From Mesorhizobium shangrilense (lineage in GTDB: Bacteria; Pseudomonadota; Alphaproteobacteria; Rhizobiales; Rhizobiaceae), in the NCBI RefSeq assembly GCF_040537815.1, contig NZ_JBEWSZ010000001.1:2728001-2792000 (forward strand): a stretch of 64,000 nt of DNA. The letters run 5' to 3'. Positions 1 through 64,000 of this stretch are shown here, piece after piece. Below the pieces are notes generated by a model. The model was not told where the DNA came from and ran no database searches. It saw only the letters and a program-made list of their open reading frames with translations. Within the stretch, counting starts at the first letter, position 1. Every line of letters starts with the position of its first letter. Made by a program: the position numbers and the translations under genes.

Positions 1-22
1 CCTTCAAGGTTCGGGGGGCGAC

Positions 23-748
23 ATGGCGACGAAAATTTCCGACTCCAAGGCTGGTGCCGGCCCCATGGGCGCAAAGGCAAAGCCATTGCCAAAGGTCTCG
101 GCGGACGGAAAAACCATCCGCGCACCGCTGACGCAGAACCCGCACGCCATCCGCGATACCCGTGAAAAAGTACTGGAGGTGGCGATTGGCCGCGAGGTGC
201 GGGCGTTCCGCAAGAAGCTCGGCATCACCGTCGCCGATCTGGCTGTCGCCACCGACATTTCGCTGGGCATGCTGTCGAAGATCGAGAACGGCATCACCTC
301 GCCGTCGCTGACCACCTTGCAGGCGCTGTCGCGAGCGCTCGGCGTTCCGGTCACCGCCTTCTTCCGCCGCTTCGAGGAGGAGCGCAGTGCCGTCTTCGTC
401 AAGGCTGGCGAAGGTCTCGATGTCGAGCGCCGCGGCACGCGCGCCGGCCACCAGTACAATCTGCTCGGCCATATCGGCTCCAACACCAGCGGTGTCGTCG
501 TCGAGCCGTATCTGATCACGCTGACCGAAGACTCGGATGTATTCCCGACCTTCCAGCATGAAGGCATGGAGTTCCTCTATATGCTGGAGGGCGAAGTCGT
601 TTACCGCCACGGCAACAACCTCTATCCGATGAAGCCGGGCGACAGCCTGTTCTTCGACGCCGATGCGCCGCACGGGCCGGAAGTGCTGACGCAACTGCCG
701 ATGCGCTATCTCTCGATCATCTGCTATCCGCAGAACAGCGCTGGGTGA
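23..748 (+). CDS. XRE-family transcriptional regulator with C-terminal cupin domain
   Basis: A 241-residue cytoplasmic DNA-binding regulator. Residues 55-115 form an XRE/Cro-type helix-turn-helix, with the SLGMLSKIENG recognition segment near 80-90. Residues 150-235 form a cupin that keeps likely metal-binding positions (H179, E183, H217), so a small ligand is probably sensed there. The first 45 residues are a poorly conserved, probably disordered extension. The ATG follows a purine-rich GGGGGG stretch 4-5 bases upstream. It sits at the edge of the methylated-amine island, so it is the natural candidate to control the island; that link is inferred from position only. Its own upstream region lies outside the window. 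Confidence 0.9.
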   Translation: MATKISDSKAGAGPMGAKAKPLPKVSADGKTIRAPLTQNPHAIRDTREKVLEVAIGREVRAFRKKLGITVADLAVATDISLGMLSKIENGITSPSLTTLQALSRALGVPVTAFFRRFEEERSAVFVKAGEGLDVERRGTRAGHQYNLLGHIGSNTSGVVVEPYLITLTEDSDVFPTFQHEGMEFLYMLEGEVVYRHGNNLYPMKPGDSLFFDADAPHGPEVLTQLPMRYLSIICYPQNSAG

Positions 749-760
749 CTGAGCTCGACG

Positions 761-887
761 AAGGCCCCCTCATCCGGTCGCTACGCTGCCACCTTCTCCC
801 CGTTGGGGAGAAGAGACTGGCGCTGGCGTTGACAATCTCTCTCCCCACGGGGAGAAGGTGGCCCGAAGGGCCGGATGAGGGGGCCTT
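761..887. repeat. Intergenic palindromic element (RIME-like), copy 1
   Basis: A 127-bp element with perfect 17-bp terminal inverted repeats at 761-777 and 871-887. Inner arms read CTTCTCCCC and GGGGAGAAG. It fills the gap between the XRE gene and the convergent demethylase gene and reaches exactly to the latter's TAA stop. Related palindromes lie at 17888-18033 and 52484-52617. The layout resembles rhizobial intergenic mosaic elements. The transcript would fold into a long hairpin and could terminate or stabilise both convergent messages. Confidence 0.75.
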
Positions 888-1927
888 TAGTCCGGCCCGA
901 ACCCCGGACTCGTCGCACTTCCATCATCCAGCTTCGACAGCCATTCCACCAGCGTCGGCCGATAACGCGTCAGGCCCTTGTAGTTGGCGAGCTCGTCGGG
1001 CAGGTCACGGATAACGCGATGCAGGCGCCGTGCCCATTTGGGCTGCGTCAACAGCTCGTCCATCTTGATCAGATAGCAACGGATCGGGAAGACGATGCCG
1101 TTCGAGCGTGGCAGCCGCCAGAAGCTCTGCAATTCGACGCGCAGATGGACCTTGTCGCCGACATTCTCGGGCGTCACCGTCGCCCGGTCCGGTCCCCATT
1201 TGTGATAATTTTCAGGGCTGGTGTCGAGGCGCGGATTGACGGTCATCGTCCAGTTCAGGCGCCGGGCCGGCTTGCCTTGCTGGATGTTGGTGAGGAATTT
1301 CAGGGCGCGTATGAAAATGCCCTTCTCATGCGCCAGCGGCACCGGCGCGTGCCACTCGAAGAAGTTCATGCCGATGTCGAAATCGAGCGACCAGTCGGCC
1401 TGTGTGGTGACCATGCCGGCATCCATCCACAGATTGCCGTCGCGCTGGTCGAGGATACAGAAATCCCCCTGGCTCTGCCGTGTGATGTATTCCATCGGCC
1501 CGTAAGGCAGCGTCGAGGTGTCGCCAAAGGTGAAGGTGTCGTCGATGCCAAGCGGCCGGTTGATCCAGCGCCAGCGATCGCCGTCGCGGGTCAGCGTGAA
1601 ATGCTCGGGATAGCCGAGCGACTGCTGCTCCATCAGGAGTTCCAGAAGGTCCCAGCCAGCCAAGGTCATGTGCGGCAGCGACTGGCAGCGCAGCGGATCC
1701 TCGGCCAGCACCAGCGCGCGGTCCTGCATCTCGGCGACATAATGCTCGTCGACGTCGATCAGGTTTTCCAGCACGCTGCCCTTCGGGCCGACGACATGCG
1801 GCTCGATGTTGACCGCGTACATGTAAGCGTCTTCGTGGAACGGAAACGGAAAACGCCGGATGTGCTCCGGGCTGTTCCTGAAGGTGAAGTCGTCGCGGAA
1901 TGTTTCCTTGCGAAAGGTGATTCCCAA
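887..1927 (-). CDS. Heme-dependent oxidative N-demethylase (DUF3445), dimethylamine monooxygenase catalytic subunit
   Basis: A 346-residue protein of the HODM alpha-subunit family (DUF3445, PF11927 type). Family members bind heme b in a PAS-like fold and oxidise secondary amines such as dimethylamine to methylamine plus formaldehyde. The full length shows family-typical stretches such as FPFHEDAYMYAVNIEPH near the N-terminus and a C-terminal NGIVFPIRCYLIKMDEL segment. It is the last gene of a four-gene leftward operon with its reductase, a DmmA-family protein and a folate-binding partner, which is the arrangement of characterised dimethylamine monooxygenases. The gap to the reductase stop is only 9 bp. 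Dimethylamine as substrate is inferred from the operon. Confidence 0.88.
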   Translation of the reverse strand: MGITFRKETFRDDFTFRNSPEHIRRFPFPFHEDAYMYAVNIEPHVVGPKGSVLENLIDVDEHYVAEMQDRALVLAEDPLRCQSLPHMTLAGWDLLELLMEQQSLGYPEHFTLTRDGDRWRWINRPLGIDDTFTFGDTSTLPYGPMEYITRQSQGDFCILDQRDGNLWMDAGMVTTQADWSLDFDIGMNFFEWHAPVPLAHEKGIFIRALKFLTNIQQGKPARRLNWTMTVNPRLDTSPENYHKWGPDRATVTPENVGDKVHLRVELQSFWRLPRSNGIVFPIRCYLIKMDELLTQPKWARRLHRVIRDLPDELANYKGLTRYRPTLVEWLSKLDDGSATSPGFGPD

Positions 1928-1936
1928 GCTCGCCTC

Positions 1937-2902
1937 CTATCTTTCCAAGACCAGCGATTTGCCCTCGAAGCGCGACACGCACGGCATGATCTTGCAGCCG
2001 GAACGGTGGTCTTCCTCGCTCAGCCAGTGGTCATTGTGGATGAACTTGCCGTCATGGGAGATGACGTTGGTTTCGCACTGGCCGCAGACGCCGCCACGGC
2101 AGAGATACGGCGGATCGACACCGGCCGCCTCGATCGCCTCGAGCAGGCTCTGCTGCTCATCGACCCTGATCGTCTTGCCGCTGACGGCAAGCGTCACATC
2201 GAATGGCAGTCCCGGCTGAGGCGCCGCGAAATGCTCGAAATGCACGGTCTCTGGCGGCCAGCCCAAGGCTGCCGCGCGGTCGCGCACCCAATTGATCATG
2301 CCGGCCGGACCACAGACATAGAGATGCGTGCCGAGCGGCTGCGTCGACAGCAGGCGATCAAGTTCGATGCGCTCCTCACGATCGTCGTGATACAGCCTGA
2401 TCCGGCGGTCGTAGCGCTCCCGCAGCACATCGGCATAGGTGCCGAGCGAGGCGGTGCGGCAGGTGTAGTGCAGTTCGAAGTTGCCGCCTTCCGCCGCCAG
2501 TTGCGCGGTCTGCGCCATGAACGGGGTGATGCCGATGCCGCCGGCCAACATCAGATGCTTTTTGGCGCGCAGGTCGAGCGAAAACAAATTGACCGGATAG
2601 CTGATCACCATCTCCAGCCCAGGGCGGACATTCCGGTGCATGAACAGCGAGCCGCCGCGACCGACATCGTCGCGACGCACGCTGATGGTGTACTCGCTGG
2701 TATCGAGTGGCGAGCCCATCAGCGAATAGGGATTGAGCCGGGTGCGCCCACCGTCACGCATCTCGACCACGACATGGGCGCCGCCGGAGAAAGTCGGCAG
2801 AAGCTCACCATCGCGCCGGCGGAAATGGAAGCGGGTAACGAGGTCGTTGACCGGAACGACGTCGCTGACCACGACATCGAGCTTGGTGGTGCCGGTGCTC
2901 AT
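1937..2902 (-). CDS. Ferredoxin-type flavin reductase subunit of dimethylamine monooxygenase
   Basis: A 321-residue reductase of the phthalate dioxygenase reductase/VanB class. It has an N-terminal flavin barrel with RLNPYSL (55-61), a nucleotide-binding domain with GGIGITP (121-127) and CGPAGM (197-202), and a C-terminal plant-type [2Fe-2S] ferredoxin with C268, C273, C276 and a distal Cys (C303 or C308). It should pass electrons from NAD(P)H to the heme demethylase encoded next. The frame stays open upstream, but the ATG at 2902 overlaps the stop of the preceding gene by 4 bp (ATGA), which indicates translational coupling and fixes the start. Confidence 0.9.
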   Translation of the reverse strand: MSTGTTKLDVVVSDVVPVNDLVTRFHFRRRDGELLPTFSGGAHVVVEMRDGGRTRLNPYSLMGSPLDTSEYTISVRRDDVGRGGSLFMHRNVRPGLEMVISYPVNLFSLDLRAKKHLMLAGGIGITPFMAQTAQLAAEGGNFELHYTCRTASLGTYADVLRERYDRRIRLYHDDREERIELDRLLSTQPLGTHLYVCGPAGMINWVRDRAAALGWPPETVHFEHFAAPQPGLPFDVTLAVSGKTIRVDEQQSLLEAIEAAGVDPPYLCRGGVCGQCETNVISHDGKFIHNDHWLSEEDHRSGCKIMPCVSRFEGKSLVLER

Positions 2903-3495
2903 GGGAAGGCCTCCTCGATCGGAGGGATTTCGCTGCGGTCCTCGGCGTTGATGCAGACGCCCTGGAAGGCCGCGATGCGCCTGGAATAGTGATCGCGCAC
3001 CAGAAGCAGCAGCCCGCAATGGGCGCAGGTCGCCGGCTGCGTCGTCACGTTTTCGGTGATGCCCTTGCAGTGGACGCATTGCATGCGACGTGCCAGCGAG
3101 CCGCGATGCTCGGTCTGGATCGAGGTGTGGTCGATGCCGGCTTCAAGCGCTGCCTGCATGGCTTGGCCAATCAATCCCTCGGTGCCCGAGAGATAGACGC
3201 GCAGACCCATATGCGCGTTGGCCAGCGTTTGCTTCAACCTTGGCAAGGCGCTTGCGAAGGTATGACCCTGGTAGAACTGAGCCGGCTTGAGCGCTTCGAG
3301 CGTCGCGACATGCTTGCCGTCATGGCCGGGGATGAAGATGACATGGGCATCGCTGAAGAAGCCGGCGGGCGCTCCGGCAGCCATATCGGATATTGCCAGC
3401 GCGCCTTCCGCATCGGCCACGAAAAGATGGTGTTTGCCGGGCTGCGGAGAAAGCGTTCCGTAGACGGGCCGGCTGATGATGCTTTTGGCTGCCAT
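2899..3495 (-). CDS. DmmA-family subunit of dimethylamine monooxygenase
   Basis: A 198-residue protein resembling the family annotated as dimethylamine monooxygenase subunit DmmA. It has an N-terminal alpha/beta region containing FIPGHDGKHVATLEAL (about 54-69), which recalls a nucleotide- or flavin-binding fold. A C-terminal zinc-ribbon or rubredoxin-like knuckle uses two CxxC pairs (C140/C143 and C157/C160). Its precise job in the complex is unknown; electron relay or assembly would fit the cysteines. It overlaps the reductase gene by 4 bp and follows the GcvT-like gene by 41 bp, so all four genes are probably co-transcribed. Confidence 0.82.
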   Translation of the reverse strand: MAAKSIISRPVYGTLSPQPGKHHLFVADAEGALAISDMAAGAPAGFFSDAHVIFIPGHDGKHVATLEALKPAQFYQGHTFASALPRLKQTLANAHMGLRVYLSGTEGLIGQAMQAALEAGIDHTSIQTEHRGSLARRMQCVHCKGITENVTTQPATCAHCGLLLLVRDHYSRRIAAFQGVCINAEDRSEIPPIEEAFP

Positions 3496-3536
3496 TTAAG
3501 TCTTCGTGCCTCGAACCCCTCGCTGTTGACTATGCC

Positions 3537-4670
3537 TCAGCCTTTCGCCGTGCGCTTGGTCTTCTTGGGATCGTCGAAGGGAAGCGGCTGCGCGGTCGCC
3601 TTGATGGCGCCGCTCTTGTTGCGGATTTCGAGCTTGGTGTCCTTGACCGCGCAATCGACATCGAGGCGAGCGATGCCCATCGATTTCTTGACCAGCGGCG
3701 AATACATCGCGCAGGTCACCACGCCGACTTGTCTGCCGTCGCGATAGACCGGCGCGCCCTCGTCGGCCGGCTCCTTGCCGTCGAGCAGCACGCCAAAGAT
3801 CTTGAAGCGCTCCTTGCCCTTGAGGCGGTAGTGTTCCTCGGCGCCGCGGAAGCCGGTCTTGCCGGGGCTGACGGTGAAGTCGAGGCCAAGTTCCCACAAC
3901 GTGTCGCCGGGGCCTTCGTTCTTGAACGGGTATTTTTGTGAATTGTCGTAGGGATAGAACAGCAGGTAGCTTTCGACACGCAGCATATCGAGCGTAGTGA
4001 AGCGGCACGGAATGATGCCGGCGCTCTTGCCCTCGTCGAGGATCCTGTCCCAGATCGTGCCGGCATCCTGGCCGCGGCAGAAGATTTCATAACCGCGCTC
4101 GCCGGTGTAGCCGGTGCGCGAGATCATCACTGGAAAGCCGAAGAGCTGTGTCTGCATGTGATGGAAATAGTTGAGGTCGCGGATGCCCGGCACATGCTTG
4201 GCCAGATAGTCGACGGCGGTTGGACCCTGCAGCGAAAGGTCGTGAAGATTGTCGTCGAAGCGCAATGAGACATCACGCCCGACGGAAGCGCGCTGCAACT
4301 CCTCATGGCCCGTACCCGAGCCGTGCACCACCATCCAGGCATTCGGCCCGGTGCGGTAGAGAATGCAGTCGTCGGTGAATTTTCCCGCCTCGTTCAGCAT
4401 GCAGGCATAGGCCGACTTGCCAGGATAGATCTTTTCGACATCACGCGTGGTGGCGAGATCGATGAGGTGCGAGGCGTGCGACCCGGTGATGTGAACCTTC
4501 TTGAGGCCCGACACATCCATCAGCCCGGCCTTGTTACGGATGGCCATGTACTCTTCGTCAGCGTCCTTGTCGTAGGTCCAGGCGGTTCCCATACCGCTCC
4601 AGTCTTCGAGTTTCGAACCGAGCGCGCGGTGGCGGTCCGCCAGGGTCGAAAATCTCCAGGATGCCGTCAT
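3537..4670 (-). CDS. GcvT-like tetrahydrofolate-binding aminomethyltransferase, first gene of the dimethylamine monooxygenase operon
   Basis: A 377-residue member of the GcvT/DmdA folate-binding family, full length. Family features include YKG-like N-terminal contacts, the SLQGPTAVDYLAKH segment, the folate-pocket motif SRTGYTGERGYEIF, and a C-terminal barrel with GVVTCAMYSPLVKKSMGIA. It probably captures the formaldehyde released from dimethylamine as 5,10-methylene-tetrahydrofolate. The start is the ATG at 4670 because GGAGG lies 8 bases upstream; the frame continues to 4805 without support. It is transcribed leftward from the divergent region at 4671-4958. A comparable gene (dmmD) accompanies dmm genes in marine Rhodobacteraceae. 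Confidence 0.87.
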   Translation of the reverse strand: MTASWRFSTLADRHRALGSKLEDWSGMGTAWTYDKDADEEYMAIRNKAGLMDVSGLKKVHITGSHASHLIDLATTRDVEKIYPGKSAYACMLNEAGKFTDDCILYRTGPNAWMVVHGSGTGHEELQRASVGRDVSLRFDDNLHDLSLQGPTAVDYLAKHVPGIRDLNYFHHMQTQLFGFPVMISRTGYTGERGYEIFCRGQDAGTIWDRILDEGKSAGIIPCRFTTLDMLRVESYLLFYPYDNSQKYPFKNEGPGDTLWELGLDFTVSPGKTGFRGAEEHYRLKGKERFKIFGVLLDGKEPADEGAPVYRDGRQVGVVTCAMYSPLVKKSMGIARLDVDCAVKDTKLEIRNKSGAIKATAQPLPFDDPKKTKRTAKG

Positions 4671-4958
4671 CCAATCGTCCTCCGTTTTCGAAAATCTTTT
4701 GCTGTTCCCTGCTCCCTGCTCAGAGGCGAGAGCGTTGGGCGAATATTGAACGCAAACGTTGGGACGCTGCAATACCCATAAGCAATTAATTTCATTGTCA
4801 GGCAAAATCGGTTCCGCGGAACAAATGGTTTACCCAACGTAAAATCGGCTTGACAATTCCGGAATTCGGCCTGAGTTTATGAAAAAAATTTCACTCTCTT
4901 GAAAGAGAGCGACATGCGGTGGATTCGGAACCGGATGTCGGAAAAAGGGGAAAAGCCG
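4671..4958. promoter_or_regulatory. Divergent control region between the dimethylamine monooxygenase operon and the N-methylglutamate operon
   Basis: This 288-bp gap separates two divergent operons. It has two perfect 12-bp palindromes, GTTCCGCGGAAC at 4811-4822 and AATTCCGGAATT at 4855-4866, which share TTCC/GGAA half-sites. A TTGACA hexamer at 4850-4855 overlaps the second and could be a rightward -35 box. Further down, TTTCA-CTCTCT-TGAAA forms a short inverted repeat near 4889-4904. These are plausible operators, perhaps for the XRE-cupin regulator, but no binding data support that. Confidence 0.5.
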
Positions 4959-5246
4959 ATGTCAAACCTGCAGCAGCGCATCGAGGCGCTGTATCGTTCC
5001 GACGTGCGCGGATCCGTGCTCCTGATCGTCTGCCTGTGGGCGACGATCCTCTTCGTCCTCTTCATGACATGGCCGTACATCCCGGACAGCGGCATCAAAG
5101 CCGTCGTCGCGATTGCCGCCACAGCCGTGCTGATCTTCAACACGGCTGCCATCCTGGCGATGGTCAACCACTACAAGGAAGACAAGGACTTCATCTACGG
5201 GCTCGACATCAAGAACGCCGACGCGTTCCGCAACCGCAAGTCCTGA
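4959..5246 (+). CDS. Small membrane protein of unknown function (2 TM), methylamine operon
   Basis: A 95-residue protein not recognised as a named family. A short hydrophilic N-terminus is followed by two hydrophobic segments (about 18-38 and 49-71) with a Pro-rich turn, then a charged tail (NHYKEDKDF). The ATG at 4959 was chosen because AAAGGGG lies 8 bases upstream; an in-frame upstream ATG gives an extra 20 charged residues with no family support. It is the first gene of a rightward run: 12 bp to the next small membrane gene, then a 53-residue membrane peptide and an APC permease. This suggests a permease accessory role. Confidence 0.75.
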   Translation: MSNLQQRIEALYRSDVRGSVLLIVCLWATILFVLFMTWPYIPDSGIKAVVAIAATAVLIFNTAAILAMVNHYKEDKDFIYGLDIKNADAFRNRKS

Positions 5247-5258
5247 GGGGTACACCGC

Positions 5259-5636
5259 ATGTCCCGCTACACGCCGCCGGAGCAGAGCAAGACCGGGCAG
5301 ATTTTCGATATCGTCGTTGTCGTGGTCGCCATTTTCGTGGCGCTGTGGCTGCCGCTGAAGCTCGGCCTCGCCGGGGCCGCGAAATCCATCGACGCGCTCG
5401 ACGCCAAGACCTGGGAAGCGCTGGGCCAGAACCCGACCATGGTCTCGATCTGGGAAAGGCTCGGCTACACGCCGGAGACAGCGCATGACATCATCCAGAA
5501 CCGTTTCCACTACGTGATCGACTGGCCGACACTGCTCATCATGGCGGTCGTGCTCATCGGCTACTTCGTATTCCTGTTCCGCGCATCCGATCGCGAATAT
5601 CGCGACGTCATCAACGAAAAGTTCGACGACAAGTAA
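5259..5636 (+). CDS. Small membrane protein of unknown function (2 TM), methylamine operon
   Basis: A 125-residue protein with one hydrophobic segment at about 17-38 and another at about 88-110, separated by a 50-residue loop rich in Ala, Asp and Trp, and a charged C-terminal tail (SDREYRDVINEKFDDK). Both ends would face the same side of the membrane. Family not recognised. It is 12 bp downstream of the 95-residue membrane protein and 33 bp upstream of the 53-residue one. The stop is followed by a short near-repeat of the last codons (GTTCGACGACA..GTAAT at 5639-5654), a minor local duplication. Confidence 0.77.
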   Translation: MSRYTPPEQSKTGQIFDIVVVVVAIFVALWLPLKLGLAGAAKSIDALDAKTWEALGQNPTMVSIWERLGYTPETAHDIIQNRFHYVIDWPTLLIMAVVLIGYFVFLFRASDREYRDVINEKFDDK

Positions 5637-5669
5637 TAGTTCGACGACAGGTAATCTGGGGACAAGATC

Positions 5670-5831
5670 ATGTGGGTCGCACTCTCTTACGCTTGCTGGG
5701 GCATCTCGGTCGTTCTCGCACTGTGGATGCTCTACGACTGGTTCAAGGTCGACACGACCTATTCCGAACAGGTTCTGACCTCGTCGCGTGAGGGCGAACT
5801 TGAAGCCGCTTCCGAAAAACACCGGATTTGA
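5670..5831 (+). CDS. 53-residue single-pass membrane peptide, methylamine operon
   Basis: An ATG at 5670 opens a 53-codon frame ending with TGA at 5831. The first 22 residues are hydrophobic and Trp/Leu-rich (MWVALSYACWGISVVL...), so a single membrane helix is expected, followed by an acidic tail. The ATG is preceded by CTGGGGACAAG, a usable ribosome-binding site, and the frame ends 14 bp before the permease start. With the two membrane genes upstream it makes a trio in front of the permease. Its function is unknown. The coding call rests on RBS, spacing and composition. Confidence 0.6.
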   Translation: MWVALSYACWGISVVLALWMLYDWFKVDTTYSEQVLTSSREGELEAASEKHRI

Positions 5832-5845
5832 GTGAGGACTGAACA

Positions 5846-7249
5846 ATGACGGTCGCGGTCGAAACTGCGGAAACGACAATACACGGCGACAGGGTTTCGC
5901 TGCTTCGGGTGCTCGGTCCCGCCCATGTCTGGGCGCTCGGCGTCGGCATCGTGCTGGTCGGCGAATTCACCGGCTGGAATTTCTCCGCCGACAAGGGCGG
6001 CGCGCTGGCGGCCCTTATCGTGTGCTGGGTCGTCGGCCTGCTCTACACATCCGTTGCGATGATCGATTCCGAGGTCACGTCGACCGTTGCCGCCGCGGGC
6101 GGCCAATACGCCCAGGCCAAGCACATTGTCGGCCCGCTGATGGCGTTCAACGTCGCCCTGTTCCTGGTCTTCGCCTACACGATGCTGGAAGTGTCCGACG
6201 CCATCCTGCTTGGCGACACGATCGTCGCCAAGGCGGGGATCGACGGGCTCACCCACAATTCCTTTATCGCCGCCACCATCGTGGTGCTGGCGTGGTTGAA
6301 TTATCGCGGCGTGTTGATGACGCTCAACGTCAACTTCGTCATCACCGCGATCGCCTATGTCTCCATCCTCATCCTGTTCTTCTCGGTCAGTCCGTGGACG
6401 CAGGGCGCGGTGCTGAAGCTCAACGAACTGGTGACACCGGGCAACGCCCTGCCCTATGGCTGGATCGGTGTCATCGCGGCCTTCCAGTTCGGCATCTGGT
6501 ACTATCTTGGCATCGAAGGCACGACGCAGGCCGCAGAGGAAGTGCGCTCGCCGGCACGCTCGCTACCCTACGGCACCATGGCCGGCATGATCACGCTGCT
6601 CATCGCCGCTGCCATGACCTGGTATGTCTGCGCATCGCTGATGCCATGGGAATATCTCGGCATCACCCCTTATCCGCTTTGGGACGCGGGCAAGCTGACC
6701 GGCAGCCCGCTGCTCGAAAACCTCCTGTTCGTCGCGACACTGCTTGCCGCCATCGCCTCCGCCAATGGCTGCATCAATGACGCGGCACGCGCCTGGTTCT
6801 CGCTTGGCCGCGACCGCTATCTGCCGAGCTGGTTCTCAGCCGTGCATCCCAAATACCGTACGCCCTACCGCTCGATCCTGTTCCTGCTGCCGATAGCGCT
6901 CGCCTTCGCCTTCATCGCCGACCTCAACCAGGCGATTACCTTCTCGATCCTGTCAGGCGTGCTGCAATACACTTTCATGAGCATCAACATCATGATGTTC
7001 CGCAGGAAGTGGCCGCTCGGCACGATCCGCCGGGGCTATACACACCCCTTCCACCCAATCCCGGCCATCGTTCTGTTCTGCCTGTGCGTAGTCACTTTCT
7101 TTGCCATCTTCCTCGGCTTCGGCTCGCAGCTGATCGCCATGATCGCGTTCTACTTCCTGATTTCGCTGTGGTTCCATTTCTACCGCTACAAATTCGTACG
7201 CCGTGGCGACCAGTTCTCCATGCCATGGCCGAAACCGCAGGGATATTGA
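5846..7249 (+). CDS. APC-superfamily amino acid/amine permease
   Basis: A 467-residue integral membrane protein with about 12 hydrophobic segments, of the amino acid-polyamine-organocation superfamily. The N-terminal helix region carries the glycine-rich GVGIVLVGEFTGWN segment (about 33-46), which in this superfamily breaks TM1 and binds the amine or carboxyl group of the substrate. A conserved YYLGIEGTTQAAEEVRSP loop lies near 213-230. It is placed between small membrane genes and the N-methylglutamate pathway. The cargo could be a methylated amine, N-methylglutamate or gamma-glutamylmethylamide; sequence alone cannot decide. A second, different APC permease closes the island at 20765-22474. 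Confidence 0.85.
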   Translation: MTVAVETAETTIHGDRVSLLRVLGPAHVWALGVGIVLVGEFTGWNFSADKGGALAALIVCWVVGLLYTSVAMIDSEVTSTVAAAGGQYAQAKHIVGPLMAFNVALFLVFAYTMLEVSDAILLGDTIVAKAGIDGLTHNSFIAATIVVLAWLNYRGVLMTLNVNFVITAIAYVSILILFFSVSPWTQGAVLKLNELVTPGNALPYGWIGVIAAFQFGIWYYLGIEGTTQAAEEVRSPARSLPYGTMAGMITLLIAAAMTWYVCASLMPWEYLGITPYPLWDAGKLTGSPLLENLLFVATLLAAIASANGCINDAARAWFSLGRDRYLPSWFSAVHPKYRTPYRSILFLLPIALAFAFIADLNQAITFSILSGVLQYTFMSINIMMFRRKWPLGTIRRGYTHPFHPIPAIVLFCLCVVTFFAIFLGFGSQLIAMIAFYFLISLWFHFYRYKFVRRGDQFSMPWPKPQGY

Positions 7250-7294
7250 CGGAAGAAAGCTCGCCTGGATCATGGGCGGGGATGGCATGACAAG

Positions 7295-7984
7295 GTGTCC
7301 GAGGTGACGTCGGTACTGATCGCCGGGGCGATTGCCTTGGCTCTCGTTCTCCACCTGGCGTGGCTGGCACGCACCAGCCGCGACAGGGCCTCGGCTGTGC
7401 TCGCCGTCGAGCAAGCCAGCATTCGTGCCGTGATTGCCGATGCAGCGGATGTTTCGGACGGCACGGCTGGTATCATCACCTGGGAAGGCTCATGGAACGG
7501 TCGGCGCGTTCAGGTTCGGACCATCGTCGATACGCTGGCGACGCGAAAACTCCCGGCACGCTGGCTCAGCGTTTCGATCATCGAGCAGGTCGCCATTCCA
7601 GCCACTTTCGACATGATGATGCGGCCCGGGTCGCCGACGACATTCTCCAATTTCGACCACCTTGAACACACCTTGCCGAAGGCTCTGGGATTTCCAGCCG
7701 AGGCGGTGTTGCGGACAGACCACCGGGGCGCGCGCCTTCCGCAGAACATCATCGCCTGCCATCTGGAGGTCTTTTCCGAAGGGCGCGCCAAGGAACTGCT
7801 GATCGCACCCAAGGGCGTCCGGATCGTCTGGCTCCTGGCCGAGGCGCAACGCGCCCGCTACGGCGTGTTCCGGCAGGCCGAATTCGGCGGTGCGACGCTT
7901 GATCCAGCGCTGATCGAAAGATTGCTCAATTCCGCATCGGCGCTTCGCGACGCCATCAACCGTGCTGAAAGGCGGGTCGCATGA
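7295..7984 (+). CDS. Hypothetical membrane-anchored protein, methylamine operon
   Basis: A 229-residue protein, family not recognised. One N-terminal hydrophobic segment (about 6-24) would act as an uncleaved anchor; the remaining 200 residues are soluble, mixed alpha/beta. The start is a GTG at 7295 (AAGG just upstream); a second GTG at 7304 is possible. It begins 46 bp after the permease and overlaps the next gene by 4 bp (ATGA), so it belongs to the same operon. An accessory role in transport or in assembly of the oxidative enzymes is possible but unsupported. Confidence 0.72.
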   Translation: MSEVTSVLIAGAIALALVLHLAWLARTSRDRASAVLAVEQASIRAVIADAADVSDGTAGIITWEGSWNGRRVQVRTIVDTLATRKLPARWLSVSIIEQVAIPATFDMMMRPGSPTTFSNFDHLEHTLPKALGFPAEAVLRTDHRGARLPQNIIACHLEVFSEGRAKELLIAPKGVRIVWLLAEAQRARYGVFRQAEFGGATLDPALIERLLNSASALRDAINRAERRVA

Positions 7985-8310
7985 CGACCACAACCAACGC
8001 GCCCGCTCCGCCGAATCCGTATCTGGTTCTCGGTGCGGCAATCGCCCTGCCGGCAAGCGGACACGTCATTCTCGGCGTGCCGGTGCGCGGCCTGCAGTTC
8101 ATTTTCTTCATGGTGATCCTGGCATGGATCACCGCCAAGATCGCACCGCCGGACGCCAGCTTCGTCGGCCGTCATGCGGGCGGTTTTCTGATCTACGCGC
8201 TGTCGATCCTCGACGCCTACAAGATGGCGCGTGTCCGCATCGCCCAATGGGTTCACAGTGCACGCCACGGGGGCGATACTGCCGCCAGCAGTGCACAGCC
8301 CGACATATAA
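7981..8310 (+). CDS. Hypothetical small membrane protein, methylamine operon
   Basis: A 109-residue protein. Residues 1-12 are Thr/Pro/Ala-rich and cytosolic-looking. Hydrophobic stretches at about 14-30, 36-55 and 66-76 suggest two to three membrane passes, with a basic C-terminal tail. Family not recognised. The ATG overlaps the preceding stop (ATGA), which indicates translational coupling with the 229-residue protein. An 82-bp gap with an A/T-rich tract (about 8318-8329) follows before mgsA and may hold a secondary promoter. Confidence 0.7.
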   Translation: MTTTTNAPAPPNPYLVLGAAIALPASGHVILGVPVRGLQFIFFMVILAWITAKIAPPDASFVGRHAGGFLIYALSILDAYKMARVRIAQWVHSARHGGDTAASSAQPDI

Positions 8311-8392
8311 CTACAGGAAAATTTTTTTCATGCCAATTGAATTCCTGGGGCGCATTCGATACATCTCCAGAGAACAAAGGTCGGAGGCTGAC

Positions 8393-9289
8393 ATGTGTGG
8401 AATCGTCGGGCTGTTTCTGAAAGACAAATCGCTTGAGCCGAAGCTCGGCTCGATGCTGTCGGAGATGCTGATCTCGCTCAGCGATCGCGGCCCGGACAGT
8501 GCGGGCATCGCCATCTATGGCGCTCCGTCCGGCAATGAAGCCAAGATCACCATCCAGTCGGCAAAGCCCGGCCGTGATTTTCCTGGCCTCGAAGCGGAAC
8601 TCGCCAAGATCCTAGGCGCGCCGGTGACGATCGCGGTCAAGTCGACCCATGCGGTTGTCAGGACCGCCCCAGGCAAGATCGACGAGGCCCGCGAAGCCAT
8701 CCAGACGCTGCGTCCCGACATCCGCATCATGGGCGCCGGCGACGTTGTCGAGATTTACAAGGAAGTCGGCCTGCCCGAGGCGGTGGTCGATCGTTTCGAT
8801 GTCCGCTCGATGACCGGCACGCATGGCATCGGCCACACCCGCATGGCGACGGAATCGGCGGTGACGACGATGGGCGCGCATCCGTTCTCTACCGGCGCTG
8901 ACCAGTGCCTGGTGCACAATGGCTCGCTGTCCAACCACAACAATGTCCGCCGCGAACTGATCCGCGAAGGCATGAAGTTCGAGACCGAGAACGACACCGA
9001 GGTCGCCGCCGCCTATCTGTCGTCACAGATGGCGCATGGCAAGAATCTCGGCGAGGCCCTCGAGGGAACGCTAAGCGACCTCGACGGCTTCTTCACCTTC
9101 GTCGTCGGCACCAAGAACGGTTTTGGCGTGGTCCGTGATCCCATTGCTTGCAAGCCCGCCGTCATGGCCGAGACCGACCAGTATGTCGCCTTCGGCTCGG
9201 AATATCGCGCGCTGACCAAATTGCCCGGCATAGACAATGCGAGGGTCTGGGAACCGGAGCCCGCAACCGTCTATTTCTGGGAGCATTGA
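8393..9289 (+). CDS. mgsA: N-methylglutamate synthase subunit A (class II glutamine amidotransferase; GlxB-like)
   Basis: A 298-residue class II (Ntn-type) glutamine amidotransferase domain like the N-terminal part of glutamate synthase. The start is fixed at the ATG at 8393 because the next codon gives Cys2, the catalytic N-terminal nucleophile (MCGIVGLF), and GGAGG lies 5 bases upstream. Other family hallmarks are SDRGPDSAG, GHTRMATESAV and VHNGSLSNHNN. With the next two genes it forms a split glutamate-synthase-like enzyme. In methylamine users this makes N-methylglutamate from methylamine-derived nitrogen. In Sinorhizobium the same trio beside glnT is called glxBCD. Confidence 0.88.
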   Translation: MCGIVGLFLKDKSLEPKLGSMLSEMLISLSDRGPDSAGIAIYGAPSGNEAKITIQSAKPGRDFPGLEAELAKILGAPVTIAVKSTHAVVRTAPGKIDEAREAIQTLRPDIRIMGAGDVVEIYKEVGLPEAVVDRFDVRSMTGTHGIGHTRMATESAVTTMGAHPFSTGADQCLVHNGSLSNHNNVRRELIREGMKFETENDTEVAAAYLSSQMAHGKNLGEALEGTLSDLDGFFTFVVGTKNGFGVVRDPIACKPAVMAETDQYVAFGSEYRALTKLPGIDNARVWEPEPATVYFWEH

Positions 9290-9293
9290 GTTC

Positions 9294-10019
9294 ATGCCGG
9301 CAACCTCCAAGGCAACGCGCGACCAAGGTCATGCGCGCGTGTTCGACCTCGATGTCATGTCCCTGCGCGAGCTCAACCAGGCACTGCACGATCTGGCACC
9401 CGGATCGAACCAGACCGCATGGGAAGTGCTGAACCCAAAGGGCAACCATTCGGTCGCCGTCGGTGTCGACCTCCCGGTCACCATCGATGTGCGCGGCAGC
9501 GTCGGCTACTACTGCGGCGGCATGAACTCCGGCAGCACCATCACGGTCCACGGTTCCGCAGGACCCGGCGTCGGCGAGAACATGATGTCGGGGTCGATCA
9601 TCATCAAAGGTGACGCCAGCCAATATGCCGGCGCCACCGGCAAAGGCGGATTGCTGGTCATCGAAGGCAATGCCTCGTCGCGCTGCGGCATTTCCATGAA
9701 GGGCATCGACATCGTCGTGCACGGCAATATCGGCCACATGTCGGCGTTCATGGCGCAGTCCGGCAATCTGGTGGTGCTGGGCGATGCCGGCGACGCACTG
9801 GGCGATTCCATCTACGAGGCGCGGCTCTTCGTACGCGGCAAGGTCGACAGCCTCGGCGCCGACTGCATCGCCAAGGAGATGCGGCCCGAGCACCTGGAAT
9901 TGCTGCAAGGCCTGCTCGACCGTGCCGGTGTCACCGACGTCAAGCCGTCAGAGTTCAAGCGCTACGGCTCGGCGCGCACCCTCTACAATTTCAATATCGA
10001 CAACGCCGACGCGTATTGA
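9294..10019 (+). CDS. mgsB: N-methylglutamate synthase subunit B (GltB C-terminal GXGXG domain; GlxC-like)
   Basis: A 241-residue single-domain protein matching the C-terminal right-handed beta-helix (GXGXG) domain of glutamate synthase. Repeated Gly-rich turns (VRGSVGYYCGGMNSG, VHGSAGPGVGENMMSG, IKGDASQYAGATGKGG, VHGNIGHMSAFMAQSG) mark the helix rungs. The ATG at 9294 begins 4 bp after the mgsA stop; the frame is open further upstream only because it overlaps mgsA. It acts as the structural linker between the amidotransferase and the FMN subunit. The 6-bp gap to mgsC indicates co-expression. Confidence 0.87.
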   Translation: MPATSKATRDQGHARVFDLDVMSLRELNQALHDLAPGSNQTAWEVLNPKGNHSVAVGVDLPVTIDVRGSVGYYCGGMNSGSTITVHGSAGPGVGENMMSGSIIIKGDASQYAGATGKGGLLVIEGNASSRCGISMKGIDIVVHGNIGHMSAFMAQSGNLVVLGDAGDALGDSIYEARLFVRGKVDSLGADCIAKEMRPEHLELLQGLLDRAGVTDVKPSEFKRYGSARTLYNFNIDNADAY

Positions 10020-10025
10020 GGCAGC

Positions 10026-11354
10026 ATGACCTACAGGAACCCGCCGACGACGCCGCGCAAATCCGCGACCTTTGACGACTACACGCTTTCCGAAATCCGT
10101 CGCGCCGCCGCGACCGGCATCTACGACATCCGTGGTGCCGGCGCCAAGCGCAAGCTGCCGCATTTCGACGATCTGCTTTTCCTCGGCGCCTCGATCTCGC
10201 GCTATCCGCTCGAAGGCTATCGCGAACGCTGCGACACATCAGTCGTGCTGGGTTCGCGCCATGCCAAGAAGCCGATCGAGTTGAAGATACCCATCACCGT
10301 CGCCGGCATGAGCTTTGGCTCGCTGTCCGGTCCGGCCAAGGAAGCGCTCGGACGCGGCGCCACCCTGTCGGGCACCTCGACCACCACGGGCGACGGCGGC
10401 ATGACCGAGGAAGAGCGCGGTCATTCGAAGACGCTGGTCTATCAATACCTGCCGTCGCGCTACGGCATGAACCTGCGCGACCTACGCCGCGCCGATGCCA
10501 TCGAAGTCGTTGTCGGCCAGGGCGCCAAGCCCGGCGGCGGTGGCATGCTGCTCGGTCAGAAGATTTCCGACCGCGTCGCCGAGATGCGCACGCTGCCCAA
10601 GGGCATCGACCAGCGTTCGGCCTCGCGTCATCCCGACTGGACCGGGCCGGACGATCTCGAGATCAAGATCCTCGAGCTGCGTGAAATCACCGATTGGGAA
10701 AAGCCGATCTACGTCAAGGTCGGCGGCGCGCGGCCCTATTACGACACCGCCCTTGCGGTGAAGGCTGGCGCCGACGTCGTCGTCGTCGACGGCATGCAGG
10801 GCGGCACGGCGGCAACCCAGGAAGTGTTCATTGAAAATGTCGGCCAGCCGACGCTCGCCTGCATCAGGCCGGCGGTGCAGGCGCTGCAGGATCTCGGCAT
10901 GCACCGCAAGGTGCAGCTGATCGTCTCCGGCGGCATCCGCAACGGCGCCGATGTCGCCAAGGCGCTGGCGCTTGGCGTCGACGCGGTCTCCATCGGCACG
11001 GCCGCCCTGGTCGCGCTTGGCGACAATGATCCCCGCTGGGAGGCGGAGTACAACGAGCTCGGCACCACTGCCGGCGCCTATGACGACTGGCACGAGGGCC
11101 GCGACCCCGCGGGCATCACCACGCAGGACCCGGAACTGATGAAGCGGGTCGACCCGGTGGCCGCCGGACGCCGGCTGGCCAACTACCTCAAGGTGATGAC
11201 GCTGGAGGCTCAGACCATCGCGCGGGCCTGCGGCAAGAACAGCCTGCACAATCTCGAACCCGAGGACCTCGTCGCACTGACGATCGAGGCAGCCGCGATG
11301 GCCGGCGTACCGCTGGCCGGCACCAACTGGATACCGGGGAAAAATAACTTCTAA
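10026..11354 (+). CDS. mgsC: N-methylglutamate synthase subunit C (FMN-binding glutamate synthase domain; GlxD-like)
   Basis: A 442-residue FMN-dependent TIM-barrel subunit related to the central domain of glutamate synthase. FMN and substrate motifs are visible: GMSFGSLSGPAKEALGRGA, PGGGGMLLGQKI, VVDGMQGGTAATQ and the phosphate-binding VSGGIRNGADVAKALALG. The usual Cys-rich segment that binds the [3Fe-4S] cluster in GltB, just after the GTA-LVALG segment, is absent: the equivalent region reads AYDDWHEGRDPAGITTQDPE. Either the cluster is missing or it is ligated differently. Coupled to mgsB (6 bp) and followed 32 bp later by gmaS. Confidence 0.87.
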   Translation: MTYRNPPTTPRKSATFDDYTLSEIRRAAATGIYDIRGAGAKRKLPHFDDLLFLGASISRYPLEGYRERCDTSVVLGSRHAKKPIELKIPITVAGMSFGSLSGPAKEALGRGATLSGTSTTTGDGGMTEEERGHSKTLVYQYLPSRYGMNLRDLRRADAIEVVVGQGAKPGGGGMLLGQKISDRVAEMRTLPKGIDQRSASRHPDWTGPDDLEIKILELREITDWEKPIYVKVGGARPYYDTALAVKAGADVVVVDGMQGGTAATQEVFIENVGQPTLACIRPAVQALQDLGMHRKVQLIVSGGIRNGADVAKALALGVDAVSIGTAALVALGDNDPRWEAEYNELGTTAGAYDDWHEGRDPAGITTQDPELMKRVDPVAAGRRLANYLKVMTLEAQTIARACGKNSLHNLEPEDLVALTIEAAAMAGVPLAGTNWIPGKNNF

Positions 11355-11386
11355 GCCTTCAGCATACCAATAAGCGAGGAACTATA

Positions 11387-12694
11387 ATGGGGAACGATCT
11401 CGCCGCATTCGCCAAAAAGAACGGCGTCAAATATTTCATGATTTCCTACACTGACCTGTTCAGTGGCCAGCGTGCCAAGCTGGTGCCTGCACAGGCCATC
11501 GCCGACATGCAGAAGGACGGCGCCGGCTTTGCCGGTTTTGCCACATGGCTCGACTTGACGCCTGCGCATCCCGACATGCTGGCGGTTCCGGATCCGGATT
11601 CGGTGATCCAGCTGCCATGGAAACCGGAAGTGGCGTGGGTAGCCGCCAACTGCATCATGGATGACAAGGAGGTCGACCAGGCGCCGCGCAACACGCTGAA
11701 ACGCCTCATTGCCGAAGCCGCAAGCGACGGCATGCATGTCAAGACCGGCGTCGAAGCGGAGTTCTTCCTGATCTCGCCGGACGGCAAGACGATCTCAGAC
11801 GAATACGACACGGCGTCGAAGCCCTGCTACGACCAGCAAGCGGTGATGCGCCGCTACGATGTCATCGCCGAGATCTGCGACCACATGCTGGCGCTCGGCT
11901 GGGGCGCCTACCAGAACGACCATGAGGACGCCAACGGCCAGTTCGAGATGAACTGGGCCTTCGACGACGTGCTGGCGACCGCCGACAAGCACTCCTTCTT
12001 CAAGTTCATGGTCAAGTCGATCGCGGAAAAGCATGGGCTGCGCGCCACCTTCATGCCGAAGCCCTTCCAGGGCCTGACCGGCAATGGCTGCCATGCTCAT
12101 ATCTCGGTGTGGGACAAGGCTGGCAAGACCAATGTCTTCGCCGACAATTCGATGGAGCTTGGCCTGTCTGCCAAGGGCAGGAATTTCCTCGGCGGCATCA
12201 TGAAACATGCTTCCGCGCTCGCCGCGATCACCAACCCGACCGTCAATTCCTACAAGCGCATCAACGCGCCGCGCACCATTTCGGGCGCGACGTGGGCGCC
12301 GAACACGGTGACCTGGACCGGCAACAACCGCACCCACATGGTGCGCGTGCCCGGCCCCGGCCGCTTCGAACTGCGGTTGCCGGATGGCGCGGCCAACCCG
12401 TATCTGCTGCAGGCGGTCATCATCGCCGCCGGCCTCGACGGCATCCGTTCGAAGGCAGACCCGGGCAAGCGCTACGACATCGACATGTACCAGCTCGGCC
12501 ATACCGTGAAGGGCGCGCCGAAGCTGCCGCTCAACCTGCTCGACGCGCTGAGGGAGTTCGACAAGGACAAATCGCTCAAGGCGGCGCTGGGTGAGGAATT
12601 CTCGTCGGCATACCTAAAGCTGAAGCACCAGGAATGGAATTCCTATGCTTCGCACTTCACGCAATGGGAGCGCGACCACACGCTGGACATCTGA
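11387..12694 (+). CDS. gmaS: Gamma-glutamylmethylamide synthetase (type III glutamine synthetase-like, GlnT family)
   Basis: A 435-residue member of the glutamine synthetase superfamily, GlnT/GmaS branch. It keeps the metal/glutamate-binding VEAEFFL motif, the QNDHEDANGQFEMNW stretch, the ATP-site TFMPKPFQGLTGNGCHAHIS segment and the C-terminal PGPGRFELRLPDGAANPYLL. It lacks the adenylylation loop of GlnA. In methylamine users GmaS joins methylamine to glutamate with ATP to give gamma-glutamylmethylamide. The methylamine specificity is inferred from the neighbouring mgs and mgd genes; many rhizobial homologues are simply called glnT. GAGGA 6 bases upstream of the ATG supports the start. Confidence 0.86.
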   Translation: MGNDLAAFAKKNGVKYFMISYTDLFSGQRAKLVPAQAIADMQKDGAGFAGFATWLDLTPAHPDMLAVPDPDSVIQLPWKPEVAWVAANCIMDDKEVDQAPRNTLKRLIAEAASDGMHVKTGVEAEFFLISPDGKTISDEYDTASKPCYDQQAVMRRYDVIAEICDHMLALGWGAYQNDHEDANGQFEMNWAFDDVLATADKHSFFKFMVKSIAEKHGLRATFMPKPFQGLTGNGCHAHISVWDKAGKTNVFADNSMELGLSAKGRNFLGGIMKHASALAAITNPTVNSYKRINAPRTISGATWAPNTVTWTGNNRTHMVRVPGPGRFELRLPDGAANPYLLQAVIIAAGLDGIRSKADPGKRYDIDMYQLGHTVKGAPKLPLNLLDALREFDKDKSLKAALGEEFSSAYLKLKHQEWNSYASHFTQWERDHTLDI

Positions 12695-12730
12695 TGTCCG
12701 GAGTGAGGCGAGCGACCTCGGAATGAACGC

Positions 12731-13984
12731 ATGAAATACTCGATCTTCTCGCTCGCTCGCGCCGCCCTTTCCGGGCACAAGAATTGGCAGCGCACCTGGC
12801 GCGACGCCACGCCGAAGGATCGCTACGACGTGGTGATCATCGGCGGTGGCGGCCATGGCCTGGCCACCGCCTGGTTCCTTGCCAGCGAGTACGGCATCAA
12901 GAACGTCGCCGTGCTCGAAAAGGGCTGGATCGGCTCCGGCAATGCGGGCCGTAACACCACCATCATCCGCTCCAATTACGGGCTGCCCGGCAATACCGGC
13001 TTCTACGAGCTGTCGATGAAGCTGTGGGAGCGGATGGAGCAGGACCTCAACTACAACACGATGGTCAGCCAGCGCGGCGTCATCAACCTCTATCATTCCG
13101 ACGGCCAACGCGACGCCTATGCGCGGCGCGGCAACACGATGCGCATCAACGGCATCGATTCCGAACTGCTGGACCTTGCAGCGGTCAAGAAGATGATGCC
13201 GTTCCTGAACTTCGACAATGCGCGTTTTCCGGTGCAAGGCGGCCTGCTGCAGCGGCGCGGCGGCACGGCGCGGCACGACGCCGTCGTCTGGGGCTACGCG
13301 CATGCGGCAAGCGCGCTCGGCGTCGACATCATTCAGAACTGCGAGGTGACCGGCTTTACCCGCGACGCCAACGGCAAGGTGACCGGCGTCGAGACGTCGC
13401 GCGGCAGGATCGGCGCGGGAAAAGTCGGCATGGCAGTTGCCGGCAGTTCGTCGCGTGTCGCCTCCATGGCCGGCCTGCGGCTGCCTATCGAAAGCCATGT
13501 GCTGCAGGCCTTCGTGTCCGAGGCCATCAAGCCTCTGATCCCCAATGTCATCACCTTCGGCGCCGGTCATTTCTATGTCAGCCAGTCGGACAAGGGCGGG
13601 CTGGTCTTCGGTGGCGACATAGACGGCTACAATTCCTACGCCCAGCGCGGCAACATGCCGGTCATGGAAGATGTCTGCGAGGGCGGCATGGCGCTGATGC
13701 CGATGATCGGCCGCGTGCGCCTGCTGCGTCAGTGGGGCGGTATCATGGACATGTCGATGGACGGCTCGCCAATCATCGACAAGACGCCGGTGGACGGGCT
13801 CTATCTCAACGCCGGCTGGTGCTATGGCGGCTTCAAGGCAACGCCGGGCTCCGGCTTTGTCTTTGCGCATCTGCTGGCCCGCGACGAGACCCACAAGGAG
13901 GCGGCACGGTTCCGCCTCGACCGGTTCCGGACTGGTGCCGTGATCGACGAAAAGGGCCAGGGCGCCCAACCGAACCTTCACTGA
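12731..13984 (+). CDS. mgdA: N-methylglutamate dehydrogenase subunit A (sarcosine oxidase beta family)
   Basis: A 417-residue flavoprotein of the heterotetrameric sarcosine oxidase beta (SoxB) family. A dinucleotide-binding VVIIGGGGHGLATAWFLA motif lies at about 33-50, with GSGNAGRNTTIIRSNYG nearby, and the C-terminal YLNAGWCYGGFKATPGSG typical of the family is present. It is the substrate-oxidising subunit. Placed after mgsABC-gmaS, it most likely oxidises N-methylglutamate to glutamate plus a one-carbon unit rather than sarcosine, but the two activities cannot be told apart from sequence. Order beta-delta-alpha-gamma matches mgdABCD. The RBS is weak. Confidence 0.87.
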   Translation: MKYSIFSLARAALSGHKNWQRTWRDATPKDRYDVVIIGGGGHGLATAWFLASEYGIKNVAVLEKGWIGSGNAGRNTTIIRSNYGLPGNTGFYELSMKLWERMEQDLNYNTMVSQRGVINLYHSDGQRDAYARRGNTMRINGIDSELLDLAAVKKMMPFLNFDNARFPVQGGLLQRRGGTARHDAVVWGYAHAASALGVDIIQNCEVTGFTRDANGKVTGVETSRGRIGAGKVGMAVAGSSSRVASMAGLRLPIESHVLQAFVSEAIKPLIPNVITFGAGHFYVSQSDKGGLVFGGDIDGYNSYAQRGNMPVMEDVCEGGMALMPMIGRVRLLRQWGGIMDMSMDGSPIIDKTPVDGLYLNAGWCYGGFKATPGSGFVFAHLLARDETHKEAARFRLDRFRTGAVIDEKGQGAQPNLH

Positions 13985-14000
13985 GGACGGTCAGGAAACC

Positions 14001-14276
14001 ATGCGCATTGTCTGTCCCTTCTGCGGTGAACGCGAGCTTGGTGAGTTCACCTATCTCGGCGACGCCAAGCCGTTACGGCCGGCGGCCGGCGCGTCGGAGG
14101 ACGAGGTCTTCGACTATGTCTACCTGCGCGACAACATCGCCGGCGAAACGAGCGAACACTGGTACCATGGCGGCGGCTGCCGGGCCTGGCTGAAGATCGC
14201 CCGCAACACGCTGACGCACGAGATTGCTTCCATCGAACCGGCGGCAGGCGCCGGTGCAGCGAAGGTTGACGCGTGA
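14001..14276 (+). CDS. mgdB: N-methylglutamate dehydrogenase subunit B (sarcosine oxidase delta family)
   Basis: A 91-residue small subunit of the SoxD family. It has the zinc-site pattern C5-x2-C8 at the N-terminus (IVCPFCGEREL) and a distal HWYHGGGC with H56 and C60, which supply the other ligands in characterised sarcosine oxidases. AGGA 5 bases upstream supports the ATG. The stop overlaps the start of the alpha subunit (TGATG), a sign of translational coupling and stoichiometric assembly of the heterotetramer. Confidence 0.88.
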   Translation: MRIVCPFCGERELGEFTYLGDAKPLRPAAGASEDEVFDYVYLRDNIAGETSEHWYHGGGCRAWLKIARNTLTHEIASIEPAAGAGAAKVDA

Positions 14277-17257
14277 TGGCCGGTGCGCAGACAAACCGGC
14301 TGGACAAGGGCGGTCTCATCGACCGCTCGACGTCGCTGAATTTCCGCTTCGACGGCAAAAGCTTTGCCGGCTTCAAGGGCGATACGCTGGCCTCGGCGCT
14401 GATCGCCAACGGCGTCAAGCTGGTCGGCCGCTCGTTCAAATACCATCGTCCGCGCGGCATCCTGACCGCCGGCTCCGAAGAGCCCAACGCACTGGTCGAA
14501 CTGCGCACGGGCGCCCGGCGCGAGCCCAACACCAAGGCGACGACGGCGGAGCTTTATGAAGGGTTGGTGGCCGCCAGCCAAAACCGCTGGCCGTCGCTGC
14601 GCCATGATGTGATGTCGGTGAACCAGCTGTTCGCGCCGATCTTCGTCGCCGGCTTCTACTACAAGACCTTCATGTGGCCGGCCAAGTTCTGGGAAGCCAT
14701 CTACGAGCCGGCGATCCGCCGCGCCGCCGGCCTTGGCCGGGGCGCCGGAATTGCCGATCCCGATCACTACGACAAGGCCTGGGCCTATTGCGACGTGCTG
14801 ATCGCGGGCTCCGGCCCGGCGGGCCTGGCAGCGGCCCTTGCCGCCGGCCGCACGGGCGCCCGCGTCATCCTGTGCGAGGAGGATTTTTCGCCCGGTGGCC
14901 GTCTGCTGTCGGATGGCGGCACGATCGACGGACTTCCAGCAGCCGAATGGCTTTCACGGACACTGGCCGAACTGGCGGCAATGCCCGATATCAGCATCAT
15001 GACCCGCACGACGCTGTTCGGTGTCTATGACGGCGGCACGTATGGCGCGCTGGAGCGGGTCAACGACCACCTGCCCTCGCCGCCCGAACACCAGGTGCGC
15101 CAGCGCCTGTGGCGGATCGTGGCAAAACGCTCGATTGTCGCGGCTGGCGCGCTCGAACGTCCCATAGTCTTTGCCGGCAACGACACGCCGGGCGTGATGA
15201 TGGCCTCGGCGATGCGGACATACATCGCCCGCTACGCGGCGACGCCGGCAAAACGCATCGCACTGTTCACCAACAATGAGGATGGCTGGCGCACGGTCGA
15301 GACGGCACTTGGCGCCGGATTGCAGATCGCGGCGGTCATCGACGCGCGTGCGGATGTGTCGGCCGCCCATCGCTCGCTCGCCTCCAAGGGAGGCTTTCCG
15401 GTTCTGCACGGCTCCGTCAGCGGTGTCGACGGCGGCAAGGACGGGGTGCGGAAAATCTCGGTGACGCTGACCGGCGGGGCGCGCGCCGAGGTCGAAGCCG
15501 GCGGGCTCGCCGTTTCCGGCGGCTGGAACCCGGCGGTCGGGCTGACTTCCTACCATCGCGGCCGGCCGAAATGGCTAGAAGACATCGCCGCCTTCGTGCC
15601 TGATGGGGCACCTCCCGGCATGGTCGCCGTCGGTGCCGCCAACGGCGCCTTCGGACTTGGCGCCTGCCTGCGTGAAGGCTTTGCCGCCGGCGCGGCAGCA
15701 GCAGGTGACACAGGACGCAACGGCAACGCCGGGGTGTCGCCGGTCGCCGAAGACGAAGCTTTTTCGCTGGCGCCGCTCTGGCATGTGGCGGGCAAGGGCA
15801 AGGCCTTTGTCGACTACCAGCACGACGTCACCGCTTCCGACATCGAACTGGCGCAGCGCGAGGGCTTCGAATCGGTCGAGCATCTGAAGCGCTATACGAC
15901 GCTCGGCATGGCCACCGACCAGGGCAAGACCTCGAACGTCGCCGGCCTCGCCATCATGGCTGCGGTGAGCGGCCGGTCCATTCCCGAGACCGGGACGACA
16001 ATCTATCGCCCGCCCTATGTGCCGGTCGCCATCGGCGCCTTCGCCGGCCACCATCGCGACGAGAATTTCCACGCCACACGGCTGACGCCGTCGCATCACT
16101 GGGCGGAAGAACAAGGCGCCATCTTCGTCGACACCGGCCTGTGGAAGCGCGCGCAATGGTATCCGCGCGCCGGCGAGAAGGACTGGCTGGAATCGGTGAC
16201 CCGCGAGGTCAAGGCGGTGCGCGGCGGCGTCGGCTTCTGCGATGTCTCGACGCTCGGCAAGATCGACGTGCACGGCCCGGATGCCGGCGCCTTCCTCGAC
16301 CGTGTCTACATCAACACTTTCTCCAACCTCGCCGTCGGCAAGGCACGTTACGGGCTGATGCTGCGCGAGGACGGGTTCGTCTACGATGACGGCACCACAT
16401 CGCGGCTGGCGGAAGACCATTATTTCCTGACCACAACCACTGCCAAGGCCGGGCTGGTGATGCAGCATCTCGAATTCTGCCGGCAGGTGCTGTTTCCCGA
16501 ACTCGACGTGCAGCTGACGTCGGTTTCGGACCAGTGGGCGCAATTCTCGATCGCAGGGCCGAAGACGCGTGATCTGCTCAAGGAAATCGTCGATCCGGCG
16601 GAAGACCTTTCCAACGAAGGTTTTCCGTTCATGGGCGCACGGGAAGTGTCGCTGCGCGGCGGCATCACGGCGCGGCTGTTCCGCATCTCCTTCTCCGGCG
16701 AGATGGCATTCGAGATTTCGGTCCCTGCCCGCTACGGCGACGCACTGGTTCGCAATCTGATGCTGGCCGGAAAGCAATTTGGCGTGACGCCTTACGGCAC
16801 CGAGGCGCTCGGCGTCATGCGCATTGAAAAGGGCCATGTCGCCGGGCCGGAACTGAGCGGCACGACGACGGCAGGCGATCTTGGCCTCGGCAAGATGATG
16901 TCGGCCAAGAAGGATTTCATCGGCCGCGTCATGGCCGGACGCGAAGCGCTCGTCGCTGCCGATCGTCAGGTCGTGGTCGGCATCAAGCCGGTCGACAAGG
17001 CGCGCCGCCTACGTTCCGGCGCACACGTCATTCCGAAGGGACAGACGCCGGGTCCGGACAACGACCAGGGCTACGTCACCTCAGTGTGTTTCTCGCCGAC
17101 ACTCGACCAATGGATTGGCCTCGCACTTGTCGAGCGTGGCCGCGAGCGCATCGGCGAGATCGTCCATGCGCATGATCCGCTGCGCGGCGAAGACTATGAC
17201 GTCGAACTGTGCAATGCCGTCTTCTACGATCCGGATGGAGGGCGCCAGCGTGGCTGA
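14276..17257 (+). CDS. mgdC: N-methylglutamate dehydrogenase subunit C (sarcosine oxidase alpha family, FAD/NAD and folate domains)
   Basis: A 993-residue alpha subunit. Residues 15-110 are a ferredoxin-like N-terminal domain (KSFAGFKGDTLASALIANG). A NAD/FAD-binding oxidoreductase domain with IAGSGPAGLAAALAAG (GxGxxG at 178-183) and VVAAGALERPIVFAG-like segments follows to about 560. Residues 600-990 are a GcvT-type folate-binding domain. The last domain accepts the methyl-derived carbon as methylene-tetrahydrofolate. The ATG at 14276 overlaps the delta stop; a GTG directly before it (14273) is an alternative. Full length for the family. Confidence 0.88.
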   Translation: MAGAQTNRLDKGGLIDRSTSLNFRFDGKSFAGFKGDTLASALIANGVKLVGRSFKYHRPRGILTAGSEEPNALVELRTGARREPNTKATTAELYEGLVAASQNRWPSLRHDVMSVNQLFAPIFVAGFYYKTFMWPAKFWEAIYEPAIRRAAGLGRGAGIADPDHYDKAWAYCDVLIAGSGPAGLAAALAAGRTGARVILCEEDFSPGGRLLSDGGTIDGLPAAEWLSRTLAELAAMPDISIMTRTTLFGVYDGGTYGALERVNDHLPSPPEHQVRQRLWRIVAKRSIVAAGALERPIVFAGNDTPGVMMASAMRTYIARYAATPAKRIALFTNNEDGWRTVETALGAGLQIAAVIDARADVSAAHRSLASKGGFPVLHGSVSGVDGGKDGVRKISVTLTGGARAEVEAGGLAVSGGWNPAVGLTSYHRGRPKWLEDIAAFVPDGAPPGMVAVGAANGAFGLGACLREGFAAGAAAAGDTGRNGNAGVSPVAEDEAFSLAPLWHVAGKGKAFVDYQHDVTASDIELAQREGFESVEHLKRYTTLGMATDQGKTSNVAGLAIMAAVSGRSIPETGTTIYRPPYVPVAIGAFAGHHRDENFHATRLTPSHHWAEEQGAIFVDTGLWKRAQWYPRAGEKDWLESVTREVKAVRGGVGFCDVSTLGKIDVHGPDAGAFLDRVYINTFSNLAVGKARYGLMLREDGFVYDDGTTSRLAEDHYFLTTTTAKAGLVMQHLEFCRQVLFPELDVQLTSVSDQWAQFSIAGPKTRDLLKEIVDPAEDLSNEGFPFMGAREVSLRGGITARLFRISFSGEMAFEISVPARYGDALVRNLMLAGKQFGVTPYGTEALGVMRIEKGHVAGPELSGTTTAGDLGLGKMMSAKKDFIGRVMAGREALVAADRQVVVGIKPVDKARRLRSGAHVIPKGQTPGPDNDQGYVTSVCFSPTLDQWIGLALVERGRERIGEIVHAHDPLRGEDYDVELCNAVFYDPDGGRQRG

Positions 17258-17876
17258 GTTTTCCTGGAATCTCCGCAGTCCGCTGGAGAAGGCGCTCGTG
17301 CCGGGCGCGCATGGTGCACGCGGCGAGGCCGGCGTCTCGCTGACCGAGGTCCGCAATTTCGACCTTATCCAGGTGATGGCGCGGCGCGGCAAGGCGGCTG
17401 AGATGGGCAAGGCCGCGAAGGTGCGGTTCGGTGTTGCGGCTCCGGATGCGCCCAAGGCGGTGCAGGTTTCGGACGTCACGCTGATCTGGTCAGGGCCGGA
17501 CCAATTCTTCGTCCTGTCGAAGGGCGACAAGCATACGATGCAGATACTGGCGCCGACGTTTTCCGATCCCGCCTCTCTGTCCGACCAGTCACATGCGCGG
17601 GCGTTGATCAGCATCTCCGGCATCAAGGCGCGGACGATGCTGGCCAAGCTGTCGTCGATCGATCTGCATCCCGATACATTTCCGATCGGCGCGGCCGCCG
17701 CGACCTCGATGGACCACACCAGCGTCACGCTCTGGCGCGGCAATGATCGGGCCGATGGGCAGTCGGTCTTTAACGTTCTGGTGTTTGCGACCTTCGCCGA
17801 CAGCCTCTGGCATACGATGCTGGATTCGGCCGCAGAGTATGGCGTGGCGATCAATCATTCCGAGGAATTGGCATAA
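17250..17876 (+). CDS. mgdD: N-methylglutamate dehydrogenase subunit D (sarcosine oxidase gamma family)
   Basis: A 208-residue gamma subunit of the SoxG family, full length, with the typical ARALISISGIKARTMLAKLSS region near 120-140. It completes the alpha-beta-delta-gamma heterotetramer. The start is taken as GTG at 17250, which overlaps the alpha stop by 8 bp and has GGAGGG 7 bases upstream. An ATG at 17235 would put that RBS inside the gene. It ends the long operon; a palindromic element follows at 17888. Confidence 0.84.
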   Translation: MAEFSWNLRSPLEKALVPGAHGARGEAGVSLTEVRNFDLIQVMARRGKAAEMGKAAKVRFGVAAPDAPKAVQVSDVTLIWSGPDQFFVLSKGDKHTMQILAPTFSDPASLSDQSHARALISISGIKARTMLAKLSSIDLHPDTFPIGAAAATSMDHTSVTLWRGNDRADGQSVFNVLVFATFADSLWHTMLDSAAEYGVAINHSEELA

Positions 17877-17887
17877 TGCCACGCCTC

Positions 17888-18033
17888 CCCTTCTCCCCTT
17901 GTGGGAGAAGGTGGATCGGCGCGCAGCGCCGAGACGGATGAGGGGTGTTCCAGCAGAGTGAGACGTTGGCATTCCCTGGAGCACCCCTCATCCGTCGCCC
18001 TCGGCGACACCTTCTCTCACAAGGGGAGAAGGG
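17888..18033. repeat. Intergenic palindromic element (RIME-like), copy 2
   Basis: A 146-bp element with perfect 13-bp terminal arms CCCTTCTCCCCTT at 17888-17900 and AAGGGGAGAAGGG at 18021-18033. Secondary arms are CGGATGAGGGGTG (about 17935-17947) and CACCCCTCATCCG (about 17983-17995). It shares its words with copy 1 (GATGAGGGG, CTTCTCCCC) and sits between mgdD and the tdm-like gene, where it could terminate the upstream operon. The remaining gap to 18139 has an A/T-rich patch (TAAAATAATTTCAC near 18089-18102) that may hold the next promoter. Confidence 0.75.
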
Positions 18034-18139
18034 CAAGCCACTGCCATCCCCGCCTTGCCAAACTCACTCGCGCTGCTATTCTCCCTGCTAAAATAATTTC
18101 ACGCACAGGCAAACCTTTTTCTCGAACCGCAAGGCTGAG

Positions 18140-20509
18140 ATGAGCCAGTCGCCCTACCCTGCCGTGACCACCGGACCGCCGCGCCCGAGCCTCATCCTGA
18201 GGCCCGGGCAGATCGCCATGCCGCCGGGCGTGGAGCGTTATACGATCCAGGGCAGCGGCGCGGTGCTGATCGAGGTCGAGGCCGGCGATACGCTCACCGT
18301 GCGCAATGTCGAAGGCGGCCAGGCGTGCGAGTTGGTGGCCTGGGACAAGACAGGCGTCACCGACCCCGGCATTTTCGGTGAAACATCGAACAGCAACGCC
18401 GCCGGCGTCAAGGCGCTGCTTGCCGAAGGCGATGACAGCCTCGCCGCCTTGCGGCGTGGTCTCGAACGCCGGCAGGTACAGGTTGATCATGCCAAGGCAG
18501 TGCGCGTGTTCGGCGCCGCCACGCCGGCCGGCACCGAACAGGCTTTCACCGTCGTGCGCGATGGCTCGATGGTCATAGCCGCACCCGGCGGGCCGATGCT
18601 GGTCGATGGTCACGACACCGCGACGCCGCTTACCGTCATCGTCCGACGCGCCACCATCCGCCCGGCAACGAAATCGCAAATGGGCGATCCGCTGGCCGAT
18701 CCGGTGCTCGACCTACGGGTCCACTCGGCGACGGCGGAAGCCTATTTCGTCAAGGCCGGCGACTATCTGCAGATCATCGATGTCGACGGGCGCCAGTGCA
18801 CGGACTTCCAGTGCTTTTCGGCGCGCAAGCTCGACAAGGGCCTCGATCATCCGCTCGACGTGACGACCACACGCACGCTGATGGGCTCGAGCTACCCGAT
18901 GCCCGGCCTGCATTCGAAATATTATGACCAGGACATGGAGCCGCTGGTCGAGGTGATCCAGGACACATGCGGCCGGCACGATGCGTTCGCACTCGCTTGC
19001 GCGGCCAAATATTACGACGACATCGGCTATCCCGGCCACACCAACTGCTCGGAGAATTTCAACCGCGCGCTGGCCGACAAGGGCGCCAATCCCCGCGCCG
19101 GCTGGATGGCGATCAACTTCTTCTTCAACACGGCGATCGACGCCCATGGCGTCATGGTCTCCGACGAGCCATGGTCGCGACCCGGCGACTATGTGCTGCT
19201 GCGGGCACTAACCGACATCGTCTGTGTCTCCTCCGCCTGCCCCGACGACACGACCCCGGCCAATGGCTGGAACCCGACCGACATCCATGTGCGAGCCTAT
19301 TCCGGCCAGCACAAATTCTCGCGAGCGATCGCCAGACGCATGACGCCCGATTCGGAACCCAAGATGACCCGCGAGACCGCCTTTCATTCGAGCTTTGCCA
19401 AGCACACCCGCAACTTCGTCGAGTACAAGGGCTACTGGCTGGCCAATTCCTTCGCCAAGGAGGGCCCCATCGACGAATACTGGGCCTGCCGGCAGGACGC
19501 GGTGATCATGGATCTGTCACCGCTGCGCAAGTTCGAGGTCACCGGCCCGGACTCGGAGGCGCTGCTGCAGTACACGCTGACGCGTGACGTCAAGAAGCTC
19601 GGCGTCGGCCAGGTCGTCTATTCGGCCATGTGCTACGAACATGGCGGCATGATCGACGACGGCACGCTGCTGCGCCTCGGCAAGGACAATTTCCGCTGGG
19701 TTGGCGGCGACGATTTCTCAGGCGAATGGCTGCGCCAGACCGCGACCAAGCTCGGCCTCAACGTGCTGGTGCGCTCGTCCACCGACCAGATGCACAATGT
19801 TGCCGTGCAGGGGCCGAAGAGCCGCGACATCCTGAAGGAGGTGATCTGGACCTCGCCGCTGCAGCCGTCGATCGAGGAACTGGAATGGTTCCGCTTCGCG
19901 GTCGCGCGCATCGGCGGCGGCAACGGCATTCCCATCGTCGTCTCGCGCACCGGCTATACCGGCGAGCTTGGCTACGAGATCTGGTGCCATCCGCGCGACG
20001 CCGAAAAGGTGTTCGACGCCGTCTGGGAAGCCGGCCAGCCGCACGGGCTGAAGCCGATGGGGCTGCAGGCACTCGACATGGTGCGCATCGAGGCTGGCCT
20101 GATATTTGCCGGCTATGAATTCTCGGATCAGACCGATCCGTTCGAGGCCGGCATCGGCTTCACCGTGCCGCTGAAGACCAAGACCGACGACTTCATCGGC
20201 CGCGAGGCGCTGATCCGACGCAAGGAGCATCCGCTAACAAAGCTGGTCGGCCTTGATATCGACGCCAATGTCGCTGTTGGCCATGGCGACTGCGTGCATG
20301 TCGGCCGCGCCCAGATCGGTGTCGTCACGTCGGGCGTGCGTTCGCCGGTGCTGAACAAGAACATCGCGCTGGCGAGACTTGACGTCACCCACGCCGCTGT
20401 CGGTACCGAAGTCGAGATCGGCAAGCTCGACGGCCATGCCAAACGGCTGCCGGCACGGGTCGTCCCTTTCGCCCATTACGATCCGCAAAAGACCCGGCCA
20501 CGTTCCTGA
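18140..20509 (+). CDS. tdm: Trimethylamine N-oxide demethylase-like protein (DUF1989-GcvT fusion)
   Basis: A 789-residue fusion. Residues about 20-385 carry two urea-carboxylase-associated (DUF1989-like) segments, with likely metal-site cysteines C277, C303 and C367 in CGRHDAF, HTNCSENF and SSACPDD contexts. Residues about 420-780 are a GcvT-type folate domain (SRTGYTGELGYEIWC, DMVRIEAGLIFAGYEF). This architecture and length match Tdm, which splits trimethylamine N-oxide into dimethylamine and formaldehyde without an external reductant. The context supports that: genes for using dimethylamine and methylamine precede it. DUF1989 is also found in unrelated enzymes, so the activity is predicted. 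Confidence 0.82.
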   Translation: MSQSPYPAVTTGPPRPSLILRPGQIAMPPGVERYTIQGSGAVLIEVEAGDTLTVRNVEGGQACELVAWDKTGVTDPGIFGETSNSNAAGVKALLAEGDDSLAALRRGLERRQVQVDHAKAVRVFGAATPAGTEQAFTVVRDGSMVIAAPGGPMLVDGHDTATPLTVIVRRATIRPATKSQMGDPLADPVLDLRVHSATAEAYFVKAGDYLQIIDVDGRQCTDFQCFSARKLDKGLDHPLDVTTTRTLMGSSYPMPGLHSKYYDQDMEPLVEVIQDTCGRHDAFALACAAKYYDDIGYPGHTNCSENFNRALADKGANPRAGWMAINFFFNTAIDAHGVMVSDEPWSRPGDYVLLRALTDIVCVSSACPDDTTPANGWNPTDIHVRAYSGQHKFSRAIARRMTPDSEPKMTRETAFHSSFAKHTRNFVEYKGYWLANSFAKEGPIDEYWACRQDAVIMDLSPLRKFEVTGPDSEALLQYTLTRDVKKLGVGQVVYSAMCYEHGGMIDDGTLLRLGKDNFRWVGGDDFSGEWLRQTATKLGLNVLVRSSTDQMHNVAVQGPKSRDILKEVIWTSPLQPSIEELEWFRFAVARIGGGNGIPIVVSRTGYTGELGYEIWCHPRDAEKVFDAVWEAGQPHGLKPMGLQALDMVRIEAGLIFAGYEFSDQTDPFEAGIGFTVPLKTKTDDFIGREALIRRKEHPLTKLVGLDIDANVAVGHGDCVHVGRAQIGVVTSGVRSPVLNKNIALARLDVTHAAVGTEVEIGKLDGHAKRLPARVVPFAHYDPQKTRPRS

Positions 20510-20764
20510 CTGCCGCCTTTTTGGGCACGTGGAACTGGCGGTCGGCGTTACCGCCGGGCGCATTATCGTTCGCACTCGCAAGCGTGATGTGCACGGCGCC
20601 ATAAAACGCTTGACGTGAAAGCGCGCCGGATCAATCTTCACTCTTAAGAAAAAAATACAACTGAGTGGAAACATTCAGGTGACACGGACCATTTGACCGG
20701 GGAGCAAGCTTCGCGAAGCCGAGGCATCGCCGGCGGGGAACATCAAAAAGGGGAACACAAACAC

Positions 20765-22474
20765 ATGAGCTCGATAAGCACTGCCTTGGAGCAGCCTGCG
20801 GAAAGCAAGCTGCATCGCAATATCGACTGGCGCGGCGCCTTCTGGGTGGCAAGCGGCGTCCCTGCCCTCGTCCTGTTCTCGATCGGCGGCATTGCCGGCA
20901 CGACGGGAACCCTGGCATTCCTGATCTGGACCGCATCCATGATCATGGGCTTCCTGCAATCCTTCACCTATGCGGAAATCGCAGGCCTGTTCCCGAACAA
21001 GTCCGGCGGCGCCTCGATCTACGGCGCCACCGCCTGGCTGCGCTATTCGAAGTTCATCGCGCCGCTCTCGGTCTGGTGCAACTGGTTCGCGTGGTCGCCG
21101 GTGCTATCGCTCGGCTGCTCGATCGCCGCCGCCTATATCCTCAACGCGCTGGCGCCCGTGCCGCTGTTCACCGATGCCTCGCCGGATGTCGTCGCCTATA
21201 TCGCGGCGCATGCCGGAACGAGCGCAGCCGACGCCGTCACCGCGGTGACGGCCGCCGCGACGCCGGCGATCCGCAACTGGACGCTGTTCAGCCATACGCT
21301 CGGTCCGGTCTCGTTCACCTTCAACGCCACCTTCTTCATCGGCGCAGTGCTGATGCTGATCATCTTCTCCATCCAGCATCGCGGCATCCTGGGCACGGCC
21401 AATGTGCAGAAATATATCGGCCTGCTGGTCATCATCCCGATGCTGATCGTCGGCGTCGTGCCGATCTTCACCGGCCAGATCAACTGGGCGAATTTCTCGC
21501 CGCTGGTGCCTCTGGCAGCAGCCTATGCACCTGAGCCCGGCTCGTGGAATATCGCCGGCTGGACGCTGGTTTTTGGCGGCATGTTCATCGCGGCCTGGTC
21601 TACCTACGGTTTCGAGACAGCCGTCTGCTACACCTCCGAATTCAAGAACCCGGGCACCGACACGTTCAAGGCGATCTTCTACTCCGGCTTGCTCTGCATG
21701 CTGCTGTTCATCCTGGTGCCGTTTACCTTCCAGGGCGTGCTCGGACTGAACGGCATGCTGGCGACCCCGATCGTCGACGGCTCCGGCGTCGCCGATGCGC
21801 TGGCCGGCATGGTCGGCGGCGGACATCTCATCCACAGCCTGCTGGTGATGCTGATGATCCTGGCGCTTGTGCTGTGCATCATGACGGCGATGGCCGGCTC
21901 CTCGCGCACGCTCTACCAGGGCTCGGTCGACGGCTGGCTGCCGCGCTACCTCAGCCACGTCAACGAGCATGGCGCGCCGACGCGCGCGATGTGGACCGAT
22001 CTTTGCTTCAACCTGATCGTGCTGGCCATCGCCTCGGCCGACGCGACGAGCTTCTTCTTCATCCTCGCCGTGTCGAACTGCGGCTACATCATCTTCAACT
22101 TCCTCAACCTCAACGCCGGCTGGATCCACCGCATCGACAACGGCCATATCGCGCGGCCATGGAAGGCGCCAAGCTGGTTGCTCGGCATCGGCGCGATCTT
22201 CGCCTATGTCAACGCGATCTTCATGGGCGCCGGCGCCAAGGTCTGGAACCCGATGGCGCTGTGGGCCGGGCTGATCACGGCGGCGCTTATCATCCCGGTG
22301 TTCTGCTACCGTCACTATATCCAGGACGGCGGCAAATTCCCTCCCCATATGCTGGCGGACCTCGGCATGACGTCGTCGGATCTGGCGGTCAAGAAGGCGG
22401 GCATCCTGCCCTATCTGACGCTGATCGCCGGCGTCGCCGTGATGCTCATCGCCAACTGGCTGTTTGTCATCTGA
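20765..22474 (+). CDS. APC-superfamily permease, second amine/amino acid transporter of the island
   Basis: A 569-residue membrane protein with about 13-14 hydrophobic segments. The N-terminal cytosolic part (about 25 residues) precedes the glycine-rich FSIGGIAGTTGTLAFLIW region, the unwound TM1 of APC carriers. AAAAGGGGAAC lies about 9-14 bases before the ATG at 20765. A 255-bp gap separates it from the tdm-like gene; that gap has TTGACG at 20610-20615 as a possible -35 but no firm promoter. It probably imports a methylated amine or related amino acid. It ends in front of a strong terminator at 22543. Confidence 0.83.
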   Translation: MSSISTALEQPAESKLHRNIDWRGAFWVASGVPALVLFSIGGIAGTTGTLAFLIWTASMIMGFLQSFTYAEIAGLFPNKSGGASIYGATAWLRYSKFIAPLSVWCNWFAWSPVLSLGCSIAAAYILNALAPVPLFTDASPDVVAYIAAHAGTSAADAVTAVTAAATPAIRNWTLFSHTLGPVSFTFNATFFIGAVLMLIIFSIQHRGILGTANVQKYIGLLVIIPMLIVGVVPIFTGQINWANFSPLVPLAAAYAPEPGSWNIAGWTLVFGGMFIAAWSTYGFETAVCYTSEFKNPGTDTFKAIFYSGLLCMLLFILVPFTFQGVLGLNGMLATPIVDGSGVADALAGMVGGGHLIHSLLVMLMILALVLCIMTAMAGSSRTLYQGSVDGWLPRYLSHVNEHGAPTRAMWTDLCFNLIVLAIASADATSFFFILAVSNCGYIIFNFLNLNAGWIHRIDNGHIARPWKAPSWLLGIGAIFAYVNAIFMGAGAKVWNPMALWAGLITAALIIPVFCYRHYIQDGGKFPPHMLADLGMTSSDLAVKKAGILPYLTLIAGVAVMLIANWLFVI

Positions 22475-22542
22475 AACCGCCCGAGACGGTCAAGCGCACC
22501 TCGGTGCGCTCGACCTGCATCACATAGCTTCCCGGAAGCTGG

Positions 22543-22580
22543 ACCCACCCCGATGTCATCGTGGTGGGTTCTCTTTTTTC
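22543..22580 (+). terminator. Rho-independent terminator after the second permease
   Basis: The arm ACCCACC...CGAT at 22543-22554 pairs with ATCG.GGTGGGT at 22558-22569 (one C/T mismatch), with a three-base loop. It is followed by TCTCTTTTTTC. It closes the methylated-amine island and isolates it from the operator at 22632. Confidence 0.85.
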
Positions 22581-22631
22581 GGGCCAATCGCCGGCACCAG
22601 CGCATGGGCCATTGCGTTCCGTGACGGGCGC

Positions 22632-22669
22632 GAATATGCTTGTTGAACGATCGTACAACAAGCATATTC
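22632..22669. promoter_or_regulatory. 38-bp palindromic operator before the flavoprotein-methyltransferase pair
   Basis: The two 19-base halves, 22632-22650 (GAATATGCTTGTTGAACGA) and 22651-22669, are reverse complements except at one position. The centre is between 22650 and 22651. The inner 24 bp differ at only two positions from the centre of the palindrome at 34465-34502. The ATG of the downstream gene is 12 bp away, so the operator must overlap or abut the promoter. Its TTGAACG half-site style suits a BetI/TetR-type repressor; the candidate is encoded at 26328-27008. Confidence 0.85.
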
Positions 22670-22681
22670 TGTGAAGCCCTG

Positions 22682-24784
22682 ATGACCTGTAATCCTCGTT
22701 ACGAAATCCTGTTCGAACCGATGCGGATCGGGCCTGTCACGGCGCCGAACCGTTTCTATCAAGTGCCCCACGCAAGTGGCATGACAAACGCGCTGCCACG
22801 GGTCCGTGCCGCCTTTCGCGAGGCCAAGGCCGAGGGCGGATGGGGCGTGATCTGCACCGGCGCCTGTTCGATCGACCCCACTTCGGACGACACGCCGCTG
22901 CCTTTCGCCACCCTGTGGGACAAGAACGATATCCGCGCGCATGCGCTGATGACGGAGGCGGTGCATCGCCATGGATCGCTTGCCGGCGTGGAACTCTGGC
23001 ACGGCGGCGCTTCGGTGATGAACAGGACAAGCCGGCTGCCGCCACTGTCGCCATCCGGGATTCCATGGATGGCCACCCATGTCGGCTTCATGGGCAATCT
23101 GCGGCCAAAGACGATGGACAAGGCCGACATACGCGAGGTGTTGCGATGCCAGGCCGAGGCGGCGCGCAAGGCGCGCACCGCCGGTTTCGATGTCGTCTAC
23201 GTCTATGCCGGCATGGGCTATCTCGGCTACGAATTCCTGCTGCCCGAATACAATCATCGCGTCGACGAATATGGCGGATCGATCGACAATCGCGTGCGCT
23301 TCGTGCGAGAGATGATCGAAGTCACCAAGGATGCGGTGGGCAAGGATTGTGGCGTCGCGTTGCGGGTCAGCCTCGAGGAACTGCGCGGCCGGCCCGGCCG
23401 CAATCAGCCCTCCGAGGCCCACGAGCTTATCGAACTGCTGGCCGACCTTCCCGACCTGTTCGACGTCAAGATGGATTCCAGCCCGACCGACTGCTCGGCG
23501 TCCCGCTTCACCGGCGAAGGCAGCCATGAGCCGGTGATCGACTTCGTCAAATCGCTGACCAGGAAACCGGTGGTCGGCGTCGGCCGCTTCACCTCGCCCG
23601 ATGCCATGGTCTCGCAGATCAAGCGCGGCGTGCTGGATTTCATCGGTGGCGCGCGCCCTTCGATCGCCGACCCGTTCCTGCCGGCCAAGATCCGCGAAGG
23701 CCGCGAGGCGGAAATCCGCGAATGCATCGGCTGCAATATCTGCATTTCGAGCTGGCATGACGGCGTGCCGGTGCGCTGCACCCAGAACCCGACCGCCGGC
23801 GAGGAATGGCGGCGCGGCTGGCATCCCGAACGCGTCGAACGCGCCGACAAGCCCGAGCGAATCCTCATTGTCGGCGGCGGACCTGCCGGGCTCGAATGCG
23901 CCGTAACCCTCGGCCGTCGCGGCCATGAGGTGACACTTGCCGACAGCAGCCGGTCCTTCGGCGGGCGGCTGACCTTCGAGAAGACGCTGCCTGGCCTCGC
24001 CGCCTGGAACCGCGTCGTCGATTACCGGCTCGGGCGCCTCGGCGAGATGAGCAATGTCGCGCTCTACCCAGAGAGCACGCTCGGCGTCGATGAGATCCTC
24101 GACCTGGCGCCGGACCGCGTGGTGCTGGCGACCGGCGCGCGCTGGACGAACATGCTCTATTCCTCGCTGGAAATTCCGGTCGGCCGGCTCGACCATCCGA
24201 ATGTGTTCACCCCAGACGACATTGCCGGCGGCCGGCTTCCCGAAGGGCCGACGCTCGTCTTCGATTTCGACAATTATTACATGGGCGGCGTCCTCACCGA
24301 GCATCTGGCCGCGCAGGGCATTCCGGTCAGCTATGTGACCCCCGCTGGCCAGGCGTCCGCATGGACGATCATGACCAACGAGCTGCCGCTGGTGCACCGG
24401 GCGCTGGCACGACGCAAGGTGGCGGTGACGACGCTGCATTTGCTGAAATCCTTCGACGGCGAGACGGCGACGCTGGCGCATCTCTTCACCGGCGAGGAGA
24501 CCCGCCTGGCCTGCCGCTCGGTGCTGATCGTCGGGCTGAGATTGCCGCACGGCGAACTCTTCAAGGCGCTGACGGAACGGGCCGACGACGTTGTTGCTGC
24601 CGGCATCCGCAGTGTCGATCGCATCGGCGACACGCTGGCCCCCGGCGCCATCGCCCATGCCGTGCACAGCGGCCACAAGTTGGCTCAGGAGATCGGCGCG
24701 ACTATTCGCTGGCAGCCCTATCGCCGCGATACGCCGATCGTCGACGCGGTCGAGAATTTCGATATGCGCACGGCAGCCGAATAG
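22682..24784 (+). CDS. Trimethylamine dehydrogenase-like NADH:flavin oxidoreductase ([4Fe-4S], FMN)
   Basis: A 700-residue enzyme of the old-yellow-enzyme/trimethylamine dehydrogenase branch. An N-terminal FMN TIM barrel (1-340) starts PNRFYQVPHASGM. A [4Fe-4S] motif uses C348, C351, C354 and C366. A C-terminal nucleotide-binding domain has VGGGPAG at 397-403. At the position of the Cys that covalently holds FMN in trimethylamine dehydrogenase there is Ala31, and the active-site His is replaced by Met178, although Tyr175 is kept. A related rhizobial enzyme, StcD, demethylates N-methylproline. The function is therefore probably oxidative demethylation of an unidentified N-methyl compound. The start at 22682 follows the operator. 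Confidence 0.86.
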   Translation: MTCNPRYEILFEPMRIGPVTAPNRFYQVPHASGMTNALPRVRAAFREAKAEGGWGVICTGACSIDPTSDDTPLPFATLWDKNDIRAHALMTEAVHRHGSLAGVELWHGGASVMNRTSRLPPLSPSGIPWMATHVGFMGNLRPKTMDKADIREVLRCQAEAARKARTAGFDVVYVYAGMGYLGYEFLLPEYNHRVDEYGGSIDNRVRFVREMIEVTKDAVGKDCGVALRVSLEELRGRPGRNQPSEAHELIELLADLPDLFDVKMDSSPTDCSASRFTGEGSHEPVIDFVKSLTRKPVVGVGRFTSPDAMVSQIKRGVLDFIGGARPSIADPFLPAKIREGREAEIRECIGCNICISSWHDGVPVRCTQNPTAGEEWRRGWHPERVERADKPERILIVGGGPAGLECAVTLGRRGHEVTLADSSRSFGGRLTFEKTLPGLAAWNRVVDYRLGRLGEMSNVALYPESTLGVDEILDLAPDRVVLATGARWTNMLYSSLEIPVGRLDHPNVFTPDDIAGGRLPEGPTLVFDFDNYYMGGVLTEHLAAQGIPVSYVTPAGQASAWTIMTNELPLVHRALARRKVAVTTLHLLKSFDGETATLAHLFTGEETRLACRSVLIVGLRLPHGELFKALTERADDVVAAGIRSVDRIGDTLAPGAIAHAVHSGHKLAQEIGATIRWQPYRRDTPIVDAVENFDMRTAAE

Positions 24785-24792
24785 GAGTATCC

Positions 24793-26331
24793 ATGGAACG
24801 GATTGCAGCGCGTCGCAGACCCGGCCGTCCACAGCGCGAGATCGGCGGCATCGAACAGCGCCCATGGAAACAACTGACGCGGCCCTACCAGCCGATCGAA
24901 ATCCTGTCGGCCGACCAGGTCCAGACCATCCATGAGATGGGCCTGACCATTCTCGAAGAGATCGGCATGCGCGTGCTCCAGCCGCAGGCGCGGCAGTTCT
25001 ATCGCTCGGCGGGCTGCGATGTCGACGAAGGAGAGATGCGGGTGCGCTTCGACCGTGCCATGGTGATGGAGCACGTCGCCATGGTGCCGTCATCGTTCGA
25101 GTTGCGCGCCCGCAATCCGGAGAAGAATGTGAAGGTCGGCGGGCGGCACTGCATCCTGTCGTCGGTCGGTGGCCCGGCCTATGTCATGGACAATGATCGC
25201 GGCCGCCGGCCCGGCACCTATGCCGAGATGTGCGATTACCTGAAGCTGATCCAGTCGTTCAACGTGCTGCATCAGGAAGGCGGCGGACCGTTCGAGCCGC
25301 TCGACCTGCACCAGAACACGCGTCACCTCGACCTCTACTATGCCGAGATCACGTTGCTGGACAAGAACTGGCAGCCGCAGGCGCTTGGCCGCGGACGCGC
25401 CGTCGACGCGCTCGAAATGGTGGCGATCTCGCTCGGCACAACGCGCGAAAACCTGGCCAACGAAATGCCTGTCTTTACCGGCATCATCAACACCAATTCG
25501 CCGCTGCAACTCGACGAGCCTATGGCCGAAGGCCTGATCGCGCTGGCCGAGCATGGCCAGGTCAACGTCATCACGCCTTTCACGCTTGCAGGGGCGATGA
25601 GCCCGGTGACGCTCGCCGGCGCGCTGTCGCAGCAGCATGCCGAAGCGCTGGCCGGCATCGTGCTGACGCAGATCGTGCGCCCTGGCGTGCCGGTGATGTA
25701 TGGCGGCTTCACGTCCAATGTCGACATGAAGACCGGCGCGCCGGCCTTCGGCACGCCTGAATACACGCAGGCCGCCCAGATCACCGGGCAGCTCTGTCGG
25801 CTGATCGGCGTGCCGTTCCGTTCCAGCAATGTGACCGCCGCCAATTCGGTCGACGCGCAGGCGGCCTATGAGAGCGCCATGTCGCTTTGGGGTTGCCTGA
25901 TGGGCGGCGCCAATCTGGTGCTGCACGCAGCCGGCTGGCTCGGCGGCGGATTGACGGCGTCGTTCGAGAAATTGGTCATCGACGCCGAGATGCTGCAGAT
26001 GATGTCCGCCTATTTCGACCCGCCGGTGGTCGACATCGATACGCTGGCGCTGGAAGCGGTACGCGAGGTCGGTCCGGCCGGGCATTTCTTCGGCGCGGCG
26101 CACACGATGCAGCGCTACGAGCGCGCCTTCTACTCGCCGCTGGTCTCCAACTGGGACAATTACGACACATGGATGGAACGCGGCCAGGTGACGGCGCGCG
26201 AGCGCGCCAACGTCATCTGGAAGCGCATGGTCGCCGAATATGAGCAGCCGCCGATCGATCCCGGCATCGACGAAGCACTGCGGGACTATATGGAACGCCG
26301 CAAACGCGAGGGCGGTTGCCCGCTGAATTAG
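24793..26331 (+). CDS. MttB-superfamily (trimethylamine methyltransferase-like) protein without pyrrolysine
   Basis: A 512-residue TIM-barrel methyltransferase of the MttB superfamily. The frame is continuous, with no in-frame TAG, so it is of the non-pyrrolysine kind. Characterised members of that kind demethylate quaternary amines such as glycine betaine (MtgB) or proline betaine (MtpB) onto a corrinoid protein. No corrinoid protein gene or corrinoid-methyltransferase gene is present in the window. The ATG at 24793 follows AGGAG by 5 bases and lies 8 bp after the flavoprotein stop, so the two are co-transcribed. It converges on the regulator gene with a 4-bp overlap. Confidence 0.85.
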   Translation: MERIAARRRPGRPQREIGGIEQRPWKQLTRPYQPIEILSADQVQTIHEMGLTILEEIGMRVLQPQARQFYRSAGCDVDEGEMRVRFDRAMVMEHVAMVPSSFELRARNPEKNVKVGGRHCILSSVGGPAYVMDNDRGRRPGTYAEMCDYLKLIQSFNVLHQEGGGPFEPLDLHQNTRHLDLYYAEITLLDKNWQPQALGRGRAVDALEMVAISLGTTRENLANEMPVFTGIINTNSPLQLDEPMAEGLIALAEHGQVNVITPFTLAGAMSPVTLAGALSQQHAEALAGIVLTQIVRPGVPVMYGGFTSNVDMKTGAPAFGTPEYTQAAQITGQLCRLIGVPFRSSNVTAANSVDAQAAYESAMSLWGCLMGGANLVLHAAGWLGGGLTASFEKLVIDAEMLQMMSAYFDPPVVDIDTLALEAVREVGPAGHFFGAAHTMQRYERAFYSPLVSNWDNYDTWMERGQVTARERANVIWKRMVAEYEQPPIDPGIDEALRDYMERRKREGGCPLN

Positions 26332-27008
26332 GCGTCCCGCAAAGGCCCGACCTGCGCCTCAAGCATCTCGAAGCCGGCGGCTTCGGCCGCTTGAGGTGTC
26401 ACCACGCTTTCGTCGAGACACCATTCGAGCCAGAGCCCGTCGACCAGGGCGATGAAATTGCGGGCTAGCGCGGGGGCGTCGACAGGCCTGCCACGCGGCA
26501 CGGCGACGGCCGCGATATCCTCCGCGAGTTCCGCACGGTAGGCATCGTAGAGTTCCCGATGCGCTGCCTTGAGGCGCGGATTGACGGCGATCTCACCCCA
26601 TAAGGACAGCCAGATCAGCAGATTGTCGCGGCTGAAATATTCGGGCGAGAAGTTGGAGCGCACCAGTGCGGCGAGCGACGCCTCCGGCGGCCAGTCGGAT
26701 GCCTCGGCGCGACGGCGCTTGGCCTCGGCGATCTGGTTGTTGACGCTGGCATAGAGCGAGGATTTGTAGACCTCGACCAGAAGCCCGTCGCGCCCCTCGA
26801 AATGATGGTTGATCAGGCCGCGCGAGACACCGGCTTCCTTGCAGATGCGATCGACGGTGAAGGCGCCGATGCCACCGACCGACAGGCAGCGCGCCGCCGC
26901 CTCGATCAGCATGGCGCGGCGCACATCCGCCTGCTCGCGGCTGAAGCGCGGCGGCGATTTCTTGGCGCCACGCTTACGTTTTTCAGGGGCTGATCCCGCT
27001 TCTGTCAT
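26328..27008 (-). CDS. BetI/TetR-family transcriptional regulator
   Basis: A 226-residue regulator. A basic N-terminal arm (KRKRGAKK) leads into a TetR helix-turn-helix at about 30-80 with the recognition stretch VSRGLINHHFEGRDGL, very like BetI. The C-terminal domain (90-215) is a helical ligand pocket containing WLSLWGEI and ALVDGLWLEWCLDE, also seen in BetI-type choline sensors. It is the last gene of the leftward operon whose head carries the palindrome at 34465, and its 3' end overlaps the methyltransferase gene. It is the likely binder of both palindromes, which would give autoregulation. Ligand unknown. Confidence 0.87.
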   Translation of the reverse strand: MTEAGSAPEKRKRGAKKSPPRFSREQADVRRAMLIEAAARCLSVGGIGAFTVDRICKEAGVSRGLINHHFEGRDGLLVEVYKSSLYASVNNQIAEAKRRRAEASDWPPEASLAALVRSNFSPEYFSRDNLLIWLSLWGEIAVNPRLKAAHRELYDAYRAELAEDIAAVAVPRGRPVDAPALARNFIALVDGLWLEWCLDESVVTPQAAEAAGFEMLEAQVGPLRDA

Positions 27009-27052
27009 AGACCTCAGCTAATCGATTGCACCCGCTGTGTCCATGAAAGCGT

Positions 27053-28615
27053 TCATGCCTTCTTCTTGAACAGCACCGGATTGGGGTGGCCGTCGGGATA
27101 GATGACCGACTCGAAATCCGTCTTGTGGACGACAACCAACGGCTGGTGGCAGATGAAGACGAAGCCGCCGGATTGCTCCATCAGGTCTTCCATGCGGTTG
27201 GATAGAGCGATGCGTTTGGCTTCGTCGCTTTCCGCTACCAGCTGCTGGTAGCTCGTCTCGAACTCGGGACTGTCGAAGCCGGACCAGTTGTAGGCGCCGA
27301 TCTGGTCGGGGCGGAACCAGACCAGATTTTCGGACGGGTCGACGCCGCCAGCGAAATCCATCAGCGCGAGATCGATGTTCTTGTAACCGTCGCCTTGCGT
27401 CTTGTCGCCAACGCCCCAGAACGCCGCCTCGTCATAGGGCTGGATATCGACCTTGATGCCGGCCTGCTCAAGACTGGCCTGGATGATCTGGGCTGTCGCG
27501 GTGCGGATGGAATCGTTCATCACGGTCAAGGTCAGCGACAGATTGCTGACGCCGGCCTCGGCCAACAGCGCAGCCGACTTTTCATAGTCTGGTGCTGCAA
27601 TCAGGTTGCTCGCACGCGCGAATTTGGTTCCGGGCTGGACGACGCCGGTGGAGCGCTTGGTGAGATCGTCATAGACGCCCGTGAGGATCTGCCCGACATC
27701 GACGCCATACTGCACGGCCTGGCGGACTTTTGGATCCTTGAGGCGCGGGCTCAGCATGTTGATGGTCAGCCAGACGTAACGGGTCGACTGGGCCTCGATC
27801 AGGGTTGTGTCGGCGGGCGGGCTCGCCTTGACCGCCTTGGTCGCCGAAATGGCGATCTTGGTGTAGTCGAAGGCCTCGGCCTCGTAGGCCAGTTGTGCTG
27901 CCTGATCATCGGCGACGACGAAGATCTCGACCTTGCCGAAATCCGGCTTCGGGCCTGGCCAGTCGGGGTTGGCTGTCAGCGTCACCTTCTGCTTCTGCTG
28001 CCAGTCGCTGAAGACATAGGGACCGCAAGAGGCCGGCGGCTGGGTCGTAAACTTGCCGCCCGCCTTTTCCGTGCCGGCGCGGCTGATGATGTGCCCGCCA
28101 TAATAGGGCAGGCTGGTGACGAAGATCGGCTGATAGGGTTCCTTCAAATGGATGATGCCGGACCTGGCATCGACGACCTCGACGCGGTCGAGCTTCTCGA
28201 ACTGATAGGCCCAGGGCGATGAAAGGGTCTTGTCGGCGATACGCTCGAACGAGAATTTCACGTCATCGGCGGTGACAGCGCCAAAACCGTTCGACCATTT
28301 CAGCCCGTCGATCAAGGTGAAGGCGATGGTCTTCGGGTCCTTCTGCTCAAGCTTCTCAGCGCCCCAGGGCGCCCAGGGCGACCCTTTCTGGATATCGCCG
28401 AAATGGTTCAGCGTCACATAGATGCCGCGCATGATGACGTCCTCGATGCCGCCATTCATGAAGGCGGGATCGAGCGTCTGCAGATCGCCTTCCATGCGAA
28501 TGCGCAGCGTATCGCCGGCCGCCGACCAGGCGAAGCCGGGCTTCATCGTCAGGCCGGCGCCCAGCGCGCCCGCTGCCTTCAGGAAGGCACGTCTGTCCAT
28601 GTTCCATCGTGTCAT
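27053..28615 (-). CDS. ABC transporter substrate-binding protein, peptide/nickel family 5
   Basis: A 520-residue periplasmic binding protein of the DppA/OppA family. The N-terminus has a twin-arginine type export signal (DRRAFLKAAGALGAGL), so export folded by the Tat route is expected. Family segments such as LDPAFMNGGIEDVIMRGIY and the substrate-lid region IQPYDEAAFWG are visible. It is the fifth member of a leftward transporter operon, only 2 bp from the ATPase gene stop. Family-5 binding proteins take peptides but also opines, amines and glycosides, so the cargo is open. Confidence 0.87.
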   Translation of the reverse strand: MTRWNMDRRAFLKAAGALGAGLTMKPGFAWSAAGDTLRIRMEGDLQTLDPAFMNGGIEDVIMRGIYVTLNHFGDIQKGSPWAPWGAEKLEQKDPKTIAFTLIDGLKWSNGFGAVTADDVKFSFERIADKTLSSPWAYQFEKLDRVEVVDARSGIIHLKEPYQPIFVTSLPYYGGHIISRAGTEKAGGKFTTQPPASCGPYVFSDWQQKQKVTLTANPDWPGPKPDFGKVEIFVVADDQAAQLAYEAEAFDYTKIAISATKAVKASPPADTTLIEAQSTRYVWLTINMLSPRLKDPKVRQAVQYGVDVGQILTGVYDDLTKRSTGVVQPGTKFARASNLIAAPDYEKSAALLAEAGVSNLSLTLTVMNDSIRTATAQIIQASLEQAGIKVDIQPYDEAAFWGVGDKTQGDGYKNIDLALMDFAGGVDPSENLVWFRPDQIGAYNWSGFDSPEFETSYQQLVAESDEAKRIALSNRMEDLMEQSGGFVFICHQPLVVVHKTDFESVIYPDGHPNPVLFKKKA

Positions 28616-28616
28616 G

Positions 28617-29645
28617 TCAGTTTCCCCTTTGGTTTGCGGAAGCGCGTGAGAAGGCTTCCCGTTCTTGCCCGCCTGTCTCCAGCGGGAAATGGCAGCGCAC
28701 CATCCGGCCGGCGCCTCGCTCTCGATAGGCCGGCGCCTCGCTCTTGCAGCGTGCCTGAGCGATCGGGCAGCGTGTGTGGAACTCGCAGCCCGAGGGCCGC
28801 CGAAACACGCTGGGAATCTCGCCGGTGACGGCCGGATTTTGACTGCGCCGGCGCGGATCGGGCACCGGCTCGGAGCGGATCAGCGTCGCCGTGTAGGGGT
28901 GCATGGGCGCGGAGAACACATCCTGTGTCGGCCCCGTCTCGACCAGCCGGCCGAGATACATGATGGCCAAGCGGTCGCTGACATGGCGGATCGTCGCCAG
29001 ATTGTGGGTGACGATCATGGCGGCGAAGCCGAGTTCGCGCTTCAACTCGCCGATCAGGTTGAGCACATCGCCCTGCACGGACACATCGAGGCCCGCGGTC
29101 GGCTCGTCGGCAAGCAGAAGATGCGGCTTCATCGCCAGAGCCCGGGCGACGCCGACGCGGCGCGCCTGCCCGCCCGAGAGCTCGTGCGGAAACCGGTCGA
29201 CAAAGGATGCCGGCAGGCCGACCAGTGCCAGCAGCGCCTTGGCAGCGGCGCGGCGGTCCGGCGTCGGCAGCCCTTGAATGATCTGCGGTTCTGTCAGCAG
29301 CGTGCCAATGCGCAAGCGGGGGCTGAGCGAGGCGACTGGGTCCTGGAACATCATCGCCGAGTGCCGGCGCATGGCGCGGAAATCGGCCGGCGTCGCAACG
29401 TCCCTGCCCTCGAAAGTGATCCGCCCGGCCGCCGCGCGCACCAGGCCAAGGATGGTGCGGGCAAGCGTGGTCTTGCCGGAGCCGGATTCGCCGACCAGGC
29501 CCAGCGTTTCGCCCGGCATCAGCGACAGCGTCACGCCGTCGATGACGTTGAAGCCCGGCAGCGGGAACGGATTGATCAGGCGGCTGAGCAGGCCTCTGCG
29601 GGCAAAGGTCACCGACAGGTCGTCGACGGCGAGCAGCGGGCTCAT
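28617..29645 (-). CDS. ABC transporter ATP-binding protein (DppF/OppF-like)
   Basis: A 342-residue ATPase. Walker A GESGSGKTT at about 52-60, signature LSGGQARRVGVARAL, Walker B LLLADEPTAGLD and the H-loop VTHNL are intact. A C-terminal oligopeptide-transporter Cys motif (CEFHTRCPIAQARC) is typical of DppF/OppF and may bind an iron-sulfur cluster. The ATG at 29645 overlaps the stop of the partner ATPase by 4 bp; the frame open beyond it has no support. Confidence 0.9.
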   Translation of the reverse strand: MSPLLAVDDLSVTFARRGLLSRLINPFPLPGFNVIDGVTLSLMPGETLGLVGESGSGKTTLARTILGLVRAAAGRITFEGRDVATPADFRAMRRHSAMMFQDPVASLSPRLRIGTLLTEPQIIQGLPTPDRRAAAKALLALVGLPASFVDRFPHELSGGQARRVGVARALAMKPHLLLADEPTAGLDVSVQGDVLNLIGELKRELGFAAMIVTHNLATIRHVSDRLAIMYLGRLVETGPTQDVFSAPMHPYTATLIRSEPVPDPRRRSQNPAVTGEIPSVFRRPSGCEFHTRCPIAQARCKSEAPAYRERGAGRMVRCHFPLETGGQEREAFSRASANQRGN

Positions 29646-30607
29646 GGCGCCACCGCATGGCAGCGAGCGACATGGGTGGCGGAAAGCTTCGCCAGCGGCG
29701 GCGCGACAGAGCCACATGGCGAAAAGGCACGGTCGCAGCGCGGTGCGTAGACACATCCGGACGGTGGCTGGGTCAGGCTGGGCAGAGTACCGGGGATCGT
29801 CGGCAGTCTTGCCAGCCTTTCGTGGAAGCGCGCCGGATCGCAGGCGAGCAAGGCTTGCGTGTAGGGATGCCCCGCATTGTGGAAGATCGCATCGACCTCG
29901 CCGCCTTCGACCACCTCGCCGGCATACATGACATAGACGCGGTCGCAGAGTTCGGCGATGACGCCGAGATGGTGCGAAACGACGATGATGATGCCGTTGT
30001 ATTCGCGCCTGAGTTCGCGCAGCAGATGGATGATCTGCGCCTCCATGGTGACATCGAGCGCCGTCGTCGGTTCGTCGGCGATGAGCAGGCCAGGATCGGT
30101 CAGCAAGGCAGCGGCGATGGCGACGCGCTGGCGCATGCCTCCCGACAGTTCGTGCGGATAGCAGCTCATGCGCCGTTCGGCGTCCGCGATACCGACGCGG
30201 CCGAGCATCGCGGCGATGCGCGCGCGCTTCTGTGCTCGGCCAAGGTCCTTGCGATGGTGCTGGAAATCGACCAGCTGGTCGCCGATGGTCAGCACGGGGT
30301 TGAAGGCAGTCATCGGATCCTGGCCGACCAGGGCGATCTCGTCGCCGCGCAGCAGGCGCTGGCGGTGGGCATCGAGCTTTGCCAGGTCGATGCCGTTGTA
30401 GCTGATCGAGCCGTCGACGCGAGCGTTGGCTGGCAACAGGTTCGCCAAAGCGGTGACCAGCGTGGACTTGCCGCAGCCACTCTCGCCGACGATGCCGATC
30501 ACTTCGCCCGGATGCGCTTCGATGTCGACATGGCGCAGTGCGTGCACGGCACCATGAGGCGTCTCGTAGCGGACGCTGAGGTTGCTAGCCGCGAGCGAGC
30601 CGGTCAT
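29642..30607 (-). CDS. ABC transporter ATP-binding protein (DppD/OppD-like)
   Basis: A 321-residue ATPase with Walker [10 protein letters not shown] (about 40-48), signature [15 protein letters not shown], Walker [13 protein letters not shown] and switch VSHHL. The C-terminal [14 protein letters not shown] motif is the OppD-type Cys cluster. It works as a heterodimer with the DppF-like subunit. It overlaps both neighbours by 4 bp, so translation is coupled through the operon. Confidence 0.9.
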
Positions 30608-31491
30608 GCCGGCCTCCGCAATTGCAGGCGCGGATCGAGATAATCGCGCAGGCCTTCGCCCAAGAACGTGAAGCCGAGCGTTGCCAGTACCAGTGGCAAC
30701 CCGCCGAAGATGACCATGAACGGTGCCGAGCGGATGCTGGTGTAGCCGTCATAAAGAATGCTTCCCCAGGACGGTGTCGGTGGGCGGACGCCAAGGCCGA
30801 GGAAGCTGAGACCGGCCTCGACCATGATGACGACCGGTATATCCATCGACAGAAGGATGATCAGGGGACCGACGACATTGGGCAGAAGGTGGATGAAGAT
30901 GATGCGCGCGGCACTGGCGTCGAGCAGGCGTTCGGCGAGGATGTAGTCACTGTTCTTCAACGCCAGTGTCTGCGCCCGGATCAGCCGTGCATAGCTCGGG
31001 AACGAGGTCGCGGCGATGACGACGATCAGCGTCCCGGTTCCCGCGCCGAGCACGGTGATGATAGCGAGCGCGAACATGATCATCGGCAGCGAATTCAGGC
31101 TGTCGAACATCAGCACCAGGATGGCGTCGAGCCAGCGCGGCCCGTAGCCGGCGATCAGCCCGAGCATCAGGCCGATCGCACCGGCGATGGCCACGGACAC
31201 CATGGCGATCGTCAGCGCGGTGCGCGCGCCATAGATGATGCGGGACAGCAGGTCACGCCCGAGATGATCGGTGCCGAACCAGTGTTCGGCCGATGGCGGC
31301 TGCAGCTTGTGCAGCACATCGATCTTGACCGGCGAATATGGGGCCAGCCACGGCGCGAAGACGGCTGTTATGATGAAGCTGGTGACGAGGATCAGGGCGA
31401 CACAGGTGAACGGGTCGGCGAGGAGCGCGCGAAGCAACGGAAAACGTTGTCGGTCTGGGAGGGACAGCGAGGCATCAGCCACGGAAGACAT
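30604..31491 (-). CDS. ABC transporter permease (DppC-like)
   Basis: A 295-residue inner-membrane permease with about six hydrophobic segments. It has an N-terminal OppC_N segment ending in APYSPVKIDVLHKLQPPSAEHWFGTDHLGRDLLSR. The EAA loop SYARLIRAQTLALKNSDYILAERLLDASAARIIF faces the ATPase. The ATG at 31491 has GAGGG 6 bases upstream; the frame also offers GTG one codon earlier. It overlaps the 3' end of the other permease gene by 17 bp. Confidence 0.89.
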   Translation of the reverse strand: MSSVADASLSLPDRQRFPLLRALLADPFTCVALILVTSFIITAVFAPWLAPYSPVKIDVLHKLQPPSAEHWFGTDHLGRDLLSRIIYGARTALTIAMVSVAIAGAIGLMLGLIAGYGPRWLDAILVLMFDSLNSLPMIMFALAIITVLGAGTGTLIVVIAATSFPSYARLIRAQTLALKNSDYILAERLLDASAARIIFIHLLPNVVGPLIILLSMDIPVVIMVEAGLSFLGLGVRPPTPSWGSILYDGYTSIRSAPFMVIFGGLPLVLATLGFTFLGEGLRDYLDPRLQLRRPA

Positions 31492-32425
31492 CACGAACCC
31501 TCGGATCGAGCCGCGCGATCAGGAGATCGGCGGCGATGGTGATGGAGACATAGATGGCGGTCATGATGAGCACCGTGCCCATGACGACCGGATAGTTGCG
31601 GGTGTTGACGGCGTCGGTGATCAGCTTGCCGATGCCAGGCCGGGCAAACACCGCCTCGACGAAGACGGCGCTGGACAGGATGCTGCCAAGGCCGACAGCG
31701 ACCAGCGAAATGGTCGGGATGATGGCGATGCGCAGCGCGTATTTGGAGACGATCTTCCACTCCGGCAGGCCGAAGGACCGCGCGGTGCGGATGTGCGGCT
31801 CGCCCATCACCTCCATCATCGAGGCACGCACCATGCGGGCGATATAACCGATCCAGCCAAGCGCGATGGCCGCTGCCGGCATCACCAGCGCCTTGGCCTG
31901 GCTGACGATGTCGCCGGCCTCGCCGGCGCCAATGGCCGGCAGCCAACGCAGCGTCACGGCAAAGAGCAACAGCGAATAGATGGCGACGACGAAGGACGGT
32001 ACGGCGATGACGCCGACGGAGAGCACGCCGATGACCGCATCGGCAAGCGTGCCGCGCCGCATGACAGAAAGGCAGCCGAGCGGAACGCCGATGAGAAGGG
32101 CCACGGCAAGCGCGGTCAGGCCGAGGATCAGCGTGTTCGGCAGCGCCTCCATGACCAGCGTGGAGACCGGGCGGTTCGACCAGACATCGTAGCCAAGATT
32201 GCCGGTCAGTGCGTTGCGGAAGAATTCGACGATCTGCCACCAGACCGGCTGGTCGAGGCCCATGCGCTCGATCAGCAGCCTCTTGAGTTCCGGCGTGGCA
32301 CGCGGACCAAGCGCCACGGTTGCCGGATCGCCCGGAACCAGGAAGACAGCCGCATACATGGCGACCATGACGAGCACGAGGATCAGGAGGCCGAGACCGA
32401 TGCGCTTGATTGCGTAGGTGAGCAT
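31475..32425 (-). CDS. ABC transporter permease (DppB-like)
   Basis: A 316-residue permease with six predicted membrane helices and the DppB-type first periplasmic segment (FLVPGDPATVALGPRATPE). The EAA loop YIARMVRASMMEVMGEPHIRTARSFGLPEWKI is complete. It pairs with the DppC-like subunit. It is 15 bp downstream of the hydrolase gene, so hydrolase and transporter are almost certainly co-transcribed. Confidence 0.89.
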   Translation of the reverse strand: MLTYAIKRIGLGLLILVLVMVAMYAAVFLVPGDPATVALGPRATPELKRLLIERMGLDQPVWWQIVEFFRNALTGNLGYDVWSNRPVSTLVMEALPNTLILGLTALAVALLIGVPLGCLSVMRRGTLADAVIGVLSVGVIAVPSFVVAIYSLLLFAVTLRWLPAIGAGEAGDIVSQAKALVMPAAAIALGWIGYIARMVRASMMEVMGEPHIRTARSFGLPEWKIVSKYALRIAIIPTISLVAVGLGSILSSAVFVEAVFARPGIGKLITDAVNTRNYPVVMGTVLIMTAIYVSITIAADLLIARLDPRVRDVFRG

Positions 32426-32440
32426 CGTTCTCAGGTCCCC

Positions 32441-34450
32441 TCAGGCGAAATCGCGCCTGATGCGCTGGGTTGCCGAGGCGCTGTGGACGAGCCTGCCTCG
32501 TTCTCGCGCCTCGAGACGCCAACTCAGGTTGAAATGCGTTTCATCGGCCGTCAGCTCGGTGATTGCCGTCGCCTCGGTGTCGGCATCGCCGCTGGCAATG
32601 GCCCAGCGGTATTCCGTGACGAGCTTTGCCGACAGCGGATCGTCGGCCTTGATGCTCATCGTGTCGCTGTTGGCCGAGGATACGGTGATGGCGCGATCGT
32701 CGTAGCGCCTGCATCCATGGTCGGAACTCAGCGCGATGGTCTGCATCCCGGTGCCGACGTCCTCCGTGGTGATGCGGCGATCGAAACCCTCCTCCAGCGT
32801 TGTTGTCGGCACCGGTGGCGCGGTCTCAGCCGGCTCGAAACGCACATCACTGTCGCGCGGCGACGGCGGGCGCACCGGAAGCATCATGGTGCAGTCGCCG
32901 CTCGCCATTGACAGCGTCGACAGGTGCGGCTGCGGCCACAGGATCGGCCAATGCTGGTTGGCCAGCGCAAGCCGAATGCGATGGCCCCTAGGCACGGTGC
33001 GGGCAAAATCGTTGAGTTTCAGCTTTACGCGAAATGGCGTTCCGACAGGACAAGGTGTCGGGTGCTCGTGGCTGTCGCGGTGGCTGAGATTGAGCACGCC
33101 ATAGGTCATCAACGCCGAAGTGCCGTCGGGATAGACATCGCAGAGCCGTGCGGCGAGGTTGACATGCGGCTGGTCGACCGTGACGAGCAGGTCGAGCTCG
33201 ACCGCGCCGAGCAATGTCAGGTCGTCATCCAATGGCGTTGTGTCGAAGCACAACGCCATGCCGTCCTCTCGGCGCTGGTCGATGGGCATGTCCGGACAGG
33301 AGCCGCCATAGCCACCCCAACGGCCGCAATCGCGCCCGGCAGTCGCCGGCGATTGTACCGAAAGCGTGGCGCCCGGCGTCGCCTGACCGGTCAGCCCGGC
33401 AGCATTCAGATGCAGCACGCGACGCTCGATGCGCGGCGATGGCCAAGCATCCTCGGCGGCCCAGCTTCCGGCATGATCGGGGAGATAGAAAGGCTGTGGC
33501 CGCTCCTCCCCTGTCACCCAGACGCGGTAGAGCGGCTCATCCATGATGCCGGTGTCTTCGCCGCAGAGCCAGTGACGCCACCAGCGCAGCGCCTCCTGCA
33601 GATAGCCGATCAGCGGTCCGGGCGCGCCACGGCAGGGATAGGCATGCGACCATGGGCCGACGATGCCGAGCTTCGGCCCAAGCAGATGTTCGAGCAGGCG
33701 TGGGACGAAGTTCGAATAGCTGTCCTCCCAGCCGCAGACGGCCATGACCGCGCATTCGATCGCGGAATGGTCCTCGCAGACTGACCCTTGGCGCCAGTAG
33801 TCGTCGCGGCGCTGATGGGCGAGCCACACTTCCGAAAGCGAACTCGTCGCCGTGAGGCGCGTGGTCCACATGTCGCGCCAGGCGTCGCCGACGATCTGCG
33901 GGTCCGGCGCCATCGCCTTCTTGACCAGCATGAAGTTGGACCACATCTCCTGCTCGGTCAGCAGCGCGCCACCCATATAATGGATGTCGTCGGCGTAGCG
34001 GTCGTCGGTGGCGCAGTTGGCGATGATGGCCTTCAGGGCCGGCGGCCGGCGCGCTGCGACCTGCAGCGCGTTGAAGCCGCCCCAGGAGATGCCGGTCATG
34101 CCGACATTGCCGTTGCACCAGGGCTGGGCGGCGAGATGGGCGATGATCTCGCAGGCGTCCAGCTGTTCGCGCGGCAGATATTCGTCGGCCAGGTCGCCGT
34201 CGGAATCGCCGCTGCCGCGAATGTCTATGCGGGCGCAGGCAATGCCGTGTCCGGCGAGCCAGGGATGGATGTCGATGTCGCGCGCCACAGTGCCGTCACG
34301 GCGGCGATACGGCACCATCTCGACGACCACGGGCACCTTGCCCTCGGTTCGCGGACGCCACAGCGTGGCGGCGATGCGGGTGCCGTCGGCCAGCGTGATC
34401 CAGAGCGGATCGACGGTTTCCACGGCAAAGGGAAATTCGGTTCGTACCAC
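32441..34450 (-). CDS. S15/CocE-type alpha/beta hydrolase (X-Pro dipeptidyl-peptidase family)
   Basis: About 669 residues, cytoplasmic. An alpha/beta hydrolase domain has the nucleophile motif GISWGG (Ser about 122) and the early DIRGSGDSDG and PYRRRDGT segments of the CocE/NonD and X-Pro dipeptidyl-peptidase family. A C-terminal jelly-roll (about 340-560) follows. Family members hydrolyse esters (cocaine esterase), acylated beta-lactams or X-Pro peptides. The start is uncertain: no ATG fits, and GTG at 34450, 15 bp past the operator, is the most likely. It is the first gene of the transporter operon, so its substrate is probably what is imported. Confidence 0.82.
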   Translation of the reverse strand: MVRTEFPFAVETVDPLWITLADGTRIAATLWRPRTEGKVPVVVEMVPYRRRDGTVARDIDIHPWLAGHGIACARIDIRGSGDSDGDLADEYLPREQLDACEIIAHLAAQPWCNGNVGMTGISWGGFNALQVAARRPPALKAIIANCATDDRYADDIHYMGGALLTEQEMWSNFMLVKKAMAPDPQIVGDAWRDMWTTRLTATSSLSEVWLAHQRRDDYWRQGSVCEDHSAIECAVMAVCGWEDSYSNFVPRLLEHLLGPKLGIVGPWSHAYPCRGAPGPLIGYLQEALRWWRHWLCGEDTGIMDEPLYRVWVTGEERPQPFYLPDHAGSWAAEDAWPSPRIERRVLHLNAAGLTGQATPGATLSVQSPATAGRDCGRWGGYGGSCPDMPIDQRREDGMALCFDTTPLDDDLTLLGAVELDLLVTVDQPHVNLAARLCDVYPDGTSALMTYGVLNLSHRDSHEHPTPCPVGTPFRVKLKLNDFARTVPRGHRIRLALANQHWPILWPQPHLSTLSMASGDCTMMLPVRPPSPRDSDVRFEPAETAPPVPTTTLEEGFDRRITTEDVGTGMQTIALSSDHGCRRYDDRAITVSSANSDTMSIKADDPLSAKLVTEYRWAIASGDADTEATAITELTADETHFNLSWRLEARERGRLVHSASATQRIRRDFA

Positions 34451-34464
34451 GGCAGGTACCCGTA

Positions 34465-34502
34465 AAATGCTCTTGTTGAACGTTCGTATAACAAGAGCAT
34501 TT
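34465..34502. promoter_or_regulatory. 38-bp palindromic operator before the hydrolase-transporter operon
   Basis: Halves 34465-34483 (AAATGCTCTTGTTGAACGT) and 34484-34502 are reverse complements at 16 of 19 positions. The central 24 bp match those of the palindrome at 22632-22669 at 22 of 24 positions, although the outer flanks differ. A TTATAC stretch on the minus strand inside the element could be a -10 box. The same site at both operon heads is strong evidence of a shared repressor, most simply the TetR-type protein at 26328-27008. Confidence 0.84.
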
Positions 34503-34620
34503 GCGACGCAATCCCGCTTCTCGCGTTTTGGTGGATAATACGAGCAGCGGCGCACGGCACCTCCCCGCCGGAGCCACCGCAACGCCGATATCAGCAGATA
34601 TCAAAAGAGTGTGATCGACC

Positions 34621-35181
34621 TTATTCGGCGGCGATCCTGGCGCGCTGCCGGCCGAAAAGCGCCGAGCCGACATCGTCCACCGCAAGGCCGACGCGGGTCC
34701 GGATCGCCTCGGAAGCCAGCACGCCATCGACGAAATCCTTGTCCGAAGCGTAGACCGCCGTCGGCAGCGCGAAGGCCTCGAAGAAGCCGAACAACGGCCG
34801 CAGTTGGTGCTCGACGATCAGTGCATGGCGCTCGCCGCCACCGGTCGCGGCCAGCAGCACCGGCTTGCCCCTGAGCGCTGCCGGATCGACGAGATCGAAG
34901 AAATGCTTGAACAGGCCGGTGTAGCTGCCCTTGTAGGTCGGCGAGCCGACGACCAGCACATCGGCGGCCACGATCCGCTCGAGGATGCCGCGAGCCTGTC
35001 CGTCCAGATCGCCCGCCCATTTCGCGTTGCCGAGGCTTGGGCCGAGATCGACGACGTCGTGGGTGCTGGCGGCGAGGCCGTAGCGTCCGGCGATCTCGGT
35101 CACGATATGGTCGACGAAGCCTCGGGTCTTGGACGGCCGGGTGAAATTGCCGGAGAAGCCGACGACGGCCGGATTGGTCAT
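34621..35181 (-). CDS. NADPH-dependent FMN reductase-like protein (MsuE/SsuE type)
   Basis: A 186-residue flavodoxin-fold reductase. FMN phosphate-binding residues lie near GFSGNFTRPSKTRG at the N-terminus, with the GSPTYKGSYTGLFKHFFDLV motif at about 79-98, typical of SsuE/MsuE. Such enzymes feed reduced FMN to two-component monooxygenases, often for organosulfur use; no partner monooxygenase is adjacent. It lies upstream of, and in the same direction as, the hydrolase operon but is separated from it by about 170 bp including the operator. It has its own palindrome at 35224. Confidence 0.82.
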   Translation of the reverse strand: MTNPAVVGFSGNFTRPSKTRGFVDHIVTEIAGRYGLAASTHDVVDLGPSLGNAKWAGDLDGQARGILERIVAADVLVVGSPTYKGSYTGLFKHFFDLVDPAALRGKPVLLAATGGGERHALIVEHQLRPLFGFFEAFALPTAVYASDKDFVDGVLASEAIRTRVGLAVDDVGSALFGRQRARIAAE

Positions 35182-35223
35182 GATGAATGCCTCACGCTAT
35201 TTTCGAGCCAACGGCCCGGTTTC

Positions 35224-35248
35224 AATGTCCACAATTTTCGTAGACATT
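35224..35248. promoter_or_regulatory. Palindromic site upstream of the FMN reductase-like gene
   Basis: AATGTCCAC at 35224-35232 and GTAGACATT at 35240-35248 form 9-bp arms with one mismatch, separated by 7 bp. The site is 43 bp before the ATG at 35181. The regulator is not evident nearby. Confidence 0.55.
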
Positions 35249-35379
35249 AGGATAGAGCGAAAGGAATGGATGCTCATGTCCGGCGGAATTCGGAGATGAT
35301 TTTTCCGTTTGCCGGGTTGTTGAAAAAACACAGCCGCAGCCTTCAGCGTTTGCGCAAAGTCTTTCGCATACACAACATT

Positions 35380-35408
35380 GCAGGCTGGCGGATCGCCCGC
35401 CAGCCTGC
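35380..35408 (-). terminator. Putative terminator of the RND efflux operon
   Basis: A perfect 11-bp stem, GCAGGCTGGCG at 35380-35390 and its complement at 35398-35408, with a 7-base loop. It lies 23 bp past the permease stop. The following U-tract is weak, so this may act as an mRNA-stabilising hairpin instead. Confidence 0.6.
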
Positions 35409-35431
35409 TCACGATGTCCGCCGGATACGCT

Positions 35432-38400
35432 TTACTCGGCCGCGAGTGCCAGTTGCGGGATCGTATCCTTTTCGGCCGCTTCCGTTTCGTCCTTCTCCGT
35501 GACCTTGGCCTTCTTCGGCTCGCGGCCAAAGAACAGGGCGTAGCCTGCCGGTAGGACAAGGATGGTCAGCACCGTGGCGACGAGAATGCCGCCCATCATC
35601 GCGTAGGCAAGCGGGCCCCAGAATACGGCGCGCGAGATCGGAATCAGTGCCAGCACCGCCGTCAGCGCCGTCAGCGTGATCGGCCGGAAACGGCGAACCG
35701 CCGAACCGATGATCGCTTCGGAACGATCCATGCCCGCCGCGATATCCTGGTCGATCTGGTCGACCAGGATGATCGAGTTGCGCATGATGATGCCAAGCAA
35801 CGCGATGACACCAAGGATGGCGACGAAGCCGAACGGCGCACCGCTGATCAGCAGGGCAGCGGCGGCACCGATGATGCCGAGCGGACCGGTCGCCAGCACC
35901 AGCATCGCCTTGCCGAAATTCTGCAGCTGGATCATCAGGAGCACGACGATGATGGCCAGCATGATCGGCGCCTTGGCGGCAATGGAAGCCTGGCTTTCCG
36001 CGGAATCCTCCGCACCACCCTGGATCGCGATGCTGTAGCCGGGCGCCAGGCCGTCACGCAGGTCCTTCATGTCGTTGTACATCTTGGTGACAACATCGTT
36101 CGACTGCACGCCATCCGGCAGCGTCGCCCGCACGCTGATGGTCGGCAGGCGGTTGCGCCGCCATTCGATGCCCTGCTCCAGCACCGGCACCACCTTGGCC
36201 ACTTGTGACAGCGGCACGAAACCGCCGAAGTCGGTCGGAATGTAGACGGAATCGACCGACGACAGCAGGCGGCGGCTTGCCTCCGGTTCGCGGGCGACGA
36301 TGGACACCGTTTCCTCGCCGTCGCGGAAGTTATCGAGCGGTGCGCCGGACATGGTCGCCTGCAGCATCTGCCGGATGCGCTGCGAGGTGACGCCGAGCGC
36401 CCGGGCGCGATCCTGGTCGATCACCAGCTTCATCGCCGGCACCGGCTCCAGCCAGTCGTCATGAACGGCGCCGAGCTGCGGATTGGCCCGGAATTTCGCC
36501 TTCACCTCGTCGGCGATGCGACGCACCTCCTGGCGATCCGGACCCATGACGCGCATCTGTACCGGCCAGCCGGTTGGCGGGCCCAGGAACAGGCGATCGA
36601 CCTTGGCGCGGATAGAGGGGAAATCCTGCGCCAGAACAGTGCGCAGCTTGACGATCAGCCGCTCACGCGCCGGCTCGTCCTTGGCCATCACCAGGAGCTG
36701 GGCGAAGTTGGGATTACTGAGCTGCTGGTCGAGCGGCAGGAAGAAGCGCGGCGCGCCCTCGCCGATATAGGTGGCGATGAAGCGCTTGTCCTTGTCGTCC
36801 ATCATCTTGGCTTCAAGCGCCTTGGCCTGCACCTCCACTTCCTTGATGCTGGTGCCCTCGGGCAGCCAGAGATCGACCAGGATTTCCGGACGTGACGACT
36901 GCGGGAAGAAATTCTGCGGGATGAACTGGAAGGCCCACAGGCTGGTGCCAAAGGTCACCAGCGTCATCACCAGGACGATGATGCGATGGCGCACGGCCCA
37001 GCCGACCGTCGAGCGAAGCCGGCGGTAGAAGCGCGTGTCGAAGACATCATGGTGGCTGCCGGCATGCTTGCGCTGCTTCAGGATCATGTTGCCGAGCCAT
37101 GGCGTGAAATAGACGGCGACGAACCAGGACACGACCAGCGCGATACCAACGACATAGAACAGCGTGCGCACATATTCGCCGGCGGTCGAGGCGGCAAAGC
37201 CGACGGGGATGAAGCCTGCGATGGTGATCAGCGTGCCGGTCAGCATCGGGAAGGCTGTCGAGGTATAGGCAAAGCTCGCCGCGTCGATCTTGACCAGCCC
37301 TTCCTCGAGTTTTCGCTCCATCATCTCGACGACGATCATGGCATCGTCGACGAGCAGGCCGAGCGCGATGATCAGCGCGCCGAGCGAGATGCGCTGCAGG
37401 TCGATGCCGAGCTCGTACATGATGGCGAAGGTGGCAGCCAGAACCAGCGGAATGGCAATCGCGATCACCAGGCCTGAGCGCCAGCCGATCGACAGGAACG
37501 ATACGACGAGCACGATCAGCAGCGCCTCGCCGAGCGCATGCATGAATTCGGCCACCGCATCCGTGACGACGCCCGGCTGGTCGGAAATCTGGTCTACGGA
37601 AACGCCATAGGGCAGCGCCTCCTCGAAGTGCTTGTAGGTCGCCTCGACATCCCTGCCGACATCGGTGACCTTGAAGCCCTTGGCCATGACGACGCCGATC
37701 TGCACGCTTTCATGACCGTTGAAGCGGTACTTGCGCTGATAGGGATCTTCCAGCCCTGACGTGACCGTAGCGATGTCGCCGAGCCGCGTGACCTGACCGC
37801 CGGCGCGCAGGCGCAGATTTCTTATATCCTCGACCTTGCTGACATCGCCTTCGACGGAGATGCGCACCGAATTGGTGCCGGTGTCGACGGAACCCGACGG
37901 GTCGACATTGTTCTGGCCCTTGATGGCGTTCTGCAGGTCGGTCAGCGTCAGGCCACGCTCGGCGAGCACTTTCGACGAGACGTCGATGTAGAGCTTTTCC
38001 GGCTGGTCGCCAATGATGACGGCCTTCTCGACGCCCGGCGTCGTCAGCAGCATGTCGCGGGCCTCGATGGCGAATTTCTTCAGCTCCGGATAGCTGAAGC
38101 CGTCGCCGCTGATCGAATGCAGCGTGATGAAAGTGTCGCCGAACTCATCGTTGAAATAGGGCCCGAGCAGGCCTTGCGGCAGATCGCCGGCGATGTCGCC
38201 GACCTTCTTGCGCACCTGATAGAAAGCGTCTGCCACTTCGGCGGCGTTGGTGTCGCCCTTGATCTGGACGGTGATGATGGCGCTGCCGGCGCGGGTGAAG
38301 GAGCGCACGAAATCGAGATGCGGCGTTTCCTGCAGCTTGCGCTCGATCTTGTTGACGACCTGGTCCTCCATCTCCTGGATCGAGGACCCCGGCCAGATCG

Positions 38401-38575
38401 CCTGGACGACCATGACCCGGAAGGTGAAATCGGGATCTTCCTTCTGGCCCATGCGCATCAGGCCGAGCGCTCCGGCGATGATGATGAGGCCGAACAGGAA
38501 CCGCGCGATGGAGGGATGGCCGATCGCCCAGCGCGACAGGTTGAAGGGCCGCTTCTCGTCAGTGGAATTGGTCAT
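35432..38575 (-). CDS. RND-type efflux pump, inner-membrane permease
   Basis: A 1047-residue RND transporter with the standard plan: TM1, a large periplasmic loop, six helices, a second loop and five helices. TM4 has the proton-relay LGLLVDDAMIVVEMMERKLEEG segment (two adjacent Asp), matching the AcrB/MexB pattern. It is closest in style to the heavy AcrB/AcrD/AcrF (HAE) branch that exports organic compounds. The ATG at 38575 was chosen by family start; upstream codons are low-quality. It is the third gene of a TetR-adaptor-permease set. No outer-membrane TolC-like gene is included, so it would use a shared one. Confidence 0.9.
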   Translation of the reverse strand: MTNSTDEKRPFNLSRWAIGHPSIARFLFGLIIIAGALGLMRMGQKEDPDFTFRVMVVQAIWPGSSIQEMEDQVVNKIERKLQETPHLDFVRSFTRAGSAIITVQIKGDTNAAEVADAFYQVRKKVGDIAGDLPQGLLGPYFNDEFGDTFITLHSISGDGFSYPELKKFAIEARDMLLTTPGVEKAVIIGDQPEKLYIDVSSKVLAERGLTLTDLQNAIKGQNNVDPSGSVDTGTNSVRISVEGDVSKVEDIRNLRLRAGGQVTRLGDIATVTSGLEDPYQRKYRFNGHESVQIGVVMAKGFKVTDVGRDVEATYKHFEEALPYGVSVDQISDQPGVVTDAVAEFMHALGEALLIVLVVSFLSIGWRSGLVIAIAIPLVLAATFAIMYELGIDLQRISLGALIIALGLLVDDAMIVVEMMERKLEEGLVKIDAASFAYTSTAFPMLTGTLITIAGFIPVGFAASTAGEYVRTLFYVVGIALVVSWFVAVYFTPWLGNMILKQRKHAGSHHDVFDTRFYRRLRSTVGWAVRHRIIVLVMTLVTFGTSLWAFQFIPQNFFPQSSRPEILVDLWLPEGTSIKEVEVQAKALEAKMMDDKDKRFIATYIGEGAPRFFLPLDQQLSNPNFAQLLVMAKDEPARERLIVKLRTVLAQDFPSIRAKVDRLFLGPPTGWPVQMRVMGPDRQEVRRIADEVKAKFRANPQLGAVHDDWLEPVPAMKLVIDQDRARALGVTSQRIRQMLQATMSGAPLDNFRDGEETVSIVAREPEASRRLLSSVDSVYIPTDFGGFVPLSQVAKVVPVLEQGIEWRRNRLPTISVRATLPDGVQSNDVVTKMYNDMKDLRDGLAPGYSIAIQGGAEDSAESQASIAAKAPIMLAIIVVLLMIQLQNFGKAMLVLATGPLGIIGAAAALLISGAPFGFVAILGVIALLGIIMRNSIILVDQIDQDIAAGMDRSEAIIGSAVRRFRPITLTALTAVLALIPISRAVFWGPLAYAMMGGILVATVLTILVLPAGYALFFGREPKKAKVTEKDETEAAEKDTIPQLALAAE

Positions 38576-38799
38576 TGGTGCTCGTCCACTTCGTTTGATC
38601 GTCGGCGCGCCGATGCCGGCGCGAAGCGAAATCCAGGTTCGTGGTGGCTTCCGGGCGGCAAGGCTCGAGCGGAGAGACACTCATCGCGATGGGACGCGGG
38701 AATTGATGCGCGGGGGGTCACATCAATCGAGCGCCTCGGTTCGAGCGTCCGCCGCCCGGAAACCAGCGGCTGCGGGAACGCGCAGCCGGTTGCCTGTCC

Positions 38800-39948
38800 T
38801 CAGCGTAACTGCCTGGTGTTGCCGCTATCGTCTTCCGCCGAGGCGGATTGCAGCGCGGTGTCGCCGGCTAGTTTCACTTTCAGATTCTCGGTCATGAATT
38901 GCGTGCCGGCCGCGACCACGACATCGCCGGGTTTCAGCCCTTCGGCAACGCGCACGCCATCGGCGGCGAACTCCGCGACCTTGACCGGGCGGGCATGTAC
39001 GGTGTCGGCGCCGCGATCGACGGTCCAGACGATCGGCTGGCTGTCCTTCTGCGCCAGCGCGCTCAGCGGGATCGAAACAAGCTGCCTTTCATTGGTGGCG
39101 GAGGCTTCAATATTGGCGGTCATGCCGAGCAGGACTCGCGCATCGTTGGGCAGGCTGACGCGGACCGCGAAGGTGCGCGACTGCTGGTCGGCACTCCCAG
39201 CGACCTCACGAACCTTGCCGTCGAGCGCCAGTGCACTGTCCGACCAGAACGCGGCCTTGACGATTTTGCCTGGCTTGAACTCGGCGATCTCCATTTCCGG
39301 CACGGCGATCAGCACTTCCTTTTCGCCATCGACGGCGACCGTCACGACCGGCGTGCCAGTGCCGACAACCTGCCCGACATCGGCGGCGACCGCGGTGACG
39401 ATGCCGTTCCTGTCCGCCTTGAGATCGGTGTAGCCGACCTGGTTTTTCGCCTGGTCGAGCGATGAGCGAGCGGAGTCGCGGGTGGCAACAGCCTGGTCGT
39501 AGCTGAGCGTCGCCTGGTCGAGCTGCGACTTCGGCGCGAAATTCTTGGAGAACAGCTGCTCGGCGCGATGGCGGGCAAGATCGGCGGTCTCGACCTGCCG
39601 TTCGGCGGCATTCAGGTTGGCCTCGGCGCTTTTCACCGACAGTTGGTAGTCGGTGGCATCAATGCGAGCCAGCACATCGCCGGGCACGACACGCTGGCCA
39701 ATGTCGACAAGCCTCTCCGTGATCTTGCCGTTGACCCGGAAGCCCAGGTTCATCTCCGTGCGGGCACGCACCGATCCCGAATAGGACAGCTGGCGGGTAT
39801 CGTGCGCCTGGGCGATCTCGACGACCTTGACCGGGCGGATGATGTCCTTGACCTCGGTTTTCTCCTGGCTGCAGCCGGCAAGTCCAAGCGCCGCGACGAT
39901 CAAGCCGGCGGCCGGCAGCTTGCGGATGATGGAATGAGACAAAAACAC
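38800..39948 (-). CDS. RND efflux pump, periplasmic adaptor lipoprotein
   Basis: A 382-residue membrane fusion protein. It begins with GTG at 39948 (GGGAG 8 bases upstream). The signal sequence ends in a lipobox, ALGLAGC, so it is a lipoprotein. Barrel-sandwich, alpha-hairpin (about 110-180, with QLSVKSAEANLNAAERQV) and beta-barrel domains follow in the usual order. It links the permease at 35432-38575 to an outer-membrane channel. A 224-bp gap with no gene separates it from the permease. Confidence 0.88.
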   Translation of the reverse strand: MFLSHSIIRKLPAAGLIVAALGLAGCSQEKTEVKDIIRPVKVVEIAQAHDTRQLSYSGSVRARTEMNLGFRVNGKITERLVDIGQRVVPGDVLARIDATDYQLSVKSAEANLNAAERQVETADLARHRAEQLFSKNFAPKSQLDQATLSYDQAVATRDSARSSLDQAKNQVGYTDLKADRNGIVTAVAADVGQVVGTGTPVVTVAVDGEKEVLIAVPEMEIAEFKPGKIVKAAFWSDSALALDGKVREVAGSADQQSRTFAVRVSLPNDARVLLGMTANIEASATNERQLVSIPLSALAQKDSQPIVWTVDRGADTVHARPVKVAEFAADGVRVAEGLKPGDVVVAAGTQFMTENLKVKLAGDTALQSASAEDDSGNTRQLR

Positions 39949-40004
39949 CTTGGCACTCCCGAACTGGAGATGAACTGTCGATACCGACGCCCGGCGGGCG
40001 GCGG

Positions 40005-40613
40005 CTATTTCTTCAAGGCCTTGATCGCATAATCGATGAGGTCGTCGGGCATCGCCCGATTGGTCTTGGCGAGACACTGCGCCACCATCTGCGGATGGCA
40101 AAGAATGACGGTGGCCGCGCCGAAGCAGCGCGACGCGACCACCGGGTCCTGTTCCCTGAACTCGCCGGCTTCGATGCCGTCGCGGATCACTTCGGCAAAG
40201 AGATCGTGGATGCTGTCGATGTGCTTGTCGATCACGCCCCAGTCCCGTTCGAGCGCGACGATGACCATCTCATGGACCTTCTGGTCGTCGAGCATGACCT
40301 CCAGCGTCATCTTGTATTGCGCCTGCACGTAGCGCCGAAGCCGCTCCTCCGCGCTGATCGGAAGCCGAGAAATCTCGTAGGCCATCTTGTAGCTCGCGCC
40401 GAGCATTCGACCGCAGACGGCCTGGTGGATTTCCACCTTGGAGGCGAAGAAGCGGTAGATGTTGGCCGGCGACATGCCGAGCTCACGGGCGATGTCAGCG
40501 ACATTGGTCTTGCCGTAGCCATAGTGCCGGAACAGGCGCTCGGCGCAGTCGAGGATGCGCGTCACATTTTCCTGCCGGGCGGCGTCGACGACTATGTTGG
40601 CGGCTTCGGACAT
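40005..40613 (-). CDS. TetR-family repressor of the RND efflux operon
   Basis: A 202-residue TetR regulator. The helix-turn-helix at about 15-60 contains VADIARELGMSPANIYRFFASK. The C-terminal domain resembles those sensing hydrophobic drugs. It is 56 bp upstream of the adaptor gene and in the same direction, so it can be autoregulated with the pump. The palindrome at 40631-40656 in its promoter is the expected binding site. Confidence 0.87.
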   Translation of the reverse strand: MSEAANIVVDAARQENVTRILDCAERLFRHYGYGKTNVADIARELGMSPANIYRFFASKVEIHQAVCGRMLGASYKMAYEISRLPISAEERLRRYVQAQYKMTLEVMLDDQKVHEMVIVALERDWGVIDKHIDSIHDLFAEVIRDGIEAGEFREQDPVVASRCFGAATVILCHPQMVAQCLAKTNRAMPDDLIDYAIKALKK

Positions 40614-40630
40614 GGTGCTTTCGTTTGATA

Positions 40631-40656
40631 ACTGACGAATTTCAATTTTCGTCAGT
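40631..40656. promoter_or_regulatory. Probable TetR operator upstream of the efflux operon
   Basis: A perfect inverted repeat with 9-bp arms ACTGACGAA (40631-40639) and TTCGTCAGT (40648-40656), spacer TTTCAATT. It lies 18 bp before the TetR start. A/T-rich surroundings suggest that it overlaps the promoter. Confidence 0.7.
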
Positions 40657-40800
40657 CGTAAATCGAAATAGGCGACGTGTCAACGCAAAATCGATGTACG
40701 CGTACGATTGGTGACAGATGGTGACATCCGATAGACGTCACAAAGCGGCCCGAGGATGCGGACCGCTTGAAATATTTCCGAAGAAGGTTGTCGGAGCCCC

Positions 40801-42441
40801 TCAGGCGACCTTGGCCATTTCCCGCAGCCGGAACTTCTGGATCTTGCCGGTCGAGGTCTTCGGGATTTCGGCGAAGATCACCGCTTTCGGCACTTTGAAA
40901 CGGGCGAGCAGCGCGCGGCAATGCTCGATGATCTCGGCCTCAGTCGTCGCCTTGCCGGGCTTCAGCTCGACATAGGCGATGGGCACCTCGCCCCATTTGT
41001 CGTCGGGCCTGGCGACAACGCCGCAGGAGGCGACCGAAGGGTGCTTGTAGAGCGCATCCTCGACCTCGATCGACGAGATGTTCTCGCCGCCGGAGATGAT
41101 GATGTCCTTGGAACGGTCCTTGAGCTGGATATAGCCGTCGGGATGCATGACGCCGAGATCGCCGGAATGGAACCAGCCGCCAGCAAAGGCTTCGTCGCTC
41201 GCCTTGCGGTTCTTCAGATAGCCCTTCATGACGATGTTGCCACGGAACATGACCTCGCCGATGGTTTCGCCGTCGGCCGGTGTCGTCCGCATCGTCTCGG
41301 GATCCATGACGGTCAGGCCTTCCAGTGCTGCATAGCGCACGCCCTGCCGTGCCTTCTTGGCGCTGCGCTCGCCCTTCTCCAGATCGTCCCAAGCCCCATG
41401 CCATTCGTTGACGACCGCCGGGCCATAGGTCTCGGTCAAGCCGTAGAGATGGGTGACGGCAAAGCCGGCATCGGCCATGCCCGACAGCACGGCTTCCGGC
41501 GGCGGCGCGGCGGCGGTGTTGAAGGTCACCGTCTGCGGAAACGCGCGCTTGTCCTCGTCCTTCGCGTTGATCAGCACGGACATGACGACGGGCGCGCCGC
41601 AGAGATGCGTGACGCCATGATCGGCGATGGCGTCGTAGATCGGCTTCGGCCGCACCCAGCGCAGGCAGACATGGGTGCCGGCCTGGACGGCGAGCGTCCA
41701 CGGAAAGCACCAGCCGTTGCAGTGGAACATCGGCAAGGTCCACAGATAGACGGCATGCTTGGCCATGCCGGCATGAATGGTGTTGGTGTAGGCCATCAGC
41801 GCCGCGCCACGATGGTGATAGACGACGCCCTTCGGATTGCCTGTCGTGCCGGATGTGTAGTTGAGCGAAATCGCATCCCACTCATCGTCGGGCATCGCCC
41901 AGGCGAAGTCCTCGTCGCCACCAGCGACAAAATCCTCATAGTCCAAGGTGCCGATCCGCTCGCCCTTCGGATAGGGTGCGTCGGCGGCGTATTCGGGATC
42001 GTCATAGTCGATGACCAATGGCTTGACCTTGGCCAGCGCCAGCGCCTGCCTGACGACGCCGGCGAATTCGCGGTCGACGATCAGCACTTTGGTCTCGGCA
42101 TGATCTAGCTGAAAAGCGATGACCGCCGCATCGAGCCTTGTGTTGAGCGAATGCAGCACCGCCTTGGTCATCGGCACGCCGAAATGCGCCTCGAGCATCG
42201 GCGGCGTGTTGGACAGCATGACGGTGACCGTGTCACCCTTGCTGATGCCACGCTTGTGAAGCGCCGAGGCGAGCTTCAGCGAACGCTGCCAGAACGTGCG
42301 ATAGTCGATGCGCTGGCCGCCATGGATGATGGCGATATGGTCGGGATAGGTTTTTGCAGCGCGCTCCAGATAAGTGAGCGGCGTCAGCGGCTGATGGTTG
42401 GCCGCGTTCTTGTCCAGATCCTGTTCGTAAGGATTGCCCAT
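40801..42441 (-). CDS. AMP-binding acyl-CoA synthetase
   Basis: A 546-residue acyl-activating enzyme. The P-loop-like motif is SLNYTSGTTGNPKGVVYHH (about 183-201). Further motifs are LYGLTETYGP, SGDLGVMHPDGYIQLKDRSKDIIISGGENIS and the C-terminal catalytic Lys region KTSTGKIQKF. It resembles the medium/long-chain AlkK-like group; the acid substrate cannot be set from sequence. GGGGAG sits 7-8 bases upstream of the ATG. It is leftward and apparently monocistronic; its downstream end faces the TetR promoter region. Confidence 0.88.
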   Translation of the reverse strand: MGNPYEQDLDKNAANHQPLTPLTYLERAAKTYPDHIAIIHGGQRIDYRTFWQRSLKLASALHKRGISKGDTVTVMLSNTPPMLEAHFGVPMTKAVLHSLNTRLDAAVIAFQLDHAETKVLIVDREFAGVVRQALALAKVKPLVIDYDDPEYAADAPYPKGERIGTLDYEDFVAGGDEDFAWAMPDDEWDAISLNYTSGTTGNPKGVVYHHRGAALMAYTNTIHAGMAKHAVYLWTLPMFHCNGWCFPWTLAVQAGTHVCLRWVRPKPIYDAIADHGVTHLCGAPVVMSVLINAKDEDKRAFPQTVTFNTAAAPPPEAVLSGMADAGFAVTHLYGLTETYGPAVVNEWHGAWDDLEKGERSAKKARQGVRYAALEGLTVMDPETMRTTPADGETIGEVMFRGNIVMKGYLKNRKASDEAFAGGWFHSGDLGVMHPDGYIQLKDRSKDIIISGGENISSIEVEDALYKHPSVASCGVVARPDDKWGEVPIAYVELKPGKATTEAEIIEHCRALLARFKVPKAVIFAEIPKTSTGKIQKFRLREMAKVA

Positions 42442-42558
42442 CCTGTTCTCCCCATTTTATCGAAGACTTCTAACCACACGCTCGGGCCACGTCACCACCA
42501 ACGATGCCACGGTAGAGCGCATTTGGCACAATGATCATCTGGATTCAGCAGGCGAGAA

Positions 42559-42571
42559 GGTATCGTATACC
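42559..42571. promoter_or_regulatory. Small perfect palindrome upstream of the SorC-type regulator
   Basis: GGTAT-CGT-ATACC is a 13-bp perfect inverted repeat, 57 bp before the regulator start, in the gap between it and the divergent acyl-CoA synthetase gene. It resembles GntR-type half-sites, but SorC regulators also use short inverted repeats. Confidence 0.4.
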
Positions 42572-42627
42572 CCCGCGCGGTTTGACTTTTGTCGAGCACC
42601 GTGAATAATGTCAGCCGAGGAGATGGC

Positions 42628-43584
42628 ATGGCAATCCGACCGGCAGAACAACTCATCCACAAGGCCGCGTGGCTCTACTATGCGCATGGCCTGCGGCAGG
42701 ACCAGGTGGCAAGCCAGCTTAACATTTCCCGCGCCTCGGTCGCCATGTATCTGCGCAAGGCGCGCGAGACCGGCATCGTCAACATCTCGACCTCGACCCA
42801 GCTCTTCACGGACGATGTCCTGGCACGCAAGCTGGAAGACGCGCTTGGGCTCGATGCCGTCTGGGTCGCCCCGGAAAATGCCGACCCTTCGACGGAAATC
42901 GCCGTGCTGGCGGCGAGCGTCTTCCTCGAACTGGTCAAGAAGGGTGACCGTATCGGCGTCGCCTGGGGCCGCACCGTCTATACGATCGCCGACATCATGT
43001 CCTATGCCGACCTGCAGGATGTCACGGTGGTGCAGCTCTGCGGCAATCTCGGCGCCCCCTACTCATATCGGCCCGACCAATGCACGATGGAAATCGCCCG
43101 CCGGCTCAACGCCAAGGGCCTGAATTTCTACGCGCCGCTGGTGCTGTCGACGGAAGAGCTGGCGCGGGCGCTGCGTGCCGAACCGGTGATCCGCGAGCAA
43201 CTGGCGGGAGTGCGTGAATGCGACCTGGCGCTGTATTCCGTCGGCACCATCGACGCCGACAGCCATGTCGTCAAATGCGGCGCGCTGACGGCTGAAGAGA
43301 TGACGGCACTGCGCGAGATCGGAGCAGCCGGCGTCATTGCCGGGCAGATCATCGACGCCAAAGGCGATGTGCTCGACTGCAGCTACAACCGCCGGGTCAT
43401 CTCCGCCGAGCTTGCCTCGCTGCGCGCGATCGCCAAGCGGCTGATGGTCGTGCAGGAAGACAACAAGTTCGAGCCGCTTCTGGCAGCGATCGCCGGCGGC
43501 CTCTGCACGCATCTGGTGATCGGGGGGCGCATGGCGCAACGATTGCTGGACCATGCCGGCGCGGCGGAAAAGACACCCGGATAG
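42628..43584 (+). CDS. SorC/DeoR-type sugar-binding transcriptional regulator
   Basis: A 318-residue regulator. The N-terminal helix-turn-helix (about 5-55, with HGLRQDQVASQLNISRASVAMYLRKA) is followed by a sugar-phosphate isomerase-like effector domain to about 310 (GVAWGRTVYTIAD, VQLCGNLGAP). SorC proteins sense phosphorylated sugars. The ATG at 42628 has GAGGAG 6 bases upstream. It is 86 bp upstream of the aldolase-dehydrogenase gene and in the same direction, so a pentose-phosphate-like ligand of that pathway is the natural inducer. Confidence 0.87.
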   Translation: MAIRPAEQLIHKAAWLYYAHGLRQDQVASQLNISRASVAMYLRKARETGIVNISTSTQLFTDDVLARKLEDALGLDAVWVAPENADPSTEIAVLAASVFLELVKKGDRIGVAWGRTVYTIADIMSYADLQDVTVVQLCGNLGAPYSYRPDQCTMEIARRLNAKGLNFYAPLVLSTEELARALRAEPVIREQLAGVRECDLALYSVGTIDADSHVVKCGALTAEEMTALREIGAAGVIAGQIIDAKGDVLDCSYNRRVISAELASLRAIAKRLMVVQEDNKFEPLLAAIAGGLCTHLVIGGRMAQRLLDHAGAAEKTPG

Positions 43585-43670
43585 GCACAATTCCCGCCGC
43601 CGGCGCCCTGTCATCAAGGCGTCGCGGCAATGCTGTTTCACCATCACAATCGGAAATCGGACGAGCGAAT

Positions 43671-45725
43671 ATGAAGAACCTGTGGAATGACGTCGACGCG
43701 GAGAAGATGGTCGCCGACTATGCGAAGAAGGGCGTCAGCCGCGACCTGGCGCTGCGCGTCTACACGACCCGGCTGCTGGGCGGAGAGCCGCGCCTGGTCC
43801 TGCATGGCGGCGGCAACACCTCCTGCAAGACCACGGCGACCGACCTTGTCGGCGACCGGTGGGATGTGCTCTGCGTCAAGGGCAGCGGCTGGGACATGGG
43901 CGTCATCGAGCCGCAGGGCCTGCCAGCGGTCAAGCTTGGCGCGCTGCTGAAGGCCCGCTCGCTGAACAAGCTCGCCGATGAGGACATGGTTGCCCTGCAA
44001 CGCGTGAACCTCATTGATCCGTCCTCGCCCAACCCTTCGGTAGAGACGCTGCTGCACGCATTCCTGCCGCACAAATTCGTCGACCACACCCATTCGACGG
44101 CCATTCTCGCCATCGTCGACCAGGAAGACAGCAAGGCGCTGGTGAAGACGGTGTTCGGCGAGAAGATGGGCTACGTGCCCTACATCATGCCCGGCTTCGA
44201 CCTGGCGAAGGCGGCCGCCGACATTTTTGACGCCGATCCGTCGGTCGAGGGCCTGATCCTCGACAAGCACGGCATCTTCACCTTCGGCGATGACGCCAGG
44301 CAAGCCTATGACCGGATGATCCATTATGTGAACGTCGCCGAGGAGTTCATTGCGCGGAGCAGCAAGCCGAAGGCGGCCAAGGCGGCGTTGCCGGCGAAGC
44401 TCACGACACCCGCCGCCCTTGCGCCGATGCTGCGCGGTGCCGTGGCGGTGGCACGCGGCGAAGGCCGCTTCGACCGCATGATCAGCGACTTCCGCACCTC
44501 GGATGCGATCGTCGATTTCATCAATTCCGCTGATATCGCCGACTTTGCCGCACGCGGCGTGTCGACGCCCGACCTGTCGATCCGCATCAAGACCGGACCG
44601 ATGGCGGTGCCGGCGCCAGACGCGGACAAGGCTGGCGACTACAAGGCTGTGATCAAGAGCCACGTCGACGCCTTCGCCGGGGAGTATCGCGCCTATTTCG
44701 AGACCAATGACGCCCTCGACGACGTCAAGCGCACCATGCTCGACCAGATGCCGCGCCTGACGCTGGTGCCGGGCCTCGGCATGTTCGGCCATGGCCGCAC
44801 GCTGAAGGACGCCAGGATCGCCTCAGATGTCGGCGAAATGTGGATCGAAGCCGTGCGCGGCGCCGAAGCTGTCGGCCGCTTCCATCCGCTGTCCAAGGCC
44901 GACCTGTTCCCGCTCGAATACTGGTCGCTGGAACAGGCCAAGCTTGCCTCCAACAAGCCGAAGCCGCTGACCGGCCAGGTGGTGCTGATCACCGGCGGCG
45001 CCGGCGCGATCGGTGCGGCGACCGCAAAACTGTTCGCCGACAATGGCGCGCATGCTATCGTTGCCGATCTCGACGCCGAGAAGGCCGCCGAGACCGCGAA
45101 AAAGGCCGGCAACAACTCGATCGGCATCGGTGCCGACATCACCGATCCTGCACAGGTACGGGCTGCGTTCGACAAGGCCGTCGCCGTGTTCGGCGGCGTC
45201 GACATCCTGGTTTCGAATGCGGGTGCGGCCTGGGAAGGCCGGATTGGCGAACTCGACGATGCACTTCTGCGCAAAAGCTTCGAGCTCAATTTCTTCGCCC
45301 ACCAGTCGGTGGCGCAGAATGCCGTGCGCATCATGCTCGAACAGGGCACCGGCGGCGTGCTTTTGTTCAACACCTCCAAGCAGGCGGTCAATCCGGGCCC
45401 GAAATTTGGCGCCTATGGCGTGCCGAAGGCGGCGACGCTGTTCCTGTCCAGGCAATACGCGCTCGACTACGGCGCCCACGGCATCCGTTCGAACGCCGTC
45501 AACGCCGACCGCATCCGCTCGGGCCTTTTGACCGACGCCATGATCGCCAGCCGCTCGGGCGCGCGCGGCGTGTCGGAGAAGGAATACATGTCCGGCAATT
45601 TGCTCGGCCAGGAAGTGACCGCGCAAGACGTGGCGCAGGCCTTCCTGCATCATGCGCTGGCCGAGCGCACCACCGCCGATGTGACGACGGTCGACGGCGG
45701 CAACATCGCAGCGGCTCTGAGGTAG
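43671..45725 (+). CDS. Bifunctional class II aldolase / short-chain dehydrogenase (RhaD-like fusion)
   Basis: A 684-residue fusion. Residues 1-400 are a class II (zinc) aldolase with metal ligands H139 and H141 (DHTHS) and H200 (DKHGIF). Residues 430-684 are a Rossmann-fold dehydrogenase with TGGAGAIG at 441-448 and the YxxxK pair Y582/K586. Rhizobial relatives act in rhamnose use, splitting a ketose 1-phosphate into dihydroxyacetone phosphate and an aldehyde that the second domain then oxidises or reduces. Here the nearby kinase/isomerase pair is mtnK-mtnA, so 5-methylthioribulose or 5-deoxyribulose 1-phosphate is a plausible substrate (inference). Confidence 0.86.
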   Translation: MKNLWNDVDAEKMVADYAKKGVSRDLALRVYTTRLLGGEPRLVLHGGGNTSCKTTATDLVGDRWDVLCVKGSGWDMGVIEPQGLPAVKLGALLKARSLNKLADEDMVALQRVNLIDPSSPNPSVETLLHAFLPHKFVDHTHSTAILAIVDQEDSKALVKTVFGEKMGYVPYIMPGFDLAKAAADIFDADPSVEGLILDKHGIFTFGDDARQAYDRMIHYVNVAEEFIARSSKPKAAKAALPAKLTTPAALAPMLRGAVAVARGEGRFDRMISDFRTSDAIVDFINSADIADFAARGVSTPDLSIRIKTGPMAVPAPDADKAGDYKAVIKSHVDAFAGEYRAYFETNDALDDVKRTMLDQMPRLTLVPGLGMFGHGRTLKDARIASDVGEMWIEAVRGAEAVGRFHPLSKADLFPLEYWSLEQAKLASNKPKPLTGQVVLITGGAGAIGAATAKLFADNGAHAIVADLDAEKAAETAKKAGNNSIGIGADITDPAQVRAAFDKAVAVFGGVDILVSNAGAAWEGRIGELDDALLRKSFELNFFAHQSVAQNAVRIMLEQGTGGVLLFNTSKQAVNPGPKFGAYGVPKAATLFLSRQYALDYGAHGIRSNAVNADRIRSGLLTDAMIASRSGARGVSEKEYMSGNLLGQEVTAQDVAQAFLHHALAERTTADVTTVDGGNIAAALR

Positions 45726-45729
45726 CGTC

Positions 45730-46218
45730 GTGAGCGCGTCGGTCCCCACTGGGAAGGTGTCCGACAGCCTTGAAATCAAGGCTATTCAGGCTGCCGATCT
45801 GCCAGTGCTGGCCGCACTCTATCAGCATCTCAATCCCGGCGACGTCATCGTGCCGCCGGAGCAAGCGGAAGCCATTCTTGAGCGGTTTGCAGCCTATCCC
45901 GGCAGCGTCGTGCTTGGCTGCTGGAATGATGGGGAACTCGTGGCGTCCTGCACGCTTGTGGTCATTCCCAACTTAACCAGAGGCGGGATGTCCTATGCGC
46001 TGATCGAGAACGTGGTGACGGCCGCCTCCCATCGCAAACGCGGCTTCGGCCGCGCGCTGCTTGAACGCGCGGTTTCGATTGCCTGGGAGCAGGACTGCTA
46101 CAAGGCCATGCTGCTGACCGGCTCAACAGAGCCGGCAACGCTTGCGTTCTACAGAGGCGCCGGTTTCGAGCAGAACAAGACCGGCTTCCAGATCAGGCGG
46201 CCGCCGGCCAGAGCCTGA
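45730..46218 (+). CDS. GNAT-family N-acetyltransferase
   Basis: A 162-residue acetyltransferase. The acetyl-CoA pyrophosphate-binding loop is SHRKRGFGRALLERAV (about 99-114), and the late beta-bulge ATLAFYRGAGFE is present. GTG at 45730 lies 4 bp after the aldolase stop, so it is co-transcribed with it. Substrate unknown; acetylating a toxic by-product of the aldolase pathway is one idea without direct support. A strong terminator follows. Confidence 0.82.
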   Translation: MSASVPTGKVSDSLEIKAIQAADLPVLAALYQHLNPGDVIVPPEQAEAILERFAAYPGSVVLGCWNDGELVASCTLVVIPNLTRGGMSYALIENVVTAASHRKRGFGRALLERAVSIAWEQDCYKAMLLTGSTEPATLAFYRGAGFEQNKTGFQIRRPPARA

Positions 46219-46234
46219 TATTGGCCCTCCTCGT

Positions 46235-46266
46235 AAAAGGGCCTCGCGAACGGCGAGGCCCTTTTT
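46235..46266. terminator. Bidirectional rho-independent terminator between convergent operons
   Basis: A perfect 13-bp stem, AAAAGGGCCTCGC at 46235-46247 and its complement at 46253-46265, loop GAACG. T-runs lie on the right and, read on the other strand, on the left. It serves the GNAT gene and the convergent ABC transporter operon. Confidence 0.92.
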
Positions 46267-46286
46267 GTCTTGAAACAGCCTGCGCC

Positions 46287-47339
46287 TTACTTGGCGTTCG
46301 GGTTCGGCATCCAGGCCGGCATCGCGACATCGGCATGAGCGAACTGCGGCAGCTTGGCCGACAGGTCTTCCATGTTCTTGATGTCCTTGTCGACCAGTTC
46401 CTTCTGGGTGATCAGCGTCGGCGGCACGACGACGTTGTGGCCGGGATCTTCACCGGCCAGCAGCTGCGCCAGTGCGCGGACCGAGACCTGGCCGACGACG
46501 GCCGGGTTGGTCGCGGCGGTCGCAGCCCAGGCACTGTCGGGCTCGCGCATCGCTGATATGTCGGACGTCGAGATATCGGCCGAATAGATCTTGATGCCCT
46601 TGTTCAGACCGGCTTCGTCGACAGCGATCTTCACGCCCTTGGCGAACTCGTCATAGGGGGCAAACATCACCTTGATGTCAGGGTGAGCCGACAGTACGGA
46701 GCGAGCCTGGTTGGCGACGGAATTGGCGATCGGATTGTCCAGCGTGCCGAACATCGCGACTTCCTTGATGCCCGCGTATTTCTTCTTCACATCAACCCAG
46801 GTCTCGTTGCGGCGATCGAGCGGTGCGATGCCGGCGACATAGACATAGCCGGCGTTCCAGCTCCCGCCATTGTCCTTGACCGCCTGCTCGAGCGCGAGCC
46901 GCGCAAGGTCTTTATCCGATTGTTCGATCTGCGGGATCTTGGGGTTTTCGACATTGACGTCGAAAGCCACCACCTTGATGCCGGCATCGACAGCGCGCTG
47001 GGCGGCGTCCTTCATCGATTCCGTCAGGCCGTGCTGGATGATGATGCCCTGCACGCCGAGCGCGATGGCCTGGTCGACCATGTCGGACTGAAGGGCAGCG
47101 TCCTGGCGGCTGTCGAGCACGCGCAGGTCGATACCGAGCGCCTTCGACTGTGCCTCGACGCCCGACAGATAGGCCTGGAAGAAGTCGCCGGTCGAGAGAT
47201 AGCGCACCAGCGCGATCTTGACGCCAGGCTTGTCGAACGGCGCCGGCTTGTCCGCGGCCAGCGCCGGGAACTGCATCAGCATCGTTGCGCCGGCCAACCC
47301 GAGCGCGACCTTCCCCAGAACTCTTCTTGTGATGTTCAT
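46287..47339 (-). CDS. Sugar ABC transporter substrate-binding protein
   Basis: A 350-residue periplasmic binding protein of the ribose/rhamnose (type I, Peripla_BP_4) family, with a cleavable signal peptide (cleavage after FPALAA, about residue 28). The two lobes have IALVRYLSTGDFFQAYLSGV and the hinge-near GIIIQHG segment. It is the third and last gene of the leftward operon ATPase-permease-binding protein. Divergence from mtnKA suggests methylthioribose or a 5-deoxypentose as cargo. Confidence 0.87.
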   Translation of the reverse strand: MNITRRVLGKVALGLAGATMLMQFPALAADKPAPFDKPGVKIALVRYLSTGDFFQAYLSGVEAQSKALGIDLRVLDSRQDAALQSDMVDQAIALGVQGIIIQHGLTESMKDAAQRAVDAGIKVVAFDVNVENPKIPQIEQSDKDLARLALEQAVKDNGGSWNAGYVYVAGIAPLDRRNETWVDVKKKYAGIKEVAMFGTLDNPIANSVANQARSVLSAHPDIKVMFAPYDEFAKGVKIAVDEAGLNKGIKIYSADISTSDISAMREPDSAWAATAATNPAVVGQVSVRALAQLLAGEDPGHNVVVPPTLITQKELVDKDIKNMEDLSAKLPQFAHADVAMPAWMPNPNAK

Positions 47340-47384
47340 CTTGTTTCCTCCACTGTTGAAATCAAATTCAAATCGGCAGCAATT

Positions 47385-48380
47385 CTAGCTCTTGCCCCTG
47401 CCGGAAAGGGCGAAGGTGAAGACAAGGGCGATGACCAGAACCACGCCCTTGACGAAATCCTGCGTGTAGTAAGGCGCGTTCATCATGGTCAGGCCTTGCA
47501 GCAAGATGCCGACGAACAGCGCGCCAACGGCGGTGCCGAAGGCGTTCGGCTTGGCGGCGCCAAGCACCGCGTAGCCGATGAGCGCCGCGGCGACCGCATC
47601 GAGCAGCAGATTATTACCCGAGGCGATGTCGCCGCGTCCAAGCCGGGCGGCGAGCAAAATGCCGCCGATCGAGGCAAAAACACCTGAAATAATGTAGGCC
47701 CAGATCTTGTATGCCTTGACAGGCGCGCCGGCGAGTTCGGCTGCGCGCTCGTTGCTGCCGACGGCGTACATCATGCGGCCGAAGCGGGTGTATTCGAGGA
47801 AGAACCAGATCAGCACGGCCAGCACGAGCAGCACGACGACCGATACCGGAATAAGGTTCGGGATGAAGAAATCGAAGCGGTGGCGGCCAAGCGCCAGGAA
47901 GGCGTCGGAGAATTTGCCGTTGGCGACCGAACCATCGGGCATGGTCATGCCGGTGGCGATCGAGCGGCCCTCGGTCGGGATGCGCTGCAGGCCTACAAGC
48001 AGGAACATCATGCCGAGCGTCGCCAGCAGATCGGGCACGCGCATATAGACGATGAGCCAGCCATTGATGAGGCCGACAACGGCGCCGATCAGCAGGCAGA
48101 CGACGACCGCGACAACGGCGTTCTGCTCCAGCACCACCATGACATAGGCCGCCGCCATCATGGCGGAGGTGGCGACAGAACCAATCGAGAGGTCGAAGCC
48201 GCCGACGACCAGCGTGGCGGTGACGCCGAGCGCCAGCACGCCGGTGATGGCGACCGACTGGAAGATGAAGACGGCACTTTGCGGCGAAACGAAACCGTCG
48301 GCGGCGATCGCGAAATAGGCGACGAGGCCGAACAGCAGGACGAGGAACCCATAACGGATGGCGTAGTCGCGCAGCGTCAT
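47385..48380 (-). CDS. Sugar ABC transporter permease (RbsC-like)
   Basis: A 331-residue permease with about eight to ten membrane helices and the family EAA-like region VGSNERAAELAGAPVKAYKIWAYIISG. Only one permease gene is present, as in the ribose transporter, so it would homodimerise. It lies 45 bp upstream of the binding-protein gene. Confidence 0.88.
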   Translation of the reverse strand: MTLRDYAIRYGFLVLLFGLVAYFAIAADGFVSPQSAVFIFQSVAITGVLALGVTATLVVGGFDLSIGSVATSAMMAAAYVMVVLEQNAVVAVVVCLLIGAVVGLINGWLIVYMRVPDLLATLGMMFLLVGLQRIPTEGRSIATGMTMPDGSVANGKFSDAFLALGRHRFDFFIPNLIPVSVVVLLVLAVLIWFFLEYTRFGRMMYAVGSNERAAELAGAPVKAYKIWAYIISGVFASIGGILLAARLGRGDIASGNNLLLDAVAAALIGYAVLGAAKPNAFGTAVGALFVGILLQGLTMMNAPYYTQDFVKGVVLVIALVFTFALSGRGKS

Positions 48381-48462
48381 TCAGCGCTCCCGCGCGCCGC
48401 TGCCGTCTTTACCCAACTCGAACCCATGGTCTCTCCATTCCAATTCCCATTCATCGCCACAC

Positions 48463-49974
48463 TCAGGCGGCGCTGTGCAGTGGCCCGCCGGCAACCTCGG
48501 CCAGCAGGCGATCGAGATCGACATCGGCATTGCGATGCTCGCCGACGATCGTTTGCTCCGACATCACCAGGATGCGGTCGGCCGTCTCCAGCGCTTCATC
48601 GAGTTCGGTGACGAACAACAGCGTCGCGCGGCCATTGGCGCTTGCCCTGAGCTTGGCAGCGATATCGCGCCGGGCCGAGATATCGACGCCTTGAAACGGC
48701 TCGTCGAGGATGAACAGCGCAGCATTCTGCGCCATCCAGCGGGCGACCATCACCTTTTGCTGGTTGCCGCCGGACAGTGCCGACAGCTCGTCCTTCTCGG
48801 AGCGGCAGACGATGCCGAGTTCCTCGATCTGCCGGCGTGCGGTGGCGCGTTCGAGCCGACGCTTGAGAACGCTGAGGTTCGACATGCGCTTCAGGAACGG
48901 CAGGCTGACATTGCGCTCGATGTTGAAGCCGCCGACGATGCCGCTGGTCGCTCGATCCTTGGCGACGAGGAAAACACCGGCGGCGATCGCGTCGCCGGCA
49001 GATCGCGGCGCGTAGGGCTTGCCGTTCATCGTCATGGTCCCGGCGAGCGGCCTTCGCACGCCAAACAGCGTCTCGGCGAGCGCCGTCTTGCCGACGCCGA
49101 CGAGACCGGTGATGGCAACGACCTCGCCGTCACCGAGCGTCAAGGAAATCGGCCGGGCGCCCTGTGCGATACGCAAGCCCTCGATCGCCAGGACCGCCCT
49201 GGCCGAATCCCTGACGACGATCTGGTCGAGATGGATCTTGCGGCCGAGCATGGCATTGACCGCGCCTTCATAGTCGAGCGGCCTGGAGTCGAAGACGCCC
49301 GATATGATCCCGTCGCGCATGGAGACAATACGGTCGGCAAGCCGCCTGATATCCGACATGCGGTGCGAGATGTAGAGGATCGTCACGCCTTGCTCGCGCA
49401 ACCGGTCGACCAGCGCGAACAGCCGATCGGCTTCAGCACTTGAGAGCGACGAGGTCGGCTCGTCCAGGATCAGCACTTTCGGTTGATGCGCAAGCGCGCG
49501 AGCGATCGCCACCATCTGGCGATCAGCCAGCGAAAGAGCGCTGACGCGGGCCTTGAGGTCGATGGCCAGACCCATGCGGTCGGCAACAGCCTTGGCCTCG
49601 CGGCGTACACGAGCCGGATTGAACAGGAACGATGCGCCGCTGCCGCTCAGCCGGTCCAGCGTCAGATTGGTTGCCACGTCGAGGTCGGCGACGACGCCGT
49701 CATTGATATTCTGGTGCACGGTGACGACGCCGGCGCGGATCGCCTCGGCCGGCGTGTTCGGCGCGAAGTCCTGCCCGGCGAGAGCCATGGCGCCGCCGCC
49801 GCGTTCGTAGACGCCACTGATGATCTTGACGAGGGTGGATTTGCCGGCGCCGTTGGCGCCCATCAGCACGGTCACTTCACCGGCATGCAGCTCCAGCGAG
49901 ACGCCACCAAGCACCTCGTTGCGGCCAAAGGATTTCCTCAGTCCCTCTACGCGGAACACGGCATTGCCGACCAT
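48463..49974 (-). CDS. Sugar ABC transporter ATP-binding protein (RbsA/MglA-like, tandem ATPase)
   Basis: A 503-residue protein with two ATPase halves. The first has Walker A GANGAGKST and Walker B LILDEPTSSL. The second has a degenerate P-loop (GLVGVGKTA), signature LSGGNQQKVMVARW and FILDEPFQGVD. This asymmetry is normal for RbsA/MglA. The ATG at 49974 has GGAGG 6 bases upstream, which decides the start over an upstream in-frame ATG. It is the first gene of the operon, 37 bp from the palindrome it shares with mtnK. Confidence 0.9.
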   Translation of the reverse strand: MVGNAVFRVEGLRKSFGRNEVLGGVSLELHAGEVTVLMGANGAGKSTLVKIISGVYERGGGAMALAGQDFAPNTPAEAIRAGVVTVHQNINDGVVADLDVATNLTLDRLSGSGASFLFNPARVRREAKAVADRMGLAIDLKARVSALSLADRQMVAIARALAHQPKVLILDEPTSSLSSAEADRLFALVDRLREQGVTILYISHRMSDIRRLADRIVSMRDGIISGVFDSRPLDYEGAVNAMLGRKIHLDQIVVRDSARAVLAIEGLRIAQGARPISLTLGDGEVVAITGLVGVGKTALAETLFGVRRPLAGTMTMNGKPYAPRSAGDAIAAGVFLVAKDRATSGIVGGFNIERNVSLPFLKRMSNLSVLKRRLERATARRQIEELGIVCRSEKDELSALSGGNQQKVMVARWMAQNAALFILDEPFQGVDISARRDIAAKLRASANGRATLLFVTELDEALETADRILVMSEQTIVGEHRNADVDLDRLLAEVAGGPLHSAA

Positions 49975-50010
49975 GCGTTCCTCCCTGACCACGACGCTAT
50001 GGTCAATATC

Positions 50011-50039
50011 GGCAATTGTCAACACGATTGACAATTGCC
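50011..50039. promoter_or_regulatory. Operator palindrome between the sugar transporter operon and mtnKA
   Basis: A perfect inverted repeat with 12-bp arms GGCAATTGTCAA (50011-50022) and TTGACAATTGCC (50028-50039), spacer CACGA. The arms include TTGACA in each direction, so the site can overlap -35 boxes of both divergent promoters. The SorC regulator at 42628 is the nearest candidate binder, but SorC, GntR or LacI proteins would all fit the shape. Confidence 0.8.
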
Positions 50040-50109
50040 AGACAGCTTCCTAGCTTGGCCCCGCTGCCATGCCTCCGTTATGTTCGGAGCGCATACGCTA
50101 GGGATGACG

Positions 50110-51381
50110 ATGACGCAGAAACTGCCGTTCGAAGCACTATCGATCGAGACGCTCTCGACCCGCCTTGGCGACAACGAGGCGCTGCGCGCGCGGATCGGCA
50201 AGGACACGACACGTTGGAAGGTCCGCGAGGTCGGCGACGGCAATCTGAACCTGGTCTTCATCGTCGAAGGCGCCAGCGGTGCCGCCGTGGTCAAGCAGGC
50301 ATTGCCCTATGTCCGCCTCGTCGGCGACAGCTGGCCGCTGCCCTTGAAGCGCTCGTTCTTCGAATATCACGCGCTGACCAGGCAAGAGGCGCGCGCGCCG
50401 GGCTCCGTGCCGGCGATCTACTATTTCGACGAGATCCAGGCGCTGATCATCATGGAATATCTGTCGCCGCACATCATCCTGCGGCGGGCATTGATCGAAG
50501 GCCGGCAGCTTCCGAACATTGCCGGGGATATCGGCCTGTTCATGGCCCGCACGCTGTTTCGCGGTTCCGACCTGCACATGGCGGCCAAGGACCGCAAGGC
50601 CGACCTGGCGCTCTTCGCCGACAATGTCGAGCTCTGCGACATCACCGAGAACCTTGTGTTCTCCGACCCCTACTTCGACGCAAAAATGAACCGGCATACG
50701 TCACCCCAACTCGACGCCCTGGTTGCCGAACTGCGTGCTGATCGCGACCTCAAGGTGGAGGCGCAGCGGCTGAAGCACATCTTCGCCGCCAATGCCGAAA
50801 CGCTGTTGCATGGCGACCTGCATTCCGGCTCGATCATGGTCACCGACAAGGAAACCCGGATGATCGATCCGGAGTTCGCCTTCTACGGCCCGATGGCCTT
50901 CGATGTCGGCATGCTGCTCGCCAATTTCTGGATGTCGTTCTTCTCGCAGCGCGGGCATGAGCAGAAGGGCAAGCGCGATGCCATGCGCGCCTATCTGCTC
51001 GATGTCATCGTTGAGACATGGGCGGTGTTCCGAACCGAGTTCTCGCGTCTGTGGCGCACCGAGCGCACCGGCATGCTCTACCAGAAGAGCCTGTTCGAGG
51101 ACCAGGGCGACAGGTTGGGCGCCGAGCAGGCACTCGACCATGTCCTGCATCAGATCTGGACCGACCTGCTCGGCTTTGCCGGCATAGAGGTGCACAGGCG
51201 CATCCTCGGCCTCGCCCACAATGCCGATTTCGAAACCATTGCCGACGAGGATTTGCGCGCCAGTTGCGAGGCTAAGGCGCTGAAATTCGGCCGTCACATC
51301 GCCGTCAACCGGCGCCAGATCCACAGCATCGACGAGGTCAACACTCTGGCCGAACTGATCGAACAGGAGAACGGAATTTGA
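50110..51381 (+). CDS. mtnK: S-methyl-5-thioribose kinase
   Basis: A 423-residue kinase of the aminoglycoside-phosphotransferase-like fold. The catalytic loop H234-G-D236 ([11 protein letters not shown]) and the metal-binding D253-P-E255 ([10 protein letters not shown]) are intact, and DGNLNLVF in the N-lobe matches MtnK. It phosphorylates 5-methylthioribose, or 5-deoxyribose in some organisms, at C1. The ATG at 50110 (AGGG 6 bases upstream) was preferred to the ATG at 50104. It overlaps mtnA. It is divergent from the sugar ABC operon across the 50011 palindrome. Confidence 0.9.
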
Positions 51382-52472
51382 ACGTCGGCGACCGCCATTT
51401 TCGAACCATCTGGCTGAGCGACGACGGGCGTTCGGTTGAGATCATCGACCAGCGCTGGCTGCCGCATGATTTCCGCATCGAGACGATCGGCACCGTTGCC
51501 GGCATCGCCACCGCCATTCGCGACATGTGGGTGCGCGGCGCGCCGCTGATTGGCGTCACCGCCGCCTATGGCGTCGCCATGCAGATGGCTGACGATCCGT
51601 CGGACGAAGCGCTCGATGCGGCATGGGAAACACTGCACGAGACGCGCCCGACCGCGATCAATCTGCGCTGGGCACTCGACGAGATGCGGCGTTTCCTCAA
51701 ACCTCTTGCTCCTTCGCAGCGCGCGGAAGCGGCTTACAAGCGTGCGGCCGAGATCGCCGACGAGGATGTCGGACTCAACCGCGCCATCGGCGAGAATGGT
51801 CTCGCCATCATCAAGGCCATCGCCGCGCGCAAGCAGCCGGGCGAGACGGTCAACATCCTCACCCACTGCAATGCCGGCTGGCTGGCGACCGTCGACTACG
51901 GCACGGCCACATCGCCGATCTATCTCGCTGTCGAAGCAGGCATACCCGTCCACGTCTATGTCGACGAAACGCGCCCGCGCAACCAGGGTGCCCAGCTGAC
52001 CGCCTGGGAGATGGCGGGACACGGCGTGCCGCACACGCTGATCGTCGACAATGCCGGCGGCCATCTGATGCAGCGCGGCGCAATCGACATGGTCATCGTC
52101 GGCACCGACCGCACCACCGCCGATGGCGATGTCTGCAACAAGATCGGTACCTACCTCAAGGCACTCGCCGCCGCCGACAATGGCGTGCCGTTCTATGTCG
52201 CCCTACCCTCGCCGACCATCGACTGGACCGTGCATGACGGGCTGACCGAGATCCCGATCGAGCAACGCTCGGCCGACGAGGTGTCGCTGGTCTGGGGCAA
52301 GACGGTCAGCGGCGAGATCGCCCAGGTGCGCATATCGCCGGAGACGACGCCCGCGGCAAACCCGGCCTTCGACGTGACACCGGCGCGGCTGGTCACCGGG
52401 CTGATCACCGAACGCGGCGTGGCGAAGGCCTCACGCGAGGGGTTGAAAGCGATGTTCCCAGAGCGCGGATAA
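51378..52472 (+). CDS. mtnA: S-methyl-5-thioribose-1-phosphate isomerase
   Basis: A 364-residue aldose-ketose isomerase of the eIF2B-like family. The catalytic pair is C164 ([10 protein letters not shown]) and D244 ([18 protein letters not shown]); [17 protein letters not shown] is also conserved. It converts methylthioribose 1-phosphate to methylthioribulose 1-phosphate. It starts with TTG at 51378, overlapping the mtnK stop by 4 bp, with GGAGAACGG upstream. The dehydratase mtnB and the rest of the aerobic methionine salvage pathway are absent here. Confidence 0.9.
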
Positions 52473-52483
52473 TCTCTGCCCTC

Positions 52484-52617
52484 GAGGGGGAGATGGCCGC
52501 GAAGCGGTCAGAGCGGGTCGTCTCACATAGATCGCCGAGTTCGCTTTTCGCTACAGAAGGACGTTGGCGCGTCACGCGGAGCGACCCCCTCTGTCGCCTT
52601 GGCGACATCTCCCCCTC
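52484..52617. repeat. Intergenic palindromic element (RIME-like), copy 3
   Basis: Arms GAGGGGGAGATG at 52484-52495 and CATCTCCCCCTC at 52606-52617 are perfect. An inner GTCGCCTTGGCGAC hairpin (about 52593-52606) matches the style of copy 2. It follows mtnA by 11 bp and could terminate it. The rest of the gap up to the riboswitch (52618-52685) shows nothing else. Confidence 0.7.
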
Positions 52618-52685
52618 AAGGAGGGAGATCAACAGCGGCAGCAGTTGACAGCGCCGCCCTGCCCTTCCATACAAACCACGTTAAT

Positions 52686-53377
<692 letters not shown>

Positions 53378-53385
53378 CCAGCTGC

Positions 53386-53411
53386 CGCCGGGTGGGGAAA
53401 CCCACCCGGCG
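53386..53411. terminator. Hairpin between convergent ribH and autotransporter genes
   Basis: An 11-bp perfect stem (CGCCGGGTGGG / CCCACCCGGCG) with a GAAA tetraloop. It lies between the ribH stop and the autotransporter stop. U-tracts are poor on both sides. A shortened copy is at 55465-55484, so it is part of the duplicated unit. Confidence 0.6.
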
Positions 53412-53422
53412 CTTCGTTCGGC

Positions 53423-55342
53423 CTACAGCTTCAAGTCGAAATTGATCTTGAAGGCGTGTGACTGGGTATCCTTGGCGATCTGGCCGGAATAGGCAGCGCC
53501 GAGCGTTGCGTTGGACGACAGGGAGACATCGAAACCGGCTTCCAGCGCCAACGCGTCACGGGCAATCGGCACACCGGCGCTGGCGAAGGAGGCTCCACTG
53601 CCGAAGGCAAGCGTGGTGGTCGGCTGAACATCGCCGTAGGCGTGCTGCCAGCCCAGCATGCCATGCAAAGCGGTCATGCCGGTCCCGAACCGGGTCGATG
53701 CGCGCAGGCCCAGGGTCGAGAACGTGTTTTCGCTCGACGCACCCTGGCTGGTCAGGGCCGATGTGGTGCCGCCGGTTTCGGCAAAGCCATCCGCGCTGGC
53801 ATGCACATAGGCCAGGTTGGCAAAGGGCTCGAAGGCGCCCAGGCTCGTGTCAAACCGGTATGCCAGTTCGCTGAAAGCCTGCGCCGTCTCGGCTCTGTAG
53901 CCCGCCGACAGCTGTTCGCTGAAGGCAGGAAACACGACGTCGCGCTTGGTGCCGATATCGTGCCAGCCATAGATGGCGCCAGCCCTGAAGCCGAGCGCGC
54001 CCATTTGCGTGCCCGCATAGACGCCGAGATCGTAATTGTCGCTGGTGCCCGACGAAGCGCGGTCGGAAACGTCGAAATTCGTGCGGCTGTAACCGCCGAG
54101 CACGCCGACCCGCCAGTCGCCGACCGGAATGTCCGCGCCGCCGACGAAGCCCGCGGTCGTGCGGTTGAAATCGGTGGCGTAGCCCGAGCCCTTGATGTCG
54201 CCAGTCATGGCCAGCGCTTCGCTCCAAATCACGATGCCGCCTGCGGTGGCGGGCGCGGCGTGCACGCCGGTGGCATCGATGGCAGCGGTGGTCATGGACA
54301 CGTCGTCGGCATCGAAGGCCGAGCGGAGCCGACGGTTTGCCGAATCCCGGGCGAAACGGCTGTCATCGACGAGCGCGCCGAGGACGTCGGCATGAACTTC
54401 GCCGGAAAGCGCGTTTCCGTAGGGGCGCAGATAGCGGTAGAAGCCTACTGCCTCCACGGACGGGTCGCTCTCCAGCGCTTCCCGGTTGAGGATGTACATC
54501 GACCAGCCATCCTTGGTCTGGTTGAAGGAAAGCCCTTCGACTTCCTGCTCGCCCGCAATCTTCAAATTGCCGAGGATCTCGACTTCGCCGGTCTTGAGAT
54601 TGGCGCGATAAATCGTCTTCTCGTCATTGTCGGTCGAGAAATACATCCAGCCGTCGAGGAGTTTGCCGCCCTGCGCCTGGTCGATGGTATGCGACAGCGG
54701 GATGTATTCCTTGAAGCTCCAGTCCGACAGATTGTAAACGGCGATTTCCGTCGCGTTCTCATAGGCCATGCCATAGCCGAGGCCGTTCTTGGCATCGACG
54801 GCGACCCAGCTGGCGATGTCATGGGTGCCATTGGGCGGATTGAGCGAAAAGGCCTGGCCGGTAAAGCTCATATCGCTCGCGCGATAGACCGCGAAAACCG
54901 GGTGGTCATATTTGCCTCCGGTGATCGGGTCGCGCTTGCTCGTGTCCAGCGAAATGTAGAGGAGCCCGTCGGCATAGTCGATGTCGCCAATATGGTTCAG
55001 CCCCAGGCTGGAGAATTCAGACGGAAGCTGGAGAGCGAGCGGGATGGCCGGCGAGACAGTCAATGACGGGTTGTAGTTCTTGTCGGTGCGCTCGAGGATA
55101 TTGGTGCCGGAAAAGTACCAGTTCGTTCCATCCGTCGTCACGCCCTGCTGCTTGGAGGTTATCGCGTCGCCGGTAAAGGTCGTCTTTTCGACCATGATCC
55201 AGGGCTCGACGGCAAGCGCCGGGATCGATGTCATGGCGAGGGTGCCGGACACGAGGATGCAGGATGTTATGGTTTTCGGGAGGCCAGCCATGGCCGCCCC
55301 CTTCAGGGCGGCTTTGCTCGCGCGATCAATGATTGAAGACAT
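53423..55342 (-). CDS. Autotransporter with beta-barrel domain, copy A
   Basis: A 639-residue type V secretion protein. A long signal region ends near TSIPALA (about 45). The passenger (about 46-340) is rich in short beta-strands with aromatic repeats (HIGDIDYADGLLYISLD, LLDGWMYFSTDNDEKTIYRA), probably a beta-propeller. The outer-membrane barrel spans about 375-639 and ends in the beta-strand FKINFDLKL. The passenger function is unknown. The start at 55342 was chosen because the signal-like sequence begins there; the frame stays open further upstream. It is a tandem paralogue of the next gene. Confidence 0.85.
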   Translation of the reverse strand: MSSIIDRASKAALKGAAMAGLPKTITSCILVSGTLAMTSIPALAVEPWIMVEKTTFTGDAITSKQQGVTTDGTNWYFSGTNILERTDKNYNPSLTVSPAIPLALQLPSEFSSLGLNHIGDIDYADGLLYISLDTSKRDPITGGKYDHPVFAVYRASDMSFTGQAFSLNPPNGTHDIASWVAVDAKNGLGYGMAYENATEIAVYNLSDWSFKEYIPLSHTIDQAQGGKLLDGWMYFSTDNDEKTIYRANLKTGEVEILGNLKIAGEQEVEGLSFNQTKDGWSMYILNREALESDPSVEAVGFYRYLRPYGNALSGEVHADVLGALVDDSRFARDSANRRLRSAFDADDVSMTTAAIDATGVHAAPATAGGIVIWSEALAMTGDIKGSGYATDFNRTTAGFVGGADIPVGDWRVGVLGGYSRTNFDVSDRASSGTSDNYDLGVYAGTQMGALGFRAGAIYGWHDIGTKRDVVFPAFSEQLSAGYRAETAQAFSELAYRFDTSLGAFEPFANLAYVHASADGFAETGGTTSALTSQGASSENTFSTLGLRASTRFGTGMTALHGMLGWQHAYGDVQPTTTLAFGSGASFASAGVPIARDALALEAGFDVSLSSNATLGAAYSGQIAKDTQSHAFKINFDLKL

Positions 55343-55464
55343 TCTGTTGTGTTCCTGTTGGCAGGCTGTGATCGATTGTTCGGCGCGCACGACATCGACC
55401 AACGACAGCGGCGCCGTCGGCGATGGCAGGTCCGAGATTTTTGCTTCTTCGGGTGTTATTTACG

Positions 55465-55484
55465 CGGGTGGGGAAACCCACCCG
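55465..55484. terminator. Hairpin after the second autotransporter gene
   Basis: An 8-bp stem (CGGGTGGG / CCCACCCG) with a GAAA loop, the counterpart of 53386-53411. It lies 14 bp after the stop of copy B and just upstream of the leader of copy A. Confidence 0.55.
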
Positions 55485-55498
55485 GCGTTTCGTTTGGC

Positions 55499-57427
55499 TT
55501 ACAGCTTCAGGTCGAAGTTGATCTTGAAGGCGTGTGACTGGGTATCCTTGGCAATCTGGCCGGAATAGGCAGCACCAAGCGTTGCGTTGGATGACAGGGA
55601 AACATCGAAACCGGCTTCGATAGCCAACGCGTCACGGGCGATCGGCACGCCCGAGGTTGTGAAGGACGATCCGGTGTTGAAGGCCAGGTTGGAGACCGGA
55701 ATGACGTCGCTGTAGGCGTGCTGCCAGCCCAGCATGCCGTGCAGGGTTGTCTTGGGCATGCCCCCATCAAATTGGGTCGAGGCACGAACGCCGAAGGTCG
55801 AGAAGCTATTTTCCGTCGTCATCTTCTGGCTGGTCAGTGCCGACGTCGTGCCGCCGGTCTCGGCAAAGCCATCAGTATTCAAATGGACATAGGCAAGGTT
55901 GGCAAAGGGTTCGATGGCATTGCGGCCGATGTCGAGCCGGTAGGCCAGTTCACCGAAAGCCTGCGCCGTCGCGGCCTTGTAGTTGGCGGAGAGCGATTCG
56001 CTAAAAGCTGGGAAGACGACGTTGCGCTTCGTGTCGATGTCGTGCCAGCCATAGAATGCGCCGGTACGGAAGCCCAGCGCACCCCATTGCGTGCCAGCAT
56101 AGATGCCGAGATCATAATTGTCGCTGGAGCCGGACGAGGCGCGATCGGTGACATCAAAGCTCGAATGGCTATAGCCGCCGAGCACGCCGAGCCGCCAGCT
56201 TCCGACAGGTGCGTCGGCGCCGCCAACGAAGCCAGCGGTGTTGCGGCCGAAGTCCGCCGCGTAGCCGGAGGCCTTCACATCGCCAGTCGTCGCAAGCGCT
56301 TCGCTCCAGATGACGATGCCATCGGCGTCGGCAGGTGCGGCATGCAGGCCTTTGTCGTCGAGGGCGGCGGTCATCGAAGGTGGCGTGGCCACCGCATCGA
56401 AGGCTGACCGAATTCGGCGGTTTGCCGCATCGCGTATGAAACGGCTGTCCTCGACAAGCGCACCATTGATGTCGGCATGGATCTCCCCGGAAAGCGCGTT
56501 TCCAAAGGGGCGCAGATATTGGTAAAAGGCGACGGTCTTGTCTTCATTGGGCCCGTCCAGATGTTCCCGGTTGAGGACGTGAAGTTTCCAGCCGTCCTTC
56601 GTCATCTTGAAGGCAAGGCCTTCGGTTTCCTGCCCGTCCGGAGACTGCAGATTGCCCAATTTCTCGACTTCTCCGGTCTTCAGATTTGCCCGGTATATTC
56701 CGTTGGTTTCGTCATTTGCGGAAAAATACATCCAGCCGTCGAGGAGCTTGCCGCCCTGTGCCGCGTCGACGGTCTGCGACAAGGGGATGTATTCCTTGAA
56801 GCTCCAGTCCGCGAGATTGTAAACCGCCAGCTCCGTGGCGTTATTGTACGCCATGCCGTAGCCGAGGCCATTCTTGGCATCGACTGCCACCCAGCTTGCA
56901 ATGTCAATGGTGCCGGTGGGCGGATTAAGCGCAAAGGCCTTGCCGGTATAGCTCAGGTCACTTGCGTTATAGATCGCAAAAACAGGATTGTTGTATCTGT
57001 ATCCAGTGACAGGGTCTGCGACGCTTGAATCCAGCGAAATATACAGAAGCCCGTCGGCATAATCGATGTCACCGATGTGGTTCAAGCCGGCGTCGGAGAA
57101 TTGGGACGGAATCTCCAGCACATGTGGAATGCCGGGCGCCGCAACCAGGTTGCGATTGTAGTTGCCGTCGGTGCGCTCGAGAATATTGGTGCCGGAGAAA
57201 TACCAGTTCGTGCCGTCTGTCGTCACTCCCTGCTTCTTCGATGTTGTGGCATCGCCGGTAAAGACCGTCTTTTCGACCATGATCCATGGCTCGACGGCAA
57301 GGGCCGGCATCGACGTCATGACGAGAGCGCCAGACACGAGGATGCAGGATGTTATGGTTTTCGGGAGGCCAGCCATGGCCGTCCCCTTCAGGGCGGCTTT
57401 GCTCGCGCGATCAATGATTGAAGACAT
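55499..57427 (-). CDS. Autotransporter with beta-barrel domain, copy B
   Basis: A 642-residue paralogue of copy A with the same plan: signal region to about 45, beta-rich passenger, barrel from about 378 to the C-terminal FKINFDLKL. The passenger differs at many positions (for example NRNLVAAPGIPHVLEIP against NPSLTVSPAIPLALQLP), so the two may bind different ligands or be antigenic variants. Its leader (57428-57547) nearly duplicates that of copy A, so each gene probably has its own promoter. Confidence 0.85.
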   Translation of the reverse strand: MSSIIDRASKAALKGTAMAGLPKTITSCILVSGALVMTSMPALAVEPWIMVEKTVFTGDATTSKKQGVTTDGTNWYFSGTNILERTDGNYNRNLVAAPGIPHVLEIPSQFSDAGLNHIGDIDYADGLLYISLDSSVADPVTGYRYNNPVFAIYNASDLSYTGKAFALNPPTGTIDIASWVAVDAKNGLGYGMAYNNATELAVYNLADWSFKEYIPLSQTVDAAQGGKLLDGWMYFSANDETNGIYRANLKTGEVEKLGNLQSPDGQETEGLAFKMTKDGWKLHVLNREHLDGPNEDKTVAFYQYLRPFGNALSGEIHADINGALVEDSRFIRDAANRRIRSAFDAVATPPSMTAALDDKGLHAAPADADGIVIWSEALATTGDVKASGYAADFGRNTAGFVGGADAPVGSWRLGVLGGYSHSSFDVTDRASSGSSDNYDLGIYAGTQWGALGFRTGAFYGWHDIDTKRNVVFPAFSESLSANYKAATAQAFGELAYRLDIGRNAIEPFANLAYVHLNTDGFAETGGTTSALTSQKMTTENSFSTFGVRASTQFDGGMPKTTLHGMLGWQHAYSDVIPVSNLAFNTGSSFTTSGVPIARDALAIEAGFDVSLSSNATLGAAYSGQIAKDTQSHAFKINFDLKL

Positions 57428-57637
57428 TCTGTTGTGTTCCTGTTGGCAGGCTGTGATCGATTGTTCGGCGCGCACGACATCGACCAACGACAGCGGCGGC
57501 GTCGGCGATGGCAGGTCCGAGATTTTTGCTTCTTCGGGTGTTATTTAAACAGTAATTTATCGGCCGCTCTGGCCGCTGGTTCAACGATGTGCTCACTAGG
57601 GGGAGCGCGTGACAATCATATGAATAATGGGAACAAT

Positions 57638-58405
57638 ATGAAAAATTCAGCCGCCCGCCCAAGGGCATCCCGGATGACATCGCGCATGACGGGCTCGTCC
57701 TCCGGCCTTCATGCCAGGCTGCTCAACGAAATCGGCCAAGGCATCGTGCGCGGAGAATTCGTTCCCGGCGACCAGTTGCCGAATGGCGACGACTGGAGCG
57801 CCTCGTTCGGTGCGAGCCGCACGGGCCTGCGCGAAGTCGTCAAGGTGCTGGCGGGCAAGGGCATGGTGGAGATGCGCCCCCGGACAGGAACACGCGTGCG
57901 GCCTCGCAAGCACTGGAACTTCCTCGATCCCGACGTGCTGATGTGGCGTTTCGGCGCGAGGGCGACCGCCGAGGACGCGCGCTCCCTGTTCGAGTTGCGC
58001 CGCGCCATCGAGCCGATGGCCGGCGCGCTGGCGGCGGAGCGCGCTACGCCGGAGCAGATCGCCGAATTGAAGGCCATCCTTAAGGAGATGGAAGAGGCCG
58101 GCGACGACGGCGAGCGCTTCGCCGTACCCGATCTCGCCTTTCACCAGGCAATCCTGCATATGTCGGGGAACGAGCTGATCGGTTCGCTCGCCGCCTTGAT
58201 CGAGACCGCGCTGGTGATCAGCTTCCGGCTTTCGGATGACAGTCCCGCAGGACAGCGTCAATCGCTCAAACTGCATCAGCGGATCGTGGAAAGCATCGAA
58301 AAGCGCAATCCCACCGCCACCAGCAAGGCACTGGTCGCCCTGCTGGATGGAGCGGAGGAAGACGTGCGGCTTTCCTTGGCGGCAAGGACTGGCAGGCAGA
58401 AGTAG
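57638..58405 (+). CDS. GntR/FadR-family transcriptional regulator
   Basis: A 255-residue regulator. The winged helix at about 20-90 contains GEFVPGDQLPNGDDWSASFGASRTGLREVVKVLAGKGMVE. A FadR-C/FCD ligand domain follows with LFELRRAIEPMAGALAAERA and the metal-site-like DLAFHQAILHMSGNELI. Such proteins commonly sense organic acids or sugar acids. ATG at 57638 (GGGA 6 bases upstream) was chosen; ATG at 57620 is an alternative. The divergent neighbour is autotransporter copy B; no target operon is evident downstream. Confidence 0.83.
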   Translation: MKNSAARPRASRMTSRMTGSSSGLHARLLNEIGQGIVRGEFVPGDQLPNGDDWSASFGASRTGLREVVKVLAGKGMVEMRPRTGTRVRPRKHWNFLDPDVLMWRFGARATAEDARSLFELRRAIEPMAGALAAERATPEQIAELKAILKEMEEAGDDGERFAVPDLAFHQAILHMSGNELIGSLAALIETALVISFRLSDDSPAGQRQSLKLHQRIVESIEKRNPTATSKALVALLDGAEEDVRLSLAARTGRQK

Positions 58406-58982
58406 GGCCACGCAGCCGAAAGCAAGATCCAGACACCCGTCAGCGGCTGTCCTGGATGTCATGTAACGCGCAAGATCGGATGGCATTGGGCGGCAACAGC
58501 GATAGAAACGGCCTGGAAGACGATGCTGACGGTCTCGAACTTCCGAGCGGCGATCGAGGTTTTCGCCGACCCGGCCGCCGCGATCCGGCGCGGCCGGGCT
58601 ATCGCTTTCCTTACGCCGACCGCCGACACCTGGTGCGGGCGGTCGTGAAATCTGCGGCTGGGGGCGCGGAATGGTGGATGGTCAGCTTCCATCTCAAAGC
58701 GCTAAGGAAGCGCTCGCCGTCATTGAGCGCGCATAAAGGTTGGGTGCGTTGTTGAAATGAAACGGCGCGGAGGGTCGTCAACTCCCTGGCAGGTCCGGAA
58801 ATCGTCCTGGCGCCTAAGTGCAATGTAGTGGGACATCCACCTCGTGGTGAGTTTTCCGGATCATCCAGTCGTTCTTCGGGTCCTTTAGGCCCGGGCTCAA
58901 TTGCAAGCCATCCTGCAATCGTCCTAGCTTAGCCCCTCCCGGTATTCTGCGGACCAGGTTCACCGTACAGGGCAGGACTGAA
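58406..58982. other. Gene-poor stretch after the GntR regulator
   Basis: No convincing gene in 577 bp. A 99-codon open frame at 58456-58755 has no RBS, an unnatural Arg/Gly-rich composition and no recognisable family. The first third contains the 34-base repeat at 58462-58495. Base composition becomes less GC-rich toward 58982. It may hold decayed coding DNA. Confidence 0.6.
58462..58495 (+). repeat. 34-base dispersed repeat, copy 1
   Basis: This stretch matches 60363-60396 at 32 of 34 positions; the shared core is GCGCAAGATC followed by ATGGCATTGGGCGGCA. With 60363-60396 it flanks the DUF4238 gene in direct orientation. The copies are about 1.9 kb apart. Confidence 0.75.
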
Positions 58983-60260
58983 TTGAATTATCGCGAAAAC
59001 CATTACGTTCCGTGTTGGTATCAAGAGCGTTTTTTACCCGTCGAGGGCGAAAAAAAGTTCCGATACCTGGACCTGAGACCTGCCCGTATTCCCGACCAAA
59101 ACGGAGTACTTCGCCCGACCAAAAATCCAAGGCGCTGGGGGGCCGCGTCCTGCTTCAAGGAGACCGATCTGTACACAGTCAAATATGGACAACAGGAATC
59201 GACCGACATTGAGAAGTTTTTCTTCGGAAAGGTCGATGACGAGGGTCGTCATGCAGTCGATTTTTTTGCCCAATATGAGTCATTCAACGATTATCGGGGA
59301 CGGGTACCACCAGAAAGGATATTTCGCTCCTTGCTCACCTACATGAGCGTTCAGAAATTTCGCACGCCCAAAGGATTGCTCTATCTCTCGGCGCTGCTGA
59401 AAGTGTCGGCCAAAAACACCCTTTTGGACGAAATGCAGCGGTTGCAAAATCTACATAGCGCAATTTGGACCGAGAGCGTTTGGGTTCTTGCTAACGCAGA
59501 CAGCACTGCCACAAAGTTCATTGTGACGGACCATCCTGTCACCGTTTATAATCGTGAGTTTTTTCCAGACGGCCTTTCAGCAAGACGGCATTCAGATCCG
59601 GATATCTGGATGAACGGTACGCATACCCTTTTTCCCTTGAGCCCTACGCGCATTCTAATCATGACCAATTTATCATGGGCTAGGAACCCTTACGGCAATG
59701 CGAACAAACCGCGTCCAAATCCAAGCCCTTTCCGGACTGCGATGTTCAATTTTACGGAGATCCAGACCGGCAGGCAGCTCGACGAAGTCGAAGTGAACCA
59801 GATCAATTTCATAATGAAGCGCAGGGCGCACCGCTACATTGCCGCAGCGCAAGAGGAATGGCTCTATCCCGAGCGCAAAATCCCGACGGATCACTGGCGA
59901 AAACTAGACGACCGATATTTGCTTATGCCGGATCCCCGCTGTTTGTACCTCGGTGGCGCAACCCTTATCGGTTACGGAGGCGGTCGCAGTGAGGCTTTCG
60001 ATGAATACGGCCATCGTCCGTGGCAAAAAGAATATCGCCAATCAGCTGATGCCGTCGAGTCACGCACTCTCTACGCTTTTCAAGGGGAATACGCCCGTCT
60101 GTTTGGGCCTATGCGGAGGGGCACAAGCGATGCGCTTGGCGGTAAAAGAGACGACATTGATAGCCCGGAATATCACCGGTACCATCTAGATCTTGAAGAG
60201 GGCCATATGCCTCGCGGCTTCAAACCTCGACGGGAAGCCCGTGCAATAAAGCGAAATTGA
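58983..60260 (+). CDS. DUF4238 domain-containing protein
   Basis: A 425-residue protein of unknown function. The N-terminus NYRENHYVPCWYQERFL is the hallmark of DUF4238 (the NHYVP motif). The central region has DEMQRLQNLHSAIWTESVWVLANAD and FIVTDHPVTVYN, also family-like. The start is a TTG at 58983 (AGGA 6-8 bases upstream). Base composition is visibly less GC-rich than the surroundings and the gene is flanked by 34-base direct repeats, which suggests recent acquisition. No partner gene is apparent. A role in phage defence or nucleic-acid processing is only speculation. Confidence 0.82.
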   Translation: MNYRENHYVPCWYQERFLPVEGEKKFRYLDLRPARIPDQNGVLRPTKNPRRWGAASCFKETDLYTVKYGQQESTDIEKFFFGKVDDEGRHAVDFFAQYESFNDYRGRVPPERIFRSLLTYMSVQKFRTPKGLLYLSALLKVSAKNTLLDEMQRLQNLHSAIWTESVWVLANADSTATKFIVTDHPVTVYNREFFPDGLSARRHSDPDIWMNGTHTLFPLSPTRILIMTNLSWARNPYGNANKPRPNPSPFRTAMFNFTEIQTGRQLDEVEVNQINFIMKRRAHRYIAAAQEEWLYPERKIPTDHWRKLDDRYLLMPDPRCLYLGGATLIGYGGGRSEAFDEYGHRPWQKEYRQSADAVESRTLYAFQGEYARLFGPMRRGTSDALGGKRDDIDSPEYHRYHLDLEEGHMPRGFKPRREARAIKRN

Positions 60261-60362
60261 TACTGCAGGCTTTTTGAGCCGTTTCTAACTGCTCGATGGC
60301 TTGGCACGCAGAGGTGGCTCCTAGCGCGTCCTACCCCGTTCAAAACCGACGCGCAGGCCCCG

Positions 60363-60396
60363 TGTAATGCGCAAGATCAGATGGCATTGGGCGGCA
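60363..60396 (+). repeat. 34-base dispersed repeat, copy 2
   Basis: Matches 58462-58495 with two substitutions, same orientation. It lies about 100 bp after the DUF4238 stop. Confidence 0.75.
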
Positions 60397-60507
60397 TTTT
60401 CCGGGAAACGCCCGGAAAGCATGGCATTCAGCGATGGCAGCAACAGAAGGCAGCCGGAAAACCGAAAAACCGCTGCGCAACTTCGTTTGCCACCACGGAG
60501 GCACGAT

Positions 60508-60530
60508 CGCGCAAGATCGAATGGCATCGC
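60508..60530 (+). repeat. Dispersed repeat, partial copy 3
   Basis: CGCGCAAGATCGAATGGCAT followed by CGC repeats the core of copies 1 and 2 but lacks the GGGCGGCA end. Truncated or diverged. Confidence 0.5.
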
Positions 60531-60855
60531 CTAGTGCCCCGCTCGCCGTCGTGTTGGCAACCACCGTGATGCGCGCTCCCGAGTGGCCGCACTGTTGGCA
60601 AGTGATCTCATCCGAGATGACGTTCAAACGGTTGATGTAAATGAAATCCTCGCCGAAATGAGCATCAGTTTGCCGAGGTCCGGCGGCCGGCCGTGTCCGG
60701 CGTTGGGCGCTCGGCAATAAGGCGATAGTTCAGCAGGGGGAGAACACCAATGCTGGTTGGTTTTGCCGTGGCCGCCAAGCCCAGGATATCGCGCGGCCAT
60801 CTTCAGAATGAGGCGTACGATAATCCGTGACGATTCGACTGCCAGGGAGGAACAA

Positions 60856-61179
60856 ATGCCAATCGGACTAGCGGTGGAGTACCTGCATAAGTTGCGCAGA
60901 GAGGCGATCAATGCGGAAGCGGGCAATGTAAAAGGTATCACGCGTTGTTTGCAGATGAACATTGGGAAGTCGCGTGACCTTTTGGAAACCACGGAGGCCA
61001 CGAATGCAGCTCTAGCTCACCTTCTGGAGGCGGGGAACGCGCTTATCTGGGAGCTTGCGCCTATTTCAAAACAGACCGCTGCGCTGAGGAAAGACAAGAT
61101 TGCTGACTTGAGGCACGCCTTTGAAACGGCGTTAAACATGGCCATTGAGGAAGTTAGAAAGGCGAAGCCGAAAGCCTAG
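60856..61179 (+). CDS. Hypothetical small helical protein
   Basis: A 107-residue protein, family not recognised. It is almost entirely predicted helix, rich in Ala, Glu, Lys and Arg (YLHKLRREAINAEAGNVKG, ALRKDKIADLRHAFETAL), with no membrane segment or signal. A near-perfect AGGGAGGAACAA precedes the ATG at 60856, which is the best evidence that it is expressed. It sits in the gene-poor patch beside the DUF4238 gene and may share its origin. Confidence 0.62.
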   Translation: MPIGLAVEYLHKLRREAINAEAGNVKGITRCLQMNIGKSRDLLETTEATNAALAHLLEAGNALIWELAPISKQTAALRKDKIADLRHAFETALNMAIEEVRKAKPKA

Positions 61180-61704
61180 GCTGCGCTCTGCTTCCAAAGC
61201 TCATACCGACCGAACTTCAAACCCCGGTCGGAAACCACGTCCGAAGCAGGGTGGTTTACGGTGAGGTAGAGAGCTCATCAAAGCATAAGACTGTGATTGA
61301 TGATGCTCAATCGATTGCGGAGCCTATCCTCCGACTCAGGTCGAAAGAGGTGCCGAACCCGATTTCGACGCCCGCGATTTGGGTGATTTTGGATATGCAC
61401 CCGGATGAACGTTTCACTAGCGGGGGAATCCGCTGTCGTCAGAGTCTCCGTCCTTGAGGCAGATGCTGACGGACTGTCAAATGAAGTTGCGCAGAGGTGC
61501 CAGCTGATTTTGCGCGCGGTTCGACGCGCCGGCGGCAGTTTGGATGTCACACTGCTGTCAGCCGCGCTTGTGTAACAAGAATTGCTCCGGGCAGGACGCC
61601 GGACTGTTGCGGTTCCACCGAAATCCGGCCAGAAGCATCGACGGGCTGGCCGGCAACCGGCAGTCCGCGACATTGCGCTGAAACCAGATACGGGAGACTA
61701 TTGG
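61180..61704. other. Gap upstream of the aldolase gene with a doubtful 56-codon frame
   Basis: 525 bp with no confident gene. A frame at 61405-61575 (start MNVSLAGESAVVRVSVLEAD) gives 56 residues of natural-looking composition but has no obvious RBS; it may be a remnant of a larger protein. The aldolase promoter should lie in the last 130 bp. Confidence 0.4.
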
Positions 61705-62769
61705 GTGGCTCGCATAACACTGAGACAATTGCTCGATCACGCCGCCGAATACGGCTACGGCGTACCCGCTTTCAACATGAACAATATGGAACAGGGCCTC
61801 GCCATCATGGAGGCGGCAGAGGAGACCAAGTCACCGGTCATCCTGCAGGCGAGCCGTGGCGCCCGCGCCTACGCCAATGACGTGGTGCTGGCCAAGCTGA
61901 TCGACGCGCTGGTCGAAATCCACCCCGACATCCCGGTCTGCATGCATCTCGACCACGGCAACAACGAAGCCACCTGCGTCACCGCGATCCAGTACGGCTT
62001 TACCTCGGTGATGATGGACGGATCGCTGAAGGAAGACGGCAAGACGCCGGCCGACTATGCCTACAATTCAGGCATCACGCGGCGCGTCGTCGACATGGCG
62101 CATTGGGGCGGTGTCTCGGTCGAAGGCGAGATCGGCGTGCTGGGATCGCTGGAGAGCGGTGGCGGCGAGCAGGAGGACGGCCATGGTGTCGAAGGCGCTG
62201 TCAGCCACGACCAGCTTCTGACCGATCCTGAGCAAGCGGTGGAGTTCGTCAAGGACACCCATGTCGATGCGCTGGCGGTTGCCATGGGCACCAGCCACGG
62301 CGCCTACAAATTCTCGCGCAAGCCGGACGGCGCGGTGCTGGCCATGAACGTCATCGAGGAAATCCACCGCCGCCTGCCCAACATGCATCTGGTCATGCAC
62401 GGCTCGTCCTCGGTGCCCGAGGACCTGCAGGAGATCATCAACAAATATGGCGGCCAGATGAAGCCGACATGGGGTGTGCCGGTCGAGGAAATCCAGCGCG
62501 GCATCAAGCATGGCGTGCGCAAGATCAACATCGACACCGACAACCGCATGGCGCTGACCGGCGCGATCCGCAAGGTGCTGACCGAGAATCCGAGCGAGTT
62601 CGATCCGCGCAAATACCTGACGCCGGCTATGGCGGCGATGCGCAAGCTCTGCAAGGAGCGCTTCGAGCAGTTCGGCACCGCCGGCAACGCGCAGAAGATC
62701 AAACCGCTGCCGGTCGCCGAAATGGCCAAGCGCTACAAGTCGGGCAGTCTCGACCCCAAGTTCGGCTGA
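61705..62769 (+). CDS. fba: Class II fructose-bisphosphate aldolase (Calvin-cycle subtype)
   Basis: A 354-residue zinc aldolase that interconverts fructose 1,6-bisphosphate with dihydroxyacetone phosphate and glyceraldehyde 3-phosphate. The metal site CMHLDHGNN, the [22 protein letters not shown] region, [20 protein letters not shown] and [17 protein letters not shown] are all intact. Length and the [17 protein letters not shown] pattern fit the CbbA-like long subtype. It starts with GTG at 61705, GGGAG 8 bases upstream. It is followed by a terminator, and no other glycolytic gene is adjacent. Confidence 0.92.
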
Positions 62770-62802
62770 ACCGGCAGATCGCCAAGCTACCGCACGACCG
62801 AA

Positions 62803-62828
62803 GAGAAAGAGCCCCTGGGCTCTTTCTC
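62803..62828. terminator. Terminator between the convergent aldolase and ftsZ-like genes
   Basis: A perfect 12-bp stem (GAGAAAGAGCCC at 62803-62814 and its complement at 62817-62828). The A-rich and T-rich arms let it work in both directions. It lies 34 bp after the aldolase stop. Confidence 0.8.
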
Positions 62829-62903
62829 CCACTCCACGTCCAAGCCTATTGGCTCACTGGTCGGGAAATAACGCGCCGGGCCTTAGGCTAGCCGCGGCAA
62901 CGC

Positions 62904-63932
62904 CTACTGCAGGATCCGCTGCTGGTGCTGGCCTGAATGTCCCTGCACGAAGTCGGCGTCGTCCTCAAACGGACGATCCAGCCCGGTCGCCACGACCGAC
63001 ACCCTGAATTTGCCTTCCAGATTCTTGTCGAAGATGGCGCCGACGATGATGTCGGCGTCTTCATAGACTTCCTCGCGGATGCGGGTGGCGGCCTCGTCGA
63101 CCTCGAACAGGGTCATGTCGCGGCCGCCCGATATCGAGACCAGGACGCCCTTGGCGCCCTTCATCGAGGCTTCATCCAGAAGCGGGTTGGCGATCGCGGC
63201 CTCCGCCGCCTTGATGGCCCGGCTTTCGCCCGACGCCTCGCCGGTACCCATCATCGCGCGCCCCATGCCTCGCATGATCGATTTCACGTCGGCGAAGTCG
63301 AGATTGATCAGGCCTTCCTTGACGATCAGGTCGGTGATGCAGCCGACACCGGAATACAGCACCCGGTCGGCGATGACGAACGCATCGGCGAAGGTGGTCT
63401 TGGCATCGGCGATCCTGAACAGGTTCTGGTTGGGTATGACGATCACCGTGTCGGCGGCCTCGCGCAGTCGCGCGATGCCTTCCTCGGCCATCTGCATGCG
63501 CCGCTTGCCTTCGAAGGCGAAGGGCTTGGTGACGACCCCGACGGTCAGGATGCCGGCCTTGCGCGCGGCATGCGCGATGATCGGAGCGGCTCCCGTTCCC
63601 GTACCGCCGCCCATTCCGGCGGTGACGAAGCACATATGCGTGCCCTGGAGGTGGTCCATGATCTCGTCCAGCGATTCCTCGGCGGCGGCGCGGCCGATCT
63701 CGGGAAGCGATCCCGCGCCCAACCCCTCGGTGATATGGGCGCCAAGCTGGATCAGCCTCGTCGCCTTCGACATCGCCAGCGCCTGGGCATCGGTGTTGGC
63801 GGCGATGAACTCGGTGCCCTGAAGCTGCTCGGTGATCATGTTGTTGACGGCATTGCCGCCGCCGCCACCCACGCCGATCACGGTGATCTTGGGTCTCATC
63901 TCGGAGATTTCCGGCTTCTTGAACTCGGCCAT
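62904..63932 (-). CDS. Second, short FtsZ (FtsZ2-like) tubulin homologue
   Basis: A 342-residue FtsZ GTPase core. The GTP-binding [13 protein letters not shown] lies near 20-32, the tubulin signature GGGTGTG near 107-113 ([16 protein letters not shown]), and the catalytic T7 loop [12 protein letters not shown] is intact. The protein stops about where the core domain ends (VVATGLDRP then a 20-residue Gln/His tail). It therefore lacks the long linker and the C-terminal peptide that binds FtsA/ZipA. Rhizobia carry such a second copy (FtsZ2 in Sinorhizobium), dispensable for division. No ftsQA genes are adjacent. Confidence 0.9.
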
Positions 63933-64000
63933 TGCCTCTTCTCCTTCGCCGATCGCCTACGGCTCGCTAACAAATTCTGTCCGGAAACTGCAACCGAACG

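Follow-up and report, generated by a model that had tools for sequence, protein, structure and literature searches.

Do two convergent operons in Mesorhizobium shangrilense, each headed by a copy of the same long palindrome, form a single regulon, and do their genes serve a single pathway? The original prediction held both to be the case. It concerned a stretch of 64,000 nucleotides, all of which we analyzed and which we call the window.

Genes and palindromes of the two operons

The genes listed in the original prediction were recovered, and they lie in two convergent operons, as proposed, whose ends overlap by four bases at 26328-26331. The plus-strand operon encodes a flavoprotein of the TMADH/histamine-dehydrogenase family (22682..24784; Oxidored_FMN plus a pyridine-nucleotide domain), proposed to be an oxidative N-demethylase, and an MttB-superfamily methyltransferase (24793..26331; MTTB domain, no in-frame stop), proposed to be a corrinoid-dependent quaternary-amine demethylase. 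The minus-strand operon begins with a serine hydrolase of the S15/CocE-NonD type (32441..34453), a proposed esterase or amidase with an extra C-terminal beta domain. It continues with ABC permeases B (31475..32425) and C (30604..31494), Opp-type ATPases 1 (29642..30607) and 2 (28617..29645), and a solute-binding protein of the SBP_bac_5 family, Opp/Dpp/opine group (27053..28615). Its last gene (26328..27008) encodes a TetR regulator with a BetI-type C-terminal domain, recognized by domain matches and proposed to act as repressor at both palindromes.

The transporter is probably of the Opp/Dpp type: the solute-binding protein and both ATPases (oligo_HPY-type) match profiles, and the permeases, which are open frames with orthologs in place, were named by reading, from position and ortholog conservation. 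The frame of ATPase 2 is open to 29756, and the start at 29645 is our choice. The signal of the solute-binding protein is twin-arginine-like: it scores 20.1 bits against TAT_signal, slightly under the cut-off of 21.

A trimethylamine N-oxide (TMAO) demethylase (18140..20509; NF053776, 1270 bits, cut-off 1100) and a TMAO permease (20777..22474; NF053774, 894 bits, cut-off 690) are encoded on the plus strand directly upstream of the flavoprotein gene. For the permease we chose a later start within a frame open from 20693. The pair also occurs upstream of the MttB arm in loci L130-L133, with other frames intervening in L131 and L132. Before the pair, also on the plus strand (8321..17876), profile matches identify an amidotransferase, FwdC-like and GltS-like genes, a type III GS and soxB/A/G-like genes. 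GS III, soxB and soxA exceed their cut-offs, and the others are below. We take this gene order to be that of the N-methylglutamate pathway of methylamine use.

The palindromes, neither of which is assigned to a strand, are candidate operators. Each is 38 bp long. The one at 22632..22669, before the flavoprotein-MttB operon, is symmetric at 36 of 38 positions, and the one at 34465..34502, before the hydrolase-transporter-regulator operon, at 32 of 38. Both locations were given correctly in the original prediction, as was the identity of 22 of the 24 bases in the cores. In a scan of the window, 22632-22669 was alone among 38-bp stretches in reaching a cut of 34 symmetric positions; 34465-34502, with 32, is below it. 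The core, CTTGTTNNACGNNCGTNNAACAAG, was searched in the whole 8.35-Mb genome with at most two mismatches counted over 16 fixed bases, and only the two palindromes match; the reversed pattern, used as a control, has no match in this genome.

The distance to the first codon had been put at 12-15 bp. It is slightly shorter, at 12 bp for the flavoprotein (ATG at 22682) and 11 bp for the hydrolase (GTG, first base 34453 on the minus strand). The hydrolase start codon is GTG in the window and ATG in three other loci (L090, L092 and L109). A consensus scan found no sigma-70-type promoter at either palindrome.

Conservation of the arms and a second architecture

We searched 146 Mesorhizobium genomes, using a hydrolase ortholog threshold of E <= 1e-220. 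The hydrolase is present in 36, MttB in 39 and both in 35. The core occurs with at most one mismatch in all 40 genomes that have either arm, and in none of the 106 that have neither. Three of the latter (G717, G783 and G786) contain a two-mismatch match in which 14-16 of 24 bases are symmetric; most true sites are symmetric at 18-22 bases, and a few (M. soli, G213, L093) at 16. Because the reversed control at two mismatches matched 16 of the 146 genomes, such matches alone mean little. The hypergeometric probability of finding the 40 arm genomes within the 43 matched genomes is ~1e-32, uncorrected for relatedness. In its own genome and in the 146 genomes of the genus, the core is not located at many unrelated genes, and the arms occur together both in the genus and in other genomes, as the original prediction had anticipated.

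The position of the site is also conserved. The core ends 15-22 nt upstream of the hydrolase match in 35 of the 36 genus genomes with a hydrolase, the remaining genome (G810) having a truncated hydrolase match. Among 36 hydrolase loci in a public genome collection, 26 are titled Mesorhizobium, including M. loti, M. plurifarium, M. erdmanii and M. qingshengii, and all 26 have the palindrome (at most three mismatches) 5′ of the hydrolase. Of the 16 Mesorhizobium-titled loci whose retrieved sequence reaches the flavoprotein end, 14 also have it 5′ of that gene. The two exceptions, both M. soli (L090 and L092), have a four-mismatch remnant before the flavoprotein, with one half-site remaining. In our site comparison, 17 rows show the palindrome 5′ of the flavoprotein (at most three mismatches). 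Outside the genus label, the two-armed form occurs in four genomes (G080, G062, G108 and G290), and without the hydrolase in G213.

Natural deletions indicate that the regulator gene follows the palindrome, and that the arms usually occur together and can part. MttB occurs without the hydrolase in four of the 146 genus genomes. In three of these (G809, G812 and G814), the palindrome 5′ of the flavoprotein is retained along with the TetR gene (90-96% identical), and other genes fill the place of the hydrolase arm, including, in G809, an NtaA/DmoA-family monooxygenase and an aldehyde dehydrogenase. The fourth (G696) retains the palindrome, and its contig stops right after MttB, before any TetR gene could show. 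In G213, the palindrome lies at the head of the transporter genes, and a core with three mismatches is located 5′ of the flavoprotein. Conversely, a metagenome-assembled genome (G797) lacks MttB and has the flavoprotein, TetR, the hydrolase arm and both sites. CocE-Opp pairs with neither MttB nor flavoprotein also exist in three genomes (L072-L074; hydrolase 47-48% identical), so that hydrolysis can occur apart from demethylation. The original prediction is partly supported: one regulon with a co-inherited gene set stands, and its arms are separable.

A second architecture was found in a family sample of 297 genomes. Here, the TetR gene is divergent from a single operon encoding flavoprotein, hydrolase, permeases, ATPases, solute-binding protein and MttB. 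Ten loci of the sample (L060, L063-L071) have this form, and with L102, L104 and L108 there are 13, all outside the genus; MttB is present in 12 and absent in L070. The hydrolase, transporter and MttB are 46-61% identical to those of the window, except in L060 (Pseudaminobacter), where they are 69-89% identical. The flavoprotein is 77-84% identical, and the TetR protein only 32-35%. In loci L058, L059, L109 and L135, the flavoprotein is replaced by a relative that is only 52-53% identical.

The spacer between the TetR and flavoprotein genes of all 13 single-operon loci contains a different palindrome, around TTATACGATCxTATAA, 78-105 nt upstream of the flavoprotein match. These palindromes score 12-16 of 16 against a consensus that was derived from the same 13 loci. 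Of the nine first-type regulators compared, eight have SRGLINHHF in the recognition-helix region and one, that of G213, has SRGLINHYF, corresponding to TTGTTGTACG-type sites; all 13 second-type regulators have TQGLITHHF, corresponding to TTATACGATC-type sites. On these comparisons, gene order co-varies with the types of regulator and site, and the enzyme set is constant.

Given the unique sites, the co-occurrence in the genus and the same enzymes in the second architecture, the existence of one regulon with one gene set is well supported, with TetR as the putative binding protein.

Predicted enzymes and regulator

The nearest proteins to the flavoprotein in the PDB are 6l6j, histamine dehydrogenase and TMADH. 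A full-length alignment, the two-domain layout and the C-x2-C-x2-C-x11-C motif for a 4Fe-4S cluster (ECIGCNICISSWHDGVPVRC) place it in the TMADH family, so the label “TMADH-like” in the original prediction is right as to family. For individual residues, we rely on the numbers and roles that we take Cys30, Tyr60, Tyr169, His172, Trp264, Asp267 and Trp355 to have in TMADH. The domain order and the 4Fe-4S cysteine spacing are the same as in TMADH and histamine dehydrogenase, and Tyr169, Asp267 and Trp355 are kept. By contrast, the FMN-linking Cys30 and Tyr60 are both replaced by Ala, His172 is replaced by Met, and there is a gap at Trp264. At position 30, the aligned 1djq, an engineered mutant, also has Ala, while 3k30 and 6de6 have Cys. 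The protein was thus rejected as trimethylamine dehydrogenase proper, of whose three residues Cys30, Tyr60 and Trp264 none is kept and whose Trp is matched at 355 only. Since most of the TMADH pocket residues are missing, the substrate may not be a simple methylamine. Judged by its family, the flavoprotein is likely an oxidative N-demethylase, and not likely to act on trimethylamine.

The methyltransferase matches PF06253 with 647 bits over profile positions 4-500 of 500, which places it in the MttB superfamily. It is not the pyrrolysine-containing trimethylamine methyltransferase MttB: it scores 279 bits against TIGR02369, for which 525 are needed, and its 512-codon frame has no in-frame amber codon. 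Its relatives in the PDB are 4yyc, 2qne and the glycine betaine methyltransferase 9yce.

Two of the 13 single-operon loci contain a Rieske oxygenase gene. In G175, it lies beside the gene for the solute-binding protein, in the slot of MttB, and no MttB gene occurs within the 20-kb stretch; in G100, the Rieske and MttB genes are adjacent. The best NCBIfam match of both Rieske proteins is GbcA, at 180-183 bits of a 670-bit cut-off. In a PDB search with one of them, the best matches were 3n0q, carnitine monooxygenase 6y8j, 3vca and the demethylase 4qup; we take 3vca and 4qup to be the stachydrine demethylase Stc2. Rieske relatives of the GbcA/CntA/Stc2 type demethylate quaternary ammonium compounds. 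The replacement of MttB by such a protein, seen in one genome (G175), therefore suggests that MttB likewise demethylates a quaternary nitrogen here.

The components of a corrinoid system are encoded in the genome outside the window. Just one B12-binding_2 protein stands alone; the domain is matched once more, within a 1270-aa frame. The gene of the stand-alone protein belongs to an island at C1:931-944 kb that also includes the sole RACo, a pterin-binding (Pterin_bind) enzyme, MTHFR, DUF5981, DUF1638 and an MttB paralog.

The hydrolase matches Peptidase_S15 (PF02129, 208 bits) and PepX_C (PF08530, 136 bits), exceeds the cut-off of TIGR00976 and is also backed by a fold match. Its GxSxGG nucleophile motif reads GISWGG (G121-I-S123-W-G-G) and is invariant in 15 aligned homologs.

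The regulator exceeds the Pfam cut-offs for TetR_N (49.9 bits) and TetR_C_6 (77.3 bits), and is thus a BetI-type TetR protein in the wide sense. As a BetI equivalog it was rejected, with 94.4 bits against 201.3 for TIGR03384 and 92.6 against 118 for NF001978.

The core may also be used more widely. In a class sample of 385 genomes, it occurs with at most two mismatches in 15 besides its own, with 14 for the reversed control, so most of these matches are explained by chance; another two-mismatch scan beyond the genus gave 17 genomes for the control and 15 true ones besides its own. We opened eight class genomes, and four show a core (one or two mismatches; 14-18 of 22 bases symmetric) beside a GbcA-like Rieske or BetI-like TetR gene. 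The core adjoins GbcA-like Rieske genes in G634, G330 and G471, in the last case between the Rieske gene and a divergent BetI-like TetR gene, and in G540 it adjoins a gene for a TetR protein 34-35% identical to that of the window. These matches are suggestive only of a wider operator use, and weak evidence, because the reversed control matches about as many genomes.

Proposed pathway, alternatives and related systems

It is reasonably probable that the two operons form a catabolic regulon under a BetI-like repressor, for the uptake, hydrolysis and stepwise N-demethylation of a quaternary amine linked by an ester or amide bond. The TetR protein would bind both palindromes and block transcription until an inducer appears, as the phylogenetic comparisons support. 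The solute-binding protein and Opp-type transporter would take up a small compound made of a quaternary ammonium group and another part, joined by an ester or amide bond. Judging from its family and nucleophile motif, the hydrolase would cleave this bond in the cytoplasm. MttB could then demethylate the quaternary nitrogen once, the methyl group going to the genome’s sole stand-alone corrinoid protein and on to tetrahydrofolate, a flow for which the parts are present, and the flavoprotein would oxidatively strip further N-methyl groups as formaldehyde. Simple methylamines freed in this way could feed the adjoining TMAO-demethylase and N-methylglutamate-type genes.

We considered whether the palindromes are instead RNA or DNA hairpins, serving as an attenuator or translational switch before the start codons. 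Their location 11-12 bp upstream of these codons would fit, as would the behavior of the outer arms, which vary between sites yet tend to self-complementarity. Among 34 unique arm pairs, 18 have at least six of eight positions paired, and the six perfect ones are six different sequences. Mean pairing is 4.88 of 8 within a site and 3.19 of 8 between sites of the same gene, and none of 20,000 shuffles of the arms reaches the observed total, a statistic that ignores relatedness between sites. This self-complementarity possibly reflects a hairpin, more than one dimer reading the symmetry, or palindromes correcting themselves as they are replicated. However, 12 of the 34 pairs have only one or two of eight positions paired, while the core letters are nearly fixed. 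Since the arms are so often broken and the core is nearly fixed, an operator is the better reading. Moreover, the core is near-palindromic to its center, which leaves scant space for a loop, scans of the two sites gave no terminator-like structure, and the related palindromes of the single-operon form lie much farther from the flavoprotein and vary with TetR type. Hairpins are thus an improbable explanation.

An operator might still serve two distinct functions that share a repressor: the hydrolase-transporter genes would be for an ester or peptide lacking methyl groups, and the flavoprotein-MttB genes for the neighboring TMAO/methylamine island. The TMAO genes upstream of the MttB arm, here and in L130-L133, are in line with this idea, as are the four genomes with MttB and no hydrolase and the CocE-Opp modules that occur alone. 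Yet the single-operon architecture joins the genes and contains no TMAO genes, and MttB accompanies the hydrolase in 35 of the 36 genus genomes that have the latter, which makes separate functions unlikely. It is also conceivable that a BetI-like regulator encoded elsewhere binds the sites, the TetR protein of the operon being a bystander. The core half-sites of the window resemble the palindrome ATTGACG-CGTCAAT reported for BetI1 of Ruegeria (PMC12442346), with a spacing four bases wider. Against this, the TetR gene stays with the site in the three hydrolase-less genus genomes where this is checkable, and site type tracks TetR type in the 22 loci compared, so we regard a bystander role as very improbable.

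Returning to a single catabolic regulon, we tentatively go one step further, to a version that we hold to be somewhat short of an even chance. The locus could represent an undescribed rhizobial pathway in which a quaternary-amine conjugate is taken up and first demethylated without O2 via a shared corrinoid protein, under a BetI-like switch with unusually long self-complementary operators, and in which this step is evolutionarily interchangeable with an O2-dependent Rieske demethylase. The conjugate may be a choline-, carnitine- or betaine-type ester or amide, or an N-methylated peptide. If so, an O2-free step in place of a Rieske demethylase would suit low-oxygen life in roots or nodules, and a plant conjugate as substrate would reveal a nutrient that passes from legumes to their symbionts. 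Importer, hydrolase and repressor are all encoded within this tightly conserved regulon, so both inducer and substrate are open to simple binding and growth tests.

The individual parts are of known kinds. The combination is not described in the literature that we searched, in agreement with the original prediction, which knew of no pathway with this gene set. The hydrolase differs from cocaine esterase, the S15 X-prolyl peptidases and the alpha-amino acid ester hydrolases by an extra C-terminal beta domain of ~140 residues outside the matched range, and by its association with N-demethylation genes. BetI, the choline-responsive TetR repressor of bet genes, shares its type of C-terminal domain with the window’s regulator and likewise has palindromic sites at operon heads; the region protected by BetI1 in Ruegeria spans 29 bp and covers a predicted -35 box (PMC12442346). 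However, its operator spacing is different, the palindromes of the window are longer, and the two operons contain no choline oxidation genes. The Rieske betaine demethylases (GbcA, CntA, Stc2), a relative of which occupies the MttB slot in G175 and adjoins MttB in G100, belong to a protein family other than that of MttB and depend on oxygen, although the chemistry that we propose is the same.

In PMC4302635, an mttB of Mesorhizobium alhagi is described as salt-induced and of unknown function, its knockout having no salt-resistance phenotype. A further parallel concerns MtgB. According to PMC12478193, which tests an mtgC mutant in its Figure 3, MtgB, MtgC, MtgD, MetF2, RamA and DUF1638 are raised when Ruegeria grows on N-osmolytes, glycine betaine among them; these are the same kinds of parts as in the island at C1:931-944 kb. 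Titles cited in that paper add MtpB, MtcB and MtyB to the corrinoid demethylases of the MttB superfamily. Like the MtgB-type enzymes, the protein of the window has a full MTTB domain, no in-frame stop and a set of corrinoid partners. Here, by contrast, the corrinoid gene is not adjacent, and the operons also encode an Opp transporter, an S15 hydrolase and a flavoprotein of their own.

Genes flanking the two arms

A run of methylamine-type genes resembling the N-methylglutamate pathway, followed by a TMAO demethylase and then a TMAO permease, occupies 8321-22474 of the window. These genes all lie on the plus strand, and the run leads into the MttB operon. Behind the hydrolase operon (34621-40101), we named a small flavodoxin-like frame, an RND-type transporter and a membrane-fusion-type frame by reading the translation. 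RND-type frames adjoin the hydrolase arm again in several Mesorhizobium loci, and the small flavodoxin-like frame is beside it in fewer of them.

Tandem frames and further palindromes

Two open frames of about 660 codons each stand in tandem at 53423-55402 and 55499-57487. Their first 70 residues are nearly identical to each other, and the pair is apparently a duplication. The palindrome scan also returned short near-palindromes at 53387-53410 and 62804-62827, whose sequence is unlike that of the operators. A near-symmetric core with three mismatches occurs between the hydrolase and permease genes of a Rhodospirillales MAG (locus L110, 1711-1734).

Inserts in homologous loci

In five homologous loci (L088, L089, L107, L135 and L136), a three-gene insert separates the TetR gene from MttB. 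Profile scans, which covered L088 and L089 only, identified a LysR regulator, an Amidohydro_2 protein and an HD-domain protein. In a Rhizobiaceae MAG (L057, 10773-13409), a DddP-like M24 protein, scoring 395 bits against a cut-off of 600, and a PGA_cap protein sit between the arms. An insertion-sequence-like frame splits the permease C gene in genome G805 (L134, 13204-15334), and a second frame of identical sequence lies there between MttB and TetR.

Likeness to known proteins

The window hydrolase has an extra C-terminal beta domain (residues ~535-670), predicted by the structural model to form long antiparallel strands; in the fold match, this domain lies outside the range covered by known CocE structures. 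The HD-domain protein of the insert, as scanned in L088 and L089, bears a weak likeness, below cut-offs, to the PhnZ/TmpB phosphonate oxygenases.
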